Assembly: GCF_009192765.1 (NCBI RefSeq)
Contig: NZ_VOHQ01000002.1
Location: 310,001 to 374,000, forward strand
DNA length: 64,000 bases
Direction of reading: 5' to 3'
DNA from: Agriterribacter humi
GTDB taxonomy: Bacteria > Bacteroidota > Bacteroidia > Chitinophagales > Chitinophagaceae
This document shows positions 1-64,000 of the stretch, piece after piece; positions within the stretch are counted from its first letter, which is position 1, and each line of letters begins with the position of its first letter. The notes beneath the pieces were generated by a model. It had not been told where the DNA came from. It saw only the letters and a program-made list of their open reading frames with translations, and ran no database searches. The position numbers were made by a program, and so were the translations under genes.

Positions 1-2190
1 GCTTGCCGCATGGCTTTCAGGGAACCCGTAACTGCCAAAGCCTTCCAGTTGTTTGAATACCCGTTGTGCATATTCAAGGGAATAGCCGTTTTTGGTCATA
101 CCTTCTGTGAGCTTTTTTTCAAAATGCGTCACCATGCCTTTGGCCTTGAATGTGGCCATACTGCGCCGCAACTCGTCTGCTTCCGCCGGTGTAAAGCCGG
201 CAGCCACAATGGCGATCTTCATCGCCTGTTCCTGGAACAGGGGAACACCTAAGGTGCGGCCTAAAATCTCTTCCAGTTCCTTTGAAGGGTATTCCACCGG
301 TTCTTCTCCATTGCGCCGCCGCAGGTAGGGATGCACCATGTCGCCCTGTATCGGCCCCGGACGCACAATCGCTACTTCTATCACCAAATCATAAAACGTG
401 CGCGGCTTTAGTCTGGGCAGCATAGACATCTGTGCCCGGCTTTCGATCTGGAAAACGCCAATGGTATCTGCGTGACAGATCATCTCGTATACGGCAGGAT
501 CATCCTGTGGTATATTGGCAAGGGTAAGGTTTAACCCGTAATGCAGCTTTGCTTTATCAAATGCTTTGCGGATACAGGTCAGCATACCGAGGGCCAGCAC
601 ATCAATTTTTAAAAACCCGAGCGCGTCAATATCATCCTTGTTCCATTCAATGCAGGTTCGGTCTTTCATCCTGGCATTGAGGATCGGGCAAAGGTCAGAC
701 AGTTTTCCATCTGTTATCACAAAGCCTCCGGTATGCTGTCCCAACTGGCGCGGGAATCCCATGAATTCCCGGGTAAATTGCAAAACCTTGCGCAGGTGTT
801 TGTCCTGGGGATTCAAACCCTGCTCCTCAATCCGTTTGCCCTCGAACCATTCATCGGTAAATTCCCAGATGGAACCGGATATCCGGTTGATGGTATCTAC
901 CGATAACCCCATCGCCTTTCCTACGTCACGGATAGCGCCTTTCTGGTGCTGTTGGGTTACCGTAGCCACAATGGCTGCCCGGTCGCGCCCGTACTTTTGA
1001 TAAATGTATTGCATCACCTCTTCGCGCCGTTCATGTTCAAAATCCACATCAATGTCCGGCGGTTCATTGCGGGCCGAAGAAATAAAACGTTCAAACAGCA
1101 GATCAAATTTAGTAGGATCCACCGAAGTAATACCCAGGCAATAACATACCGTGGAATTGGCGGCAGACCCGCGGCCCTGGCAAAGGATATTTTGTTCACG
1201 CGCAAAACGCAAAATGTCATAAACCGTCAAAAAATATTCGGCGTACTGCATCTCTTCCATAAATGTCAGTTCATAGTGAACAGCATTCGATATTTTCTCG
1301 GGGATACCTTCAGGATACATCTGCCTGGCGCCCTGCCAGGCTAACCAGGTGAGCTCCTCCTGTGGTGAGCGTCCTGCTGTCGTGATCTCTTTGGGATAGC
1401 GGTATTTTAATTCCGAGAGAGAGAACTGGCAGGCGGCTTCAATGTGTTTTGTTTGTTGGATAGCATCGGGGTACTGCCGGAACAACCGTTGCATCTCGCT
1501 GGTTGTTTTCAGGTACCGTTCTGCGTTAGGATGCAATCTAAAGCCCGCATTGTAAATGGTACATTTTTCCCGCACGCAGGTAACAATATCCTGCAGTTCC
1601 CGGCGCAAAGGATGATGATAGTGCACGTCATTGGTCGCCACCATCGGCACTTTATAACTAACGGAGAGTTGATATAAACGATAAAGCTGTTTGGCATCAT
1701 CACCCCGGTAAGAGCGTGTGGCAGCGATGGACAAATCACCTTTAAATACTTCACTGCACGCTTGCAATTCTTGTTTGAATTTGGAATCAAAATCAAAGCG
1801 TTCGTTTAATTCAGTAGGAGGGAGCAGAATAAATTGTATACCACCGGCCACTTCGAAAACATCGTGCTTGTACAGATGACATTCACCTTTCTCGGCCCGG
1901 ATATTTCCCCTGGTGAGTAAATTAGACAGCTTCGAATAGGCGGCATTGTTAGTAGGATATGCCAGCAGGCTCGGACCGTCTAAAAGGTCCAGTCTGCAGG
2001 CGGGGATCAATCTGATGTTTTTCTTTTTAGCGGCAGCATGTGCCCGGACGATCCCTGCAAAGCTATTGCGATCGGTAATTGCAATGGCGCTATACCCGTA
2101 TGCGGCTGCCTGCTCCACCAGTTCTTCGGGATGGGAAGCACCACGCAGAAAACTAAAGTTCGATGTTACCTGTAATTCTGTATAGCTCAT
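1..2190 (-). CDS. dnaE2: Error-prone DNA polymerase III alpha subunit DnaE2 (3' end beyond window)
   Basis: Replicative-family polymerase used for translesion synthesis; it works with ImuA and ImuB in the cytoplasm. The open frame runs from the ATG at 2190 to base 1 with no stop, giving 730 codons of a family that is usually about 1050 residues. The N-terminal PHP-like domain begins with the family-typical FSFLRGASHPEELV (about residues 12-25). The palm carries PPDIDVDFEHERR, whose two aspartates are catalytic, and the third acidic motif FLKIDVLALGM lies further on. The OB-fold and C-terminal part lie outside the window. It starts 8 bases after the imuB stop, so imuA-imuB-dnaE2 is one operon. 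The order and lengths match the known imuAB-dnaE2 cassette; a housekeeping DnaE1 is unlikely because of this context. Confidence 0.93.
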   Translation of the reverse strand, partial: MSYTELQVTSNFSFLRGASHPEELVEQAAAYGYSAIAITDRNSFAGIVRAHAAAKKKNIRLIPACRLDLLDGPSLLAYPTNNAAYSKLSNLLTRGNIRAEKGECHLYKHDVFEVAGGIQFILLPPTELNERFDFDSKFKQELQACSEVFKGDLSIAATRSYRGDDAKQLYRLYQLSVSYKVPMVATNDVHYHHPLRRELQDIVTCVREKCTIYNAGFRLHPNAERYLKTTSEMQRLFRQYPDAIQQTKHIEAACQFSLSELKYRYPKEITTAGRSPQEELTWLAWQGARQMYPEGIPEKISNAVHYELTFMEEMQYAEYFLTVYDILRFAREQNILCQGRGSAANSTVCYCLGITSVDPTKFDLLFERFISSARNEPPDIDVDFEHERREEVMQYIYQKYGRDRAAIVATVTQQHQKGAIRDVGKAMGLSVDTINRISGSIWEFTDEWFEGKRIEEQGLNPQDKHLRKVLQFTREFMGFPRQLGQHTGGFVITDGKLSDLCPILNARMKDRTCIEWNKDDIDALGFLKIDVLALGMLTCIRKAFDKAKLHYGLNLTLANIPQDDPAVYEMICHADTIGVFQIESRAQMSMLPRLKPRTFYDLVIEVAIVRPGPIQGDMVHPYLRRRNGEEPVEYPSKELEEILGRTLGVPLFQEQAMKIAIVAAGFTPAEADELRRSMATFKAKGMVTHFEKKLTEGMTKNGYSLEYAQRVFKQLEGFGSYGFPESHAAS

Positions 2191-2198
2191 AACTTTCT

Positions 2199-3701
2199 TC
2201 ACGCAAAAAATCCATGTATAAACCACTGGTATGTTTTTTCGCTGTCGTAATGCCCGAGGCGAAACAGCCAGTACCTTTTTCCTTCCTGATCCTCTGCGTA
2301 ATAATAATCCCGGTGCTGTCCCTGCTCGAACCACCATTCCTGTTCGATACGCTCGGGGCCATCTGCCCTTTTAATAGTATGCAGCTTCCCTTTATACCTG
2401 AATAACATGGGCGGGTAATCCGGGATCGGCGCTGTAACTTCAATGCGTTCAGGCCTGGGCAGCAAGTGAATGGGCCGCGGGCGTTTCAGTTCCCATGAAC
2501 TAGCGGGCGTTTCCTGTAAAGATGTTGCCGGTTTAATGGATCGCTCCGGCCAGTAATGCTCATCCGGTACATACCTGCGAATGGCATTCATGCCGATCCT
2601 GCCAGCCAGCCGGTCTATTAGTTCCGATAACCGCAGGTCTTCCAGCCCGCCTGCGCCCTCCCATAATTTTTCCTGGATGGCATAATGATCTTCCACTTTG
2701 GGTGCCTGGAGTATAAAAAGCTCAATGCCCAGGTCGGGTTCGATAGTAGAAAGCTTATCTTCAAATAGTTTGAGCAGGTGTCTGGCATTACACGAAGGCC
2801 TGTTGGTGCCAATATCAACCTGCTGGGTTTTCCCGTCAACGCGGTAGCCTTTGAAAACAGCCACCCGAAGTCCTTTTTGTTCACGCTGCAATCTGCTGCA
2901 CAAAGTTTCGAGCAGGCGCTGCAGCGCCATTTCAATCCCTGTCGCTGTCACGATCGGTTCTATGCAGGGCAGCCGTTCGCTGTAGGGAACAATGGGCTGT
3001 ACCGGTTGAATGATCTCTTCTTCCTGACCCAATGCCTGGTGCAGCCGTGTCATAAAATGCGCTCCGAACCTCCGTTTGAGGGTAGGGTAGGGCATGGTGA
3101 TAAACTGGCTGATTTCCCGGAGTCCCAGTTTAGTTAATCTTTCAACAGTTTCTGTTTCCAGGCGAAGCGCAGCCGGTGGTAAGGCAAGCAACGCTTCTGT
3201 ATGCATCCCGCTTTTGACAATGCACGAACCCCGTTCGTAACGGGCGATTGCCCAGGCGGCGCCAATGGTATCGGCGATGGCTAAGCGAACCGAGTAGCCG
3301 CGGTCATGAAGTCTTTTTTGTATTTCAGCAAGATAGCGTTCGTCGCCACCCCACAGATGAGCGCACCCGCTAACATCAAGGATAATACCATCAGGAGGAT
3401 CAATGGCTGCTATCGGTGTAAAGCGGATGCACCACCCGGCAATTTTATAAAGCAACCTTTCAGCAAGTCCTGGCTGGTCATCACGAACCTTCAGACCGGG
3501 AAAGATGGCCCTTGCATCGGCAAGCGCCATACCTGCATCAATTCCTTTGGCTTCAGCTACTGCGTTTGCAGCAGTAATGATCATTCTGCCCTGAGATGAT
3601 GCACTGAGTACAAAGGGCATTTCTTTTAGCCCAGGCTCCCGGAGGGTGAACCAGTCCGTTGTTAAATAGCGGAACCAGATGGAAATAAAACGTCTGCCCA
3701 T
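2199..3701 (-). CDS. imuB: ImuB-type Y-family polymerase-like protein
   Basis: Y-family polymerase homologue of 500 residues. In characterised cassettes ImuB is catalytically dead and tethers DnaE2 to the sliding clamp. The N-terminus (FISIWFRYLTTDWFTL) has the ImuB form and lacks the acidic DxD of active Pol IV. The ImuB signature LDVSGCAHLWGGD is at about residues 109-121. A helix-hairpin-helix/little-finger region follows, including LTKLGLREISQF and RFG. The C-terminal third contains the ImuB-specific tail rich in W and R (EQEWWFEQGQ, YWLFRLGHY). It begins 1 base after imuA ends and is followed closely by dnaE2. The absence of catalytic acids is read directly; the adaptor role is family knowledge. 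Confidence 0.9.
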   Translation of the reverse strand: MGRRFISIWFRYLTTDWFTLREPGLKEMPFVLSASSQGRMIITAANAVAEAKGIDAGMALADARAIFPGLKVRDDQPGLAERLLYKIAGWCIRFTPIAAIDPPDGIILDVSGCAHLWGGDERYLAEIQKRLHDRGYSVRLAIADTIGAAWAIARYERGSCIVKSGMHTEALLALPPAALRLETETVERLTKLGLREISQFITMPYPTLKRRFGAHFMTRLHQALGQEEEIIQPVQPIVPYSERLPCIEPIVTATGIEMALQRLLETLCSRLQREQKGLRVAVFKGYRVDGKTQQVDIGTNRPSCNARHLLKLFEDKLSTIEPDLGIELFILQAPKVEDHYAIQEKLWEGAGGLEDLRLSELIDRLAGRIGMNAIRRYVPDEHYWPERSIKPATSLQETPASSWELKRPRPIHLLPRPERIEVTAPIPDYPPMLFRYKGKLHTIKRADGPERIEQEWWFEQGQHRDYYYAEDQEGKRYWLFRLGHYDSEKTYQWFIHGFFA

Positions 3702-3702
3702 A

Positions 3703-4434
3703 TCACCCGGTTTTTTGTTGCAGTTCGCAAATAATAGATAGGGGCTTTTGCGTGTGGTGAAACTTTCCTTCTGCCCACATCATTTCCCAGGCTCCGGGTT
3801 TGCCATTGCGCACTTTAAGGAGTTCTACTTTCCAGCGTGGAAATCCCACACCCGGCAACCCTTCTTCGGGTTCACTGGTCAGAGAACTGATTTGCCAGCG
3901 GCAGACAGCGGCGGTGGTAGTGAGATGACGGGGATTGCTTCGAAGGATAAAACCCGTGACCCGGCTTTGTTCAACAGCCAGTTGCAACCGGCGGGAGTTG
4001 GTAAAGCTGATTTCGGGGATTTCCGCCACTACTGCGGAGAGCGCACTGCATTTGAGTGCTTCTTCCATCACCCAAAGTTTGTCTTTTTCTTTCGGAACGT
4101 CAATAAAAACAACCCGGTCCGCCGTGATACCAAAGCTTTTCAGTGCCGGTGGAAAAATGAAACGCCGGGGACTGATCCACAGCGCAGCACCGCTGTTGCG
4201 CATGAGCGACGATAACAGTCCTGCGATAAACCCGCTGGAAGCAGCGGCGTTTTCCGGTCCCCCGGTAAGAAACTCATGGATGGCTCCCAAAGGAAAGCAA
4301 TTGTTGGGAAATGCATCGTTGATTGTCCCTAATCCCATGTTCGGACTCAATCCATCAGCGGCGGACCTCAGGCCTTGTAGCGGAAGGATATCCTTTTGCA
4401 GGCGGGCGATGATATCAGCTTTTGCATCTGTCAT
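3703..4434 (-). CDS. imuA: ImuA-family RecA-like protein
   Basis: First gene of the mutagenesis cassette, 243 residues. ImuA proteins are RecA/SulA-like partners of ImuB and DnaE2 in damage-induced mutagenesis. The sequence has the ImuA pattern: an N-terminal helix ending in LQGLR, then a FPLGAIHEFLTGGPENAAA segment where RecA would have its Walker A loop (no intact GxxxxGKT is visible), then ALWISPRRFIFPPALKSFGI and a Walker-B-like hydrophobic strand. The C-terminus WKVELLKVRNGKPG is also typical of the family. The ATG at 4434 was chosen because it leaves a short leader to the palindrome at 4479-4499. No strong ribosome binding site is visible, as is common in Bacteroidota. No other function is a serious alternative given the three-gene context. 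Confidence 0.87.
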   Translation of the reverse strand: MTDAKADIIARLQKDILPLQGLRSAADGLSPNMGLGTINDAFPNNCFPLGAIHEFLTGGPENAAASSGFIAGLLSSLMRNSGAALWISPRRFIFPPALKSFGITADRVVFIDVPKEKDKLWVMEEALKCSALSAVVAEIPEISFTNSRRLQLAVEQSRVTGFILRSNPRHLTTTAAVCRWQISSLTSEPEEGLPGVGFPRWKVELLKVRNGKPGAWEMMWAEGKFHHTQKPLSIICELQQKTG

Positions 4435-4478
4435 GAAAAAAGTCCGGTTGAGAATATTTAATTCTATTTAAACGCATA

Positions 4479-4499
4479 ATTACTAAATTATTTAGTAAT
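4479..4499. promoter_or_regulatory. Perfect 21-bp palindrome upstream of imuA (candidate SOS-type operator)
   Basis: ATTACTAAAT, a single T, then ATTTAGTAAT: two perfect 10-bp arms around one base, 45 bp upstream of the imuA start. A perfect dyad of this length just ahead of a damage-inducible cassette is most simply a binding site for a LexA-like or XRE/S24-type repressor. The regulator is not encoded in the window, so its identity is inference. The sequence is AT-only except one C and one G per dyad. Confidence 0.6.
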
Positions 4500-4949
4500 G
4501 TATTGCATATCTTTTTAGTTATTATACTATAGATTGATCACCAATTCTTTGTCCGTTATTTTGAAAAGTTGTGCGGTCTTGTTTTTTTGTTTTCCAGGCA
4601 GCATTTGTAGTACTTCACAGGACAAAATATAAATAGGCTGCACTATCCTGAGCATTGTTTGCAACAGCTATCTTCACACCGGTTTTTCATAGGATATTGG
4701 ATTTAAAACGGGGAGCATTTCTATGCACCCTTTTTTATTTACGATCACTACTTTCATAAAAAGTGCCCCAATCATAGTACTTTAATTCCCTACGATTAAT
4801 TCCATTTTTTTTAGCATTTTGGAAAAGTTAATGCCTTTAGCAATGACCGGTTTAAAAATATCACCTTCCCTTTTGATTCGCTCCGGCGCATTATTGATCG
4901 TAAAAATCTTTCATTTGTAATCCTTTTTTCCAGAATCCTTCAACAGGGA
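4500..4949. other. Intergenic stretch with no supported gene
   Basis: AT-rich, with no frame that I can assign. One minus-strand open stretch ending at a stop at 4782-4784 gives about 35 sensible-looking codons (ending MELIVGN) but has no convincing start and I do not recognise it. It may be a further relic. Confidence 0.4.
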
Positions 4950-5249
4950 TAGCGCTATGTGGACTCCCTTAAACTTCTGGAATTTAGAGGGATTGTGTCA
5001 ACGAAAGACGCCACAATAAATATGGGCGCAAGCGCAATCAAATCGGCTCATTGGACTGTCGTTCAAAAAAGAAGAAAACAATCAGGACACAGATGGAGTA
5101 ATACCGGGACTTAAAGTATGCTCAACCTTCGGATACTGCAATGGACGGTGAGCAAAGGTTGTTATGATCATAAAAAAGCAGCGGCAATTTTAGCTGCACT
5201 TAATCGGAAATCGGATGACCGATTAAATTTGCTTAAGTATTTTTGTTAA
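4950..5249 (+). pseudogene. C-terminal remnant of an ISKra4-like transposase
   Basis: Reading in one frame (codons starting at multiples of 3) gives a peptide that matches the C-terminal end of ISKra4/UPF0236-type DDE transposases: VDSLKLLEFRG, then GASAIKSAHWTVVQKRRKQS, GHRWSNTG, a stop at 5112-5114, then MLNLRILQWTVSKG to a natural stop at 5247-5249. The family pattern is GSGxIExxxxxxxxxRxKxSGxxW followed by xxLR. A stop TAA stands where the family usually has a glutamine (CAA/CAG), so one point change explains the break. A second in-frame TAG lies just before 4950, and no upstream transposase domain or inverted repeats were found. It is therefore an old, non-functional fragment. Assignment to ISKra4 rather than a related group is from memory of the motif. 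Confidence 0.6.
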
Positions 5250-5416
5250 TGTTGTCTATTTTTAGTTGTAAGACAGATCTCCATTTAAAGTGACCCCTTT
5301 ACAGGGAGCCTATTTTTAAAGCTCTTGAGAATACCCGTTTGTTATTGGGTGAGAGCCGGAAACAACATCAACGTAAGAACAGGATCGGTAAAACACAAAA
5401 TAAGGTCAACTCCAAT

Positions 5417-8137
5417 ATGCAAAAAACAGCATTCAATTTATTAATACTATCAACAGCATTTGCTATCAGTTCGTGTTCTTCTTCTGAAAGATACAAACAG
5501 CCCAATGTTAAGTTTACACTCCAGGAATCGCAACTTCCCACGTATGAAAAAAACATTGATCATAGACAACTGATCAGTGATATAGAAAAAGAAGAAGGTT
5601 CTATGCATCGGGGTGAACAGATATATGGAACTATCTGCTTTAACTGCCATGGAGATCCCGGTCAAAACGGATCCATTCCCACAGCATTCAAATTCTGGAA
5701 AGACACTTTCAAAGTTGGTAATGACCCCTATTCCATTTACCAAACTCTTACCAAAGGATATGGGTCGATGCCTCCTCAACCTATGCTCACCCCTCGCGAA
5801 AAATATGATGTCATCCATTTTATCAGGAACAAATTTGTTGCTGAACACAACAAAGGGCAATATTTCAAGATAGACAGTGCTTACCTCGACGGCCTTCCAA
5901 AAGGAGATTCAACAGGTCCTAAACCAAAGAAATACGAGCCATGGGCAGAAATGGATTATGGTAATTTCCTTATCAATACATATGAACTGGTTGGTTTGAA
6001 CCCTCCGCCCCGTGAGCGGTCAGGTGGCGAGGCTCCGCTACCTGATGAGCATCTGGAAGGTAAAAATTTTGCCTATAAAGGCATTGCGATCAGACTGGAC
6101 AAAGGTAATGGCGGAGTGGCCGCGGGAAAGGAATGGGTAATATTTGACCATGATGTGATGCGGGTTGCGGGCGCCTGGACCGGGAATGAGTTTATCGACT
6201 GGGAAGCCATTCTTTTTAATGGTTCGCATAATATTTCTCCGCGAACTGTTGGCGACCTTCAGTTCGAAAATCCTGTGGGACCAGGCTGGGCGGACCCCGA
6301 AACAGGTTCTTTTAAAGACGATCGCTTCCTGGCAAGGGACGGCAGGAGGTTCGGCCCCTTATCCCGCAAATGGACGCACTATACGGGACTTTACCAACAC
6401 AACGACAGGGTGGTCATTTCTTATTCGGTCGGAAACGCAAATGTTCTTGAAACTTTTGGTTCGGAAAAACTGAATAGCCAGTTCGTATTGGTGCGGACAC
6501 TCAATATTACTCCTTCATCCCGTAAATTAAAAATGAGAATCGCTCCTGACAGCACATCGGTTGCCCTTGTTGGAACAGGTGCAAAACTAAAAATATCCGA
6601 AGGATTCAATATTCTTGAAATACCACCATTAACCGCCGTGAAGATCAAATTATTGATATCAAGGGTTACCAAAGAAGAATTAAAAGCGTATGCCCGGAGA
6701 TCCGCCCACCCTGAATCTCTCGATACTCTTACCAAAGGCGGAAAGGCACGATACCCCGAAAAATTAACTACAATAATCACAAGGGGCGATCAACCAGGCC
6801 CGTTCAAAGTTGATATTTTAACGCCTCCGTTCAACAGCGTCTGGAAGAACCAGTTGCGGTTAAGTGGAATTGATTTTACCGCCGATAGAAACAAAGGCGT
6901 GGTTTGTTCCACCGATGGAGATGTATGGCTCGTTTCCGGCCTAGCAAAAGATTCAGGAACCTTGTCGTGGCAACGTATCGCTTCCGGCCTGTTTCAACCG
7001 CTCGGCATTAAAGTGATCAACGAAGAAATTTTTGTAACCTGTCGCGATCAAATCGTAAAGCTCAGGGATTTTAATGGCGATGGCGAAACGGATTTTTACG
7101 AAAGCTTCAACAGCGATCATCAGGTAACGGATCATTTTCATGAGTTTGCAATGGGTTTGCAGGCCGATAAGGAAGGCAATTTATATTATGCCAAAAGTGC
7201 ACGTCATGCCAGGGAAGCTCTGGTTCCCCAACACGGAACCCTGATCAAAGTAAGCAAAGATGGATTGAAAACAGATATCATAGCTACAGGATTTCGGGCC
7301 GCAAACGGAGTTTGTATTAATCCCGATGGGAGTTTTATTGTTACCGATCAGGAAGGTCATTGGAATCCGATGAACCGAATCAACTGGGTTCAGAAAGGCC
7401 GTTTCTATGGCAATATGTTTGGTTACAAACCGCCGGCAGATAGTTCCAACGAAGCAATGGAACAGCCGTTGGTGTGGGTTGAAAGGCATCTCGATCAATC
7501 ACCTTCCGAACTGCTATGGGTTGATAGTAAAAGATGGGGAGCTCTTAACGGCAGTCTCCTGAATTTTTCTTATGGTTATGGCAAAGTGTTTATAGTTCCC
7601 CATGAAAAAGTGGGCAATCAAATGCAGGGTGGAATTTTTGAATTGCCTATACCTGCCTTTTCCACCGGTGTTATGCGGGGCCGGTTCAATCCGTATGACG
7701 GCCAATTGTATGCTTGCGGTTTGTCGGCCTGGGGATCTACACAAACCCTTCAGTTAGGAGGATTGTTCCGGATCAGATATAATGGAGTACCGGTAATGGT
7801 GCCGATTAGCCTGAAAGCTAAAAGGGATGGAATGCAAATAACTTTTGCCAAAAAACTTGATCCTGTAAGCGTAAAGGATATTGCCAATTACAGAATACAA
7901 ACATGGGATCTGCTACGTTCGAGAAAATATGGTTCCGATCATTATAATGCTAAAGAACTGAAAGTTTCGAAGGCCGAGTTGAGCAAAGACAGAAAGACCC
8001 TAAATCTTTATATTTCCGAAATAAAACCTACATGGGTAATGGAGATCGGCTACCAGTTGAAGGACATTGACGGGGAGAAAGTTGAAGGGCTTATCCAGAA
8101 TACAATATATGATTTAGGGCCCGACCCAATAAAATAA
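5417..8137 (+). CDS. Lipoprotein with cytochrome c domain, DUF6797-like region and beta-propeller
   Basis: Protein of 906 residues from the ATG at 5417. This start gives a clean lipoprotein signal (MQKTAFNLLILSTAFAISSC); an upstream in-frame TTG at 5339 would add 26 polar residues and was rejected. A heme c site CFNCH is at about residues 74-78, with a distal methionine in GSMPPQPML. Next comes a domain with FDHDVMRVAGAWTGNEFIDW, as found in the large PVC-type cytochrome/dehydrogenase proteins (DUF6797). The C-terminal half is an NHL/PQQ-dehydrogenase-like propeller with FIVTDQEGHWNPMNRINWV, followed by a small beta domain. Such proteins are thought to oxidise sugars or related compounds in the periplasm and pass electrons to heme c. 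The gene stands alone, and its substrate is unknown. Confidence 0.8.
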   Translation: MQKTAFNLLILSTAFAISSCSSSERYKQPNVKFTLQESQLPTYEKNIDHRQLISDIEKEEGSMHRGEQIYGTICFNCHGDPGQNGSIPTAFKFWKDTFKVGNDPYSIYQTLTKGYGSMPPQPMLTPREKYDVIHFIRNKFVAEHNKGQYFKIDSAYLDGLPKGDSTGPKPKKYEPWAEMDYGNFLINTYELVGLNPPPRERSGGEAPLPDEHLEGKNFAYKGIAIRLDKGNGGVAAGKEWVIFDHDVMRVAGAWTGNEFIDWEAILFNGSHNISPRTVGDLQFENPVGPGWADPETGSFKDDRFLARDGRRFGPLSRKWTHYTGLYQHNDRVVISYSVGNANVLETFGSEKLNSQFVLVRTLNITPSSRKLKMRIAPDSTSVALVGTGAKLKISEGFNILEIPPLTAVKIKLLISRVTKEELKAYARRSAHPESLDTLTKGGKARYPEKLTTIITRGDQPGPFKVDILTPPFNSVWKNQLRLSGIDFTADRNKGVVCSTDGDVWLVSGLAKDSGTLSWQRIASGLFQPLGIKVINEEIFVTCRDQIVKLRDFNGDGETDFYESFNSDHQVTDHFHEFAMGLQADKEGNLYYAKSARHAREALVPQHGTLIKVSKDGLKTDIIATGFRAANGVCINPDGSFIVTDQEGHWNPMNRINWVQKGRFYGNMFGYKPPADSSNEAMEQPLVWVERHLDQSPSELLWVDSKRWGALNGSLLNFSYGYGKVFIVPHEKVGNQMQGGIFELPIPAFSTGVMRGRFNPYDGQLYACGLSAWGSTQTLQLGGLFRIRYNGVPVMVPISLKAKRDGMQITFAKKLDPVSVKDIANYRIQTWDLLRSRKYGSDHYNAKELKVSKAELSKDRKTLNLYISEIKPTWVMEIGYQLKDIDGEKVEGLIQNTIYDLGPDPIK

Positions 8138-8644
8138 GCAGAAGCAAAAGTAAGAGATCGTTGTGGCGGGACAGGGGCGTAAAGTGATATAATATTCAAT
8201 GCCTTCGAAAGTTCTGACAGTCGTACGATTTGTTTATAATTAATCAGGCAACTTGGAGATAGCGTGTTTCAAATCCCAGCTAACTAAAAGTTCCTTAGCT
8301 TCCGGAGTCCACCGTACTATCTGAATATTACATATAAAATGCAAATCATTCGAAAGGGTAGCTTCCTGCTAATGATTGGAATTGTTTTATTGCCTGAATT
8401 TTGAAACGTAAACTTAGCTGTTTAGCAGTTTGGAAGAACCGTATTTTTTATTCCCCATCCATTATTTCAGCCGCACAATATTGGTTTTAAATTATATTTA
8501 CATTAACATTTTATCGTCCGATAAAAGGATGTTTTTGAATTACATTTAATTAGAAATAAGTAGGATTCGATTAAATAAATGTTTTTTTCATACACCAGAC
8601 AAACACCGGAAAGCATTTTAGTCAACCCAATATAAAATACATAA
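8138..8644. other. 507-bp intergenic region, possible coding relic on the minus strand
   Basis: No complete gene seen. On the minus strand, 8368 to 8240 reads as an open frame without a start codon; it contains VRWTPEAKELLVSWDLKHA and ends KLPD-stop. It reads like the tail of a real protein, but I cannot assign a family. The rest (8380-8644) is AT-rich and probably holds the promoter of the AraC gene; no clear TAnnTTTG box was found. Confidence 0.35.
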
Positions 8645-9526
8645 ATGAAGGTAATTGTATTTACAATCCCTGTAGGTGTTGGTAACTCCTTTCATCTGCA
8701 GGAGGATCGTTTACCCTACTTTTATCCTCATTTGCATCGCCACAATGAAATCCAGATCACGTGGGTCATAAACGGAGAAGGGACGTTGATCATTGGAAAT
8801 ACCATGACGCCTTTTACATCCGGGGATCTCTTTGTTATCGGCGCCAATCAGCCCCACTGGTTCAAAAATGATCCCAACTATTTTATCCCAACCAGCCCGC
8901 GAAAAATCCACTCGGTAAATATATTTTTTAATCCAACAGGATTCATATCGCATTTGCTTTCATTACCCGAAATGCTCGGTATTAAAAAATTTGTGAGCCA
9001 AACCGAACTTGGCCTGCAGGCATCAAAAAGAGATTCGGAAAAGTTGGCTGAACATTTCTTAAAAATCAGGAATAGTTCTGCAGGTTTTCGACTGGCGTAT
9101 TTTATTGAATTACTGCAGGTAATGGCAAACTTAAAAAAGTGGAAATATCTGTCTGCCGAATCTTTTGAACATGCAATTACAGATAGTGAAGGATTGAGAA
9201 TGAATGATATTTATCGTTATACGATGGACCACTTTACTGAAATGATTACCCTGGAGCAAATTGCATCTGTAGCGCATTTAACACCACAGTCATTTTGCCG
9301 CTATTTTAAGAAACATACTACTAAAACATATATCAATTTTTTAAATGAGGTAAGGATTAATGAGGCCTGCAAAAGATTTATTGAAATGAATTTCGATAAT
9401 ATAGGCAATATTGCTTACCAATGCGGATTTAATAATGTAGTGTCTTTCAATCGCGTCTTTAAAAGTATAATGGGTAAAACACCTAAAGAGTTTATTAAAA
9501 TTTATCACAAAGAGAGTTCACTTTGA
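8645..9526 (+). CDS. AraC-family transcriptional regulator with cupin sensor domain
   Basis: DNA-binding regulator of 293 residues. The N-terminal half is an AraC-type cupin (YFYPHLHRHNEIQITWVING, then GDLFVIGANQPHWF), which normally binds a sugar or sugar derivative. The C-terminal hundred residues are the paired helix-turn-helix domain: ITLEQIASVAHLTPQSFCRY and later IGNIAYQCGFNNVVSFNRVF, ending GKTPKEF. The start ATG at 8645 gives a full-length protein. It lies 110 bp before a broken sodium/solute symporter gene in the same direction and about 1.4 kb before PUL1. It may once have controlled the symporter and may still control PUL1; this is inferred from position only. It resembles the regulator at 29019-29894 in length and domain order. 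Confidence 0.88.
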   Translation: MKVIVFTIPVGVGNSFHLQEDRLPYFYPHLHRHNEIQITWVINGEGTLIIGNTMTPFTSGDLFVIGANQPHWFKNDPNYFIPTSPRKIHSVNIFFNPTGFISHLLSLPEMLGIKKFVSQTELGLQASKRDSEKLAEHFLKIRNSSAGFRLAYFIELLQVMANLKKWKYLSAESFEHAITDSEGLRMNDIYRYTMDHFTEMITLEQIASVAHLTPQSFCRYFKKHTTKTYINFLNEVRINEACKRFIEMNFDNIGNIAYQCGFNNVVSFNRVFKSIMGKTPKEFIKIYHKESSL

Positions 9527-9636
9527 ATTGCCCGTAATATCAAAAGCAGAAGAACTTAGTAAAGAATGTGAAATTACTACCGCCAAAAGCATATCACCAG
9601 GAGATCAAACTTAGCTAGTTTAGAAAAATTAATTAC

Positions 9637-10681
9637 ATGAAAGATTCCGGTATCGGTTCAATAGATTTAATTATAATACTGGCTTACATTATTGGCATTC
9701 TGGCAATTGGCCTGCTCAGCGTAAGGAAGAAGAAAATGACCAGCATCAACTATTTTTTGGCCGGACGAAGTTCCAAATGGCCAATTGTAGGCGCTGCTGG
9801 GTCTTGCAGCTTCTGGTTATAGCGAAGGATGGGCGTGGGGTAATTTTGAATGGATGGTGTTTTTACATTATTCTGCTGACACTTATATTCGCGCCGTTTT
9901 ATTTCAAAACCCAAATTGCTACGCTTCCTCAATTCCTGGAAAAACGATATGGACCCGCATCAAGAACATTTGTTGCTTTTATGGGAACCGTTATAGGTGG
10001 ACTAAAATCGGTTATGTTAACAGAAACGGTACAAACGATTATTCTTATTTCAGGCGCTGTATTACTTACCATTTTTCCCATTCTTGAATTGCCGCGACAT
10101 GGAATAATCTCTTTTGCATTATTTAAGGATGCTTAAACGCTTCAGACCTAAAACTACCGGTAAAGCGCAGGTGTTTTTGGGTCGTATTGCGGCTGTTATT
10201 ATAATGATTGCAGCCATGCTTTGGTCGATACAGGGTGGAAATTTTTCCGGCATTTTTGAAGCGATCAATAAAATTGCCGCGGCAATGGCCCCACCTATTA
10301 CCAACGGTTTTTTTATTGGGGGTTTTTAGTAAACGGGGAACCAAAGAAGCTTCCATAGTAACACTTTGCCTCGGATTTGTGCTTGGCATAATTTCATTTT
10401 GTTTTGACTATGTGCCCATCAGTGGCAAAATGTATATAACCAATGATTGGGGTATTCCATTTATGATGCAGGCCTGGTGGCTGTTTTGTTTCAACTGCAT
10501 TATTTATTACGTTGTTAGTTATTTAACGCCCAGGCCAGATCCCAAAGCAATTGCTGAGTGCACGTGAAAGAGTCCATTTTCTGTACTTACCCAGGGAAAG
10601 TTTAAAGGAGTAAAAGACATACGCTTTTTAGCCGGGTTGCTTTTGTTGTTCCTCGCTGTCATGTACAGCATTTTCAGATAA
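9637..10681 (+). pseudogene. Broken sodium/solute symporter (SSS family)
   Basis: Pieces of an SGLT-type sodium:solute symporter lie in order but in different frames. They are the N-terminal helix and INYFLAGRSSKWPIVGAA (9637 on), GLAASGYSEGWAWGNFEWM after a shift near 9795, FAPFYFKTQIATLPQFLEKR and RTFVAFMGTVIGGLKSVMLT after another near 9850, VFLGRIAAVIIMIAAMLW near 10165, VTLCLGFVLGIISFCFDYVP after 10330, and LAGLLLLFLAVMYSIFR ending at 10681. At least four frameshifts are needed, and the total of about 1.05 kb is far short of the usual 1.6 kb or more, so internal deletions are also present (one removes helix 2). The gene cannot make a transporter. Its position next to an AraC regulator suggests a former sugar importer. 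Confidence 0.88.
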
Positions 10682-10965
10682 TAATTATAAGGACAGGGTT
10701 CCGTATTTGATCTGCGTCTGCAAATATTGGCATTTGCAAAGATATATCTGTAGTTCAAATAAAAAGAATATGGATATGAAGTGCAGATAGAAAGGCGTTT
10801 TAAAAGATGGGAAATTTTGTTGCAGACTGGATAAAATTCGTATGCATGGTAGTGTTGGATCAATATATCTTTATTACCTGATTTAATTACAGGTTGAGTG
10901 ATTAGCAAGTCAGCTAACGCGGCAATTCTTACACAGCATTTAATTTAAAGACCAAAATTCTGATT

Positions 10966-13900
10966 ATGAAGAAAATCCTGACTGTTTTTGGAATATTCCT
11001 GTTGTTTACAGGAATAAGCGCTACGGTTTGTGCACAGCGGCGGCAAATAACCGGCACTGTGCTAAACAGCGAAGGGGTTCCCATTAAATTTGCCACCATA
11101 AAAGTAACGGGGACCAGCGTGGGCACCAGCGCAGATGAACAAGGTGTATTTAAAATTAATATTGACGGTCATGACGAGTTGGAGGTTACTGCTATTGGTT
11201 TCGAACCGAGTACTATTAAGTTGGGCAAAAACAATTCAATCGTTGTTACACTGATTTCAGCCAAAAATAATTTGGGTGAGGTAGTGGTTACAGCCCTTGG
11301 ACTTTCGCGGGCTAAAAAAACACTTGGTTATTCGGTACAGGAACTTAACAACAGTGCGCTTACCGATGCTGCCGATAATAACATTATAAATACTGTTTCC
11401 GGAAAGATTGCCGGCGCCCAGGTAACAAGTGGTGGCAGCACAATCGGTTCTTCCTCAAGAATTGTGATCAGGGGTAATGCATCTTTTTCCGGCAATCAGC
11501 CTTTATTTGTTGTAGATGGAACGCCGATTGATAATACTACTACCAATCTTGATGGCGGTGGCGGAATAGATTGGGGTAATACCGCTTCGGATCTTGATCC
11601 CAATGATATAGAGTCTATGACCGTTCTTAAGGGTGCTAATGCAGCAGCATTGTATGGAAGCCGCGCTACCAATGGTGTTATACTTATTACCACAAAAAAA
11701 GGTTCTAAAAATAAGGGACTGGGCGTGGATATTAATTCATCGGTCGTGTTTAATGTACCGGGTTATTGGCCAAAATTTCAAAATGAATATGGTGGCGGTT
11801 GGGATGGAGAAGAATTTATCTATAAGAAATTCCTTGAGGATAATCCCGGTTCGACACTTACCTATAACGAGTATGCCAACCAGTATTCTTACAAATATGT
11901 AGATGGAAATGGAGGAGGCATCAACGATGCCTGGCCGATTAACTGGGGGCCGCGTCTTGATGCAGGCCTTAAACTTGATCAGTGGTCAACAGGGCCTGCC
12001 AGTCCATGGGTTTCTAGAAAAAATAACTATAAGGATTTTTATAACACGGAAATTACAACAGTAAACAGTGTTGCCGTTAGTGCAGGGGGAGAAAGGGCTT
12101 CCGGTCGCTTCGCATTCACCAACCAGAACACGCCAACCGGGATATTACCCAATACCGATCAAAAACAAAATACGATCAACACAAGCTTTACCTTAACTCC
12201 TACAGACCGGCTCTCTGTGATTGGCAATATTTCCTACCTGGTAAAAAGCAGTGACAACATTCCTGTTAACGGTTATACAGGGGTGGGGGTTGATTTTGCA
12301 TGGACAGAACGGGATTTTGATACCAAATATTTACGCGAACAATTCGAAAAAAATGGTAATGTCAGTATGTTTCCCGGAGTCGATAATTATTACTACTACT
12401 ATGAGAACCTCAATAGTCTTAACAGGGAAAGGGGCTTTGGAAACGTCACTGCCACCTATAAGATGACGAACTGGTTATCTGCCATGGCTCGCGGCGGTAC
12501 AGATTTTTATACGGAGAAGAGGAAATCGATAACGCAGTCTGGTACTGCAAACAATGTCCGCAGAGGCCAGGGCGGGCAATTTAATCAAACCAATATTTTC
12601 ACAAGGGAAACAAACCTCGATTTCATTTTAAATTTTGATAAAACTTTTGGCAATATCCGGGTTGACGGTCTTGCGGGTGCGAATTACCGTGATAATGTAT
12701 ACAACAGTACATACCTGGCTGCAAGCAACCTTACTGTTCCTGATCTGTACACCATTTCAAATGTTAAGGGAGCACCTACCACTTCCATGTTTGACAGTAA
12801 AAAAAGAACCAATAGCGTTTTCGGGTCAGTTAACGTTTCGTATAAAGACTTCCTGTTTGTTGGTGTAACGGGACGTAACGACTGGAGCTCTACTCTTCCA
12901 CCAGACAACAGGTCATACTTTTATCCCTCAGCCAGTCTGGGTTTTGTGGTAACGGATGCATTTAATATTAAATCGGATGTTTTATCCTTTGCAAAAATAA
13001 GAGCCAGCGTGGCAAAGGTTGGTGGAGATACCGACCCCTATCAACTGAGCAGAACTTACTCAGCCAGTTCCTTTAATTCCATCTCCATGTTTGCGCCAAC
13101 CGGTACTTTACCGCCAGCTAATTTAAAACCACAGGAAACAAACTCTTATGAAATTGGAGCTAACCTGCGGTTTATTAAAAACAGGTTATCACTTGATGTA
13201 ACTTATTACGACCAGATAACGGTAAACCAAATCATAAGCGTTGCCACTTCCACTACTACCGGGTATACCGGTATGCGCTTGAATGCCGGTGAGATTGAGA
13301 ACAAAGGCGTAGAAGTAATGCTCAACGCACGCATTCTCGAAAGTACTTCGGGCTTTAACTGGAACATTGCGGTTAACTGGGCAAAAAATACAAATGTGGT
13401 GAACGAATTATATGGAGGCTTACAATCGTACCAGATATCTGCCGGCTTCGGTGGCGCTTTAACGTTAGGAATTCCCGGACAGAAATGGGGAAGTATCTGG
13501 GGACTGCCATTTGTCAGAGATGACAAGTCGGGCAAAATGGTTGTGGGAGATGACGGTATTCCCTTAACAACAAATGTTGCCAAAAATTTTGGAACGGTTA
13601 CTCCTGATTGGATCGGCGGTATCAACAATAGCTTCCGGTATAAAAATATCAGCCTGAGCTTTCTTATTGATATGAGGAAAGGCGGCAAATTCTTCAGCAC
13701 TACCGCATGGCATGCTTATCCAACCGGAAGCTACGAGGTAACTACAGCGGATAATGTAAGAGAAACAGGATTGATACTGGATGCGGTGAAAGAAGATGGC
13801 ACACCAAATGATGTGCGTGTATCTGCCCAGCAGTATTATGGAGGCGCCTGGGTATGGAATAATCATGAATATTCGATTCTTGACGGATCCTATATAAAGC

Positions 13901-14136
13901 TGAGAGAAGTGATCCTTGGATACAATTTCAATGTAAAAAATATTCAATGGCTGAAGAAACTGAACCTGTCTGTTTTCGGAAGAAATCTTGCCATACTGCA
14001 GAGGGATGAAAGCACTGCTAAGTATGGACTGGATCCTGAAGTAGGAATGGGCGGCGGTAATGCAGGTGTTGGCTTTGAAAATTTCCAGATACCTACTACC
14101 CGCAACTTCGGGTTCAAACTCTCTGTAACCTTCTGA
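10966..14136 (+). CDS. SusC/RagA-type TonB-dependent outer-membrane transporter (PUL1)
   Basis: Outer-membrane importer of 1056 residues that pairs with the next gene product to take up glycan fragments. An export signal (ILTVFGIFLLFTGISATVCA) is followed by a carboxypeptidase-regulatory-like domain (about residues 25-105). The SusC hinge EVVVTALGLSRAKKTLGYS comes next. The plug domain has VRI-type strands (IVIRGNASFSGNQPLFVVDG), the marker NDIESMTVLKGANAAALYG and GVILITTKKG. The remainder is the 22-strand barrel ending in aromatic Phe (KLSVTF). The SusD partner begins 36 bp downstream. It opens a run of genes for fucose and peptide breakdown, so a fucosylated ligand is likely by inference. 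The length is normal and no defect is seen. Confidence 0.95.
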   Translation: MKKILTVFGIFLLFTGISATVCAQRRQITGTVLNSEGVPIKFATIKVTGTSVGTSADEQGVFKINIDGHDELEVTAIGFEPSTIKLGKNNSIVVTLISAKNNLGEVVVTALGLSRAKKTLGYSVQELNNSALTDAADNNIINTVSGKIAGAQVTSGGSTIGSSSRIVIRGNASFSGNQPLFVVDGTPIDNTTTNLDGGGGIDWGNTASDLDPNDIESMTVLKGANAAALYGSRATNGVILITTKKGSKNKGLGVDINSSVVFNVPGYWPKFQNEYGGGWDGEEFIYKKFLEDNPGSTLTYNEYANQYSYKYVDGNGGGINDAWPINWGPRLDAGLKLDQWSTGPASPWVSRKNNYKDFYNTEITTVNSVAVSAGGERASGRFAFTNQNTPTGILPNTDQKQNTINTSFTLTPTDRLSVIGNISYLVKSSDNIPVNGYTGVGVDFAWTERDFDTKYLREQFEKNGNVSMFPGVDNYYYYYENLNSLNRERGFGNVTATYKMTNWLSAMARGGTDFYTEKRKSITQSGTANNVRRGQGGQFNQTNIFTRETNLDFILNFDKTFGNIRVDGLAGANYRDNVYNSTYLAASNLTVPDLYTISNVKGAPTTSMFDSKKRTNSVFGSVNVSYKDFLFVGVTGRNDWSSTLPPDNRSYFYPSASLGFVVTDAFNIKSDVLSFAKIRASVAKVGGDTDPYQLSRTYSASSFNSISMFAPTGTLPPANLKPQETNSYEIGANLRFIKNRLSLDVTYYDQITVNQIISVATSTTTGYTGMRLNAGEIENKGVEVMLNARILESTSGFNWNIAVNWAKNTNVVNELYGGLQSYQISAGFGGALTLGIPGQKWGSIWGLPFVRDDKSGKMVVGDDGIPLTTNVAKNFGTVTPDWIGGINNSFRYKNISLSFLIDMRKGGKFFSTTAWHAYPTGSYEVTTADNVRETGLILDAVKEDGTPNDVRVSAQQYYGGAWVWNNHEYSILDGSYIKLREVILGYNFNVKNIQWLKKLNLSVFGRNLAILQRDESTAKYGLDPEVGMGGGNAGVGFENFQIPTTRNFGFKLSVTF

Positions 14137-14172
14137 TTTTTTAATGAAGACTGAAACGTAAAGACATTCGAC

Positions 14173-15648
14173 ATGAAAAAAATATTAACGACGCAATTGT
14201 TTCTTATTACCGGCACATTGTTAATACTTGCAGGTAGTTGCACCAAAGATTTTGATTCCATCAACGAAAATCCAAACGCGGCTACTGTTGTTCCGGGCAC
14301 CAACGTGCTGGGCCGCGGTATTATTTCCTCAACCAATACTTTGTTTGGAGAACGGTTAGCGATTTATTATACGGGATCCTATGCAGGGCATACTGCCGCC
14401 ATAGGACTGGGAGATTACGAGTACCGTGTAGATATTAACAACAGTATGTGGCGTGGAATGTACATTGCCATGACCTACCTGCTGGACGCAGCAAAAATTG
14501 CGAAGGAAGAGGGAAACAACAATCTGTATGCGGCTGCAATGACGCTGAAAGCATACGATGCTCAAAAAACTACAGATATGTGGGGCGATGTTCCCTATAC
14601 GGAAGCCTTTCGGTTAGATTCAAGCATACTATACCCGAAGTACGATGACCAGCAGACGGTATATCATGCCATTTTAAGTGAACTAAAAGAAGCTGCAGAA
14701 ATTTTTAAATCTGGTGGTACAGATAATATTGGTGTGGGCGACTTTATTTTTAAAGGGGATGTTGCAAAATGGAGAAAATTCTGTAATTCGCTTCGGTTGA
14801 GAGTGGCCATCCGCATATCGCAGGTGGATGCTGCAACAGCAACCGCTGTTATATCAGAAATACTGGGCGATCCTGCTTCTTACCCCGTTATGACGGAGAA
14901 TGAGGATAACGCGTATCTATGGTTTCCCGGTGTTTCTCCTGATACCGAACCCTGGTATAACCGGTTGGGCACAAACGGTGCATATACCGATCAATACCGC
15001 ATGAATGATGTATTGGTAAGTGCGCTTAAAGATAACAGTGATCCTCGGTTATCCGTATATGCACGGCTCAATAATAATGGGGGTTACAACGGGTACAAAT
15101 TTGGTCCCACACAGTTAAGCGATCCGGTAAACAATGGTAATAACGTATCGGGTATAGGCGAACGGTTTGCCAATAATCCGTCCGGCTTTTCTCCTTTTAT
15201 GAATTGTTCAGAAGTAAGTTTCATCAAAGCTGAAGCATATGAAAGAAACCTGGTAACAGGAGACGCTGAGGCAGCATACGAAGAAGCGATTACATTATCC
15301 TGTACAGAAAATGGTATTGCCGGTGGTGATATTGCAACCTTCCTGGGCCAGCCGGAAGTAGCATGGGACGGTGGCAGCACCTCTAATTTGCACAAAATTT
15401 ATTTGCAGAAATGGATCAGCCTTTTCAAACAATCAGAAGAAGCCTGGTCAGAAGCCAGGAGAACTGATATACCCCTGATGACAAATATTGCCAAGGATTA
15501 TTCAGCTACCCATAACAGGCCACCATTCAGGCTGGCATATGCAGATGAAGAAAAAACATTAAATACAAGTTTTCCTACCGATGTTACAGAAGATGATATT
15601 TTCTGGGGTACACAGGTATGGTGGGATACAAGAACGGGTGTTCATTAA
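14173..15648 (+). CDS. SusD/RagB-like surface glycan-binding lipoprotein (PUL1)
   Basis: Ligand-capturing lid of the SusCD complex, 491 residues, anchored at the cell surface. The signal ends in a lipobox (ILAGSC, Cys at about residue 24), followed by TKDFDSINENPNA, the usual start of the SusD_2-type branch. TPR-like helices follow, with MWGDVPYTEAF at about 135-145, KWRKFCNSLRLRVAIRIS near 200 and the C-terminal EEAWSEARRTDIPL. It lies 36 bp after its SusC partner and 136 bp before the fucosidase. All family landmarks are present. The bound sugar cannot be read from the sequence. Confidence 0.93.
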   Translation: MKKILTTQLFLITGTLLILAGSCTKDFDSINENPNAATVVPGTNVLGRGIISSTNTLFGERLAIYYTGSYAGHTAAIGLGDYEYRVDINNSMWRGMYIAMTYLLDAAKIAKEEGNNNLYAAAMTLKAYDAQKTTDMWGDVPYTEAFRLDSSILYPKYDDQQTVYHAILSELKEAAEIFKSGGTDNIGVGDFIFKGDVAKWRKFCNSLRLRVAIRISQVDAATATAVISEILGDPASYPVMTENEDNAYLWFPGVSPDTEPWYNRLGTNGAYTDQYRMNDVLVSALKDNSDPRLSVYARLNNNGGYNGYKFGPTQLSDPVNNGNNVSGIGERFANNPSGFSPFMNCSEVSFIKAEAYERNLVTGDAEAAYEEAITLSCTENGIAGGDIATFLGQPEVAWDGGSTSNLHKIYLQKWISLFKQSEEAWSEARRTDIPLMTNIAKDYSATHNRPPFRLAYADEEKTLNTSFPTDVTEDDIFWGTQVWWDTRTGVH

Positions 15649-15784
15649 CAGCATTTGGATTTTATTTAATGAAAACTAAATAAAGAAAACCTCTTAACAG
15701 GGATATTTCTTTTCCCGTGCGAATCTTAGCGGGCAATTTTTCACAGGGGTCAATAAACGGTTCCCGGTTTTATTAATTTTTGGT

Positions 15785-18244
15785 ATGAAAAAAAATGTTT
15801 TTGCCTTCTTTTTATTGTTGTATTGTTCGCTACAATCAATATATGGCCAAAATACCGGTATCAGCATTGATAATAAAAGTTTTGATCCTTCAACATTACT
15901 ATGGTACCGCTCTCCGGCTTCTGTTTGGGAAGAGGCATTGCCGGTAGGAAACGGCCGGTTGGGTGCAATGGTATTTGGAAAATATGGTGAAGAAAGAATA
16001 CAGCTCAATGAAGATACTTACTGGTCTGGTGGCCCATATTCAACTGTAGTTAAAGGAGGACATGAAAAGCTGGCTGAAATTCAGAAGGATATTTTTGAAG
16101 GGAAACCGCTGGAGGCCCATAAATTATTTGGAAGACATTTGATGGGATACCCGGTAGAACAGCAAAAGTATCAATCGCTGGCGAATATTGTGCTCACCTT
16201 CAAAAACGAAAAAGAAGTAACTGGTTACAAACGGTGGCTCGACCTTGCAACAGGAACAACTGCTGTTGAGTACAAAGCACATGGCGTTACCTATACCAGG
16301 GAAGTGTTTTCATCGGTGCCCGATCAAACCATCGCTATCAGAATTACTGCTGATAAGCCAGGAAGCATTTCTTTTACAGCTGAGTTAAGGGGTGAGAGAA
16401 ACAGCGCCCATTCAAACTATGCTACGGATTATTTCAGGATGGATGGTAAAGGAAATGATGAACTGGTGCTCACGGGCAAATCAGCCGATTATATGGGCAT
16501 TGAAGGAAAACTTCGCTATGAGGTAAGATTAAAAGCAGTAGCAGATGGCGGTACTATGAAAGTGGATGATATTGACCTGGTAGTTGAAAATGCAAATGCA
16601 GTAACGTTGTATTTTGTAGCTGCTACTAATTTTATAAATTATAAAGATGTAAGCGGCGACCATCATGCAAAAGTTGAAAATTACCTGAAAAATATAGAAG
16701 GAAAATCTTATGACGGCATTAAAACGGCTGCCATAAAAGATTACCAGTCTTTATTCAACCGGGTGAGCTTAACACTTCCTTCAACAAAAAATTCATTTCT
16801 GCCAACCGATGAACGTATAAAAGCAGTTGCTACAGCATTAGATCCACAACTTGCTTCATTGGCTTACCAGTTTGGCAGGTATGTGCTGATCTCATCTTCG
16901 CGCCCGGGCACAGAACCGGCGAACCTGCAAGGAATATGGAATAATAATATGAACCCGTCGTGGGATTCAAAGTATACAACCAATATCAATGCTGAGATGA
17001 ATTATTGGCCTGTTGAATCCAGCAATCTTTCGGAACTGGCGGAGCCTTTAATTCAATTGGTAAAAGATGTTACTGATCAGGGTAGCCAGGTGGCCAAGGA
17101 ACATTATGGTGCAGGTGGTTGGGTATTACATCAAAATACAGATATATGGCGTGTTGCCGCGCCGATGGACGGACCAACCTGGGGCACATTTACTGTTGGA
17201 GGTGCCTGGTTAACAAATCAATTGTGGGAGCATTACCTCTTTACATTAGATAAAAATTATCTGAAAGATATTTATCCGGTGATGAAAGGTGCTGTGCAGT
17301 TTTTTATGGATTTCCTTGTACCCTATCCCAATAATGATAAGAACTGGTTGATTACATGTCCTTCCACTTCCCCGGAAAATCCACCTAAGGGTCCGGGTTA
17401 CCGTTATTTTTTTGATGAATTAACCGCCATGTATTATTTCACTACTATTTGTGCAGGTGCTTCTATTGACATGCAGATCATCTCTGATCTTTTTGGTGGC
17501 TATATTGATGCATCCAAAGTACTGGGAGTAGACGAAGATTTGTCAACTGCCGTTACAAAGGCCAGGGCCCGGTTAGTACCACCACAGGTTGGATCAAACG
17601 GTATGTTGCAGGAATGGGCGGAAGATTTTGAACAAATGGAAGACAAGCACCGTCATATTTCGCTGTTATACGGGTTGTATCCCGGCAACGTGATCTCGGC
17701 AAAAAGAACGCCATCTTTAATTGAGCCAGTGAAAAAAGTACTTGAAGAACGGGGCGATGAAGGCACCGGCTTTTCAAGAGCCTGGAAAATGAGTTTATGG
17801 GCAAGACTGTATGATGGGGACAGGGCGTTGAAAATATTTAAAGGCTATCTTAAACAACAAAGTTATCCGCAACTGTTTGCAAAGTGTTATACGCCACTGC
17901 AGGTAGATGGCACATTGGGAGTTACTGCCGGTATTACAGAAATGCTGCTGCAATCCCACGAAGGCGTGATTGATCTGTTACCTGCGCTACCCACAGAATG
18001 GGCAGAAGGAAAACTGACCGGCGCCTGCGCACGTGGCGCTTTTGAAGTAAGTTTTGAATGGGAAAAAAGCAAAATCACCAAAGCGGTTATCCTTTCGAAG
18101 CAGGGAGGAGAATGCAGTGTAAATGCAAAGATCCCCGTGGTGATAAAATCAAACGGAAAAAAAATTACTTTCAAAAATGCAGGCAATGGCGTAATAAAAT
18201 TTCTCACGAAAAAAGGAGAACAATATTATATCACCCCAAAATAA
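15785..18244 (+). CDS. GH95 alpha-L-fucosidase, exported
   Basis: Glycoside hydrolase of 819 residues that removes terminal alpha-linked L-fucose by inversion. A type I signal (MKKNVFAFFLLLYCSLQSIYG) is present. The N-terminal beta domain begins with WYRSPASVWEEALPVGNGRL and RIQLNEDTYWSGGPY, the GH95 hallmark. The alpha/alpha barrel carries the catalytic-site motifs HQNTDIW (about residue 452), QEWAEDFE (about 608, containing the acid) and QVDGTLG (about 707; QxDGNxG is more usual). Its place after susCD makes it the defining enzyme of PUL1. GH95 also includes a few alpha-galactosidase-type members, but the motifs best fit fucosidase. The next gene starts only 6 bp downstream. Confidence 0.9.
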   Translation: MKKNVFAFFLLLYCSLQSIYGQNTGISIDNKSFDPSTLLWYRSPASVWEEALPVGNGRLGAMVFGKYGEERIQLNEDTYWSGGPYSTVVKGGHEKLAEIQKDIFEGKPLEAHKLFGRHLMGYPVEQQKYQSLANIVLTFKNEKEVTGYKRWLDLATGTTAVEYKAHGVTYTREVFSSVPDQTIAIRITADKPGSISFTAELRGERNSAHSNYATDYFRMDGKGNDELVLTGKSADYMGIEGKLRYEVRLKAVADGGTMKVDDIDLVVENANAVTLYFVAATNFINYKDVSGDHHAKVENYLKNIEGKSYDGIKTAAIKDYQSLFNRVSLTLPSTKNSFLPTDERIKAVATALDPQLASLAYQFGRYVLISSSRPGTEPANLQGIWNNNMNPSWDSKYTTNINAEMNYWPVESSNLSELAEPLIQLVKDVTDQGSQVAKEHYGAGGWVLHQNTDIWRVAAPMDGPTWGTFTVGGAWLTNQLWEHYLFTLDKNYLKDIYPVMKGAVQFFMDFLVPYPNNDKNWLITCPSTSPENPPKGPGYRYFFDELTAMYYFTTICAGASIDMQIISDLFGGYIDASKVLGVDEDLSTAVTKARARLVPPQVGSNGMLQEWAEDFEQMEDKHRHISLLYGLYPGNVISAKRTPSLIEPVKKVLEERGDEGTGFSRAWKMSLWARLYDGDRALKIFKGYLKQQSYPQLFAKCYTPLQVDGTLGVTAGITEMLLQSHEGVIDLLPALPTEWAEGKLTGACARGAFEVSFEWEKSKITKAVILSKQGGECSVNAKIPVVIKSNGKKITFKNAGNGVIKFLTKKGEQYYITPK

Positions 18245-18250
18245 ATTCAG

Positions 18251-19894
18251 GTGGGAACAAAGAATTTCATCAGCCTGTGCAGGGCTTGTATTTTCTTCCT
18301 GCTCATTTTTTTATCGCAGGTAACGGTTGCGCAGGTAAAGAAATTACAACAACCGTCGGGCGGACTGAAAGGTTATATTACGATGCGGATACAACCTCCA
18401 CCTGATGGCTTTGGTTATGGCATCAGCTTTTATTCAGGGGTATGGCCTTTGCTTGATAAATCACTTTCTGATTTTCAGATAGGATTGCCTTCTACATGGA
18501 TCATTCCTGATAACCGCGGATTTAATGAACCACTTTGTCCTCCGGGAACCATTGCCAGGGATAACTGGGATGAAAGGGGTCCTTCCTACAGGGATGTTTT
18601 TCAAACAATTGAGGGAGGACTGGGCTTTTGGGCAAGCACACAATTTAGTTCAACTACACCCAAGTTCCGCATCAATGGTACGCCTAACTGTTACAACAGC
18701 GAAATCTCCTCACCTGGCTGGGGATTTGGTAATCCCGATCCGCTTGACGCTAACGGAATGGGACTGGCGCAGCTCAGTAATCGCCTGGTTATACCGCCAG
18801 ACGGACTCACTTTTGAACAAGGCGATGCAGGAGATCTGTTCGGCAATGCATGGATGGTGCTTCCCCTAATGGAAGCCAAAGCAAAAAAAGCTGCCGATGA
18901 TGTGCCTACCGGTAACCAAAGCTGGACAGTATTTATTAATGCAGCTAATTTTAAAGGCCCCCTGGCTTTTTATGTACCCGCTGTTTGGAGTCGCATTGCA
19001 AAAGGCTATCCAACAGCAGAGGGTCGTAGTTTAGATGCCAAACCAGGAATTGCCGGAGGCGGCGCTATGGAAGTAAATACCGTTCCTTACTTTGAAAGTA
19101 CAGATGCAAAAGGAACACGCTATTCAAAAGTGCCCCGGTTGCAATTTCCCGTAAATAAAGAAGGCAATACTGTATTGATGCAGGATGTAACCATGTATTC
19201 TGCGGATGCATTGTATCGTCAAATGGAATTAATGATCACTTCAGGAAACATTGTAAACGGGCAGTTCAATAACGCCGGGGCCTATACGGCAAAATGTAAA
19301 ACCTTACCCATCGTATTGAAACAGGGTGATGAAAATATAAAACTAACGGACTTATCTCCGGCCGTTGAAACTACTATGTTCGGCGAATCCTCTTTCGGTC
19401 TTAACTGGAAGAGTGCTAAAAAAACAGGATATTTCCCAGAATATTTTAAAAAGCAGGGCGATAGTATGATTGCTATTACTGCAGCGCAGGTTCCTGCTGA
19501 AACGCATTTAAGAGAGCAAACATTTACTCCCGGCAAAACCGGGAAGGCTTACACTTCACCCAAAGAAAAAGGAACAGTCTGGACAACACCCGGTCCAAAA
19601 GCTGGCCCTTATACTGCCTCCTTAAAAGATGGTTCAGTTATTACTTATTATTGGTATCGTTTTACTGATCAGCCTTCCATCCAATCACTTGCATTAAGCA
19701 CAGCAGAAAAGGAGCGGCTTCAAAAAATGGTTGAATTCATTCATACCCACTGGACAACAGATAAACAATATATGTCAGCTCCGTCGAGAGGGAAATTGGC
19801 CAGCTTAGATAAGGCAATTCTTGTTAATCCACCTAAAGGGTTGGAAATTGGATACGTACCTGTAGTTGTTCGTCAGTCAGGGAAAGATCAGTAA
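18251..19894 (+). CDS. Secreted protein of unknown function (PUL1)
   Basis: I do not recognise a family. The protein has 547 residues from a GTG at 18251; the frame is bounded by the GH95 stop 6 bp upstream, and only this start retains the signal peptide (RACIFFLLIFLSQVTVAQ). The mature part is rich in Gly, Pro and aromatics, with a motif-like WGFGNPDPLDANGMGLAQLS and long beta-prone stretches. It includes TYYWYRFTDQPSIQSLALS near the C-terminus and no transmembrane segment. An absence of cysteine clusters and of obvious acid/base motifs argues neither for nor against an enzyme. Its co-transcription between the fucosidase and the dipeptidyl peptidase suggests a role in binding or processing the same glycoprotein, which is inference. 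Confidence 0.8.
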   Translation: MGTKNFISLCRACIFFLLIFLSQVTVAQVKKLQQPSGGLKGYITMRIQPPPDGFGYGISFYSGVWPLLDKSLSDFQIGLPSTWIIPDNRGFNEPLCPPGTIARDNWDERGPSYRDVFQTIEGGLGFWASTQFSSTTPKFRINGTPNCYNSEISSPGWGFGNPDPLDANGMGLAQLSNRLVIPPDGLTFEQGDAGDLFGNAWMVLPLMEAKAKKAADDVPTGNQSWTVFINAANFKGPLAFYVPAVWSRIAKGYPTAEGRSLDAKPGIAGGGAMEVNTVPYFESTDAKGTRYSKVPRLQFPVNKEGNTVLMQDVTMYSADALYRQMELMITSGNIVNGQFNNAGAYTAKCKTLPIVLKQGDENIKLTDLSPAVETTMFGESSFGLNWKSAKKTGYFPEYFKKQGDSMIAITAAQVPAETHLREQTFTPGKTGKAYTSPKEKGTVWTTPGPKAGPYTASLKDGSVITYYWYRFTDQPSIQSLALSTAEKERLQKMVEFIHTHWTTDKQYMSAPSRGKLASLDKAILVNPPKGLEIGYVPVVVRQSGKDQ

Positions 19895-19945
19895 TGCAGG
19901 CAAGGTATATTAAGAATATTCAGGAAAATCATAACCATCGAAGAG

Positions 19946-22183
19946 ATGAACAGAACATTTAAATTAATCAGCAAACTATTGGTTTTTACAGTTGTTTTTT
20001 GGCACAACGTCTTACAGGCACAATCAACAAAAACTTCATTAAACCTCGAAGATATTTTCAGCAACGGCGTTTATCATCAAAAAGGATTTGGACCTGTTCG
20101 CTGGATGAAGGATAATAATGGTTATTCCACATTGGAGGCAAATAAAACCTATGGCGGAAATGATATTATCCGGTATGATGTACGTACCGGTGAAAGAATT
20201 GTGTTGGTTTCTGCACAAAAATTAATTCCCCAGGGAGAAACCAAACCGTTAGTGATCGCCAATTATAGCTGGTCTGATGATGATAGTAAATTATTAATTT
20301 TCACCAATACCAGGAGAGTGTGGCGTTACCATACCCGGGGCGATTACTGGGTGTTGAATGTAAAAACAGGACAGTTGCAACAACTCGGTAAGTCGGTGGA
20401 AAGAACAACGATGATGTTTGCGAAATTTTCTCCTGATGCTACCCGGGTTGCTTATGTAAGCAAATACAATATTTATGTAGAAGACATTACTACCGGTGGC
20501 ATCACCCAGATTACATATGATGGCGGTGGCGGTATCATCAACGGCACTTTTGATTGGGTATACGAAGAAGAGCTCGATGGCAGGGATGGCTTCCGGTGGA
20601 GCCCGGATGGTAAGAATATTGCCTACTGGCAGTCTGACACCAAAGGTATCGGCACTTTTTTCCTGATAGATAATATTGATTCTATTTATTCAAAGCCCAT
20701 TCCACTGCCTTATCCCAAAGTGGGCACTACTCTATCAGATGTAAAAATTGGCGTGGTTGCAGCAGAAGGTGGTTCAACAAAATGGTTTGATATTCCCGGC
20801 GATCCACGCAACAATTATCTTGCCCGCATGGATTTTGTGCCAAAGTCAAATGAGGTGATGATCCAGCAACTGAACCGGAAACAGGATACTAACTTTGTAT
20901 GGATAGGAGATATCAGTTCCATGAAGCTGCAAAACATTATAACGGAAACGGATAAGGCTTTTTTGGATATCCATGACGATACCCGGTGGCTTGATTATGA
21001 ACAATCTTTTACCTGGTCGAGTGAACGCGATGGTTGGTTACATTTATATAAAGTATCGCGTGATGGTAAAAAAATAAGCCTGATCACCAAAGGAGACTTT
21101 GATGTGGTGTCTATTTCCTGTATTGATCCTGCAGGAGGTTTTGTATATTATATTGCTTCTCCTGATAACTTTACACAACGTTACCTATACAGAAGTAAAA
21201 TAGATGGTACGGGAAAAGCAGAAAGGATTACACCCGCTGAAATGGCAGGACAAAGCAATTACCAGGTGTCTGCCAATGCAGAATGGGCCATACAAACATT
21301 TCAGAATGCTATTACGCCGCCTGTTATATCACTCGTAAAACTGAAAGGGCATAAAACAGTAAAATTGCTTGAAGATAACAGTGAGTTAAAAGCGAAATTT
21401 GATAACCTGGGATTACAGCCGAAAGAATTTTTCAAGATAGATATTGGCGATGCGGTATTGGATGCGTGGATGATAAAACCCTCCGGTTTTGATGCTGCCA
21501 AACGATACCCGCTGCTTTTTTACGTGTATGGCGAACCGGCAGGGTCTACTGTACAGGACAACTGGGAGGGAGGTGATCTGTGGCATCAGTACCTGGCGCA
21601 ACAGGGCAATATTGTTATCAGTGTTGATAACAGGGGCACCAGAACACCGCGGGGAAGAGACTGGAGAAAATCTATTTACCGTCAGATAGGGATATTGGCA
21701 TCTGAAGACCAGAGTAAAGCAGCCCTTAAAATTTTTGAACGGTATCCTTTCATAGATCGTTCGCGGGTTGGTATCTGGGGATGGAGCGGCGGCGGACAAA
21801 TGACGCTCAACTGTCTGTTCAGGTATCCAAATATCTACAAGTCAGGACTGGCTGTTTCGTTTGTTTCAGATCAACGATTGTACGATGCTACATACCAGGA
21901 ACGGTACATGGGATTGCTGGATGATAATGCCAGAGGGTATCATGATGGATCCCCGATAAACTTTGCAAAAAATTTGCAGGGCAAACTGATGATCATTCAT
22001 GGCACGGCAGATGATAATGTTCACTACCAGAGTTTTGAGATGCTGGTGAATGAACTCATCCGGTATAACAAGCTTTTTAACATGATGTCTTATCCAATGC
22101 GTTCCCACGGTATATATGAAAGAGAAAATACTTCTCTTCACCTGCGGCGAACCATGGAGAAATTCTGGAAGGACAATCTTTAA
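19946..22183 (+). CDS. S9 family dipeptidyl peptidase IV-like serine protease
   Basis: Periplasmic prolyl peptidase of 745 residues that releases N-terminal dipeptides, usually X-Pro or X-Ala. A signal peptide (LLVFTVVFWHNVLQAQ) is followed by the DPP-IV N-terminal beta-propeller (about residues 100-480). It includes the DW.YEEEL motif (FDWVYEEELDGRDGFRWS), whose double Glu binds the substrate amino terminus. The alpha/beta-hydrolase domain has the nucleophile in GIWGWSGGGQM (Ser about 614), Asp in HGTADDNVHY (about 689) and His in RSHGIYE (about 720). All catalytic residues are intact. It sits between a fucosidase-containing PUL core and serine dehydratase, and 1.6 kb ahead of a proline aminopeptidase, pointing to breakdown of proline-rich glycopeptides. 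Confidence 0.92.
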   Translation: MNRTFKLISKLLVFTVVFWHNVLQAQSTKTSLNLEDIFSNGVYHQKGFGPVRWMKDNNGYSTLEANKTYGGNDIIRYDVRTGERIVLVSAQKLIPQGETKPLVIANYSWSDDDSKLLIFTNTRRVWRYHTRGDYWVLNVKTGQLQQLGKSVERTTMMFAKFSPDATRVAYVSKYNIYVEDITTGGITQITYDGGGGIINGTFDWVYEEELDGRDGFRWSPDGKNIAYWQSDTKGIGTFFLIDNIDSIYSKPIPLPYPKVGTTLSDVKIGVVAAEGGSTKWFDIPGDPRNNYLARMDFVPKSNEVMIQQLNRKQDTNFVWIGDISSMKLQNIITETDKAFLDIHDDTRWLDYEQSFTWSSERDGWLHLYKVSRDGKKISLITKGDFDVVSISCIDPAGGFVYYIASPDNFTQRYLYRSKIDGTGKAERITPAEMAGQSNYQVSANAEWAIQTFQNAITPPVISLVKLKGHKTVKLLEDNSELKAKFDNLGLQPKEFFKIDIGDAVLDAWMIKPSGFDAAKRYPLLFYVYGEPAGSTVQDNWEGGDLWHQYLAQQGNIVISVDNRGTRTPRGRDWRKSIYRQIGILASEDQSKAALKIFERYPFIDRSRVGIWGWSGGGQMTLNCLFRYPNIYKSGLAVSFVSDQRLYDATYQERYMGLLDDNARGYHDGSPINFAKNLQGKLMIIHGTADDNVHYQSFEMLVNELIRYNKLFNMMSYPMRSHGIYERENTSLHLRRTMEKFWKDNL

Positions 22184-22206
22184 TTGATCACCATAAATGA
22201 GGAATA

Positions 22207-23796
22207 ATGGAAAACTTTCCGAGTATTTTTAATGATGTGATCGGACCAGTAATGCGGGGACCATCAAGCTCTCACTGTGCAGCCTCTTTAAGAATCGGAA
22301 GATTATGCAGGGATCTGATGGGAGGGCAGTTGAATCATATCCTGATTGAATTTGACCCCAACGGATCGCTTGCAACTACGCATAAAAGCCAGGGTTCGGA
22401 TATGGGATTGTTTGGAGGATTTCTCGGTTGGGAGGCGTATGACGAAAGGCTGCCGCAATCTGAACATTTCCTTGAAATAGAAGGCATAAAAGTAGAAATT
22501 GAGATCCTTGACATCGGAGCTGATCACCCCAATACCTATAAACTTGCCCTGAGCAACAAGGTAGAGAGCCATACTTTAACGGCTATCTCAACCGGTGGCG
22601 GAATGATTGAAGTAATTGAAATTGACAGGAACAAGGTGTCGATGGCAGGAGACTTTTATGAAACACTTATTTATTGTAGCGCAGCAGATAAGGTTATTCC
22701 ATTTATGCAACAGTCATTCAGTCACGATGAAATGATTTGGCATGAGGGAGCGGAAGCGGGTACTTCCTTTATTGAAATCAAAGCACAGCAATTCCCCGAT
22801 GAGCATTTGTGCAGGGAACTGTTAGCCATAGACGAAGTTCAGTCTGTTAAAAGGCTTTCACCCGTTCTTCCTGTTTTATCAAGAAAAAATCTTCGTGTTC
22901 CGTTTATCACCTGTAACGACATGCTTTCGTATAACGAAAATAAAAATCTTTCGCTCTGGGAGTTGGCAATCGCATACGAAAGTGAAAGGGGAAATATTTC
23001 GAAAGAAGAAGTATTTGAGAAGATGCGGGCTATTGTCCGCATCATGCGCAATGCAATAGAAACAGGTTTGAAAGGAACTCATTATGAAGACAGGATTTTA
23101 GGAAGCCAGTCCGTTCAGTTAAAAACACAATTAGACAATAACCGTTTAATGGGAGGTGATGCGAACAATAAAATAATTATGTACGTGTCGGCTATGATGG
23201 AAGTGAAAAGTTCCATGGGAGTTATTGTTGCTGCTCCAACAGCAGGATCATGTGGTGCTTTGCCAGGCGCTGTTATCGGTATGGCAAGCTCCTTAAACCT
23301 GCCGGAAGATGAAGTGGTGAAAGCGATGTTGAGTGCCGGTCTCATCGGCGTTTTTGTGGCAGCGCATGCAACCTTTGCTGCAGAAGTGGGTGGCTGTATG
23401 GCCGAGTGCGGTTCAGGTTCAGGAATGGCAGCCGCCGCGTTGGTGGAAATGGCAAAAGGTTCTTTACCGCAGTCATTGGCTGCCGCGTCATTAGCGCTGC
23501 AGAATTCCCTGGGTTTGATTTGCGATCCTATAGGCAACAGGGTAGAAGCGCCTTGTCTCGGCAGAAATGTGATGGCAGCAACCAATGCGGTTTCCTGTGC
23601 TAATATGGCATTGTCTAATTACAATCACCTGATACCGCTGGACGAAGTAATTGAAACAATGAAGCAGGTGGGAGACCGGATCCATCACACCTTGCGTTGC
23701 ACAAATTTGGGTGGACTCTCCATTACAAACACCGCTAAACAAATAGAAGAAAAGCTAGGTAACAACCAACCCCAATCTTTTTACAAAATCTGTTAA
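22207..23796 (+). CDS. sdaA: L-serine ammonia-lyase (iron-sulfur type, fused beta-alpha)
   Basis: Cytoplasmic enzyme of 529 residues that converts L-serine to pyruvate and ammonia with a [4Fe-4S] cluster. The N-terminal beta domain opens with IFNDVIGPVMRGPSSSHCAA. The alpha domain holds SSMGVIVAAPTAGSCGALPG (about residues 337-356) and CDPIGNRVEAPCLGRN (about 440), the cysteines being cluster ligands in the family. The very last residue is cysteine (SFYKIC). In the characterised Legionella enzyme the C-terminal Cys inserts into the active site as a cluster ligand; the same layout is seen here. The gene starts 23 bp after the peptidase and ends 6 bp before the aminopeptidase, so it probably uses serine freed from peptides. 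Confidence 0.92.
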   Translation: MENFPSIFNDVIGPVMRGPSSSHCAASLRIGRLCRDLMGGQLNHILIEFDPNGSLATTHKSQGSDMGLFGGFLGWEAYDERLPQSEHFLEIEGIKVEIEILDIGADHPNTYKLALSNKVESHTLTAISTGGGMIEVIEIDRNKVSMAGDFYETLIYCSAADKVIPFMQQSFSHDEMIWHEGAEAGTSFIEIKAQQFPDEHLCRELLAIDEVQSVKRLSPVLPVLSRKNLRVPFITCNDMLSYNENKNLSLWELAIAYESERGNISKEEVFEKMRAIVRIMRNAIETGLKGTHYEDRILGSQSVQLKTQLDNNRLMGGDANNKIIMYVSAMMEVKSSMGVIVAAPTAGSCGALPGAVIGMASSLNLPEDEVVKAMLSAGLIGVFVAAHATFAAEVGGCMAECGSGSGMAAAALVEMAKGSLPQSLAAASLALQNSLGLICDPIGNRVEAPCLGRNVMAATNAVSCANMALSNYNHLIPLDEVIETMKQVGDRIHHTLRCTNLGGLSITNTAKQIEEKLGNNQPQSFYKIC

Positions 23797-23802
23797 ACGC
23801 CA

Positions 23803-25191
23803 ATGTTCAGCAAACATATTTATTCGCAACGCAGGCAACAATTAAAAAAAACTGTAGACAAGGGAATAATACTGCTGTTAGGAAATGAAGAGAGCAGCAT
23901 GAATTATAAAGACAATCTTTATCCATTCCGGCAAGACAGCACTTTCCTGTATTTTTTTGGAATAGACCGGCCTTCTCTAATGGCGATAATTGATATAGAA
24001 AACAATAGTGAAATACTTTTCGGAGACAATTTAACGACCGAGCAAATGGTGTGGACAGGATTCCAGGAGCCGCTCGAATTGCTGGCTGAAAAAACAGGTG
24101 TTGCGCAGGTAAAAAGACTGCATGAAATTGAAGGAGTAATAAAAAACGCACAGTCCCAAAACAGGCGCATTCATTTTTTGCCTCCTTACCGTCCGGAGCA
24201 AATCGACACATTGCATTCGCTGCTGGGTATTATGCCAGGCGCATTGCAAAACAGGATTTCTGTCAGTCTTATTAAGGCAATCGTAGCGCAGAGAGCAGTT
24301 AAAGCGCCGGAAGAAATTGAAGAAATCACCAAGGCCGTAAATACAACGGTTCGTATGCAGCTTGCCGCCATTACAATGGCAGAGAAAGGAATGACGGAAG
24401 CGCTAATTGCAGGAAGCATTCACAATATTGCCATTGCCGAAGGAGGTAATCTTTCTTTTCCTTCCATTCTTACTATTAACGGGCAAATTTTACATATTGG
24501 TTACAGCCAGGCAACGTTGCAAAATGGCCACCTTGTTTTGTGTGACTGCGGAGCAGAAACTGCAATGCATTATGCGGGTGACCTTACCCGTACTTTTCCC
24601 GTGAGTGGCAGATTCACCTCTATGCAAAAAGATATTTATGATATTGTTTTAGCAGCGCACCAATCTGCCGCAGACATGCTTAAGCCGGGCATATTGTATC
24701 GCGACGTTCATCTCTTTGCCTGTGAAAAACTAACGGAAGGCCTGAAGCAACTCGGATTGATGAAGGGAGATGTGAAGGAAGCTGTTGCACAAGGTGCGCA
24801 TGCGTTGTTTTTTCCTTGTGGGTTGGGGCACATGTTGGGACTGGACACACATGATATGGAAAACCTTGGAGAAAAATATGTGGGATATAACGATGATATC
24901 ATTCAAAGCACGCAATTCGGGTTAAAATCGTTGCGCCTGGGAAGAGCGCTGGAAGAAGGCTTTGTTATTACGGTAGAGCCAGGTCTTTATTTCAACCCGC
25001 AGTTGATAGATGAATGGGCAGCAGAAAAAAGATGCAATATTTTTATTCAATACGACAAATTAAATTCTTATAAGAACGCAGGAGGTATACGGATTGAAGA
25101 AGATTTCCTGATCACAAAAAACGGATCTCTATTATTAGGGGATCCATTGCCAAAAACGGCAAAAGAAATTGAAATAGTAAGAGCATCATAA
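23803..25191 (+). CDS. pepP: Xaa-Pro aminopeptidase (M24B, PepP-like)
   Basis: Dinuclear metallopeptidase of 462 residues that removes an N-terminal residue preceding proline. The N-terminal creatinase/aminopeptidase-P domain covers about residues 1-150 (YPFRQDSTFLYFFGIDRPS). The pita-bread domain carries the five metal ligands: two Asp in DCGAETAMHYAGDLTRTFP, His in CGLGHMLGLDTHDMEN, Glu in VITVEPGLYFN and Glu in GGIRIEEDFLIT. No signal peptide is visible, so it acts in the cytoplasm. It is the last intact gene of the tightly spaced PUL1 run (6 bp after sdaA) and would complete the digestion of imported proline peptides. The gene symbol reflects family resemblance only. Confidence 0.9.
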   Translation: MFSKHIYSQRRQQLKKTVDKGIILLLGNEESSMNYKDNLYPFRQDSTFLYFFGIDRPSLMAIIDIENNSEILFGDNLTTEQMVWTGFQEPLELLAEKTGVAQVKRLHEIEGVIKNAQSQNRRIHFLPPYRPEQIDTLHSLLGIMPGALQNRISVSLIKAIVAQRAVKAPEEIEEITKAVNTTVRMQLAAITMAEKGMTEALIAGSIHNIAIAEGGNLSFPSILTINGQILHIGYSQATLQNGHLVLCDCGAETAMHYAGDLTRTFPVSGRFTSMQKDIYDIVLAAHQSAADMLKPGILYRDVHLFACEKLTEGLKQLGLMKGDVKEAVAQGAHALFFPCGLGHMLGLDTHDMENLGEKYVGYNDDIIQSTQFGLKSLRLGRALEEGFVITVEPGLYFNPQLIDEWAAEKRCNIFIQYDKLNSYKNAGGIRIEEDFLITKNGSLLLGDPLPKTAKEIEIVRAS

Positions 25192-25264
25192 AAGGATGGC
25201 GAAGCTGCTGGCAAACAGATGATACACTATTTAGCTTTTTAACGCCTAAGGGTAAACTCAAAAT

Positions 25265-25538
25265 ATGAAAACGATTGTTTTTGAATGAGCCGGGTCACCT
25301 GGCAGAAAAAGACGCGCCATTTCCTCCCGGACTGGGAGAAAATGAAGTGTTATTAAAAGTGAGATGTCCGGGCATCTGCGGAACAGACCTGCATGCTTAT
25401 AAAGGGCGCCAACCGTTCTTCACTTATCCGCGCATCCTGGGGCATGAGATCGCTGTACAAAAATATTTTGACAGCTTTTCAAGGGAAGAGCAGGATAATT
25501 TTTTTAGACTGAATGCACAACGATTTTATCGCTTGTAA
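25265..25538 (+). pseudogene. Relic fusing the start of a zinc alcohol dehydrogenase to the end of an amidohydrolase
   Basis: ATG at 25265 reads MKTIVFE and then hits a stop. One base earlier in the T-run the frame continues as LNEPGHLAEKDAPFPPGLGE, RCPGICGTDLHAYKGRQPFF and PRILGHEIA, the N-terminus of a medium-chain zinc dehydrogenase with its Cys-x-GlyThrAsp and GHE zinc motifs. At about 25455 it switches, in frame, to VQKYFDSFSREEQDNFFRLN and AQRFYRL, which is the C-terminal tail of TIM-barrel amidohydrolases (amidohydrolase_2). A large deletion has therefore joined two genes, and a frameshift has broken the start. A dehydrogenase plus a lactonase-type amidohydrolase next to a fucosidase is what an oxidative L-fucose pathway would need, so the relic probably marks its loss here. 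Confidence 0.78.
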
Positions 25539-25552
25539 ATAATGATATCAGC

Positions 25553-26503
25553 ATGAAACTGACACCAACATATAAAGCGGCTGTTCATACCAGTGATTTT
25601 CCTGGTTATGGAAGCAGGCTGGTTTGTGGCACATCAGGCCTGGGAGGTGTTTGGGGTAAGGTGGATGAGCAGGAAAGTATTGATTGCATGCTGTATGCGC
25701 TTGAAAACGACATATCCTGTTTTGACACTTCACCGTCTTACGGAAATGCAGAAGCGTATCTTGGGAAAGCGCTGGCAAAATGGAAAAATGAAAAACCATA
25801 TATAAGCACAAAAGTTGGTCGACTGAAGGCGGATACCGCCTTTGATGTAAAACTGGATTATTCTCCTGTGGCAATGCGTGACAGCCTGATGACGAGTCTT
25901 GATCTGTTAGGTCTTGAGCGGGTCGACCTCTTATTTTTACACGAACCTCAGTGGGTGCCACTGGACAAAATACACGAAATTCTTGATACGCTTCTTTTCT
26001 TCAAAGAAGAAGGGTATACAGCCATGTTAGGCATTGGTGGTAATCCCACCATCTCATTTCAACCTTATATAAATAGTAAATATTTCCAGGTTATTTCAAG
26101 CTTTACCAAGATGGACGCCTGTAATCTTTCCGCTTTTACAGAAATATTGCCTGTTACAACGCAGCAGCATATTGCTTTTTATGCAGCGTCATCATTGCAT
26201 TTTGGGCTTTTGGGAAACCGGTTTGAACAATTTGTAGCTAACGGCAACAAAGGTTATGAAGACAATATATCGTTACAAGATATTGAAAATGCGGTGCTCG
26301 TTAATACGTATGCAGAAAAATCCGGAATGCCGTTGGCAGAAATGGCCCAACGATATCTTTTTTCCATTGCCGAAGCAAGCCGGGTAGTAATGGGAGCCGG
26401 GAAATGGGATCAGATGACCGATACAATAGCATACTGGAAAGCTGGAGCGCTTTCTGAAAAAATGTTTGATGAAATAACGGAGATCATTGTGAAGGATACA
26501 TAA
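25553..26503 (+). CDS. Aldo/keto reductase (D-threo-aldose dehydrogenase-like)
   Basis: NAD(P)-dependent oxidoreductase of 316 residues with an AKR TIM barrel. The catalytic tetrad is visible: Asp and Tyr in CFDTSPSYGNAE, Lys in YISTKVGRL and His in LLFLHEPQW. The N-terminus VCGTSGLGGVWGKV is typical of the sugar-dehydrogenase branch that oxidises L-fucose or other aldoses to lactones. The C-terminal cofactor-binding segment includes VVMGAGKWDQM. It starts 14 bp after the dehydrogenase/amidohydrolase relic and lies in the fucosidase PUL, so L-fucose oxidation is a reasonable guess but not shown by the sequence. The length is normal for the family. Confidence 0.85.
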   Translation: MKLTPTYKAAVHTSDFPGYGSRLVCGTSGLGGVWGKVDEQESIDCMLYALENDISCFDTSPSYGNAEAYLGKALAKWKNEKPYISTKVGRLKADTAFDVKLDYSPVAMRDSLMTSLDLLGLERVDLLFLHEPQWVPLDKIHEILDTLLFFKEEGYTAMLGIGGNPTISFQPYINSKYFQVISSFTKMDACNLSAFTEILPVTTQQHIAFYAASSLHFGLLGNRFEQFVANGNKGYEDNISLQDIENAVLVNTYAEKSGMPLAEMAQRYLFSIAEASRVVMGAGKWDQMTDTIAYWKAGALSEKMFDEITEIIVKDT

Positions 26504-26586
26504 ATTTTTTTTCGGCAGATCATAAGCGCGAACATATTGGGCAGTGAGCATGATATTAACAGACGATACTATAATAGTTATTATAC

Positions 26587-27567
26587 ATGAACAGGAAATC
26601 AGCTTATCATTATTGCCACATTGCTGAAGTGACCTGTGCAATCTTTTTCTCCACCGGTTTGTTTGCCCAACAACCCGTAAAAGTATTTATTCTCGCCGGT
26701 CAATCCAATATGGAGGGACATGGAGAAATATATGCGGGCGCGAACCAACGTCCTGTCGGTACATTGGCATATGAAGTAAAACATGATTCAACAGGAATAT
26801 ATAAAAACATCGTTGACAGTAAAGGAAACTGGAAAGTTCATAAAGATGTATGGGTGAGGTACAAGAGGGAGGAGAACAAACTGAAGAAAGGTGAACTGAC
26901 TGTTGGATATGGAAGTTCTGATACGGAAATCGGTCCTGAATTTCAATTTGGAAATATCGTTCGCGATTATTTTTCCAATCAGGTGTTGCTTATTAAAACA
27001 GCGTGGGGAGGCAAGAGTTTGGGTGTGGATTTTCGCCCTCCCGGCTCAGGCGGAACAACAGGTTTTTTTTATAAAAAAATGATTGAAGAAATACAGACGG
27101 CATTAAATAACCTGCCGGCTGAATTCAGTTCTTATAAAGGCCGGGGGTATGAGATCGCAGGTTTTGTGTGGAACCAGGGCTGGAATGACGCCGGGGATTC
27201 TGCTTTGTATAAGCAATATAAGATCAATATGGTGCATTTTATAAAAGATGTTCGCCATGATCTTCATGTACCTTACCTGCCATTTGTTATCATCAACAGC
27301 GGTCAGGGTGGGTTGCAACCGGCAAAGGATAAATGGATGCGAAATGTTCAAACACATATCGCAGAAGCCCAGCGTGAGGCAGCCGGCAGCCCTGAGTTTT
27401 CCGGCAATGTACTGTTAGTCAATAGCCAGCCTTTCTGGAAAGACAGTTCCGAATCGCCGGCAACTGAAATACATCATTACAACCGCAATGCAGGAACTTA
27501 TTTCAGGATGGGAAATGCTGCAGGACTTGCTATGATACAATTATTGAAGAGTAAGCTTAATGAATAA
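26587..27567 (+). CDS. SGNH carbohydrate esterase (CE6/sialate O-acetylesterase-like)
   Basis: Exported esterase of 326 residues that removes acetyl groups from glycans. The signal region contains EVTCAIFFSTGLFAQ. The nucleophile block is VFILAGQSNMEGHG (Ser at about residue 40), the second block is AGFVWNQGWNDAG, and the catalytic His is likely in TEIHHYNRNAGTYFRMG at the C-terminus. These match the CE6/DUF303 group that acts on acetylated xylan, pectin or sialic acid. With GH95 and peptidases upstream, O-acetyl groups on a complex glycan or mucin-like target are a plausible substrate. It is 83 bp after the aldo/keto reductase and is probably co-transcribed. Confidence 0.85.
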   Translation: MNRKSAYHYCHIAEVTCAIFFSTGLFAQQPVKVFILAGQSNMEGHGEIYAGANQRPVGTLAYEVKHDSTGIYKNIVDSKGNWKVHKDVWVRYKREENKLKKGELTVGYGSSDTEIGPEFQFGNIVRDYFSNQVLLIKTAWGGKSLGVDFRPPGSGGTTGFFYKKMIEEIQTALNNLPAEFSSYKGRGYEIAGFVWNQGWNDAGDSALYKQYKINMVHFIKDVRHDLHVPYLPFVIINSGQGGLQPAKDKWMRNVQTHIAEAQREAAGSPEFSGNVLLVNSQPFWKDSSESPATEIHHYNRNAGTYFRMGNAAGLAMIQLLKSKLNE

Positions 27568-27690
27568 ACGTCTGTTTAAGAAAACTTAATAAAAATAGCC
27601 ATTAGCAGTTGACAATGGTATATGAAAAAAATAGGTTAATAATTGTAAAAAGGCGGGTATTTGCGGATTATCTTATTAGACAGTTGTAAT

Positions 27691-27698
27691 TATTTTTG
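27691..27698 (+). promoter_or_regulatory. Possible Bacteroidota -7 box (TATTTTTG)
   Basis: TATTTTTG fits the Bacteroidota -7 consensus TAnnTTTG and lies 21 bp before the ATG at 27720, giving a short leader. The -33 element is weak. It also argues against the in-frame TTG at 27696, which lies inside the box. Confidence 0.3.
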
Positions 27699-27719
27699 AA
27701 CATAAATAAATTTTGGGTT

Positions 27720-28625
27720 ATGAATACTGTAAAGTGGGAGGGTATTTATTCGGCATTGCTTACGCCATTTGATAACGCTGACGGGGTTGACTTTGAACTT
27801 TTTGAAAAAAACATGCATGCACAGGTGGAAGCAGGTATTGATGGACTGGTGTTAGGAGGATCCCTTGGTGAGGCAAGTACGCTGAGCTTTGAAGAAAAAA
27901 ACGAGTTGGTGATCTGTGCCAAAAAGTTTGCAAAAAATAAACTGCCGGTTATTCTGAATATTGCAGAACAGTCAACTCGTGAAGCTATAAAAGCAGCACA
28001 AAATGCGGAGCGAAATGGTGCAGATGGTTTAATGGTGCTGCCTCCGATGCGCTATAAAGCAGATGAAGCGGAAACTCTTGAATACTTCAAAACCATTGCT
28101 ACGAATACGTCCTTACCGATAATGCTTTATAATAATCCGCACGATTATAAAATTGAAATTACTCTGAACATGTTCGAACAACTGGGAAAAATTCCCACGG
28201 TTCAGGCAGTAAAAGAATCAACCCGGGATGTAAGCAATGTAACCAGGTTGAAGAATAGCTTTAACGACAGGTTTAAAATTCTTTGTGGTGTAGATACGCT
28301 TGCACTAGAGGAATTGGTACTTGGCGCTGATGGATGGGTTGGCGGGCTGGTAGATGCTTTTCCAGCAGAAACGGTAGCGATCTACAGATTATTAAAAGCT
28401 GGTAAATACCAGGAGGCATTGAAGATTTACCGGTGGTTCTTACCACTTCTTGAACTGGATATACATCCAAAATTCGCCCAGTATATAAAACTGGCAGCCT
28501 TGCAAACCGGCTTAGGCAGTGAATGTGTGAGAGCGCCACGCCTGAAGTTGGAAGGGGCTGAAAGAGAAAAAATTCTTGCTGTAATAAACGGTGCTATTGC
28601 AGCAAGACCGAAAATAACCTGGTAA
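27720..28625 (+). CDS. DapA/N-acetylneuraminate-lyase family aldolase or dehydratase
   Basis: Class I aldolase/lyase of 301 residues from the ATG at 27720 (the TTG eight codons upstream lies in a likely promoter box). Landmarks are the pyruvate-carboxylate loop GGSLGEASTLSFEEK at about 46-60, the active-site Tyr in LYNNPHDY and the Schiff-base Lys in VQAVKESTRD (about residue 165). The family cleaves or forms 2-keto-3-deoxy acids, sialic acid or dihydrodipicolinate. At the end of a fucosidase PUL a 2-keto-3-deoxy-sugar-acid aldolase is more likely than lysine biosynthesis, and sialic acid lyase is possible beside the CE6-like esterase. The exact substrate is not readable. Confidence 0.88.
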   Translation: MNTVKWEGIYSALLTPFDNADGVDFELFEKNMHAQVEAGIDGLVLGGSLGEASTLSFEEKNELVICAKKFAKNKLPVILNIAEQSTREAIKAAQNAERNGADGLMVLPPMRYKADEAETLEYFKTIATNTSLPIMLYNNPHDYKIEITLNMFEQLGKIPTVQAVKESTRDVSNVTRLKNSFNDRFKILCGVDTLALEELVLGADGWVGGLVDAFPAETVAIYRLLKAGKYQEALKIYRWFLPLLELDIHPKFAQYIKLAALQTGLGSECVRAPRLKLEGAEREKILAVINGAIAARPKITW

Positions 28626-28679
28626 TATACGCTCTAATTCAGAATGGGCTAACCTGATCGGATTGTAGCAACAATAAAC

Positions 28680-28850
28680 CTACTGCATAGTCATTAACGA
28701 TGAAGTCTTGGCAGCGATGGCGTTGGCTGCTTCTGATACTTTTTTTAAATACTTTTCGGCTGCTATAGTATAAACTTTGCTTCCTCTTCCTCTTATCATC
28801 TTCCCGTAAGGCTGAGCAAAGGGTCTTACGGTTATTTCGGGTGCCATCAT
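28680..28850 (-). CDS. Possible 56-residue small protein or relic
   Basis: Minus-strand frame from ATG at 28850 to TAG at 28680-28682. It reads MMAPEITVRPFAQPYGKMIR, then an amphipathic helix-like VYTIAAEKYLKKVSEAANAI, then a short tail. It is basic and looks more protein-like than the overlapping 88-codon frame at 28639-28905. I do not recognise it. It could be a small protein or the tail of a lost gene. The remainder of the gap 28626-29018 shows no gene. Confidence 0.3.
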   Translation of the reverse strand: MMAPEITVRPFAQPYGKMIRGRGSKVYTIAAEKYLKKVSEAANAIAAKTSSLMTMQ

Positions 28851-29018
28851 AGATTAGATTTAGTGATTTTAACTTTATTAAACATTTCAAATGAAACAAT
28901 ACCACTACGCTGGCCTGGTAGAATATAATAGAGTATGTTTTATTATAAGCATTATAAACCCGTTGAGCGATTGGTTATCTTTAATTAAGGAACCTTTCAA
29001 TCTTCCCTTATTTCGGCG

Positions 29019-29894
29019 CTAATAGAGGTTTTTAATATACTTTTTAGCATATTCTTTTGCAGTTAAGCCTGTTATTAATTTGAATTGCCGGTTGAAATGA
29101 GATATATTGTTATAACCCGTTTCATAACATATTTCAGTAATGGTCATTTCATTTTTGACCAATAATTTGCATGCATTAAGGACTCTGACTTCGTTTAATA
29201 ATTGAGAGAATGTTTTATTGGTTCTTGATTTAAAATAGCGACAGAAAGAAGATACGGTAAGATTGGAAAGACTGGCTATTTCTTCCACTTTAATATCATT
29301 GGCATAGTGCTGCATAATGTAATTCATGACCACATTAATTCGCTCTGTATCCGATGTATTAACGGAACTAATATAGCCACTGCTGGAAAGAAGCTCAACG
29401 TCTTCCGTTTGTGCTATGGCATCTAATGTTCTTAAAAACAGTATCAGGCGCTCAATCCCGGATGCCGCTACAACATCTTTTACCAGTCCTGAAATTTTAC
29501 GATGGTCTTTTCCTTTTATTAAAACGCCCTGTTGCCCTTTGGTAAACAATTTTTTGATATGTGCGCATTCCGGCAGATCAAAAAAGCCATTGGCCAGAAC
29601 GTCTTCCTTAAAATGAATCACATACACATCTACAAACAGATCCTTATTATCCTGGTAAAAGTCGCGGTCGTTTTTCCATACATGTGGTAAGTTGGATCCT
29701 ATAAACATCAGGTCGCCGTTAGTGAAATTACCAATATGATTTCCCATAAAACGGATGCCATAGCTCTTCTCCACAAATATGATTTCATATTCCGGGTGAT
29801 AATGCCACGGATAGTCCATGTAGGGCGTAATTTCCCGCTTCGCCGCTATGGAAGATGCGTAGTGCGCGGGGATTTTCTCCAGCTTGGGCTGCAT
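29019..29894 (-). CDS. AraC-family transcriptional regulator, divergent from the isomerase-kinase-aldolase operon
   Basis: Regulator of 291 residues. The cupin-type N-terminus has MDYPWHYHPEYEIIFVEKS and GDLMFIGSNLPHVW. The C-terminal double helix-turn-helix has IKVEEIASLSNLTVSSFCRY and ITEICYETGYNNISHFNRQF, ending GLTAKEYAKKY. It is divided from the MFS transporter by a 212-bp divergent control region holding a 12-bp direct repeat, so it most likely controls the seven-gene operon 30107-39663 as well as itself. Its domain layout is like that of the AraC protein at 8645-9526, suggesting related ligands. The inducer is unknown. Confidence 0.9.
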   Translation of the reverse strand: MQPKLEKIPAHYASSIAAKREITPYMDYPWHYHPEYEIIFVEKSYGIRFMGNHIGNFTNGDLMFIGSNLPHVWKNDRDFYQDNKDLFVDVYVIHFKEDVLANGFFDLPECAHIKKLFTKGQQGVLIKGKDHRKISGLVKDVVAASGIERLILFLRTLDAIAQTEDVELLSSSGYISSVNTSDTERINVVMNYIMQHYANDIKVEEIASLSNLTVSSFCRYFKSRTNKTFSQLLNEVRVLNACKLLVKNEMTITEICYETGYNNISHFNRQFKLITGLTAKEYAKKYIKNLY

Positions 29895-29948
29895 ATAATG
29901 CGTTTGTATTGTTAATAAAATTGCATAATAGTAATTTTTTATGATAAA

Positions 29949-29986
29949 ATAGTGTTATAAACGGAAATGACTACATAGTGTTATAA
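29949..29986. promoter_or_regulatory. 12-bp direct repeat in divergent control region (candidate AraC sites)
   Basis: ATAGTGTTATAA occurs at 29949-29960 and again at 29975-29986, 26 bp apart. Each copy is followed by a similar ACGG or CTGG. Tandem direct repeats between a divergent AraC gene and its operon are the usual form of AraC-family operators. The spacing is about two and a half helical turns. Confidence 0.5.
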
Positions 29987-30106
29987 CTGGATAAGAGAGT
30001 AGTATGCCAGTCCAGGTAATGATAATAATTTCGGTCTGAAAAATGAACAGTTGGTGTCCTCTTATTTTAATAATGCGTATATAGAAAACGCGAAGGCAAT
30101 TTGAAA

Positions 30107-31492
30107 ATGGAATTACAGAACAGTTCTAAAAAAAGAAACCGGTATATATTCGGCGTTACCCTTGTAGCTTCTGTTGGCGGGTTCCTGTTTGGTTTTGACC
30201 TGGTAATTATTGCAGGCGCATTGCCCTTTCTGGAAACGGACTTTCAGCTTACCCCCGCTTTAAAGGGTTTTGCTGTAAGCAGCGCTATACTGGGCGCAAT
30301 TGCCGGTCCTTTGTTTGGATTATGGTTTACCGACCGGATTGGCAGAAAGAAAACCATGCTGGTAGCTGCTATCTTCTTCATGATCTCCACTGTAGGCTGT
30401 GCATTTGCAGCGGGCATCTGGGATTTTGGATTGTGGCGCTTTATGGGCGGTGTGGGTATAGGGCTCGCTATGATGTCATCACCCATTTATATAGCAGAGC
30501 TATCGCCACCGCATAAGCGCGGTGTGCTGGTAAATGTTAACCAGCTTTCTAACGTAATTGGTATTAACCTGGCGGTTATTGCCAGCTATTTTTTTTCCTT
30601 TGATGGCTGGGGCTGGCGGTGGATGTTTGCTTCGCAGGCGGTACCCGTAATATTTTTAATGATTGGTTTATTGCTGATACCGGAAAGTCCCAGGTGGCTT
30701 GCTGCTAATAACCGGATGGCAGAAGCGCTCAAAATACTTACTAAAATCAATAGTCCTGAAACGGCAAAAACAGAGCTGGAAACGATACAACACTCGCTGG
30801 GCACTGAAACCGGGCAGTTTGGAGAACTGTTGAAACCGGGTATACGACGGGCGCTTCTTATTGGAATTATTATCATGATATTCTCACAGATCAATGGTGT
30901 GAATATGATGTTGCTGTATGCGCCCAGCATATTAGCGGAAGCCGGCGTTACAGTGGGTTCTCACGCCATACTGAGTTCCATACCCGTGTATGTATTTATT
31001 TTTGTTTGCACCATCGCGGCATTTGGCTTAATAAAGCGCTACAGCAGGCGGGCACTTTTAATTAGCAGTGTATGTTTGATGTCAGTTGCCCATTTGGTAA
31101 TGGCGCTAAACCTGTTTCAGCAATGGCCACCGATATTTACCTTAATACCCATGCTTATGGGGACGGGTGCTTTTACATTAGGACTGGCTCCTTTAAGCTG
31201 GATTATTGTGGCGGAAATATTTCCCAATCGCGTCAGGGGTAAAGCCCTGGCAGTGGTATGTTTCTTCCTGTATGCATCATCATTCGTAACTGCACAGTTT
31301 TTCCCTGTATTAACGCACTGGTTCACCGGGCAGTTTAATAATGCTGCCGGGGTATATATCATTTTTGCAATAATCTGCGCTGCCTGTGCCATTTTTTCGT
31401 GGAAGGCAGTACCGGAAACCAAAGGAATTGGTTTGGAAAGCATAACAGCTTTCTGGAAAAGAAAGGAGAAGGATCATGGCATCAATCAGTAA
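30107..31492 (+). CDS. Sugar porter-type MFS transporter
   Basis: Inner-membrane proton-coupled sugar symporter of 461 residues from the ATG at 30107; an in-frame TTG two codons earlier is an alternative start. The sugar-porter landmarks are all present: GGFLFGFDLVIIAGALPFLE in helix 1, DRIGRKKTM in loop 2-3, PESPRWLAANN after helix 6, QINGVNMMLLYAPSI in helix 7 and VPETKGIGLESI at the C-terminus. Twelve hydrophobic segments are evident. It is the first gene of a unit that continues with isomerase, kinase, aminotransferase and aldolase genes, so it probably imports their starting sugar or amino sugar. Confidence 0.93.
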   Translation: MELQNSSKKRNRYIFGVTLVASVGGFLFGFDLVIIAGALPFLETDFQLTPALKGFAVSSAILGAIAGPLFGLWFTDRIGRKKTMLVAAIFFMISTVGCAFAAGIWDFGLWRFMGGVGIGLAMMSSPIYIAELSPPHKRGVLVNVNQLSNVIGINLAVIASYFFSFDGWGWRWMFASQAVPVIFLMIGLLLIPESPRWLAANNRMAEALKILTKINSPETAKTELETIQHSLGTETGQFGELLKPGIRRALLIGIIIMIFSQINGVNMMLLYAPSILAEAGVTVGSHAILSSIPVYVFIFVCTIAAFGLIKRYSRRALLISSVCLMSVAHLVMALNLFQQWPPIFTLIPMLMGTGAFTLGLAPLSWIIVAEIFPNRVRGKALAVVCFFLYASSFVTAQFFPVLTHWFTGQFNNAAGVYIIFAIICAACAIFSWKAVPETKGIGLESITAFWKRKEKDHGINQ

Positions 31493-31534
31493 GATTGAAC
31501 AGGATTTATTTTTATATACTTAAACAGAATTGGA

Positions 31535-32878
31535 ATGAAAGCAGGTTTTGTAGGATTTGGAGAGATTAATTCTCCACCTGAATTAATTAAAGAGAAATGC
31601 AGAATAGCCGCCGAGGAAATAGAATCGCTTGGCATTGAATTGGTAACCACGGCCCCCGTTACAGATGACGAAGCCGGCAAGGATGTAGCCCGCGCGCTGG
31701 AAGATTTGGACCGTGATAATTTTGATGTGCTCATTATTTGCCTGGCAGGATGGATTCCCTCTCATGCTGTAATTGCAATAACAAGCCGGTATAAACATAA
31801 ACCTATGATATTATGGGGGCTTGCAGGCGATATCGAAAACGGGCGCATCGTTACTACCGCGGCGCAGGCAGGTACTACAGCGCTGAGAAAAGTATTGGCA
31901 GACCTGGGTTACAGGTTCAGGTATGTATATAATATCATTGGCAGGCCATCGCCGCTTTCTAAGATATTAAGCTTTGTATCTGCTGCTTCGGCCGAAAGAT
32001 CAGTAGCGCATACCAAAGTAGGCATGATGGGATTCAGGGATATGAAACTTTATAATACCATTTACGAAGGAATATCGCTTAAAAGAGACTTTGGGATTGA
32101 GGTAGAATTTTTTGAGATGCTCGAAATGCTGCAGGAAAGTGAAAGAATTGAAGACGCGGCTATTGAACCCCTTCTCACGAAAATAAAAGCCGCATGGGAT
32201 TTTGAAAAACCTGCTGACGATAGCTTTCTGCGCAAGGGCATACAATATTACCTGGCCATTTTAAAAATAGCGAAAAGTAATCGTTTTGATGCTGTTTCAC
32301 TAAAGGATGTGGACGGCATGAAGAAAATATTACACTTTCCTCCCGCGCTTATATTTATGCTTTTATCTGATGAAGGAGGCTTGTGTACCATACCCGAAAA
32401 TGATGTGATGGGAGCGGTTACCCAAATCATCGTTAAACATTTAACCGGCCAATGCGGAGCCTATTTTGAGTTTTATGAATTTTTCGAAAACAGCGTTTTA
32501 ATGGGTGTGCCGGACTATGTGCCTGCGGAGGTGGTAGAAGGAAGCGTGAAGGTAACGCAGTCTGCTTTCGGGGGCATTAGCGGCGGTTTGCTGAATGTTT
32601 CTGAGGTAAAGGCAGGACGGGTTACCCTTGCAAGGTTGTCAAATACGGGAGATCGGTATAGCCTGCACATGGTTACCGGAACAGCTAAGCCCAGGGCATG
32701 GGAAGAAGCGGGCTGGGAGCAGCCGGCGCCACAACTACCCAGTTTTGAAATAACGCTGGATACGCCGGTAGAAGGATTTGCAGAAAATATTTCAGGGCAG
32801 CACTATATAATAGCCTATGGCGACCACCTACAGTTATTAAAAGATTTCTGCTATTTGAAAAATATAAATGTGATATAA
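31535..32878 (+). CDS. L-fucose/L-arabinose isomerase-family protein
   Basis: Cytoplasmic protein of 447 residues with the fold of aldose-ketose isomerases of the FucI/AraA type. The N-terminal Rossmann-like domain has MKAGFVGFGEINSPPELIKE and FDVLIICLAGWIPSHAVIAI. A second domain starts near VAHTKVGMMGFRDMKLYNT, and the C-terminal beta domain includes HMVTGTAKPRAWEEAGWEQ. It is clearly shorter than E. coli FucI (about 590 residues), so true L-fucose isomerase is unlikely. The family has many unassigned members. The gene is followed after 9 bp by a PfkB kinase, giving the usual isomerase-then-kinase order. Confidence 0.8.
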   Translation: MKAGFVGFGEINSPPELIKEKCRIAAEEIESLGIELVTTAPVTDDEAGKDVARALEDLDRDNFDVLIICLAGWIPSHAVIAITSRYKHKPMILWGLAGDIENGRIVTTAAQAGTTALRKVLADLGYRFRYVYNIIGRPSPLSKILSFVSAASAERSVAHTKVGMMGFRDMKLYNTIYEGISLKRDFGIEVEFFEMLEMLQESERIEDAAIEPLLTKIKAAWDFEKPADDSFLRKGIQYYLAILKIAKSNRFDAVSLKDVDGMKKILHFPPALIFMLLSDEGGLCTIPENDVMGAVTQIIVKHLTGQCGAYFEFYEFFENSVLMGVPDYVPAEVVEGSVKVTQSAFGGISGGLLNVSEVKAGRVTLARLSNTGDRYSLHMVTGTAKPRAWEEAGWEQPAPQLPSFEITLDTPVEGFAENISGQHYIIAYGDHLQLLKDFCYLKNINVI

Positions 32879-32887
32879 AACACTGCT

Positions 32888-34060
32888 ATGAAAAAATACG
32901 ATGCAGTAATAGCGGGATATGTTTGTGTTGACCTTATTCCGGCGTTTAAAAAAAATATTTCAGTAACGGATGTATACGATGTATTGAAACCCGGCAAGCT
33001 GGTGGAAATAGACGGACTCGAATCAACGCTGGGCGGTGTGGTAGCCAATACAGGCATGGCTATGAAAAAATTCTCAAAAAAGGTTTTTTTGAATGGTCTC
33101 ATCGGTACAGATTTTATCGGAAAAATTGCCAGGGAGTCGCTCGACAAGTATAAGCTTTCTGAAGGGATCCGTACCATAACGGAGAAAGGAACGGCTTTTG
33201 GATTGGTGATAGCCCCGCCGGGCGTAGACCGCATATTCCTGGAATCACCGGGATGCAGCGAACTTTTTGATGTGCAGCATATCAATTATGATGCCATCGC
33301 GGATAGCAGGCTGTTTCATTTCGGGTATCCGCCACTGTTACAAAAATTTTACCGGCAAAAAGGGAAGCAGTTAACCGAGTTGTTTCGCAAAGTAGATGCG
33401 ATGAATGTGGTAACCTCTCTTGATTTTAGCCTGCCGGATGCGGAGAGCGAATCGGGAAACGTAAACTGGGCGGAAGTGCTCAGGCAAACCCTGCCTTACA
33501 CAGACATATTTGTTCCCAGCCTGGAAGAGGCATTGAAAATGGTTTTTCCATATGAATATGCCCGGTTGGAAGCTTCAGATGATGCGGGTGATATGATTGA
33601 TAAAGTTCCCCTGGATTTGATAAAAGAGCTGGGTGAAACCCTGGTAGCATACGGGGCAAATATCGTTTTAATAAAAGCGGCTCACCGCGGATTGTATTTA
33701 TGGACGCGTGAAGTAAACTCTGTAAATAATAAAAAAACAGTGCACCTGCAGGAGCAGCAATGGAATCACCGCCAGCTTTGGTGCAACGCTTATCATGTGG
33801 AGGAAGAAAAAGTGAAAAATGCTTCCGGTGCAGGCGATACTTCTGCAGGCGCTTTCCTGGCGGCAATATTGGATGGCGAGTCCCCTGATACTGCCATGAA
33901 ATTTGCGGCAATAGCAGGCAGAAACAATTTGTATTGCAATGACATTTATGCGGAGCTGAACGATTGGGAAACCATGATGGCGGAAATGAACGATGAACCG
34001 AATGCGGTATTGAACGTTTGCGATCTGGTTACCAGTTCTGAAACAGAGGATAACAGTTGA
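32888..34060 (+). CDS. PfkB-family carbohydrate kinase
   Basis: Ribokinase-fold sugar kinase of 390 residues. The N-terminus DAVIAGYVCVDLIPAFK and the glycine pair in LESTLGGVVANTGMAM form the sugar pocket. The ATP/catalytic motif is NASGAGDTSAGAFLAAIL at about 311-328, where the Asp of GAGD is the catalytic base. It is longer than typical PfkB enzymes (about 310), owing to an insertion around 225-290. It lies 9 bp downstream of the isomerase-family gene and upstream of an aldolase in the same unit, so it probably phosphorylates the keto-sugar that the aldolase later cleaves. Substrate unknown. Confidence 0.88.
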   Translation: MKKYDAVIAGYVCVDLIPAFKKNISVTDVYDVLKPGKLVEIDGLESTLGGVVANTGMAMKKFSKKVFLNGLIGTDFIGKIARESLDKYKLSEGIRTITEKGTAFGLVIAPPGVDRIFLESPGCSELFDVQHINYDAIADSRLFHFGYPPLLQKFYRQKGKQLTELFRKVDAMNVVTSLDFSLPDAESESGNVNWAEVLRQTLPYTDIFVPSLEEALKMVFPYEYARLEASDDAGDMIDKVPLDLIKELGETLVAYGANIVLIKAAHRGLYLWTREVNSVNNKKTVHLQEQQWNHRQLWCNAYHVEEEKVKNASGAGDTSAGAFLAAILDGESPDTAMKFAAIAGRNNLYCNDIYAELNDWETMMAEMNDEPNAVLNVCDLVTSSETEDNS

Positions 34061-34092
34061 ATATTGTTTTACTTAAAATAATGTAAGCGCAC

Positions 34093-35481
34093 ATGAATAA
34101 TTTACAAGCTACAGGTAAAGATTGGTGGCGGGCGGCAGCGGCAGGCATTCCGCATTTGATTACAGAAACCCCGGGGCCGCGTTCAAAACAGATGCATGCC
34201 AATACCGCAAAATACATGAAGGGACTCAGCTCACAGGTGAAGCTGTTCCCGGTATGTTTTGAAGAAGGTTCGGGTATAACATTAACAGATGTGGATGGCA
34301 ACAAGTATCTTGACTTTTCCTCAGGTATTTATGTTACTTCATTGGGTCATTGTCATCCCAAAATATCTGAAGCCATTGCTTACTGGGCAGGGAAATTAAT
34401 GAACGCCCATGATTTTACTACGCCTGTAAAAGAAAAGCTGATGGAAAAAATGGCATCCATTTTACCGGGCAAATTAAACGCGGTTCAATTGTATTCAGAC
34501 GGTACAACAGCAGTTGAGGCGGCTATTCGCGCAGCCAGGGCTATCAGCAATAAGCACGAATTTATTTCTGCCTATAGAGATTTTCATGGCAAAAGCATGA
34601 GCGCAGTAAGCTGTGCGCAGATGTACCGGAGCGAAACATTTAGTTACGGTCCTTCAAGAGCCCCCGGATTTTATATGGTGCCCCGTCCTGACCCCTATCG
34701 TCCGTTGTGGGAAAAGGCAGACGGCACTATTGATACCGATGCCTATATACGCTTTTATGAAAATTTTATTAAGGAAGGTACGGTGGGGAATGTGGCGGCA
34801 TTTGTGCTGGAACCGGCACAGGGTTGGGCTGGCAGTATTTTTCCACCGGATGATTTTTTCCCTAAACTGAAAACTTTATGCGAAAAACACGATATACTCC
34901 TGTATGATGACGAAGTATTGGCGGGGATGGGACGTACAGGGGAATGGCTCACTTTAAATCATTGGGGGGTTATTCCGGATATTGTCACTTTCGGAAAATC
35001 ATTTGGCAATGGTTTCCCTGTTACGGCTATGGTGGTGAGCGAAGAGAACGGGGAAGCGCTTGAAAAAATTTCTGCCTCTTCCAGCTATGGCGGAAATCCA
35101 ATGGCCTGCGCAGCGGCTCTGGCGTCCATAGAAGTAATAGAAGAAGAAAACCTGCTGGAGCATGTTAAAACAGTGGGCGCCTTTTTTATGAAAAGAATGG
35201 AGCAAATGAAATCGGATCATCCCATTATTGGGGATGTGAAAGGAAAAGGATTTTTATTGGGAATAGAACTGGTAAAAGATAAAAAAACAAAGGAACCTTT
35301 TCCGGAAGCAGGAGTAGCTGTTTACCAGAAAGCATTCAGGAAAGGATTGGCATGGATACCTGCGGGACATATTCTGCGGATGTCTCCGCCATTAATAATG
35401 GATGAAAAATATGCAGCAATGGGAATGAACATTATTGAAGATGCCATTACTGAAACAGAAAAAGAATTTGGATACAGGTAA
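34093..35481 (+). CDS. Class III (omega-amino) pyridoxal-phosphate aminotransferase
   Basis: PLP enzyme of 462 residues in the class III aminotransferase family, which usually transfers a terminal or side-chain amino group to a 2-oxo acid. It shows the start of the fold (DVDGNKYLDFSSGIYVTSLG), the PLP phosphate-binding region (YSDGTTAVEAAIRAARA), the PLP-pyridine Asp in LLYDDEVLAGMGRTGEW (about residue 274) and the Schiff-base Lys in VTFGKSFGNGFPV (about 302). All catalytic residues are intact. It sits between a sugar kinase and a ceramidase-like protein, an unusual place that suggests removal of an amino group from the sugar-derived substrate. GABA, taurine or ornithine aminotransferase roles cannot be excluded. 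Confidence 0.88.
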   Translation: MNNLQATGKDWWRAAAAGIPHLITETPGPRSKQMHANTAKYMKGLSSQVKLFPVCFEEGSGITLTDVDGNKYLDFSSGIYVTSLGHCHPKISEAIAYWAGKLMNAHDFTTPVKEKLMEKMASILPGKLNAVQLYSDGTTAVEAAIRAARAISNKHEFISAYRDFHGKSMSAVSCAQMYRSETFSYGPSRAPGFYMVPRPDPYRPLWEKADGTIDTDAYIRFYENFIKEGTVGNVAAFVLEPAQGWAGSIFPPDDFFPKLKTLCEKHDILLYDDEVLAGMGRTGEWLTLNHWGVIPDIVTFGKSFGNGFPVTAMVVSEENGEALEKISASSSYGGNPMACAAALASIEVIEEENLLEHVKTVGAFFMKRMEQMKSDHPIIGDVKGKGFLLGIELVKDKKTKEPFPEAGVAVYQKAFRKGLAWIPAGHILRMSPPLIMDEKYAAMGMNIIEDAITETEKEFGYR

Positions 35482-35530
35482 GAGAAAAAAAATTTCCATA
35501 TTTCCCCGGATAAGTAATTAAACATTTTGT

Positions 35531-36976
35531 ATGAACACACAAAATAACGTGGCGGATGCGAAATTACGCATAGGTTGGGCAACGGAAGATATAACCCCTT
35601 CCGGCCCGGTATCTCTGTACGGTCAGTATTATGAAAGAATATCGTTGCATGTGCAAAGCGCATTAACGGTTACGGCCTGCGCTATTGAAAAAAAAGATAC
35701 AGCAGGCAATGCGGAGCAGGCTATTACGGTATCCATGGACGTTATTTACGCCTTAAAGGAAGTGCAGGATGCCGTAAGGGAACGTATTAAAGACGAACTT
35801 CCGGATTTTGATGTACGCAAACTTTTTTTAAATGCCACGCATACCCATTCTGCACCTTATCCTGAAGTGGCAGGCACATTTGGCCAATTGTTGCTGGATG
35901 GTATTTGCAAAGCAGCGATAACTGCCTGGCTGAATAAAAAGCCTGCTGCCGTTAGTACAGCATTCGGCTATGCTGTAATTGGCCATAATCGCCGTGTAAT
36001 GTATACTGATGGCACTGCAGAGATGTATGGACGAACAGACCGGGAAGATTTTTTAGGGATAGAAGGGCCAACCGATCCCGGAATTGATTTGTTGTTTACC
36101 TGGGATATGGATAAACAATTAACCGGTGTTTTCATCAATGTTTCGTGTCCGGCGCAGGTTACGGAATCAAAGTACTATGTGTCTTCAGATTTTTGGAGCG
36201 AGGTGCGAAAGCAGGTGGCAGCAAGATTTGGAAAAAATGTCTTCATCTTACCGCAATGTGGTGCGGCAGGTGATATTGCTCCGCGCGATTTAACTACACG
36301 CTACAGGGCCGGCGAACCGGATATGTGGGATGTGCCTGGTATTATAGAAATAGGAAAAAGAATTGACCAGGTAATAGGCAACGCGTATGCTGCTGCGCTG
36401 GATAATAGCACTACGGATATTGTATTCCGGCATGAAGTGAAAAATATTCAGATTCCTACACGCATGATCAGTGAGGAGGAATATGCCCGGTCACTTAAGA
36501 TCGTAAACACCATTAAAGCCAAAGAGCCTGCTGATCCCGCATCTACGCATACGGCATGGAACCGTTTTTTACAGGAGATGAAAGAAAATGAGCAAACACA
36601 GCCTTACGGACCATGGGATAGCAAGACCTCCGATTACGGCTGGTTGCGGCCCATGGAGATAGTAGTGCAGCAGTACGAAGACGGGAACAGACCTGCAACC
36701 TATGCCTATGAATTGCATGTGTTGCGCATACATGATGTAGTAATGGCAACCAACCCCTTTGAACTTTTTGTGGATTATGGATTTGCCATTACCGCAAGAA
36801 GTAAGGCAAAGCAAACATTTATTGTACAGTTTTCCGGCGATTCTGGTGGATACCTGCCCACGCAAAGGGCGCTGGATGGGGGAGGATATAGTGCCATGGC
36901 TAATAATGTGGGACCTGCCGGAGGCAAAGTACTGGTTGAAGAAACCATTGCCCTGATAAATTCAATGTGGCAATAA
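35531..36976 (+). CDS. Neutral/alkaline ceramidase-like protein, apparently cytoplasmic
   Basis: Protein of 481 residues that resembles the catalytic domain of neutral ceramidases, zinc amidases that split N-acyl bonds. Landmarks are the N-terminal LRIGWATEDITPSGPVSLYG, the metal site LNATHTHSAPYPEVAGTF (about residues 98-115), FILPQCGAAGDIAPRD and a C-terminal FIVQFSGDSGGYLPTQRAL. No signal peptide is visible, whereas true bacterial ceramidases are secreted and longer (about 650). It probably hydrolyses an amide in a small cytoplasmic substrate, for example an N-acylated amino sugar. This is inference from its neighbours, the aminotransferase and aldolase genes. Zinc residues look intact. 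Confidence 0.78.
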   Translation: MNTQNNVADAKLRIGWATEDITPSGPVSLYGQYYERISLHVQSALTVTACAIEKKDTAGNAEQAITVSMDVIYALKEVQDAVRERIKDELPDFDVRKLFLNATHTHSAPYPEVAGTFGQLLLDGICKAAITAWLNKKPAAVSTAFGYAVIGHNRRVMYTDGTAEMYGRTDREDFLGIEGPTDPGIDLLFTWDMDKQLTGVFINVSCPAQVTESKYYVSSDFWSEVRKQVAARFGKNVFILPQCGAAGDIAPRDLTTRYRAGEPDMWDVPGIIEIGKRIDQVIGNAYAAALDNSTTDIVFRHEVKNIQIPTRMISEEEYARSLKIVNTIKAKEPADPASTHTAWNRFLQEMKENEQTQPYGPWDSKTSDYGWLRPMEIVVQQYEDGNRPATYAYELHVLRIHDVVMATNPFELFVDYGFAITARSKAKQTFIVQFSGDSGGYLPTQRALDGGGYSAMANNVGPAGGKVLVEETIALINSMWQ

Positions 36977-37035
36977 ATCCATCTAATAAATAGTTTGACA
37001 GCATCTTAAAATAAATCATTACAATATCAGGAATA

Positions 37036-37866
37036 ATGAAATCATTCAGGCTTAACAGGTTATTCAACCCGGTATCAAAAAAATGTTTTGATGTGGCGGT
37101 GGATCATGGTTTTTTTAATGAATACCAGTTCCTGGAAGGAATTGAAAATATCCGTTCGGCCATTGAAATGGTAGTGCAGGCATCGCCGGATGCCATACAA
37201 CTCACCGCGGGACAGGCAAAGTATCTGCAGCAAATTCCGGGAAAACAAAAACCCGCGTTGGTACTAAGAACCGATGTGGCCAATGTATACGGCGCTTCCC
37301 TTACTACGGGTTCATTTAGTAAAATGATAGAACAGGCTGCCCTGCAGGCTGTTCGGCTGGATGCCGCATGTATGTGCATCAATCTCTTTTCTATTCCCGG
37401 TGCGCCGGAAGTAACCGGCCAGTGTATTGATAATATCATTCGCCTTAAGCTGGAATCAGAACATTACCAGGTGCCGCTCATGATTGAGCCGCTTGTGTTC
37501 AGACCCAATAGTGATAAAGGCGGGTATATGGTTGATGGAGACATTAAAAAAATTATTTCGCTGGTACGGCAGGCGGTAGAGCTGGGCGCTGATATTATTA
37601 AAGCTGATCCCTGCACTAATGTGGAAGCGTATCACCAGGTGATAGAAGTGGCGGGAGACATTCCTGTGCTGGTAAGGGGTGGTGGCAAAACCGCCGATGA
37701 AGAAATTATAAAAAGAACAGCCATGTTAATGCAGCAGGGCGCTTCAGGTATTGTATATGGCAGAAATATTATCCAGCATAAGCATCCTGCACATATTACG
37801 CGTTTGCTCATGGATATTGTACATGGTGAAGCCACGCTGGAAGACACCCTTGCTAAAATTCAATAA
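37036..37866 (+). CDS. Class I aldolase of the DhnA/LacD/DeoC type
   Basis: TIM-barrel Schiff-base aldolase of 276 residues. It starts with FDVAVDHGFFNEYQFLEGIE, the usual DhnA N-terminal motif with the active-site Asp and His. The Schiff-base Lys is in ADIIKADPCTNVEAYHQ at about residue 189, and the phosphate-binding loops are IPVLVRGGGK and GASGIVYGRNI. This family includes fructose-bisphosphate aldolase, tagatose/sulfofructose-phosphate aldolases and Lsr-type aldolases. Being the last cytoplasmic enzyme of an isomerase-kinase-aldolase series, it should split the phosphorylated keto-sugar into C3 units. The gene lies 59 bp after the ceramidase-like gene and 18 bp before the secreted glycosidase-like gene. 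Confidence 0.87.
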   Translation: MKSFRLNRLFNPVSKKCFDVAVDHGFFNEYQFLEGIENIRSAIEMVVQASPDAIQLTAGQAKYLQQIPGKQKPALVLRTDVANVYGASLTTGSFSKMIEQAALQAVRLDAACMCINLFSIPGAPEVTGQCIDNIIRLKLESEHYQVPLMIEPLVFRPNSDKGGYMVDGDIKKIISLVRQAVELGADIIKADPCTNVEAYHQVIEVAGDIPVLVRGGGKTADEEIIKRTAMLMQQGASGIVYGRNIIQHKHPAHITRLLMDIVHGEATLEDTLAKIQ

Positions 37867-37884
37867 GAGCAGGGATTATTTGTA

Positions 37885-39663
37885 ATGCAAAAAATGACAG
37901 ACATGACATCTTTTTACAAAAACCAGTGGTTGATATGCTGTTTTTTGATTAGCATGCTAACAGCACTGTCTTGTACTAACACAAAAAACCGTACGCTCAA
38001 TAAGCCCGTAAAGCATATATATGTGCAGTCGGTTGAATTTTCTTCACCGGCAGTGAATAAAATTGAGCAGGTATTTGTGGAAAGATTAGAAGATAGAGGA
38101 ATTAAGCGGGTACCCAAAAGTAATGCGTCTGAAATTACAGTGGTTTTAGCCATAAATAATGATATCGGTAAAGAAGGTTTTACTATTGAGGATGGAAAAA
38201 ATGGAAGTATAATAATTACAGGAAATGATGAAAGAGGCTTATTGTATGGTATAGGCAAATTTTTAAGAACTGCCGGTTATACCGATGAAGGTTTCACCGT
38301 AGGTACGTGGCGGGGAAAGAGCGTTCCTGATAAAGAGCTGAGAGGAATTTACTGGGCTACTCATTTTTACAATTACTATCAAACCGCGCCCGTTGCAGAA
38401 CTTCAAAAATATGTAGAGGATCTGGGTTTGTGGGGATATAATAACATTAAGATTTGGTATGATATGCACCACTTCAAATCTTATGATGATCCTGTGGCTG
38501 TACGTTTCAGGGAAAGAATAGCCCATATTTTACAGGCAGCCAAAAATATAGGTATGGATGTTTCTTTTACCCTGGTTGCTAATGAGGCTTACGCGGAAAG
38601 CCCGAAACATTTAAGAGCTTTACCTGGGAGAGAAAGAGGAGCAGTTTACCCGGAAGACATTTGCCCCCATAAGCCCGGTGGGCTGGAATATATTTTAAAA
38701 GTTAGAGAAGCATTTTTTGATTGGTGCAAACCCTTCAATCCTTCATACATCACCATATGGCCATACGACCCGGGTGGTTGTGCTACTTCCGATTGTCAGC
38801 CCTGGGGCAGCAATGGTTTTATGAAAGCTTCAGAAGCAGTTGCCCAACTGGCTTCAACAATAATACCCCAAACTAAGGTAATATTATCTACCTGGATGAT
38901 GGACAGCACAGAATGGAAAAATGTAATGCAGCAAATGCCTGCAGCAGGTAGCTGGGTAAACACCATAATGGCCGAAAAAATAAATGATACTTATAAGGGT
39001 TTTTTTACAAAAGTTCCCGGAAACATTCCGGCTATAGGATTTCCTGAAATAAGCATGGATGGTATGTTTCCATGGGGCGGTTTTGGTGCCAATCCAACGC
39101 CTGAGAAATTAGCGGAGCAGTGGAGCAAAGTGAGTAATTTTTCAGCAGGCGGATTTCCCTATTCCGAAGGTATTTTTGAAGATATTAACAAGGCAGTATA
39201 TGCGCAGTTGTATTGGAATGATAAGGTGGGTGTTGATGATATATTAAAAGAATATACACGGTACGAGTTGGGGATAGCGCATACGGGCAGCATATTAAAA
39301 GTAATACATACATTGGAGCAAAACCATCATATGCGCTGGTGGCCGGGGAAGCTGGAAGGTGTAAAACTGCAATTAGACTGGTTTCCTTCAAAAAATGTAA
39401 AGCCCCAGCCTGATCCGGGAGCTGAAGATGCTTATGAAATAGTGAAAAAATCAAATGAAACCATGTCTGTTTGGGCAAAATCTTCATGGCGGTGGCGTAT
39501 CCTTTTTATCAGAACAATGCTTGATGCTGAACTTAAAGCCAATGGAGGGTCTCCTAATGAAAAATGTTATGAAGGATTTTATGAGCTGTTGAAGTTATAT
39601 CATTGCACGGAGCAAACAGACCCTGTAGTTAAACCTCCGCTTCCGGCAGCAGGAAATAAATAA
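37885..39663 (+). CDS. Glycosidase-like lipoprotein, paralogue A (GH20/GH67-like N-terminal fold)
   Basis: Lipoprotein of 592 residues (signal with lipobox LTALSC at about residue 30; ATGs at 37885 and 37903 are both possible). Residues 40-130 look like the small alpha/beta domain that precedes the barrel in GH20 and GH67 (EITVVLAIN, ITGNDERGLLYGIGKFLR). A TIM-barrel-like domain follows with GIYWATHFYNYYQTAPVAEL, WPYDPGGCATSDCQPWGSNG, GFPEISMDGMFPWGGFGANP and GFPYSEGIFEDINKAVYAQL. The same blocks recur in the protein at 48466-50136. I cannot assign it to a named GH family. The last gene of the isomerase-kinase-aldolase operon, it probably releases that pathway's substrate at the surface or in the periplasm. 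Confidence 0.78.
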   Translation: MQKMTDMTSFYKNQWLICCFLISMLTALSCTNTKNRTLNKPVKHIYVQSVEFSSPAVNKIEQVFVERLEDRGIKRVPKSNASEITVVLAINNDIGKEGFTIEDGKNGSIIITGNDERGLLYGIGKFLRTAGYTDEGFTVGTWRGKSVPDKELRGIYWATHFYNYYQTAPVAELQKYVEDLGLWGYNNIKIWYDMHHFKSYDDPVAVRFRERIAHILQAAKNIGMDVSFTLVANEAYAESPKHLRALPGRERGAVYPEDICPHKPGGLEYILKVREAFFDWCKPFNPSYITIWPYDPGGCATSDCQPWGSNGFMKASEAVAQLASTIIPQTKVILSTWMMDSTEWKNVMQQMPAAGSWVNTIMAEKINDTYKGFFTKVPGNIPAIGFPEISMDGMFPWGGFGANPTPEKLAEQWSKVSNFSAGGFPYSEGIFEDINKAVYAQLYWNDKVGVDDILKEYTRYELGIAHTGSILKVIHTLEQNHHMRWWPGKLEGVKLQLDWFPSKNVKPQPDPGAEDAYEIVKKSNETMSVWAKSSWRWRILFIRTMLDAELKANGGSPNEKCYEGFYELLKLYHCTEQTDPVVKPPLPAAGNK

Positions 39664-39688
39664 TCCATAATGTATTGATGATATTATT

Positions 39689-39715
39689 CCGGTTAAATGC
39701 AAATAATTTAACCGG
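39689..39715. terminator. 10-bp stem hairpin between operon end and susC of PUL2
   Basis: CCGGTTAAAT and ATTTAACCGG pair perfectly around a 7-base loop, starting 26 bp after the stop of the glycosidase-like gene. The downstream sequence is only weakly T-rich (TGATCTTCCTTTG), so it may be a weak terminator or an RNA-stabilising hairpin rather than a full stop. The rest of the gap to 39931 shows nothing else clear. Confidence 0.5.
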
Positions 39716-39931
39716 TGATCTTCCTTTGTTATTTATAAACAACCACTATAAAAAATATAACCACAGATCATGCAAATTGAGTGTCGTTATTTGAAAATGC
39801 AGTTGTTTCTTTCCAATGTGGTATTAACTAATTTTAATTCGTAAACAACATCGAAAAATGTTAGTTAAAAAATAGATCCCCGATAAGTTTATCAACTCTG
39901 TTAATTTTTTAATCAGCTTAAATCAAATTAA

Positions 39932-42900
39932 ATGCTAAACGATTATTTGCCATCCGGGTTTTTTCGCAAGCCTTTGCTGGTGCTTGGAGTTATTTTGAGT
40001 TTCTGTATAACAGCATTTGCTCAGCAACAACTTACTGTGAGCGGAAAAGTAACGAATAACAAAGGCGAAGCACTCCCCGGTGCCAGTGTAAACATCAAAG
40101 GGAGTAGTAGCACTGTTTTAACCAATAATAATGGCGAATTTGCTATTTCCTGTTACAGCAATAGCATTTTAATTTTCTCCTATAGTGGGTTTGAACCACA
40201 GGAAATTTCGGTGAACAATGCCACAAGTTTAGATGTGCAATTGCTCGAGGCACAGGGGGTATTAAGCGAGGTAGTCGTTACAGCGCTGGGAGTGGAGCGA
40301 AAGTCGAGCCAGGTAACCTATGCTACACAAAAAGTAACCGGATCAGAACTTACAAAGGTTGCGGAAACGAATTTTATCAATACAATCTCCGGAAAAGTAT
40401 CGGGGGTAAGCATCTATCGGAATGCATCAGGAGTAGGAGGTTCTGCTAAAGTATTGATCCGGGGTAATAAATCTGCCCAGGGAAACAATCAGCCATTGTA
40501 CGTAATCAATGGTGTACCTATGAGCAACTTTGCCAGCGAGAGCATCAACCAGTCTTTTTCGAGTTTTGATGGTGGCGATGGTATATCGAACTTAAACCCT
40601 AATGATATTGAAAGTATTAATGTGCTGAAAGGTGCATCGGCTGCAGCATTATATGGAAGCAGGGCTGCCAACGGTGTTATATTAATAACAACAAAAAAGG
40701 GCAAGAGTGGTATTTCCACTATTGATTTTTCTTCAAGTTTCAGTATGGACAGGGCTGCCTACCTACCGGAGTTTCAAAGCTCATTCGGTCAAACTGCCCC
40801 GGGATCGGAAGAAAGCTGGGGTGAAGCGATAACAAATGCGCCCGATAATATTTCCGGATTTTTTAAGACGGGTAAAACATGGATAAATTCCATTGCGCTT
40901 TCCTCCGGGAATGAAAATATGCGTACCTATCTTTCTTATTCACATACAAAGGGCAATGGTATCCTGGAAGATAATAAGCTTACCAGGCACAATCTCTCCA
41001 TAAGAGAAACGGCAAAATTCTTAAAAGATAAATTAAGCATTGATGCCAATTTAAATATTATAAGCCAGCACATGCACAATCCACCCATGAGCGGATTTCA
41101 GGCAACGCAATTGTATGGACTATATAGCTTTCCCAGGGGATTAAATATGGAGCCCTATAAGAATTTTGAAATATTTGATTCTGTTAGAAATGTAGGCACT
41201 CAAAATTGGCCGTTTATTACGGCGTCAAACCAAAACCCCTACTGGGTGGCGAACAGGAACCTGTTCGATAATAAGCGCAACAGGACAATGGTAAACCTGG
41301 TGGCAAAATATGATATTACGGACTGGCTGAATCTGCAGCTCCGCGGAAATATGGACAAGACCAACGATGTAAACACCCGGAAGTATTACGTGGGAACGGC
41401 TGTAGCTTACGGTGGGCCGAATGGCGGGTATAACCTTTTAAACAGAACGCTTACTGAATATTATGGAGATGCAATTTTAAATGCGTCAAAATCTTTTGAT
41501 AAAATAAGTTTAAATGTGCTGGTAGGTTCCAGTATCACAGATACCCGTACCAATGGAGAGTCTGCCGGATCTACCCTGCTTTATATACCGAATGTTTTTA
41601 CCATTCAAAATATGAATCCGTTAAATGGCGGCTATGCAAGTTCTCTTTCTGATGGACGGCAACAATTGCAGGCAGTTTTCGGAAGCGCCAATATTACCTA
41701 CAACAATTGGTTGTCGCTTGATGTGACAGGAAGGAATGACTGGTCATCCAATTTAAGTTTTACCCCGAACGGATCGTACTTCTATCCATCGGCAGGCTTA
41801 AGCGTTCTGTTGCAGGAAGCGTTGAAGCTACCTGAAGTAATTTCTTACGCGAAATTGAGAGGCTCTTATGCGATGGTGGGAAATACTGTTCCATTATACG
41901 TTACTAACCCACAGAATTACCTCGATGGCAGGGGTAATGTAAGTTTCAATAACAAAGCACCATTTACTGATTTAAAACCAGAGAAAACAAAGTCGTTGGA
42001 AGTAGGGGCGGAGATACAGTTGTTCCGGAATCAGTTTAGCGTTGATTTTACGTATTACAAAACAAACACTATTAACCAGTTCTTTTCCATTGCTGTTCCT
42101 CCGGGTACAGGGTATAGCCTGCGTTACATTAATGGCGGCGATATTCAAAACTCAGGTGTTGAGGTTACCCTTGGCTATACATCGTTGCCGGGAACATTGC
42201 TGAGGTGGAACAGCGCGGTAAATTTTTCAACCAATAAGAATGTTATAAAGCGTTTAGCCACGGAAGTAGAGCAGTTTGTACTTACCAGCGACATCAACAA
42301 TTATTATTCTATTCTTAAAGTGGGTGGTTCTTATGGCGACCTGTTTGGACAGGTAGTTAAGAGAGATGAAAAAGGAAGAGTTGTTGTTGATGCAGACGGC
42401 AAACCCGTAATACAATCCGGAAGCCCGGCATTTGTGGGCAATTCTAATCCGAAATTTAAAATAGGCTTTAACAACAATTTCAGGTACAAAAATTTCCTTT
42501 TAAGCTTTTTGGTAGATGGAAGCTTTGGTGGAAAAGTGATGTCTCTTTCGGAACAGGTATTTGACGGATTGGGAATATCTAAAGCAAGTGGCGAAGCCCG
42601 GTTGAACGGAGGTGTAAAAGTGAATGGTGTTACCGAGGGTACGGAAACTTCCGTAACTACTGTAGATGCCCGGAAGTGGTATCAAACTGTAGGCGGCATT
42701 CAGCATGCAACAGGAGAATACATGTATGATGCTACCAATGCAAGGATGCGTGAAATTTCATTAGGATACGCTATTCCTGCTACAGTACTGAAAAGCGGTT
42801 TTTTCAAAAGCGTGAAATTTTCATTAGTAGGAAGGAACCTGGTATACCTGTATAAAAAAGCGCCATTTGATCCTGATATTATTTTTTCAAACGGGAACGG

Positions 42901-42973
42901 GTATTCAGGTGTAGAAATATTAAGCCTTCCCGCCACGCGCAGCTTTGGCTTCAACCTGAATGTTATATTTTAA
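39932..42973 (+). CDS. SusC/RagA-type TonB-dependent outer-membrane transporter (PUL2)
   Basis: Outer-membrane importer of 1013 residues. The signal peptide (LLVLGVILSFCITAFA) is followed by a carboxypeptidase-like domain with the motif LTVSGKVTNNKGEALPGASV (about residues 33-52), the hinge SEVVVTALGVERKSSQVTY, a plug domain with VLIRGNKSAQGNNQPLYVI, NDIESINVLKGASAAALYG and GVILITTKKGK, and a barrel ending RSFGFNLNVIF. It has a SusD partner 33 bp downstream and directly follows the isomerase-kinase-aldolase operon, so it may import the polymer-derived substrate of that route. It resembles the PUL1 SusC more than the PUL3 one in its TALG hinge. Confidence 0.95.
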   Translation: MLNDYLPSGFFRKPLLVLGVILSFCITAFAQQQLTVSGKVTNNKGEALPGASVNIKGSSSTVLTNNNGEFAISCYSNSILIFSYSGFEPQEISVNNATSLDVQLLEAQGVLSEVVVTALGVERKSSQVTYATQKVTGSELTKVAETNFINTISGKVSGVSIYRNASGVGGSAKVLIRGNKSAQGNNQPLYVINGVPMSNFASESINQSFSSFDGGDGISNLNPNDIESINVLKGASAAALYGSRAANGVILITTKKGKSGISTIDFSSSFSMDRAAYLPEFQSSFGQTAPGSEESWGEAITNAPDNISGFFKTGKTWINSIALSSGNENMRTYLSYSHTKGNGILEDNKLTRHNLSIRETAKFLKDKLSIDANLNIISQHMHNPPMSGFQATQLYGLYSFPRGLNMEPYKNFEIFDSVRNVGTQNWPFITASNQNPYWVANRNLFDNKRNRTMVNLVAKYDITDWLNLQLRGNMDKTNDVNTRKYYVGTAVAYGGPNGGYNLLNRTLTEYYGDAILNASKSFDKISLNVLVGSSITDTRTNGESAGSTLLYIPNVFTIQNMNPLNGGYASSLSDGRQQLQAVFGSANITYNNWLSLDVTGRNDWSSNLSFTPNGSYFYPSAGLSVLLQEALKLPEVISYAKLRGSYAMVGNTVPLYVTNPQNYLDGRGNVSFNNKAPFTDLKPEKTKSLEVGAEIQLFRNQFSVDFTYYKTNTINQFFSIAVPPGTGYSLRYINGGDIQNSGVEVTLGYTSLPGTLLRWNSAVNFSTNKNVIKRLATEVEQFVLTSDINNYYSILKVGGSYGDLFGQVVKRDEKGRVVVDADGKPVIQSGSPAFVGNSNPKFKIGFNNNFRYKNFLLSFLVDGSFGGKVMSLSEQVFDGLGISKASGEARLNGGVKVNGVTEGTETSVTTVDARKWYQTVGGIQHATGEYMYDATNARMREISLGYAIPATVLKSGFFKSVKFSLVGRNLVYLYKKAPFDPDIIFSNGNGYSGVEILSLPATRSFGFNLNVIF

Positions 42974-43006
42974 CTGTTTAACCAACTCATACTTAAATTA
43001 AGCATA

Positions 43007-44605
43007 ATGAAAAATTATAAATATACTTTCATTAATATTAAAGCTTGTACCCTGGTGGCTTTATTGTTGATGATGAATGCATGTACAAAAGATTTTGAAT
43101 CATTCAATACCGACACTAATAGTATTTCGGATGAACAGCTAAAAGTTGATTTTAATAACATAGGGGCATTTTTTCCTAGCATACAGAATGCCTTTACTAC
43201 CAATAACATGATCCCCATGGATATAGGGGAGTTTTTAACGGGTGGCGCTTTCGCTGGTTACTTCATGTTTCCCAATCCCGGGGCTAATAATACGAATTAT
43301 TCAATGCTGGAAGGATGGGCCGGGTACGGAATGTTCGGTGTTGGCTATAATGCAATCATGTCACCCGTGAATGAAATAAAGCGGCGGGGTGCGGAAGCTT
43401 CTGCTCCTGATTTCTGGGCGGTAGCGCTTATTCTTAAAGTATACGGGATGCATAAAGTAACAGATATTTATGGACCTGTGCCTTATACTAAATTTGGTCA
43501 GGGCGGTACTACGGTTCCTTATGATAGTCAGCAGGAGATTTACAATACCTTCTTTAGTGAGCTTGATGTAGCGTCAAAGGCATTACAAGACTATATAGTG
43601 AAATTTCCGGGTGCAAAGCCATTCAGTAAATTTGATAATATTTATGCGGGCGATTATTCGCAGTGGCTACGATTTGCAAATTCCTTAAGGCTGCGGTTGG
43701 CAATGCAGATCGTAAAAGTAGCGCCGGATATTGCAAAGGCGCAGGCTGAAAAGGCGGTTGATCCGTTAAATGGAGGCGTATTCACGGCTAACGAGCACAA
43801 TGCTTTCGTAAAAGGCGGAAGCAATGCGCTATATATTGCCTCCCAGATCTGGGGAGATATAAGAGGAAATGCCGCGCTCATTTCCTGTATGAATGGTTAT
43901 AGCGATCCCCGGTTGAGTAAGTACTATGATCCTTCAACAATAGTACCAGGTGAATATGTTGGAATACGAACCGGAAGTAACATACAGGCAAGAGGCGATA
44001 TGCTCAAATTTTCAAACGTTGCAGCAGCCAGTTTTGTTCAGGCAACGCCTACGGAATTGATGACAGCGGCAGAAGTATATTTCCTCCGTGCTGAAGGTGC
44101 ATTACGTGGCTGGAATATGGGAGGAACTTCAGTAAAAGAATTATATGAAGAAGGTATTAGTACTTCCTTAACACAATGGGGTGTAGGTGGGGATGCGCCT
44201 GGTTATATTAATAACGATATTCGCAAACCGGCAAATTACACTGATCCTTTGCTCCCTGCTCAAAATGCGCCTGCCGTATCTGATCTTTCTGTAAAATGGG
44301 ATGAAGCGGCTACAAATGAGCAAAAACTCGAACGCATTATTATTCAAAAATGGATATCTGATTTTCCGGATGGAACCTGCGCCTGGTCAACTTTCCGGAG
44401 AACAGGATATCCCAGGCTTTTCCCGGTTGCTGTAAACAACAGTGGAGGAGAGATTTCCACTGCTATTCAGATTCGCAGGATGAATTATCCGGGGTCAGAA
44501 TATGTAACCAATGCCGCCGAAGTAGCCAAAGGGGTAACGTTGCTGGGCGGCCCCGATAACGGAGGCACCAGGCTTTGGTGGGATATTGCAGGACCGAACT
44601 TTTGA
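43007..44605 (+). CDS. SusD/RagB-like surface lipoprotein (PUL2)
   Basis: Surface glycan-binding partner of the preceding SusC, 532 residues. The signal ends in a lipobox (LLLMMNAC), followed by TKDFESFNTDTNSISDEQL, the SusD_2-type start. Helical repeats include VTDIYGPVPYTKF (about 155-167) and YSQWLRFANSLRLRLAMQIV. Near the end are TCAWSTFRRTGYPRLFP and RLWWDIAGPNF. The gene is 33 bp after susC and 20 bp before the dioxygenase gene. No defect is seen. The bound glycan is unknown. Confidence 0.93.
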   Translation: MKNYKYTFINIKACTLVALLLMMNACTKDFESFNTDTNSISDEQLKVDFNNIGAFFPSIQNAFTTNNMIPMDIGEFLTGGAFAGYFMFPNPGANNTNYSMLEGWAGYGMFGVGYNAIMSPVNEIKRRGAEASAPDFWAVALILKVYGMHKVTDIYGPVPYTKFGQGGTTVPYDSQQEIYNTFFSELDVASKALQDYIVKFPGAKPFSKFDNIYAGDYSQWLRFANSLRLRLAMQIVKVAPDIAKAQAEKAVDPLNGGVFTANEHNAFVKGGSNALYIASQIWGDIRGNAALISCMNGYSDPRLSKYYDPSTIVPGEYVGIRTGSNIQARGDMLKFSNVAAASFVQATPTELMTAAEVYFLRAEGALRGWNMGGTSVKELYEEGISTSLTQWGVGGDAPGYINNDIRKPANYTDPLLPAQNAPAVSDLSVKWDEAATNEQKLERIIIQKWISDFPDGTCAWSTFRRTGYPRLFPVAVNNSGGEISTAIQIRRMNYPGSEYVTNAAEVAKGVTLLGGPDNGGTRLWWDIAGPNF

Positions 44606-44625
44606 TAAACGATAAACCGTATATT

Positions 44626-45456
44626 ATGAGTTACTTTAAATTAAGTGAGCAACAAATCAATGCATTTAATAAAGACGGGTATCTTATTGTTAGAGGGGGT
44701 CTTACAGGCGAAGAAACCATAAAGCTGTCTGGTATTGCACTGAATGATGATATTATCAAAAAAAATGCGCTTGATCTTAATGACAGTTCCGGAAGAAAAA
44801 CACGCCTTACATCGTGGTATACACCTGGCAATGACGCCTATGGATTACTCACCAAAAGCAGGAGAATAATAGAATCAGTTGACAAGCTGCTGGACGGAGA
44901 AGCGCCCGTTTGTCACTTTCATAGTAAGCTGATGCAGAAAGAGCCAAAAGTGGGTGGAGCCTGGGAATGGCACCAGGACTACGGATATTGGTATAAGAAC
45001 GAATTTTTATTTCCGGATCAGATGATATCGGTGATGATTGCCATTACTGACGCCAATAAACAAAACGGATGCCTGCAGGTAATAAAAGGATCGCATAAAA
45101 TGGGACGTGTGGAGCACGGCTTTTCAGGTGAGCAGGTAGGCGCTGCTCAACATTATGTTGACCTGGCATTGAAAACAATGGAATTGGTGTATGTAGAATT
45201 AAAGGCAGGCGATGCGCTTTTTTTTCATAGCAATATCCTTCATCGCTCAGCGGCGAATTTGTCGGATACCGCCAGGTGGTCTTTGATTTCATGTTATAAC
45301 CGCGCCTCTAACAGAGCCTATAACGAAGCCTCGTTATCTCACATCACTCCAATAGAAATGGTGCCGGATGAAGCGCTCCTGGAGTGGGATGGAGAGACAA
45401 TTGGTAGCAATGTTGATTTTGTAGGAAAGGAGCATGTACATAAAGCAGAGATCTGA
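44626..45456 (+). CDS. Phytanoyl-CoA dioxygenase (PhyH) family Fe(II)/2-oxoglutarate oxygenase
   Basis: Non-heme iron oxygenase of 276 residues from the ATG at 44626; an upstream GTG-type start at 44575 would overlap susD by 31 bp and adds residues unlike the family. The iron triad is His-x-Asp in WEWHQDYGYWY (His about 116, Asp about 118) and a distal His in FFHSNILHRSAAN (about 206). The 2-oxoglutarate-binding Arg lies in DTARWSLIS. No signal peptide is visible, so it is cytoplasmic. PhyH enzymes hydroxylate or oxidise small molecules such as alkyl, amino-acid or ether compounds. Within a PUL it may remove an O-alkyl group (for example O-demethylation) or oxidise an aglycone. The substrate is a guess. 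Confidence 0.85.
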   Translation: MSYFKLSEQQINAFNKDGYLIVRGGLTGEETIKLSGIALNDDIIKKNALDLNDSSGRKTRLTSWYTPGNDAYGLLTKSRRIIESVDKLLDGEAPVCHFHSKLMQKEPKVGGAWEWHQDYGYWYKNEFLFPDQMISVMIAITDANKQNGCLQVIKGSHKMGRVEHGFSGEQVGAAQHYVDLALKTMELVYVELKAGDALFFHSNILHRSAANLSDTARWSLISCYNRASNRAYNEASLSHITPIEMVPDEALLEWDGETIGSNVDFVGKEHVHKAEI

Positions 45457-45527
45457 GAGGCGGGGAATGGGAGGAATTAAGTATAATGTATTAAACCGAA
45501 GATTGGATCCGTATAATAATTTAAGAA

Positions 45528-47867
45528 ATGGATAATAAACAAAAAAACAACAGGATCGTTCGTATGAACATCTCCGTTGTGGTAATAGTAACGTTACTTA
45601 CCATATTGGTAGGATGCCAAAATAGCAATCATGCTGCTGATCCAAATGCAATAGTAAGATCAACGCGGATAGAATTGCCGAACCAGGACAGCAATATTAT
45701 CAAAACTTCATGGCCTTCTATTGGATGCTGGTTTTGGTTTCAGGAAGAATTTGAAGGGGAGGGGTATAAAAGATTTATAGACCTGCATGAAAAATATTCT
45801 CCTTTTGAATTGCTCTCCACCAGTTTGCGCTACCCCGGAGATTTAACAGATCCGAAAGTGCATGACCAGATAAAAGCCGCGTCATTGTATGCGCGCAGCA
45901 AAGGAATAGGGTTGGTGATGGATTTAGATATCCGTCTGGCCCGGGATAGCTTTAAGGAAAAATATCCCGACGAACTGCAGCAAATCATCCTGTTAAGAGA
46001 ATTTCCCCTGAATAAAGCCAATACGGCTGCTCTTGGCGTTAAAGCGCAGGGATTTGATGACCATTACACGTATGGCAGAAACCCCTATGAGCCTGTGACT
46101 ACAAAAGTACTGCGGGTATACAGTTATAGCAAAGAAGGCGGTTTGATTAAATCCGGAACGGTAAAAGATATAACGGCAGCCGCTACTTCTAATGCAACAA
46201 AAGACAGTGTAAATATTACTGTTGATTTTGATGAGGCGGACAGAGGTAAGACTGCTTGTGCGCTGGTTGCGGTTACTTTATATACACCGGATGTATTTGC
46301 CCCTCATATATTATCCTATCAGCGTGAGATACTACAGCAATATGCCGATGCTTCGCTGGCAGGCGCCTGTAAGGATGAATGGGGCTTCCCGGGCAGGTTT
46401 ACCCCGCAAACCAATGATCTGTGGTACTCCTCTTTTATGGCGAAGGCGTATGAACAACAGCGGAGTGGGAGAGATTTATTGAGAGATATGTTGCTGATGA
46501 CTTATGGTGAAACTGCTGCGAAAGCAGATAGGATAGCCGCTGTAAATCATTATATGGAAATGTACTGGAAGAGAAATGGTGAAATAGAAACGGATTATTA
46601 TCATGCTATAAAAGAAATATTCGGTAAGGACGCTATGTCGGGCACACATCCTACGTGGTTCCCGTTCCCTGATAACAGGGAAATTTTTAAAAATGGTTTA
46701 AGCTGGTGGGTTTCGAAAAGAGATGTTGCTCAAACGGATGAAGCTACCCCCTTTAGTGTGAGAACGGCGCTTGCCAAAAAAATGTGGAGCCCGTTATGGT
46801 TCAATATGTATTACGACAAGGATGTGAATGTATATCATAAAGATATCTGGAGGGCTGCTTTGGCCGGTGGTCGGTTGAACTATCATCCGTTGTGGCCGCA
46901 TCCGATTGATAAGCTTACTACCTCTTTGCTGGAAGACAGTGTGATGATGGCAGAAAGCAGGGTGAAATTGCTAAATTATATTTCTGCGGCGTCGCCTGAT
47001 TGTCCTGTAGCAGTAGTATTCGGCCATCCGGCAGCGCTTAACTGGAACGATGACGCATCTTTTGCAGATGTAGGACTTAATATTGCCAACGCTTTGTGGA
47101 AAGAAGGATATTATACGGATTTAATTCCCAGCAGCGAAATCGTAAACGGTTCACTGAGAATAAATGCCGGTGGTAAAATTCAATACGGTCCGCAACAATA
47201 TGAAGCCGTAATTTATTATCATCCCGAATATGGTCAGGAAACAGTTGCAGCATTTTTTAATAAGGCGGCTGCTGCAGGTAAAACCAGTTTATACAGGGTT
47301 GGTGAATGGACGGTCAATTATGACGGACAACCATTTGATGGTATAGCGGCAATGGGTAATGCCGTTAAAAAGACGGATACACTTTCCGCGGTTACATCTG
47401 TAATAGCAGCCTTGCAGGCTAAAAATATTCTTCCTCAAACCAAAGGCGATGTACACACAGTGGCCGGCTTCCCATCATCGGTAATGCCAAAGGCAAGCGG
47501 GCAGCTCCGGTTAATTGATGGAACACTCATTGTTGTTTCTGGTGAGCATAACCTGATGGGAGATTCAATCAATCAGTCGGTTCAGGCAGATGGTCATGCC
47601 ATTTATTTTGACGCGATAGGCGTTGCAGCGGTAAGGTTAAACAAAAAAGGAGAAGTAGAGGCGCTGGCAGGAGGGGGGTTAAAATCGTTCAAATCAGAAA
47701 GTCTCAGTTTCGACCTGCCGGAACGTACTGATGTTGTGCTTTATAAAGAAAACGAAAAATGGCGGGGTATTGTTCAGGGCTATGAAGGACCCTTGCCGCA
47801 GGAACTGACCGAAATCACAAAAAACTGGGTAAAGTTAAAATGGCCGGAACAATATAAACCTCAGTAA
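45528..47867 (+). CDS. Large lipoprotein with TIM-barrel-like features, unknown family (PUL2)
   Basis: Protein of 779 residues; MDNKQK at 45528 or the Met 12 codons later both leave a lipoprotein signal with lipobox ILVGC. I do not recognise the family. After the signal comes SWPSIGCWFWFQEEFEGEGY and ASLYARSKGIGLVMDLDIRL, which look like the first strands of a glycosidase barrel. CKDEWGFPGRF at about 280 contains an acidic residue where a retaining GH could have one. Residues about 480-600 look like a GATase/trimerisation-type domain (VAVVFGHPAALNW, YEAVIYYHPEYG), as seen after the barrel in GH42-like and some rhamnosidase-like proteins. The C-terminus is a beta domain. It is probably a new or distant glycoside hydrolase co-transcribed with PUL2. 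Confidence 0.75.
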   Translation: MDNKQKNNRIVRMNISVVVIVTLLTILVGCQNSNHAADPNAIVRSTRIELPNQDSNIIKTSWPSIGCWFWFQEEFEGEGYKRFIDLHEKYSPFELLSTSLRYPGDLTDPKVHDQIKAASLYARSKGIGLVMDLDIRLARDSFKEKYPDELQQIILLREFPLNKANTAALGVKAQGFDDHYTYGRNPYEPVTTKVLRVYSYSKEGGLIKSGTVKDITAAATSNATKDSVNITVDFDEADRGKTACALVAVTLYTPDVFAPHILSYQREILQQYADASLAGACKDEWGFPGRFTPQTNDLWYSSFMAKAYEQQRSGRDLLRDMLLMTYGETAAKADRIAAVNHYMEMYWKRNGEIETDYYHAIKEIFGKDAMSGTHPTWFPFPDNREIFKNGLSWWVSKRDVAQTDEATPFSVRTALAKKMWSPLWFNMYYDKDVNVYHKDIWRAALAGGRLNYHPLWPHPIDKLTTSLLEDSVMMAESRVKLLNYISAASPDCPVAVVFGHPAALNWNDDASFADVGLNIANALWKEGYYTDLIPSSEIVNGSLRINAGGKIQYGPQQYEAVIYYHPEYGQETVAAFFNKAAAAGKTSLYRVGEWTVNYDGQPFDGIAAMGNAVKKTDTLSAVTSVIAALQAKNILPQTKGDVHTVAGFPSSVMPKASGQLRLIDGTLIVVSGEHNLMGDSINQSVQADGHAIYFDAIGVAAVRLNKKGEVEALAGGGLKSFKSESLSFDLPERTDVVLYKENEKWRGIVQGYEGPLPQELTEITKNWVKLKWPEQYKPQ

Positions 47868-47877
47868 CACAGAAAAG

Positions 47878-47933
47878 TTCTCATAAGCAGTTAGTTTTGA
47901 TAGAACCCCTATTTCTATAGGGGCTATTTTTTT
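47878..47933 (+). terminator. Rho-independent terminator with 22-nt conserved leader (copy 1)
   Basis: A 7-bp stem, CCCCTAT and ATAGGGG (47906-47923), with loop TTCT is followed by a run of seven Ts. The 22 bases at 47878-47899 are identical to those before the second terminator at 50309-50330. It ends the PUL2 transcript 10 bp after the stop of the 779-residue protein. Confidence 0.85.
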
Positions 47934-47940
47934 ACGAAAA

Positions 47941-48465
47941 GATGAATGTTGCTATAAAAGATTTGATAGCTGTTGTTCGTTATAGTATGTCAATTGAGGA
48001 TAGCGTGAAGGTATTAATTGCATAGCAGGAAATTTATTCAACCTTCTATTTCATAAAATATCTCAACATTTCGGTAAATACACGGCAAGAATTTTGTAGT
48101 TTTTATGAATCGGGTTTATGAATGTGAAATAAAGAAATGATGCAAATGAAGTGTCATAAGTTAGAATTACAAAGATTTTTTAATTGTTTTATTTATAACA
48201 ATTTTACTGCTCAAAAAATCATCAGGGTATTAATGGTTCAAACATTTATTTCTCATTTGCTCTTTGTTTTCATTTTCCCACAGGAACGGTTGTTGCAGAA
48301 GATAATGCTTCGTTAGCGGATGTATCGGTAAGTGTAGATGGCGGATCTGCCGGGACGATTACCGCTGCAGGAAATCACCTTAAATCCTTACCTCTCTCAA
48401 AATCCGGGTTGGAACTAACGTAGTTTATTGGACTTGTATTAATATGAATATTTTAAAGTAACGAT
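47941..48465. other. Intergenic region upstream of the second glycosidase-like paralogue
   Basis: AT-rich. It holds the SusC relic described separately (48280-48423) and no complete gene. No clear Bacteroidota promoter was found. Confidence 0.4.
48280..48423 (+). pseudogene. Relic of a SusC N-terminal carboxypeptidase-like domain
   Basis: The frame at 48280 reads TGTVVAEDNASLADVSVSVD, then GGSAGTITAAGNHLKSL, to a TAG at 48421. This is the pattern of the first strands of SusC regulatory-like domains (GTVxDxxGxPLxGVxVxVKGxxxGTxTDxxGxF). No start codon or signal peptide is in frame, and nothing of the plug or barrel follows. It is therefore a short relic of a lost susC, lying just before the glycosidase-like paralogue. 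Confidence 0.6.
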
Positions 48466-50136
48466 ATGAACGGACTTTCTTTAAAAATCCTGCATTCCTT
48501 TTTTTTACTTTTCATATCATTGTATGGACTGAGTCAGGTGCAAACAGTCAGGATTATAGTGCCTAAAGGAGCGGGCACGGTAATGGAGAACACAAAAAGA
48601 ATCCTGGAATTGCAGATTACCAGCAGGGCTGATGTTACAATAGTAAAAGACATCAGTGCGCAACTTACAATAGAGCTCATTAAAGAGGCAGGGTACCATC
48701 CCGAATCCTACAGCATTTCAGATAAAGGAAAAAGTCACATTCAGATAGCGGGAGCCGATGGAGCAGCCTTATTGTATGGTGCAGGCAAATTGCTAAGAAC
48801 CTCCTGCTATGACAGTAACGGTTTTACCCCCGGAACCTGGCGCGGCACTTCCACACCAAAAGGTAAAATAAGAGGTATATATTTCGCTACGCATTTTAAT
48901 AATTTTTACGAGGCGGCACCTATTGAAGATGTACAGAAATACGTGGAGGAACTGGCGTTGTGGGGCGTCAATCATCTTGTGATTCATTTTGCGAACTGGC
49001 AGTACACTGCTTTCTACGATGCAGCGGCGCAAAAAACGCTCACCCGCTTCAGACAGATAATGGGCATGGCAAGAGCGTGTGGAATGAAAGTGGGATTACT
49101 ACAGGTACCGAATCAGGGGTTTAAGTTTACAAAAAGTGAATTTTTGAATACGCCTGTGCCTGATCAGTTGGGCCGGAGAGGTCATTTTGGAATTAACCTG
49201 AACCCATCAAATGCGCAGGCAGACAAATTACTAAAGGAAAACTGGGCCTATTTATTAGATCAGTTTAAAGATATTGGTTTAGACCTTATGGTTTTCTGGC
49301 CTTATGATGAAGGAGGATGCGGTTGTGATCAATGCTGGCCATGGGGTGGGCGTGGCTATCCAAAATTATGCAAAGCACTTGCTGGTATTACCAAACAAAA
49401 ATTTCCTGACATCAACGTGGTGTTGTCTACATGGATGTATGATACACCACCTGCAGGAGAGTGGGAAGGGTTGACAAGGTTTTTGAGCAAAGGAAATAAC
49501 TGGCTCCACTATGTTATGGCCGATTCTCATGAAGACTTTCCAGGGTATCCGCTGCAGAAGGGTGTTCCGGGAAACCTTCCCCTGTTAAATTTTCCGGAAA
49601 TCAGCATGTGGGGCCAGGGACCCTGGGGTGGTTACGGATCTAACCCGCTTGTCAACCGCTTACAGCGGTTATGGAATCAAACGGAGGGTAAAGTATCCGG
49701 TGGTTTTCCTTATTCAGAAGGAATTTACGAAGACCTGAATAAAATAATTTGTGCCCAGCTCTATTGGGATGGTGAACGTCAGACATCAGATATTGTGAAA
49801 GAGTACATTGCCTATGAATTCTCGCCGGATGTAGTGAATGATGTCAGCCGGGCAATTGAAATTCTTGAAGCCAATCATAACCGCAAACAAATTAAGGCCA
49901 ATGCTGTTGAAGCTTTTAACCTTTTGCAACAGGCAGAGCGCAAATTAACCGCACAAACGCTGAAGTCATGGCGTTGGCGCATATTGTATCTGAGAGCTTT
50001 GATTGATCGTGAAATGTATGAACGTGGTGGAAAACTGGAAGGTGAACTGTTGAAGGCCGCTTTTAATGAACTAACAGAAATCTACCATGCGCAAAATGCA
50101 CATTCAATGCCAATAAGGCCGCCGGTAATTAAATAA
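48466..50136 (+). CDS. Glycosidase-like exported protein, paralogue B (GH20/GH67-like N-terminal fold)
   Basis: Exported protein of 556 residues with a type I signal (KILHSFFLLFISLYGLSQ); unlike paralogue A it has no lipobox cysteine. It shares the whole layout with the protein at 37885-39663: an N-terminal alpha/beta domain (GADGAALLYGAGKLLR), GIYFATHFNNFYEAAPIED, WPYDEGGCGCDQCWPWGG, NFPEISMWGQGPWGGYGSNP and GFPYSEGIYEDLNKIICAQL. The CxCxxC cluster and the conserved Asp and Glu in these blocks look like active-site or metal-site elements. It is a stand-alone transcription unit closed by its own terminator. I cannot name a GH family; activity on an acidic or amino sugar is a guess. Confidence 0.78.
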   Translation: MNGLSLKILHSFFLLFISLYGLSQVQTVRIIVPKGAGTVMENTKRILELQITSRADVTIVKDISAQLTIELIKEAGYHPESYSISDKGKSHIQIAGADGAALLYGAGKLLRTSCYDSNGFTPGTWRGTSTPKGKIRGIYFATHFNNFYEAAPIEDVQKYVEELALWGVNHLVIHFANWQYTAFYDAAAQKTLTRFRQIMGMARACGMKVGLLQVPNQGFKFTKSEFLNTPVPDQLGRRGHFGINLNPSNAQADKLLKENWAYLLDQFKDIGLDLMVFWPYDEGGCGCDQCWPWGGRGYPKLCKALAGITKQKFPDINVVLSTWMYDTPPAGEWEGLTRFLSKGNNWLHYVMADSHEDFPGYPLQKGVPGNLPLLNFPEISMWGQGPWGGYGSNPLVNRLQRLWNQTEGKVSGGFPYSEGIYEDLNKIICAQLYWDGERQTSDIVKEYIAYEFSPDVVNDVSRAIEILEANHNRKQIKANAVEAFNLLQQAERKLTAQTLKSWRWRILYLRALIDREMYERGGKLEGELLKAAFNELTEIYHAQNAHSMPIRPPVIK

Positions 50137-50308
50137 CCGGAACGATACAATCCGAAGTGATGAGTGGTTTAAGAGGTTTCTATATGGCGAACTGAAGTAA
50201 AACCGTAACCTCGTTGTTAGCGTTTTAATAAACTATTAACAATAAAGTATGGTACCATTTTGCTTCCAATGCGTCTACTAATAAAGACAATATAGCATAT
50301 AGTCAATT

Positions 50309-50366
50309 TTCTCATAAGCAGTTAGTTTTGGTTGCGGCCCCTGTTTTTACAGGGGCCAATTTTTTT
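50309..50366 (+). terminator. Rho-independent terminator with 22-nt conserved leader (copy 2)
   Basis: A 9-bp stem, GGCCCCTGT and ACAGGGGCC (50336-50357), with a TTTT loop is followed by AA and seven Ts. The leader at 50309-50330 (TTCTCATAAGCAGTTAGTTT followed by TG) is identical to that of the terminator at 47878. The rest of the gap 50137-50522 shows no gene. Confidence 0.87.
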
Positions 50367-50522
50367 CACGTAACGAAGAACGCTGTGATAATTGTAGCGA
50401 TACGCATCTTAAAAAATCAATAGAAGATAGCTTTAGAAAATATAACCCGCGCAGCCGTAGATCATTCACAACCTGTGTATCAGGAATTTCACATACCAGG
50501 TTTATTATTGTTCAATATTCTT

Positions 50523-52346
50523 TTATAAGATGGCGTGTTGGCAACGTGGTGGAAGCGATATGTCAATACAGCACCCCTTTCCCGGAGAAGTAGTTATATT
50601 CAATGACCCACTAAGAGCTTCAACCCGGTTTCGAATATTGATAAGGCCAATTCCACTTTTAGCGGTTTCCTGGTCAAATCCTTTTCCATTATCTTTTATT
50701 GAAAGATGAAAGGAATTGTTTTTTATGCTTAAGGCAATAATTATTTCGCTCGCCTCTGCGTATTTAATAATATTGTTGGTTTGCTCCTGAACGATGCGAA
50801 ATGCCATCAACTTTTGGTCGTGAGATAAAAATTTTTCCACCTCCGCGTCAAAATCGAATTGCACATTGAAATGAAGGCTCAATCTCAGGTTCGAAACAAT
50901 TTCTTCTACAGGTCCTAGTAACTCCTCTTTAATCCGGGAGCTGTTCAATGATTTGGAGATCTCCCGGATTTCGTTTATTGCAAGTAATATGTATTCTTTG
51001 CTTTTTTTGATGTAACCTTCCTTGTCCTGGCAATCCAGTGGCTGGGCACAGTCGATCATAAGATGTGCAACAGAAAGTATTTGATTTACGTTGTCATGCA
51101 ATTCTTTGGCTAGCTCGTTAGATACATGGTCCTGTGTCCTAATCACCGCCTGGGTGATTTCCTTCTCCTTTTGAATTTTCTCCCGCAGGACCTTCGCCTC
51201 CATTTTTTTTTGTTCCGTTACATCTTGCACAACACCGATAGCACGGATAGGTTTGCCCTCTTTGTAAATGATATATCCTTTGTCGGCAAAATTTCGGTAC
51301 CTGCCGTCAGCACATTGAAAACGGTATTCGGCATCGCAATAGGTATGCCCCAGGTTAATAAAGTTTTTGAACTTATACATGGATATCTCCCGGTCTTCGG
51401 GATGTGTCTTATCCTCCCACCAATCCAGTGTACCCTCTATTTCCTCACGGGTATATCCTGTCAAAGTCATTAACGCTTCACTTCGGTAGACTTTACCGGT
51501 TTCCATGTCCCAGTCCCAAATACAATCGGAAACGACTTTAGCAACGTACGAAAAGCGTTCACTGCTTTTACGCATGGCTTCTTCAGCTTGTTTTTCAGCT
51601 GTGATATCAATAGCCTGACCTGCGATAAGCCGCTTGTTGCCATTAAGAGGTAATAAAAATTTATGCAACATAAAATAGCCGGGAGAGCCATCGTCACGGA
51701 TGGATTCAATTACAAAGGCAAGAGACTGGTTGGTTCTTAAAACCGTTTTATCACTGGCAATAAATTCATCGGCTATGTGTTTTGGGAAGAGTTCATATAC
51801 ATTTTTAAGTCTGTAATTTTTATGAATTCTCCAAATCCGCCTTGCCTGCCTATTCATGAATAGTGTATAACCTTCCTCATCTGTTACCCAGGCAGGAGCC
51901 AGGCTGTTTTCGAGATAAGAAAAATAAATGGACTCGCAGTCGTTGGTATTGGAAAGGGTTCGCTTAATCTGTTTTTGCAGGCACTGGATGATAACAACAA
52001 TGGCAGAAGGCCTGTTTGTGTCAGGAAGTTTATGAACGTAGCAGGCAAGTTGTAGCATTTTACCACTCGGGTGACTAAGAAGTATTTCTTCTTCCAAAAC
52101 CCCGGTTTCTATTATATGGTGTATTTTTCTGTTAATGCCGCAATCGGCACAGCACAAATTGTGGAGCAGGTCAATCATATTTTTACCGGCAATTGTGTCT
52201 GTGTATTGCGGTAACAATTCCTCTAAAGCCGGATTCCACTTTACTATATGTAGTTCAGGATCTGCAATCATGATGGCATCAGACGTGTTGTCTACAATAC
52301 TTTGCAGCCAGGATAGCAAAGCCAAACTGGGATTCTGACTATTCAC
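50523..52346 (-). CDS. PAS-domain sensor histidine kinase (HisKA_3-like), orphan
   Basis: Cytoplasmic sensor kinase of 607 residues with no transmembrane segment. Three PAS domains are visible: about residues 10-120 (IVDNTSDAIMIADPELHIVK), 135-260 (APAWVTDEEGYTLFMNRQAR) and 265-385 (SDCIWDWDMETGKVYRSEAL). The first contains a cysteine pair in CCADCGINRKIHHIIETG, the form seen in many PAS sensors (CxxCxxxxxxxxTG). The dimerisation helix has the phosphoacceptor His in AKELHDNVNQIL (about 417), as in NarX/LytS-type kinases. The ATPase domain has NGKGFD and GIGLINIRNRVEALSGSL. No response regulator is adjacent, so its partner is elsewhere. The signal is not known. Confidence 0.88.
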   Translation of the reverse strand: MNSQNPSLALLSWLQSIVDNTSDAIMIADPELHIVKWNPALEELLPQYTDTIAGKNMIDLLHNLCCADCGINRKIHHIIETGVLEEEILLSHPSGKMLQLACYVHKLPDTNRPSAIVVIIQCLQKQIKRTLSNTNDCESIYFSYLENSLAPAWVTDEEGYTLFMNRQARRIWRIHKNYRLKNVYELFPKHIADEFIASDKTVLRTNQSLAFVIESIRDDGSPGYFMLHKFLLPLNGNKRLIAGQAIDITAEKQAEEAMRKSSERFSYVAKVVSDCIWDWDMETGKVYRSEALMTLTGYTREEIEGTLDWWEDKTHPEDREISMYKFKNFINLGHTYCDAEYRFQCADGRYRNFADKGYIIYKEGKPIRAIGVVQDVTEQKKMEAKVLREKIQKEKEITQAVIRTQDHVSNELAKELHDNVNQILSVAHLMIDCAQPLDCQDKEGYIKKSKEYILLAINEIREISKSLNSSRIKEELLGPVEEIVSNLRLSLHFNVQFDFDAEVEKFLSHDQKLMAFRIVQEQTNNIIKYAEASEIIIALSIKNNSFHLSIKDNGKGFDQETAKSGIGLINIRNRVEALSGSLNITTSPGKGCCIDISLPPRCQHAIL

Positions 52347-52539
52347 AGGGTAAGTGGATTTTATTAAAAAGGCTAATAGTTATCAACTAAATTTCCGGAA
52401 ATATCTTTGTAACAATAGGTTTGTTCAATTAACGATTTCCCGTCTGGTTTAGTATGTGGGATTTAAGTATCTGGTTTCATTGTTGTGCGGATAAAATCCG
52501 GGGATAAAAAAAATCTCCCGGGTGGCCTGTTTAATTCAA

Positions 52540-53304
52540 TTACCTTCTGTAACCCAATTCCGCTCCACCGCTCACAGGAAGGGTGCAACCGGTTATGAAC
52601 CGGGCTCTTTCTGATAATAAAAATACGCAGGCATCGGCTATAACATCCCCCTGGGGGCAATATCCCAAAGGATGAATGGTTTTAATGTATTCGCTTGTCT
52701 TTTCCTGGTCAGGTTGCTGACTTATCCAATCCTCAACGGCCGGTGTCCAAACCCATGCCGGGCATACTGCGTTTACCCGTATCTGATATTTAGCATAATC
52801 CAGGGCCATAGATTTGGTTAATGTGCTGATGCCTCCTTTGGTTGCTGAATATGCAGCATGGTTTTCCTGTCCAATATCTCCAACCAGACTACTGGTATTC
52901 AGTATGGATCCCTTACTGCTCTGCAAAGCTCCGATTCCATATTTTGTGGTCAGGTATATGCTCTTAAGATTGACATCCATCAGTTTGTTCCATTGTTCTG
53001 TTGTTGTTTCGTGAAGCATAACAGATGGTGTTACAATGCCGGCATTATTATGAATAGCATCAAGCTTGCCATAGTGTTTAAGCGTTCTGTCAATTGCGTC
53101 TTTTACTTCTTCTTCTACCGATACATCACAGGTAAGAATTATATGAACATGATTGCCTATCTCTGCTAATATTTTTTTGAGGTCAGGTTCATGATTACTG
53201 GCAATAGCGATACAGGCGCCTTCTTTTGCATATGCTTTTGCACATTCATAGCCAATACCACTGGACCCACCGGTGAGAAATAAAACCTTATCTTTTAACA
53301 GCAT
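52540..53304 (-). CDS. Short-chain dehydrogenase/reductase (SDR)
   Basis: NAD(P)-dependent oxidoreductase of 254 residues. It has the nucleotide motif TGGSSGIG (residues 11-18), NNAGI, the catalytic Ser in LNTSSLVGD and the YSATK active site, plus the C-terminal FITGCTLPVSGG typical of classical SDRs. No Arg after the glycine motif is obvious, so NAD specificity is likely. It is divergent from an AraC gene with only 62 bp between them. An SDR, a regulator and a lactate-type LUD protein together would suit the last steps of a deoxysugar route (keto-acid dehydrogenase giving pyruvate and lactate), but this is inference. General sugar or steroid dehydrogenases look alike. Confidence 0.87.
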   Translation of the reverse strand: MLLKDKVLFLTGGSSGIGYECAKAYAKEGACIAIASNHEPDLKKILAEIGNHVHIILTCDVSVEEEVKDAIDRTLKHYGKLDAIHNNAGIVTPSVMLHETTTEQWNKLMDVNLKSIYLTTKYGIGALQSSKGSILNTSSLVGDIGQENHAAYSATKGGISTLTKSMALDYAKYQIRVNAVCPAWVWTPAVEDWISQQPDQEKTSEYIKTIHPLGYCPQGDVIADACVFLLSERARFITGCTLPVSGGAELGYRR

Positions 53305-53334
53305 CTATTTAATTTAAATTATCTTCAACGATAG

Positions 53335-53354
53335 GGCAAAATACCAGTTTTGCC
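53335..53354. promoter_or_regulatory. Inverted repeat in the SDR/AraC divergent gap (candidate operator)
   Basis: GGCAAAA and TTTTGCC pair around TACCAG in the middle of the 62-bp gap between divergent genes. A 7-bp dyad in so short a gap is a reasonable operator candidate, probably for the AraC protein at 53367. The spacing and length are modest, so it could be chance. Confidence 0.35.
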
Positions 53355-53366
53355 TGCTGAAAAAAA

Positions 53367-54329
53367 ATGGAGTATATCAGTACTTTGATAGATAATCCTA
53401 TTATAATTATGAAAGGTGAAAAAAACAGATACAAGGGATTAACCACAAGAAGGCGTGATGGCTTCATGGGTGAAAAACAAATTATATTACCGGGGAAACT
53501 TTTGAAGGAACGTATTGAAGACGATCCCCTGCTTAATAGCCTTTACATAACACTTATAGGTTATTTCCCGAAAGCATCTTTTCATTACCGGGAAAGGAGA
53601 TGGGGATGCAGGGACAATATTCTGTTTTATTGTGTGGATGGAAAAGGCTGGTACGAGAATAAATCAGGTTATTGCGAAATTAAGGCAAATGAGTTTGTGA
53701 TCCTGCCTGCTACCGATAAGTATCTTCGTTATGGGGCACATGCTGAAGACCCCTGGTCGCTGTACTGGGTTCATTTTTGCGGAACCAAAATTCCACATTT
53801 CAATCAAATCTATAATCTTGACCAGTTCCTGACACCAACTGTTCTCCGTCCGGACGAAAGAAGAATTGGTTTATGGGAAGAAATGTACAATACACTTGAA
53901 ATGGGATATAGTCTGGATAACCTGAGCTACTCAAATTTTTGTTTGTATCATTTTGTGGCTTCTTTCATATTCAGGAACCACAACTTCTCCAGCTTTCAGA
54001 AAAAAGACGATAATATTATTACCCAGGCTATTCTGTTTATGCGCGAAAACCTGGCTAAAAAGCTTTGGATAGATGAAATAGCCGGTAAGTTTTCTTATTC
54101 AGCATCCCATTTTTCAAATCTTTTCCGCAAACAAACGGGGTTTGCCCCTTTGGATTATTTTATTCATCTTAAAATGCAGAAAGCCTGCCAGCTACTGGAT
54201 CTTACCGAGATGAAGATAAAAGATGTTGCGGCATTTATTGGATATGAAGATCCCTATTTCTTTAACCGGATATTCAATAAAATCATTGGTATGTCGCCAT
54301 CTGAATACCGGCGAACCAATAAGAGCTGA
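53367..54329 (+). CDS. AraC-family transcriptional regulator
   Basis: Regulator of 320 residues; later Met codons at 53409 and 53466 could be the true start because the first 30 residues are poorly family-like. The sensor domain has ASFHYRERRWGCRDNILFYC and WSLYWVHFCGTKIPHFNQIY, which identify the AraC_binding group. The C-terminal domain has LWIDEIAGKFSYSASHFSNL and IKDVAAFIGYEDPYFFNRIF, then GMSPSEYR. It belongs to a different branch from the two cupin-type AraC proteins in the window. It is divergent from the SDR gene and 153 bp before the LUD gene, so it is likely to regulate one or both. Confidence 0.87.
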   Translation: MEYISTLIDNPIIIMKGEKNRYKGLTTRRRDGFMGEKQIILPGKLLKERIEDDPLLNSLYITLIGYFPKASFHYRERRWGCRDNILFYCVDGKGWYENKSGYCEIKANEFVILPATDKYLRYGAHAEDPWSLYWVHFCGTKIPHFNQIYNLDQFLTPTVLRPDERRIGLWEEMYNTLEMGYSLDNLSYSNFCLYHFVASFIFRNHNFSSFQKKDDNIITQAILFMRENLAKKLWIDEIAGKFSYSASHFSNLFRKQTGFAPLDYFIHLKMQKACQLLDLTEMKIKDVAAFIGYEDPYFFNRIFNKIIGMSPSEYRRTNKS

Positions 54330-54482
54330 TTGGTGATGTTAATAAATCAGGGATGAGATTTGGATGAAAGCGTTTATGACTTGGAATAATAATTGAATTA
54401 TCCAGCATTTCGGGTGAATGTTCTATTTTTTAAGTCTGAAAAAATGAAGACTTTTAAAAGCCAATAAATATGCTATACTGTT

Positions 54483-55115
54483 ATGGAGGATTCAACAGCA
54501 CGAAAGAATATTCTGAATAAAATTAGCCAGGCTTTATCAAATTCCACTATGATGCCTTATCCTTCTGCTGATATTCCTGAATCCTTTTTTAAATCGGAAC
54601 AGGAATCGTTGATAGCTTTATTTGGGAGGAAGTTTACAGGCTTGCTGGGAAAGTTTTTTTTATTCAGCAATGCGGCAGAGTTGAGAGCAAAATTAGATCA
54701 ACTTATAATAGAGAATAAGTGGATGCATATTTGTTGTGATGAAAATTCCTTAAATCAGCTCCTGGGAGATACAACCGGTCCATTTATCCCCACTGGTAAT
54801 TTATATAATACCGATGCAGCTATCACGGGTTGCATACACCTGGTAGCCCAAACAGGAACAATCGTGTTGAGTTCCGGTCAGTCTTCAGGCAGGTCCCTGC
54901 CGGTATATACGCCTGTGCATATTGTAATTGCATTTGCACACCAATTGGTATTTGATTTAAAAGAAAGTATTGAAAAGGTTATGTTAAGCGGGGCTCAGGA
55001 TTTTCCTTCGTCACTGGTATTTGCTTCCGGGCCGAGCCGTACCGGAGATATTGAAAAAACGTTGGTAGTGGGTGTACATGGTCCGGGGGAAGTTTATGTG
55101 TTGATGTTATCATAG
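54483..55115 (+). CDS. lutC: LUD-domain protein of the LutC/YkgG type
   Basis: Cytoplasmic protein of 210 residues belonging to the LUD family, whose LutC member is the third component of the LutABC L-lactate oxidation system. Landmarks are the N-terminal helix ARKNILNKISQAL, AAITGCIHLVAQTGTIVLSS (about 115-134), the glycine and serine-rich loop GQSSGRSLPVYTPVHIVIA and the C-terminal ASGPSRTGDIEKTLVVGVHG with GPGEVYVLML. LutA and LutB are not in the window, so it is an orphan copy or works with components elsewhere. Its symbol rests on family resemblance. Lactate is a product of several deoxysugar pathways, which would explain its place beside PULs. Confidence 0.8.
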   Translation: MEDSTARKNILNKISQALSNSTMMPYPSADIPESFFKSEQESLIALFGRKFTGLLGKFFLFSNAAELRAKLDQLIIENKWMHICCDENSLNQLLGDTTGPFIPTGNLYNTDAAITGCIHLVAQTGTIVLSSGQSSGRSLPVYTPVHIVIAFAHQLVFDLKESIEKVMLSGAQDFPSSLVFASGPSRTGDIEKTLVVGVHGPGEVYVLMLS

Positions 55116-55739
55116 CCTTTCGAATCTATTGCTATAGGTTCTTCAATAAATAATTAAAGTTTTACTCCCGCCCCAATGCTGTACTCAGAAATCCAATCAG
55201 TAATGTAAGATAAATGGATGGTTTAGCCAGTTCTTAGATGCTGTCGGACGAGGTGCCTTTTTCATTAATGCATTCCCCTCCTTTATTTAATAAGACATTT
55301 AACGCTTTGCATCTGCCGTTCAGATGATGTAATTTTTAATGCTGTTTTTAGGATGATGGTTGAGGCTTTATCAGGTAATGCAGAGACTTTTTATTATATA
55401 TGCAGTGAGTACTTTCTTTCCTTTGTAAATAATTGAATAATCCAGTAATATAAGCATATATTCTATTGATTGTGAATGGTAAGTTTAGCAACTTTACTTC
55501 TGTTAATACCGCGGTAGTTTACAATAGCAGGTACCCCTTTAAACGATTTGCACTCTTCAGGCCATATGAAGGAGCGCTATAGAAATCGGTTCAATGCTAA
55601 ATGCTTTGATCCTTAGGGGAACTGTAATGCGCCATGAATTATCTTCCAAAAACTAAATCATTGTTGATCGTAATGGAATATCAGCAGATATTCTTAGTGT
55701 GTAACCATTTTATAAACTATAAAGAAAACCTAACTGCGT
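55116..55739. other. 624-bp intergenic region ahead of PUL3
   Basis: No gene supported. A minus-strand stretch ending at 55162-55164 reads LAKPSIYLTLLIGFLSTALG before its stop, with another in-frame stop just upstream; it may be the tail of a lost membrane protein but I do not recognise it. The PUL3 promoter should lie here, but no convincing TAnnTTTG box was found. Confidence 0.4.
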
Positions 55740-58700
55740 ATGGAAAAGCTATCTATTTCCCCGCCCGTTAACAACTATGCCGGTCCGTTAGATGCAGGAG
55801 GCAGGAACAGTATTGCTCTTGCATATAGACGGAAATCAAAAATAGTGATTGCTTTTGTTTTAATTTCCCTGGCATCGTTATTATCATTACCAGTTCATGC
55901 TGAATGGTATAGTGATGATGATAACAATATATTGGCGTATTTCAGCGAAACGACAACTCTTCAGAGCAGGATTGTGAGGGGTACCGTTACTAATGATGCA
56001 GGTGAAGTCCTGGGCGGCGTTACTGTACAATTGAAAGGCAGTAATACTATTGTCACTACCACTCAAGACGGTTCTTTTTCCATTGATGTACCTGATGGTG
56101 CGGTTACGCTGATGTTTTCCTATATCGGAATGCAATCCCAGGAAGTAAACGTAAGGGATAACCGCCCCATTAGAATTGCATTGAAGGTTGAGAATAATAC
56201 GCTTTCCGATGTGGTGGTAGTGGGATACGGTACACAAAAGAAGGTTAACCTTACCGGTTCTGTTGCTACCGTTTCTTCCAAAACATTATTGGAGCGTCCT
56301 GCCACTAATGCTGCCAATCTTTTGCAGGGACGCATTACAGGATTACAGGTTATTCAACCAACGGCTTCTCCGGGGCGTGATGATCCGCAGTTTCAGATAA
56401 GGGGACTGGGTTCTTTCGGAGCCTCATCCAATCCTTTGATACTGGTGGATGGTATTTTGGGTTCCATTACCAATCTTAATCCCAACGATATCGAAAGTGT
56501 ATCGGTATTGAAAGATGCAGCATCGGCCGCCATATACGGATCAAGAGCGGCGAATGGTGTGATACTGGTAACTACCAAGCGTGGCAGGAAAGGAGAACCG
56601 CTGCTGGAATACAGGATAGATGTTGGCTCACATACTGCAACAAGACTTCCGGATTTTATTTACAATTCCGTAGAATATATGACCATGTACAATGCGGCAA
56701 AAGAAAGAGTTGGATTGCCTGCATTATATACACAGGAGCAGATTGATGCTTATAAAAATCCTACAGACAAAGCGCAGTATCCGGATTTCAATTGGTCTGA
56801 TCATTATTTCAATCCAGCTACTGTTATCAATCATAACCTTCGTTTTTCCGGCGGTAATGAAAAAACCAATTACAGTATTTCACTTGGATATCTCGACCAG
56901 GATGGAGTTTTACCATCATTCAATTACAAAAGATACAATGCCATCATTAACCTGAATACGCAGGTAAACAAAAGGATCCGTGTGGGAACGATCATTAATA
57001 TGGTAAAGAAGAATATAACTGAACCTCGGTTTACCAATAGTGATATTGTGTTGCTGGTATACCAGGGCGCACCCAACTATACACCTTTCTTACCAGACGG
57101 GAGCGGGCGAGTAGCAAGATACGCGTACGCCGGTGAAGGGCACAACCGCAGTCCTGAAACAGATCTTCATCCCGGTAATTACCAGTATTCCAATTCACAT
57201 GCAATTAATGCACAGGGCTATATTGATGTAAATATTATAAAAGGTCTTGTATGGCAGGTAAAGGGTGGACTGAATTACAACGGCGATACGTATAAAAGTC
57301 ATCAGCAGGTTGTTCAGCAGTATGCCTTCATCAAACCTGCCGGTGCGGATGATTTTCCCTATGTGGATGATGGAGGAAAAAGCGGAGGCGTAACTGACAG
57401 GTACTCCCAGAATTTGTTGCCATCACTTTATTCAACCCTTACTTACGATAAAACCTTTGGTAAATATCATACCCTTAAAGTATTGGGTGGCTATGAGCAG
57501 CAGTCATTCAAAACACAGTTCCTGCAAGGTGCCAGGCTTAATTTTCCAACACCCGGATTGGCGGAAATCAATGCAGGATCTCCTGTAGGCCAAAGTCTTT
57601 CAGGTACATCAACAGAATGGGCACTGCGTTCTTATTTTGGCCGTGTGAATTATGATTATATGGGCAAATACCTGCTGGAGGCCAATATCCGTTATGATGG
57701 AAGTTCACGTATAGCCGACGATAACCGATGGGGCGCTTTTCCTTCCCTATCTGCGGGATGGAGAATATCAAAAGAAAATTTTATTCAGAACAATGTAAGC
57801 TGGATAGATGATCTGAAGTTGAGGGCTTCATTAGGAACACTGGGTAACCAGGAAATAGGTTTGTATCCTTACCAGGATATCCTGAACCTTTCTGAATATC
57901 CTTATGGGTCTACATTACAGGCTTCTACCATACTTACCCGTTTAACAGACAAGAATATTAAATGGGAATCAACAAGGGTATTGAACTTTGGTGTTGATCT
58001 TGATATTTATAAAGGACTGTTCGGGGTTACATTCGACTGGTTTAAAAAGAATACATACGATATTCTTACTACACAACCTGTGCCTGGAAGCCTTGGATTA
58101 AGTGGCCCGGTTACCAACGATGGAAAATTGCAGAATATTGGATGGGAAGCGCAGCTCCGGCATGCCAATCAGGTTGGAGACTTTAGCTACAGTGCATATT
58201 TCCTCTTTTCCACCTTTAAAAATAAACTACTTAAAATACGCACACCTACCAAAGGGGTAAATGAGGTAGGATTGCCATATGGATCCTATTATATGTATGA
58301 ATGGATAGGTATTTTTCAAAGCCAGGATGATATTGATAAATCTCCTGATCAGCCCTTTTTTCCCCCAAGACCAGGCGATCTTAAAATTAAGGACCAGAAT
58401 GGCGATGCTGTTGTGAATGCAGAAGACAGGAAAACGGTAAAAGGTATTTTTCCGGACTTCACCTATTCCTTCGGTTTCACCGCTGCATGGAAAGGTTTTG
58501 CACTCTCTGCTTTTTTCCAGGGCACACAAGGTAACAAAATGCCATTGAACGGATGGGGTATTGATCCTTTTATCCAGGGTACTCCGCCAACAGCAAAATT
58601 CCGGGATGCCTGGAGCCCAACCAATCCGAGCAATACGGTTCCCGCGATCTATGAATCCTGGACTTATGGCGGTGTTTCTGCATATCCATCCACCTATTAT

Positions 58701-58955
58701 TTACAGGATGCATCTTACCTGCGGCTGAAAAATGTAAACCTTTCTTATGCGCTTCCAAAAAGGATTGCAGATAAGATATGGTCAAAGGGATTGACTGTTT
58801 ATGTTTCCGGGGATAACCTGCTCACCTTTACAAAATTTGAAGGTGCAGATCCGGAAACGCTTTCCAGAACGGGCAGTACAATTGGTGGATGGGGAAGATA
58901 TGCGCAGTTTCCACAGGTGCGTATAATCAACTTCGGTATTGATGTTAAATTTTAA
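55740..58955 (+). CDS. SusC/RagA-type TonB-dependent outer-membrane transporter (PUL3)
   Basis: Outer-membrane importer of 1071 residues. It has a longer N-terminus than the other two copies: about 33 polar residues before the hydrophobic IVIAFVLISLASLLSLPVHA, as often seen in Chitinophagaceae SusC proteins. A segment with aspartates (WYSDDDNNILAYF) follows the signal. The carboxypeptidase-like domain has IVRGTVTNDAGEVLGGVTVQ, the hinge is the common DVVVVGYGTQKKVNLTGSV, and the plug has FQIRGLGSFGASSNPLILVD and NDIESVSVLKDAASAAIYG. The barrel ends RIINFGIDVKF. The partner susD is 20 bp away. This copy belongs to the common VGYG branch, unlike the TALG copies in PUL1 and PUL2, which suggests a different glycan class. 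Confidence 0.95.
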   Translation: MEKLSISPPVNNYAGPLDAGGRNSIALAYRRKSKIVIAFVLISLASLLSLPVHAEWYSDDDNNILAYFSETTTLQSRIVRGTVTNDAGEVLGGVTVQLKGSNTIVTTTQDGSFSIDVPDGAVTLMFSYIGMQSQEVNVRDNRPIRIALKVENNTLSDVVVVGYGTQKKVNLTGSVATVSSKTLLERPATNAANLLQGRITGLQVIQPTASPGRDDPQFQIRGLGSFGASSNPLILVDGILGSITNLNPNDIESVSVLKDAASAAIYGSRAANGVILVTTKRGRKGEPLLEYRIDVGSHTATRLPDFIYNSVEYMTMYNAAKERVGLPALYTQEQIDAYKNPTDKAQYPDFNWSDHYFNPATVINHNLRFSGGNEKTNYSISLGYLDQDGVLPSFNYKRYNAIINLNTQVNKRIRVGTIINMVKKNITEPRFTNSDIVLLVYQGAPNYTPFLPDGSGRVARYAYAGEGHNRSPETDLHPGNYQYSNSHAINAQGYIDVNIIKGLVWQVKGGLNYNGDTYKSHQQVVQQYAFIKPAGADDFPYVDDGGKSGGVTDRYSQNLLPSLYSTLTYDKTFGKYHTLKVLGGYEQQSFKTQFLQGARLNFPTPGLAEINAGSPVGQSLSGTSTEWALRSYFGRVNYDYMGKYLLEANIRYDGSSRIADDNRWGAFPSLSAGWRISKENFIQNNVSWIDDLKLRASLGTLGNQEIGLYPYQDILNLSEYPYGSTLQASTILTRLTDKNIKWESTRVLNFGVDLDIYKGLFGVTFDWFKKNTYDILTTQPVPGSLGLSGPVTNDGKLQNIGWEAQLRHANQVGDFSYSAYFLFSTFKNKLLKIRTPTKGVNEVGLPYGSYYMYEWIGIFQSQDDIDKSPDQPFFPPRPGDLKIKDQNGDAVVNAEDRKTVKGIFPDFTYSFGFTAAWKGFALSAFFQGTQGNKMPLNGWGIDPFIQGTPPTAKFRDAWSPTNPSNTVPAIYESWTYGGVSAYPSTYYLQDASYLRLKNVNLSYALPKRIADKIWSKGLTVYVSGDNLLTFTKFEGADPETLSRTGSTIGGWGRYAQFPQVRIINFGIDVKF

Positions 58956-58975
58956 ATTATTAAACATACTGGATT

Positions 58976-60481
58976 ATGAAAACATTGTATGCAGTAAGGT
59001 CCGTAATAGTGATAGCGGTTATCCTATTTACGAGCGCCTGCGAGGAAAAATTGCTTGATAAAAATCCATTGGACCAGATATCAAGCCAAACTTTCTGGAA
59101 AACAGAGGATGATGTGAAAATGGCTTTGGGCGGATGTTACAGGCAGTTGCAATCAGACTTCATGGGGTACAGAAGGGTATGGTTGGATTGTCTTACCGAC
59201 AATGCTTTTGCTGAATGGAATTATTTCAATATAGCGCCCATGACAATTGGCGTTACCAGCGCAAACTCAGGTGGTGCTGTAAATATGGCTTATTATGCTC
59301 CATACCGGGGTATAGCCAACTGCAATTATTTTTTGGCGAATATCGAGAATGTGCCGATTGACGACCAGAAGAAAACCGTATACATTGGGGAAGTGAAATT
59401 TTTGCGTGCGTTAATGTATTTTGACCTGGTTAATTTTTTTGGTGATGTTATTTTATATAAAGAATCGCCTGCAAGTGCAGATGCGGCTAAGGTTGCAAAA
59501 AGCCCCAAAGCCGATGTGCTGGCATTTATTCATGAAGACCTGGATGCTGCCATTGCCAGCCTGCCGGAAGCTGAATATAAGGGACATGCGGTAAAAGGAA
59601 GTGCAACTGCAATTAAAGCAAGGGTATTGTTATATGAAAAAAAGTGGGCTGAAGCGGCATCTTTCGCGCAGCAAACCATGCAATCAGGAAAGTTTTCTAT
59701 TTACAATAATTATCTTGGCTTATTCCTTACTGCTACACAGGGAGGTAATCCGGAGATTATATTCTCCACGCAATATCTCAGTCCCACCAACCCCACCAAT
59801 TTTGTGGAAAGTATGGATGTTGAAATAGGCTGGTATGGTTGTATTGATCCCTACCAGGACCTGGTGGATGAGTATGAATGCACAGATGGTAAAATGATTT
59901 CGGAATCTGCGCTGTATAATCCCGCTACACCTTTTGCCAATCGTGATCCCCGACTTGTGTTGACGATGCGCAGGGTAGCGGAAGAAAGCTGGGTTGAACC
60001 GCAGCATCCGGGGCAAACCGGTTATGTGATGAGAAAGTATGCTGATTTTTCTCATACACCATTTAGTTATGCCAACACCAATTCTGACCAGGACATGGTG
60101 TGGATCAGGTATGCAGATGTCTTACTGATGTATGCTGAAGCAAAAAATGAAGCAGACGGACCTGATGCAAGTGTATATGATGCGCTTGACGAAATAAGAA
60201 GCAGGACAGGTGTAAACATGCCGCCTGTTGACAGGATCAAATACAGTTCAAAAGATCTGCTAAGGGATTACATTCGTCATGAAAGGCGTGTGGAACTTGC
60301 GCTGGAAGGGCACCGTTATTTTGATATTAAACGTTGGGAAATTGCGGCTACCAAACTTCCAACACTTAAAAATCCGGGGGGTGTACCATTGGTCTTTGAA
60401 CAAAAGCACTATCTGTTTCCTTTTCCGCAGGGTGAATTGGACAACAATCCTGAGCTGGAGCAAAATGATGGGTACCAGTAG
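58976..60481 (+). CDS. SusD/RagB-like surface lipoprotein (PUL3)
   Basis: Glycan-binding SusC partner of 501 residues. A lipobox (LFTSAC) is followed by EEKLLDKNPLDQISSQTFWK, the typical SusD-like_3 start. The TPR region includes VKFLRALMYFDLVNFFGDVI and the C-terminal SusD_RagB domain has VWIRYADVLLMYAEAKNEA and ERRVELALEGHRYFDIKRWE. It ends FPFPQGELDNNPELEQNDGY, a classic SusD terminus. It is a member of the main SusD branch, matching the VGYG-type SusC upstream, whereas the other two SusD proteins in the window are of the SusD_2 branch. Confidence 0.94.
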   Translation: MKTLYAVRSVIVIAVILFTSACEEKLLDKNPLDQISSQTFWKTEDDVKMALGGCYRQLQSDFMGYRRVWLDCLTDNAFAEWNYFNIAPMTIGVTSANSGGAVNMAYYAPYRGIANCNYFLANIENVPIDDQKKTVYIGEVKFLRALMYFDLVNFFGDVILYKESPASADAAKVAKSPKADVLAFIHEDLDAAIASLPEAEYKGHAVKGSATAIKARVLLYEKKWAEAASFAQQTMQSGKFSIYNNYLGLFLTATQGGNPEIIFSTQYLSPTNPTNFVESMDVEIGWYGCIDPYQDLVDEYECTDGKMISESALYNPATPFANRDPRLVLTMRRVAEESWVEPQHPGQTGYVMRKYADFSHTPFSYANTNSDQDMVWIRYADVLLMYAEAKNEADGPDASVYDALDEIRSRTGVNMPPVDRIKYSSKDLLRDYIRHERRVELALEGHRYFDIKRWEIAATKLPTLKNPGGVPLVFEQKHYLFPFPQGELDNNPELEQNDGYQ

Positions 60482-60520
60482 TTGAATATATGGAAACAAT
60501 AATTAAATTCAACTCCCTTT

Positions 60521-62536
60521 ATGAAAAAGTTTATCCTGGTAATATGTACTGTAGTAACAGCCATGAATAGTGGCTTTTGCTCCGGTAGCATTGATCCATA
60601 TACTGTTCCGGATCTTTGTTCACCCTCAGATACGGTGAGAACCGTAACGCTGAAGGGCGGTTCAGGAGACTGGCATTTTTTGATGGAAGCGGAGGAACAA
60701 AAGGCCGCTATAAAAAAACTGGGATGGGATACCGAAGGCACGGGGCGTGAAAAGATCAACCTCCTGAAAGCGCCGGTGTTTATACGCCTGGGCAAGGCAA
60801 AGGAATCGTTCACGCCTGTTGCCCGCTTTAGTAAACCCGATGGGTTCTCTGTGAGATATGATTTTGATCTGCCGCAGCAGCAATCGCTCAGTTGGGAAAT
60901 AAACACACATGATGGAAAAATAAACATGCGTATAACAACCAGTGCAAAGATTGCTGCAGTGCTTGATACCATAAACATTGTTTTTCCTTTTGAGCCTGCT
61001 ACTGCGGTTACCAGTATCATTAGTGGACATTGGAAAAAAGGAAAATTTTTTACGCCTGCTATTTTAAGCGCTCCCGATCTTGGGCAGGTGCTGGTTTCCT
61101 GTAAGGAGCTGCCCTCCCTGCAGGGAAGGATGGAGGGCAGCCGTAGTGAGAAATGGATCAACACGGTATTTGAATTAATACCAAAGCAGGGAACTACTGT
61201 ATATAATATTGAATTTACGCCGGTAATATTGCCGATGCCAAAAGGGTTTACAAATCAGCAGCGGTGGAAGGCTGCAAGACGCGGATGGTTCAATCTTATT
61301 CAGCAAAGCTGCGGCGCGTCCGGTGGTAATACCAATGTGTCCGGCGTATGGGCAAATAACGCACTCAGTGATCCTGTCAGCAGCCTGGTATACTTGCTTG
61401 GCGATGCTACATTGCTGGTGCCGGAGCTGGCTCCGGGTATTGTAATGAAAGATATATTGAGACATACCCTTGATTACTGGATAACTGAAAAAACCAATGA
61501 TGAGGGATTGGTTACCTATACGGCGAGAGGCACACCGGGGAGAGAACTGCAACCGGATCAGGCAACACTGGAAAAAATAAATCCTGGTAATAATCAGAAT
61601 GTGATGGATGCTAATCCTTCGGTGTTGATTGGTGCGTGGTGCTATATGGCTGTGGCTAAAGATGCCGCATGGCTTCAGCAACACATCAGTGAACTGGAGT
61701 TTATTGCGCAGTATATGATCAGGCGGGATACAGATGACGATGGTATCATGGAGTCCAAACAAAGTGGCAACAGCGGATCAAGATTAAAATACAGAAACCC
61801 CGATTGCGCATTTGATTGTTATTCCAGCGGGCATAAAAATGCTTATGTGAATATACTGGCTTACCGTGCATGGAATGCAATGGCGGCTTTGGAAAAGCAA
61901 TTGGGTCGTTATGAAAAAATGCGGCTATACCTTGGGAGGGCGGAGAAACTTAAAAAAGTATTTGTAAAAACTTTTTATAATCCTGCATCTGGCTGGTTGG
62001 GTTGGTGGAAAAGTGAGGATGCTGTATTGCATGATATCAATACGGATGTAGCAACCAGTATGGCAATTGTATATGGGTTGCTGGATAAAAATGCAGGCAA
62101 AAAGATGTTGCAACGATACTGGACCGCACTGGAAGCCACAGGATTTAAGCGCTTCGACCTGGGTGTTCCTTTAAATATAAAACCTGTTCCCAGGGAAGAC
62201 ATGGAACACTATTCGGCGTTTCAGCAATTTTTAAATGGCGGCTGTACGGTATTTAATACTGCCGTGTTGATTGATGCATTGTATATGGTTGATATGCCCC
62301 GCCGGGCTGATATGATTCTTGACAGTATGCTGCATCGGCAGCAATCGGGTGTATTTGCCAATGGCGGTGGATTTCAGAACGGCTTTGTTGATAAGATGGG
62401 TTATGGCGCTGAAGTATTTGACTGGAGCGGTAACCCCGCGGGTTATGAAGGACATCTGATATATAACTGGAGTTTTCTTCATTCTGTATTGTACAGGGAG
62501 CCTTCCTTCCGCAGGCTGAGAAACCTTTCCAGATAA
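60521..62536 (+). CDS. Exported alpha/alpha-barrel glycosidase-like protein (PUL3)
   Basis: Exported protein of 671 residues with signal FILVICTVVTAMNSGFC. The N-terminal 250 residues form a beta-rich domain. The C-terminal 400 residues have the features of a six-hairpin glycosidase barrel: WVxNxxxxP-like VSGVWANNALSDPVSSLVY, DTDDDGIMESKQSG (about 405-418), GHKNAYVNILAYRAWNAMAA, YNPASGWLGWWKSEDAVLHD and FLNGGCTVFNTAVLIDALYM. Acidic residues in RRDTDDDGIMESKQ and EVFDWSGNPAGYEGH are candidates for catalysis. I cannot name the GH family; GH78-, GH95- and GH116-like barrels share this style. It follows susD by 39 bp and is clearly part of PUL3. Confidence 0.8.
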   Translation: MKKFILVICTVVTAMNSGFCSGSIDPYTVPDLCSPSDTVRTVTLKGGSGDWHFLMEAEEQKAAIKKLGWDTEGTGREKINLLKAPVFIRLGKAKESFTPVARFSKPDGFSVRYDFDLPQQQSLSWEINTHDGKINMRITTSAKIAAVLDTINIVFPFEPATAVTSIISGHWKKGKFFTPAILSAPDLGQVLVSCKELPSLQGRMEGSRSEKWINTVFELIPKQGTTVYNIEFTPVILPMPKGFTNQQRWKAARRGWFNLIQQSCGASGGNTNVSGVWANNALSDPVSSLVYLLGDATLLVPELAPGIVMKDILRHTLDYWITEKTNDEGLVTYTARGTPGRELQPDQATLEKINPGNNQNVMDANPSVLIGAWCYMAVAKDAAWLQQHISELEFIAQYMIRRDTDDDGIMESKQSGNSGSRLKYRNPDCAFDCYSSGHKNAYVNILAYRAWNAMAALEKQLGRYEKMRLYLGRAEKLKKVFVKTFYNPASGWLGWWKSEDAVLHDINTDVATSMAIVYGLLDKNAGKKMLQRYWTALEATGFKRFDLGVPLNIKPVPREDMEHYSAFQQFLNGGCTVFNTAVLIDALYMVDMPRRADMILDSMLHRQQSGVFANGGGFQNGFVDKMGYGAEVFDWSGNPAGYEGHLIYNWSFLHSVLYREPSFRRLRNLSR

Positions 62537-62567
62537 GCATAGCATATAACTTTAACGATTAAACGAT

Positions 62568-63521
62568 ATGAAGATTTTTCCGTTTGTACTTGCCTGCCTG
62601 ATGTTGAATTTTTTGACCGCCGATGCACAACGGCAGGCAAAGCCGGAGTTGATCAAACTTCCTTTTGCTTTTCCGCAGCAGAACAGAACGCCCATGGAAA
62701 ATACACCTATTTGGTTTGATTCCAGTTTGCTGCTGGTATCTAATTATAGGCCAGGTGGTGCTTTTGCAAAAGGAAAAAATGCTTATTTATATATTGAAGA
62801 CATGCAGAGTGGCAATGAGGTGAGCAGGTTTGGCACCGGACATTCTTTTGTAAGTGCGTTTGTGGATGATGAGCAACTGAATGTATTTGCACTGGAGTTT
62901 TCTGATTTTGGTAAAGTGATGAATTCAAAAGGAATCAACCGGTTTGTATCAGGCGACCTCAAAAACTGGAAGCAATCTTTAGCTATTTCGCCCGAAGGCA
63001 ATGAACATCTTTTTAATTCTTCTGTCTGTAAGGATGATAAAGGTTACCTGATGGCCTATGAGTCAGATAAACCGGTTCAATTCTGTTTTAAGTTTGCGAG
63101 ATCAACGGATTTAAACAACTGGAAAAAGTTAGACGGAATAGCCTATACGGGAGAGCACGCGGAATATTCAGCATGCCCGGTGATCCGCTATTTTGCGCCC
63201 TGGTATTATGTTATTTACCTGCATGCGCCACAGCCTGGCCATAAAGGATGGATTTCTTATATGTCGCGTTCAAAAGATCTGCTTAGCTGGGAGCTGAGTC
63301 CATTTAATCCTATTCTCGAAGCCAGTAAAGGTGAAGGGAAAAATAATTCGGATGTTGACTTATTGGAGCATGATGGTAAAACCTATATTTATTATGCTAC
63401 CGGCGACCAGGAAACATGGGGCACTGTGAGAGTGGCAATGTATAACGGCATCATGAAAAATTTCTTTGAAGCCCATTTTCCCAGCGGCGCTTCGTTTAAA
63501 AAAGTTTCAGCCAAAAAATAA
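62568..63521 (+). CDS. Exported five-bladed beta-propeller glycosidase-like protein (PUL3)
   Basis: Exported protein of 317 residues (signal FPFVLACLMLNFLTADA). The repeated pattern of short blades with FARSTDLNNWKKLDGIAY, YMSRSKDLLSWELSPFNPIL and NNSDVDLLEHDGKTYIYYAT is that of clan-J/F five-bladed propellers (GH32, GH43, GH117 and related). Candidate acidic residues lie in TGEHAEYSACPVIR (Glu) and SDVDLLEHDG (Asp). The third catalytic acid near the N-terminus is not obvious (NTPIWFDSSLLLVSNY). The exact family and linkage are unknown. It is 31 bp after the barrel-type protein and 23 bp before the DUF5703-like gene, so all three are probably co-transcribed. Confidence 0.8.
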   Translation: MKIFPFVLACLMLNFLTADAQRQAKPELIKLPFAFPQQNRTPMENTPIWFDSSLLLVSNYRPGGAFAKGKNAYLYIEDMQSGNEVSRFGTGHSFVSAFVDDEQLNVFALEFSDFGKVMNSKGINRFVSGDLKNWKQSLAISPEGNEHLFNSSVCKDDKGYLMAYESDKPVQFCFKFARSTDLNNWKKLDGIAYTGEHAEYSACPVIRYFAPWYYVIYLHAPQPGHKGWISYMSRSKDLLSWELSPFNPILEASKGEGKNNSDVDLLEHDGKTYIYYATGDQETWGTVRVAMYNGIMKNFFEAHFPSGASFKKVSAKK

Positions 63522-63544
63522 TACCATTATTCAATATTTCCGGT

Positions 63545-64000
63545 ATGAAAACCTCCCGAAGAGATACATTGAAATTACTTGGAATGGCTATGGCCGCGCA
63601 TACTATACCGGAACCATTATTTTCGGCTGTTAATCATGTAAGCAATCAACTGCCCGCACGAGGCATCATCAGTTCCGCTTTTAACCCTGCTGATGCTACA
63701 TGGAATATTGCATGGCCGGGCAAGGTAGCTCAATACGATCTCGTATACCAGAGCCCGCCCATAGATCCTTTCCAGGGTATGCCTTTAGGTAATGGAGACA
63801 TAGGTGTGCTTATCTGGTGTGAAGAATCAAAAATGATTATTGCCGTAAACAAGTGCGATTTATGGGAGGATGCCCGTTTTGATAGATTTGGCAACTGGAG
63901 CAAGGAACAGGAAGACATCAGCACCACGTTAAGGCATGCCTGCAGGATGGTGATAGATTTTAAATTCCCGGTTTTCAGTACACTATATCTTTCCGGGTTT
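63545..64000 (+). CDS. Start of a Tat-exported DUF5703/GH-like protein (runs off window)
   Basis: The first 152 codons are open to the last base. The N-terminus has a twin-arginine motif (SRRDTLKLLGMAMAAHT), pointing to Tat export. The mature part starts with YDLVYQSPPIDPFQGMPLGN, GDIGVLIWCEESKMII and NKCDLWEDARFDRF, the pattern of DUF5703 N-terminal domains (MPLGNGDIG... KxDxW), which precede a large alpha/alpha glycosidase module similar to GH95. The catalytic part is beyond the window, so function is not established. It is the fifth gene of PUL3, 23 bp after the beta-propeller gene. Folding in the cytoplasm before export would suit a metal- or cofactor-containing enzyme, though many bacteroidotal GHs carry Tat-like signals. 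Confidence 0.8.
   Translation, partial: MKTSRRDTLKLLGMAMAAHTIPEPLFSAVNHVSNQLPARGIISSAFNPADATWNIAWPGKVAQYDLVYQSPPIDPFQGMPLGNGDIGVLIWCEESKMIIAVNKCDLWEDARFDRFGNWSKEQEDISTTLRHACRMVIDFKFPVFSTLYLSGF

Follow-up and report, generated by a model that had tools for sequence, protein, structure and literature searches.

In GH20, an Asp-Glu pair closes strand 4 of the barrel, and in GH67 the acids are placed on strands 4, 7 and 8. DUF4838 (PF16126) is listed as family GH163 (PMC9870897), and PMC10154615 describes a GH163 member from B. thetaiotaomicron whose target is GlcNAc-beta-1,2-Man in complex N-glycans. Here, we analysed a 64,000-nucleotide stretch of the Agriterribacter humi genome (NZ_VOHQ01000002.1, positions 310,001 to 374,000; hereafter the window), which encodes two predicted exported proteins, P0001 and P0002, whose family is, judged by its barrel profile, a remote relative of DUF4838. 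Among the papers listed by literature searches, none dealt with this family and one mentioned DUF4838; the sources searched gave no member with known activity.

Two related genes flank a SusCD-containing gene cluster

P0001 (37885..39663, + strand; 592 aa) is a GH163/DUF4838-related glycosidase-like protein, predicted to be exported and probably a lipoprotein. P0002 (48466..50136, + strand; 556 aa), likewise predicted to be exported, belongs to this family too but diverged from P0001 anciently. Judged by eye, the N-terminus of P0001 is hydrophobic and ends in a Cys (LTALSC), an imperfect lipobox, and that of P0002 is ordinary and signal-peptide-like. The original prediction described two related ORFs with three shared motifs. 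Both ORFs occur at these coordinates and carry all three motifs, motif 1 (WPYDPGGCATSDCQPWG in P0001, WPYDEGGCGCDQCWPWG in P0002), motif 2 (FPEISMDGMFPWGGFGANP and FPEISMWGQGPWGGYGSNP) and motif 3 (FPYSEGIFEDINK and FPYSEGIYEDLNK). The proteins are homologous end to end (177/554 aligned positions identical, E 9e-107), a sequence similarity far beyond chance.

As proposed originally, P0001 belongs to the isomerase operon; it is the last gene, closing a tight run on the + strand (30101..37866 upstream of P0001; gaps of 9-59 bases). This included a sugar-porter MFS transporter, a FucI/SftI-like isomerase and a PfkB kinase, followed by a class-III aminotransferase, a ceramidase-like protein and a DeoC/LacD aldolase. 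Between P0001 and P0002 lie a SusC-like and SusD-like outer-membrane uptake pair (39932..44605, + strand) and a second unnamed glycosidase-like protein of 779 aa (45528..47867, + strand; hereafter the 45528 protein). The latter has a GH42/GH106/GH112-like fold predicted with modest confidence, the GH42/GH106 likeness being weak because pLDDT was only 67. The placement of P0002 in its own transcription unit also agreed with the sequence, as a 598-base gap lies 5' of the gene and a terminator-like hairpin with a T-run (47906..47932, + strand) parts it from the PUL, both consistent with a separate unit.

Matches of the operon genes in Pfam, NCBIfam and the PDB singled out no sugar. For the isomerase, Pfam gave no match, the PDB none at E up to 0.1, and sulfoquinovose isomerase only a weak one (41 bits, cut-off 700). 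The aminotransferase matched broad class-III enzymes, the aldolase resembled LsrF and archaeal FBP aldolases, and the ceramidase-like protein had no match in the PDB. Sulfoglycolysis was considered for this operon and dropped for want of evidence.

A predicted glycosidase fold with a barrel remotely related to DUF4838

The AlphaFold2 model of P0001 had a confident GH20/GH67-type fold (pLDDT 88, pTM 0.89). All of its best structural neighbours in the PDB were glycosidases, with GH20, GH84, GH115 and GH67 structures tied as the closest (Z 20-21.5 over 355-491 residues), and the top Foldseek neighbours were GH115, GH20, GH138 and GH89. For sequence comparison, a 64-row alignment was built from the two window proteins and 62/83 matching ORFs with a best alignment of at least 440 query residues; the other 21 ORFs were shorter, cut or frame-broken. 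At E up to 0.1, the front domain matched Glyco_hydro_20b in 44/64 members and the GH67N type in 33/64. PF03648 was matched by P0001 exactly at its cut-off (24.3 bits, cut-off 24.3) over 35 residues only and was unmatched by P0002. Domain matches and the predicted fold back the earlier description of a glycosidase-like family with a TIM barrel and a GH20b/GH67N-like front domain.

No Pfam or NCBIfam model covered the barrel. Neither protein matched the GH20 catalytic model PF00728 at E up to 10, nor the models for GH67 (PF07488), GH115 (PF15979), GH84 (PF07555) and GH89 (PF05089), for the last of which the sole hit was to NAGLU_N, a front-domain model, with a score under the cut-off. PDB sequence searches with each protein singly gave matches that were at chance level or weak and confined to the front domain, and hits of the 64-row profile were essentially confined to the front domain of GH20, GH67 and GH84 entries.

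Barrel-only profile comparison (hhalign) recovered DUF4838 (97.1%, E 7.7e-11) and, most strongly, an unnamed family of ~790-aa proteins (99.8%, E 1.7e-30). When the DUF4838 set was divided according to score, its 14 typical members and its 6 divergent ones gave weaker matches (93.8% and 41.5%, respectively). Kinship was undetected for GH67 (2.3%), GH20 (1.8%), GH115 (1.6%), GH89 (1.3%; 19 of 20 loci used, one being without a usable ORF at the probed position) and GH84 (0.1%; a profile of 3 sequences only). The earlier claim that the proteins match no named family holds for Pfam and NCBIfam, where the family is nameless, and it may already carry a CAZy family number. One correction is that the family does have named kin, since the barrel is remotely related to DUF4838, listed as GH163 in PMC9870897.

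Conserved acids and a cysteine cluster

Based on conservation and predicted strand ends, the catalytic acids of P0001 are likely D295, E388 and E428. Asp295 (codon 38767..38769, + strand), the proposed catalytic acid, ends predicted strand beta-4 and is invariant (64/64). Glu388 (39046..39048, + strand), a proposed catalytic carboxylate, follows predicted beta-7 (62 Glu and 2 Asp among 64), and Glu428 (39166..39168, + strand), another proposed catalytic carboxylate, follows predicted beta-8 (64/64); codon positions were calculated from residue numbers. D433 is also invariant (64/64). Position 296, which directly follows the strand-4 Asp, holds Gln in 44/64 members, Glu in 8/64 and Pro in 4/64, and the GH20-type acid is therefore absent from most of the family. 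This position is Pro in P0001 and Glu in P0002, so only P0002 of the two would keep the Asp-Glu pair.

A second signature, C...D-x(3-5)-C-x-C-x2-C, is common to this family and DUF4838. All four Cys are kept in 60/64 family sequences. P0001 retains C260...C299-x-T-x2-C304 (38662..38796, + strand), with Thr in place of C301, P0002 lacks C260, and the closest relative of each is also one Cys short. In DUF4838, the signature occurred in 14/14 typical members and in none of the 6 divergent ones. The Cys of motif 1, which the original prediction counted among the apparent catalytic blocks, probably form a structural or metal site shared with DUF4838 rather than a catalytic one, and each window protein has lost one of the usual four. 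In Thermus A4 beta-galactosidase (GH42), one Cys and a CxCxxC motif likewise lie beside the strand-4 acid and form a Cys/Zn site. The front and rear domains of GH42 beta-galactosidases are unlike those of the P0001/P0002 family, and the likeness in Cys pattern may be convergent.

Distribution and natural fusions

Family members were found at 73 loci, mostly in Planctomycetes, Verrucomicrobia, Lentisphaerae and Armatimonadetes. The family is common in Planctomycetes and Verrucomicrobia and very rare in the group to which A. humi itself belongs; a plasmid search with P0001 gave zero matches. The paralogy proposed originally was confirmed by homology. The clades of P0001 (P1) and P0002 (P2) are old and separate, and the two genes are ancient paralogues rather than products of a local duplication.

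At one locus (L032), the entire order of the P0001 operon was kept. Natural fusions were also observed. These comprised a P1-type protein joined to a 45528-type protein (L045), a family member joined to F5/8C and 45528-type regions, and GH2 and F5/8C domains joined to a P1-type protein (L042). Such glycosidase fusions support a glycan role for the family and suggest a partner enzyme to examine beside P0001 and P0002.

Proposed function and alternative readings

We consider it reasonably probable that P0001 and P0002 hydrolyse glycosides after export and that their family, nameless in Pfam and NCBIfam, is a remote sister of DUF4838/GH163 within the GH20/GH67/GH84/GH115 fold group. Full-length homology, the glycosidase fold, barrel kinship, conserved acids, fusions and the gene order at L032 count for this reading. 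Against it count the lack of any known activity in the sources searched, the mostly Gln residue at the GH20-type Glu position, the Cys losses and a nearest P0002 relative (L075) outside any PUL. The homology, fold prediction, conservation, gene context and glycosidase fusions are results of the analysis; hydrolysis, which residues are catalytic, metal binding and location we infer. A small N-terminal alpha/beta domain would prop up the TIM barrel, with a helical domain behind. The C-terminal face of the barrel would carry Asp295 (strand 4) as general acid and Glu388 (strand 7) with Glu428 (strand 8) as base or nucleophile, and in most members the nearby C + CxCxxC cluster would serve as a structural metal site. 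Oligosaccharides brought in by SusCD would be the periplasmic substrates of both proteins, and the freed sugar would enter metabolism by way of the MFS transporter, the isomerase, the kinase and the aldolase.

Several other readings of the family were weighed. An outlying GH163 lineage, with endo- or exo-beta-N-acetylglucosaminidases using a GH20-like substrate-assisted mechanism, would account for the DUF4838 profile kinship and the common Cys signature. With a limit of E 0.1, PF16126 also matched 11/64 members (best E 2.2e-4), and a longer fused protein (L050) reached 25.7 bits, below the model cut-off of 26.6. However, P0001 and P0002 did not match this model even at E 10, 44/64 members have Gln instead of the Glu expected behind the strand-4 Asp, and the scanned window neighbours included no recognisable GlcNAc-catabolism genes, which leaves this decidedly improbable. 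We regard as unlikely, though less so, an inverting exo-acting uronidase like GH67 or GH115: the GH67N-like front domain, the presence of GH115 and GH67 among the top structural neighbours and the GH67-like spread of three acids over strands 4, 7 and 8 speak for it, but the barrel sequence shows kinship with neither and uronate-catabolism genes were not recognised in the operon. That the proteins are no hydrolases at all, being non-catalytic glycan-binding proteins or lyases on a glycosidase fold, would fit the lack of a known activity and of the GH20-type acid. It is nevertheless highly improbable given several carboxylates strictly conserved both here and in the ~790-aa family and the fusions to GH2 and F5/8C domains.

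The original prediction also tied both proteins to the same substrate, a claim on which the evidence is divided. P2-clade and P1-clade genes adjoin at 3/73 loci (L038, L042 and L060; the P2-clade sequence of L042 forms a long branch in the tree), linking the two clades, and at L072 a P2-clade gene lies 3' of a ceramidase-like gene that shares 55% identity with its counterpart in the P0001 operon. However, P0001 and P0002 fall in separate clades, P0002 is its own unit, and its nearest relative (L075, 76% identical) is not part of a SusCD cluster, having neither SusCD nor isomerase genes around it and an integrase nearby; the P0001 relative of that MAG is on a different contig. Different substrates, with the genes neighbours here by chance, are a serious contender, falling somewhat short of an even chance.

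A more far-reaching proposal is tentative and rather doubtful. The P0001-type and 45528-type (45528-47867) proteins could be two new paired glycosidase families, sometimes one polypeptide, acting on one glycan whose main degraders are Planctomycetes and Verrucomicrobia, with the isomerase, kinase, aminotransferase and aldolase handling a sugar of undescribed catabolism. New glycosidase families in phyla degrading hard-to-digest glycans point to substrates currently missed by annotation, and this family is widespread in two such phyla and nameless in Pfam and NCBIfam.

Comparison with known systems

GH20 beta-N-acetylhexosaminidases resemble the P0001/P0002 family in front domain and fold (Z up to 21.5) and differ in barrel sequence (1.8%) and in the Asp-Glu pair, missing from most family members. 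GH67 and GH115 alpha-glucuronidases likewise resemble it in a GH67N-like front domain and as structural neighbours (Z about 19-21), whereas their barrel sequences show no kinship (2.3% and 1.6%). DUF4838 aligned with the family over front domain and barrel (383 columns, 98.8%) but offered no clear counterpart of the E388/E428 motifs (FPEISM, YSEG..EDxNK) in the alignment, and its proteins are mostly 630-832 aa in length, compared to 556-592 aa for the shorter P0001 and P0002. The ~790-aa GH67N-containing family, which the same genome carries twice (C31 and C29) and whose barrel is likewise nameless in Pfam in the 3 members scanned, aligned over 445 columns (100%). It lacks the Cys cluster, yet has counterparts of D295, E388, E428, D433 and NK, those of D295/E388/E428 being D, D and D/E in the 12/14 members where the motif was found. 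The placement of the P0001/P0002 family between GH163 and these ~790-aa proteins could therefore show how, in this fold group, the set of acids evolves independently of the Cys site.

Two exported proteins and their gene setting

The two ORFs of the original prediction, P0001 (37885-39663, 592 aa) and P0002 (48466-50136, 556 aa), were present in the window, and all three sequence motifs said to unite their exported products were found in both. The two proteins shared 177 identical residues over 554 aligned (32%; BLASTP, E 9e-107). P0001 closes a seven-gene run with intergenic gaps of 9-59 bases, and P0002 starts 598 bases after the preceding gene, with a terminator-like hairpin inside that gap. 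Pfam matches on P0001 lay at or under cut-off and in the front domain only (GH67N, 24.3 bits against a cut-off of 24.3; NAGLU_N and GH20b under cut-off). P0002 gave a weak front-domain match and a weak xylose-isomerase-barrel match, and NCBIfam matched neither protein. The broad reading of both as glycosidase-like and nameless in Pfam and NCBIfam stands.

The interval between them holds a SusC/SusD pair, a PhyH-type gene and an exported 779-aa protein (45528-47867) without a Pfam match. The model of the latter was of modest quality (pLDDT 67) and came closest in structure to enzymes of GH106, GH112 and GH42, with Z-scores of about 11-14; we regard it as a second glycosidase candidate, likewise without an NCBIfam name. 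On visual inspection, a short degenerate reading frame just 5' of P0002 (~48280-48375), GTVVAEDNASLADVSVSVDGGSAGTITAAGN, looks similar to the beginning of a carboxypeptidase-regulatory domain of SusC type; it may be what is left of a SusC gene that was lost. The isomerase-like protein at 31535-32878 had no Pfam match and no PDB relative, its best NCBIfam match, sulfoquinovose isomerase, being far under cut-off.

Distribution and phylogeny

A two-row alignment was scanned against one genome per species (84,980 species), returning 73 loci, mainly from Planctomycetota, Verrucomicrobiota, Lentisphaerota, Armatimonadota and Chloroflexota; a small number came from Paenibacillus, Acidobacteria, Halieaceae, Hydrogenedentes, a Clostridiales MAG and Bacteroidota MAGs. 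In a separate search of Bacteroidota, 2/296 genomes had a match at E <= 1e-20; one was the window's own and the other, by length and matched range, looks like a distant, unnamed GH67N-containing kind of ~790 aa. Within the window's taxonomic family, 8/147 genomes had a match, and all those outside the genome itself were partial and of this ~790-aa kind by identity and ORF length. Because matches were rare in Bacteroidota and, outside the window's own genome, only partial and distant in its taxonomic family, both genes were probably acquired from outside.

In a 64-row tree, P0001 and P0002 fell in different supported clades, beside proteins L032 (63% identical) and L075 (76% identical), respectively, both from one Chitinophagaceae MAG. 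Five rows had long branches, none of them these four. P0001 and P0002 did not arise by local duplication but are either old paralogues or separate acquisitions. A phage-type integrase near the closest P0002 relative (L075:7298-8626) hints at mobility.

Gene neighbourhoods and fusions

Locus L032 kept the order AraC, MFS, isomerase, kinase, aminotransferase, ceramidase-like, aldolase, P0001-type (P1) gene, SusC, SusD and 45528-type protein. Much of the first half was also kept in L069, with a Gfo/Idh/MocA gene after the aminotransferase and an arabinofuranosidase-type gene after P1. The class-III aminotransferase (34093-35481) was 87-90% identical to the L032 and L069 copies, clearly better conserved than its operon neighbours. 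The L069 P1-type gene (9959-11689) is split over two frames beside intact isomerase, kinase and aminotransferase genes; either the gene is disrupted or the assembly is at fault.

Homologues of the 45528 protein occurred in 6/73 loci (L032, L042, L043, L045, L047 and L087). In L045 it is fused directly to a P1-type protein; in L042 it is joined to a P0002-clade protein via an F5/8C domain, and the next ORF combines GH2, F5/8C and a P1-type protein in one chain. P0002-clade and P1-clade genes adjoin in L038, L042 and L060, the L042 P0002-clade row being a long branch. The proposal that both proteins act on the same substrate is plausible given these neighbours, but the L075 surroundings (integrase and phosphodiesterase-type genes, with no SusCD among 17 ORFs listed, 6 scanned with Pfam) count against a fixed partnership.

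Predicted fold and conserved residues

The AlphaFold2 model of P0001 from the 64-row alignment (pLDDT 88, pTM 0.89) comprised a front domain (residues about 44-146), a TIM barrel (about 152-445) and a helical rear (about 450-571). When 1000 PDB chains were re-aligned to it, GH20, GH115, GH84 and GH67 tied at the top (Z 20-21.5, 9-12% identity), and Foldseek added GH138 and GH89; the predicted structure alone allows no choice among these six.

D295, E428 and D433 were invariant (64/64), and position 388 was Glu in 62/64 rows and Asp in two. With strands counted by hand, the model places D295, E388 and E428 at the ends of beta-4, beta-7 and beta-8. In a GH20-type enzyme the residue after D295 would be the acid; because this position is Gln in 44/64, D295 itself is the likely acid.

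Four cysteines (C260, C299, C301, C304) were all kept in 60/64 rows, the only exceptions being P0001 and L032, which lack C301, and P0002 and L075, which lack C260. The pattern is reminiscent of the zinc site of GH42, and the metal may have been lost from both window proteins. A catalytic role for the motif cysteines, as originally suggested, is improbable, and a structural one more likely. The site is common to typical DUF4838 (PF16126) proteins, and each window protein lacks one Cys.

Kinship with named families

Profiles were built from 20 DUF4838, 20 GH67, 19 GH89, 20 GH115, 25 GH20, 3 GH84 and 14 ~790-aa-kind proteins, and compared after removal of the front domain. On the barrel alone, the ~790-aa kind (99.8%, E 1.7e-30) and DUF4838 (97.1%, E 7.7e-11) matched the family, whereas GH20, GH67, GH89, GH115 and GH84 (the last a profile of only three sequences) scored 0.1-2.3%. 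Typical DUF4838 members (14) scored 93.8% and divergent ones (6) 41.5%; D-x(2,8)-CxCxxC occurred in 14/14 and 0/6, respectively, and CxCxxC alone in 0/87 GH20, GH67, GH89, GH115 and GH84 proteins. The ~790-aa kind carries acids at the aligned places (GGDPG, YPDxT, YS[DE]GxxDDxN) in 12/14 proteins. Two such relatives lie in the window's own genome (contig C31, about 93733-95034; contig C29, about 8423-9664), with a GH67N-like front domain, a nameless barrel and the aligned acids, but no Cys cluster.

We take DUF4838 and GH163 to be two names for one family. The claim that the proteins match no named family holds for Pfam and NCBIfam, but GH163 is their nearest named kin. PMC9870897 lists a DUF4838 protein as GH163, and a GH163 member of B. 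thetaiotaomicron is described in PMC10154615 as stripping LacNAc antennae off N-glycans.
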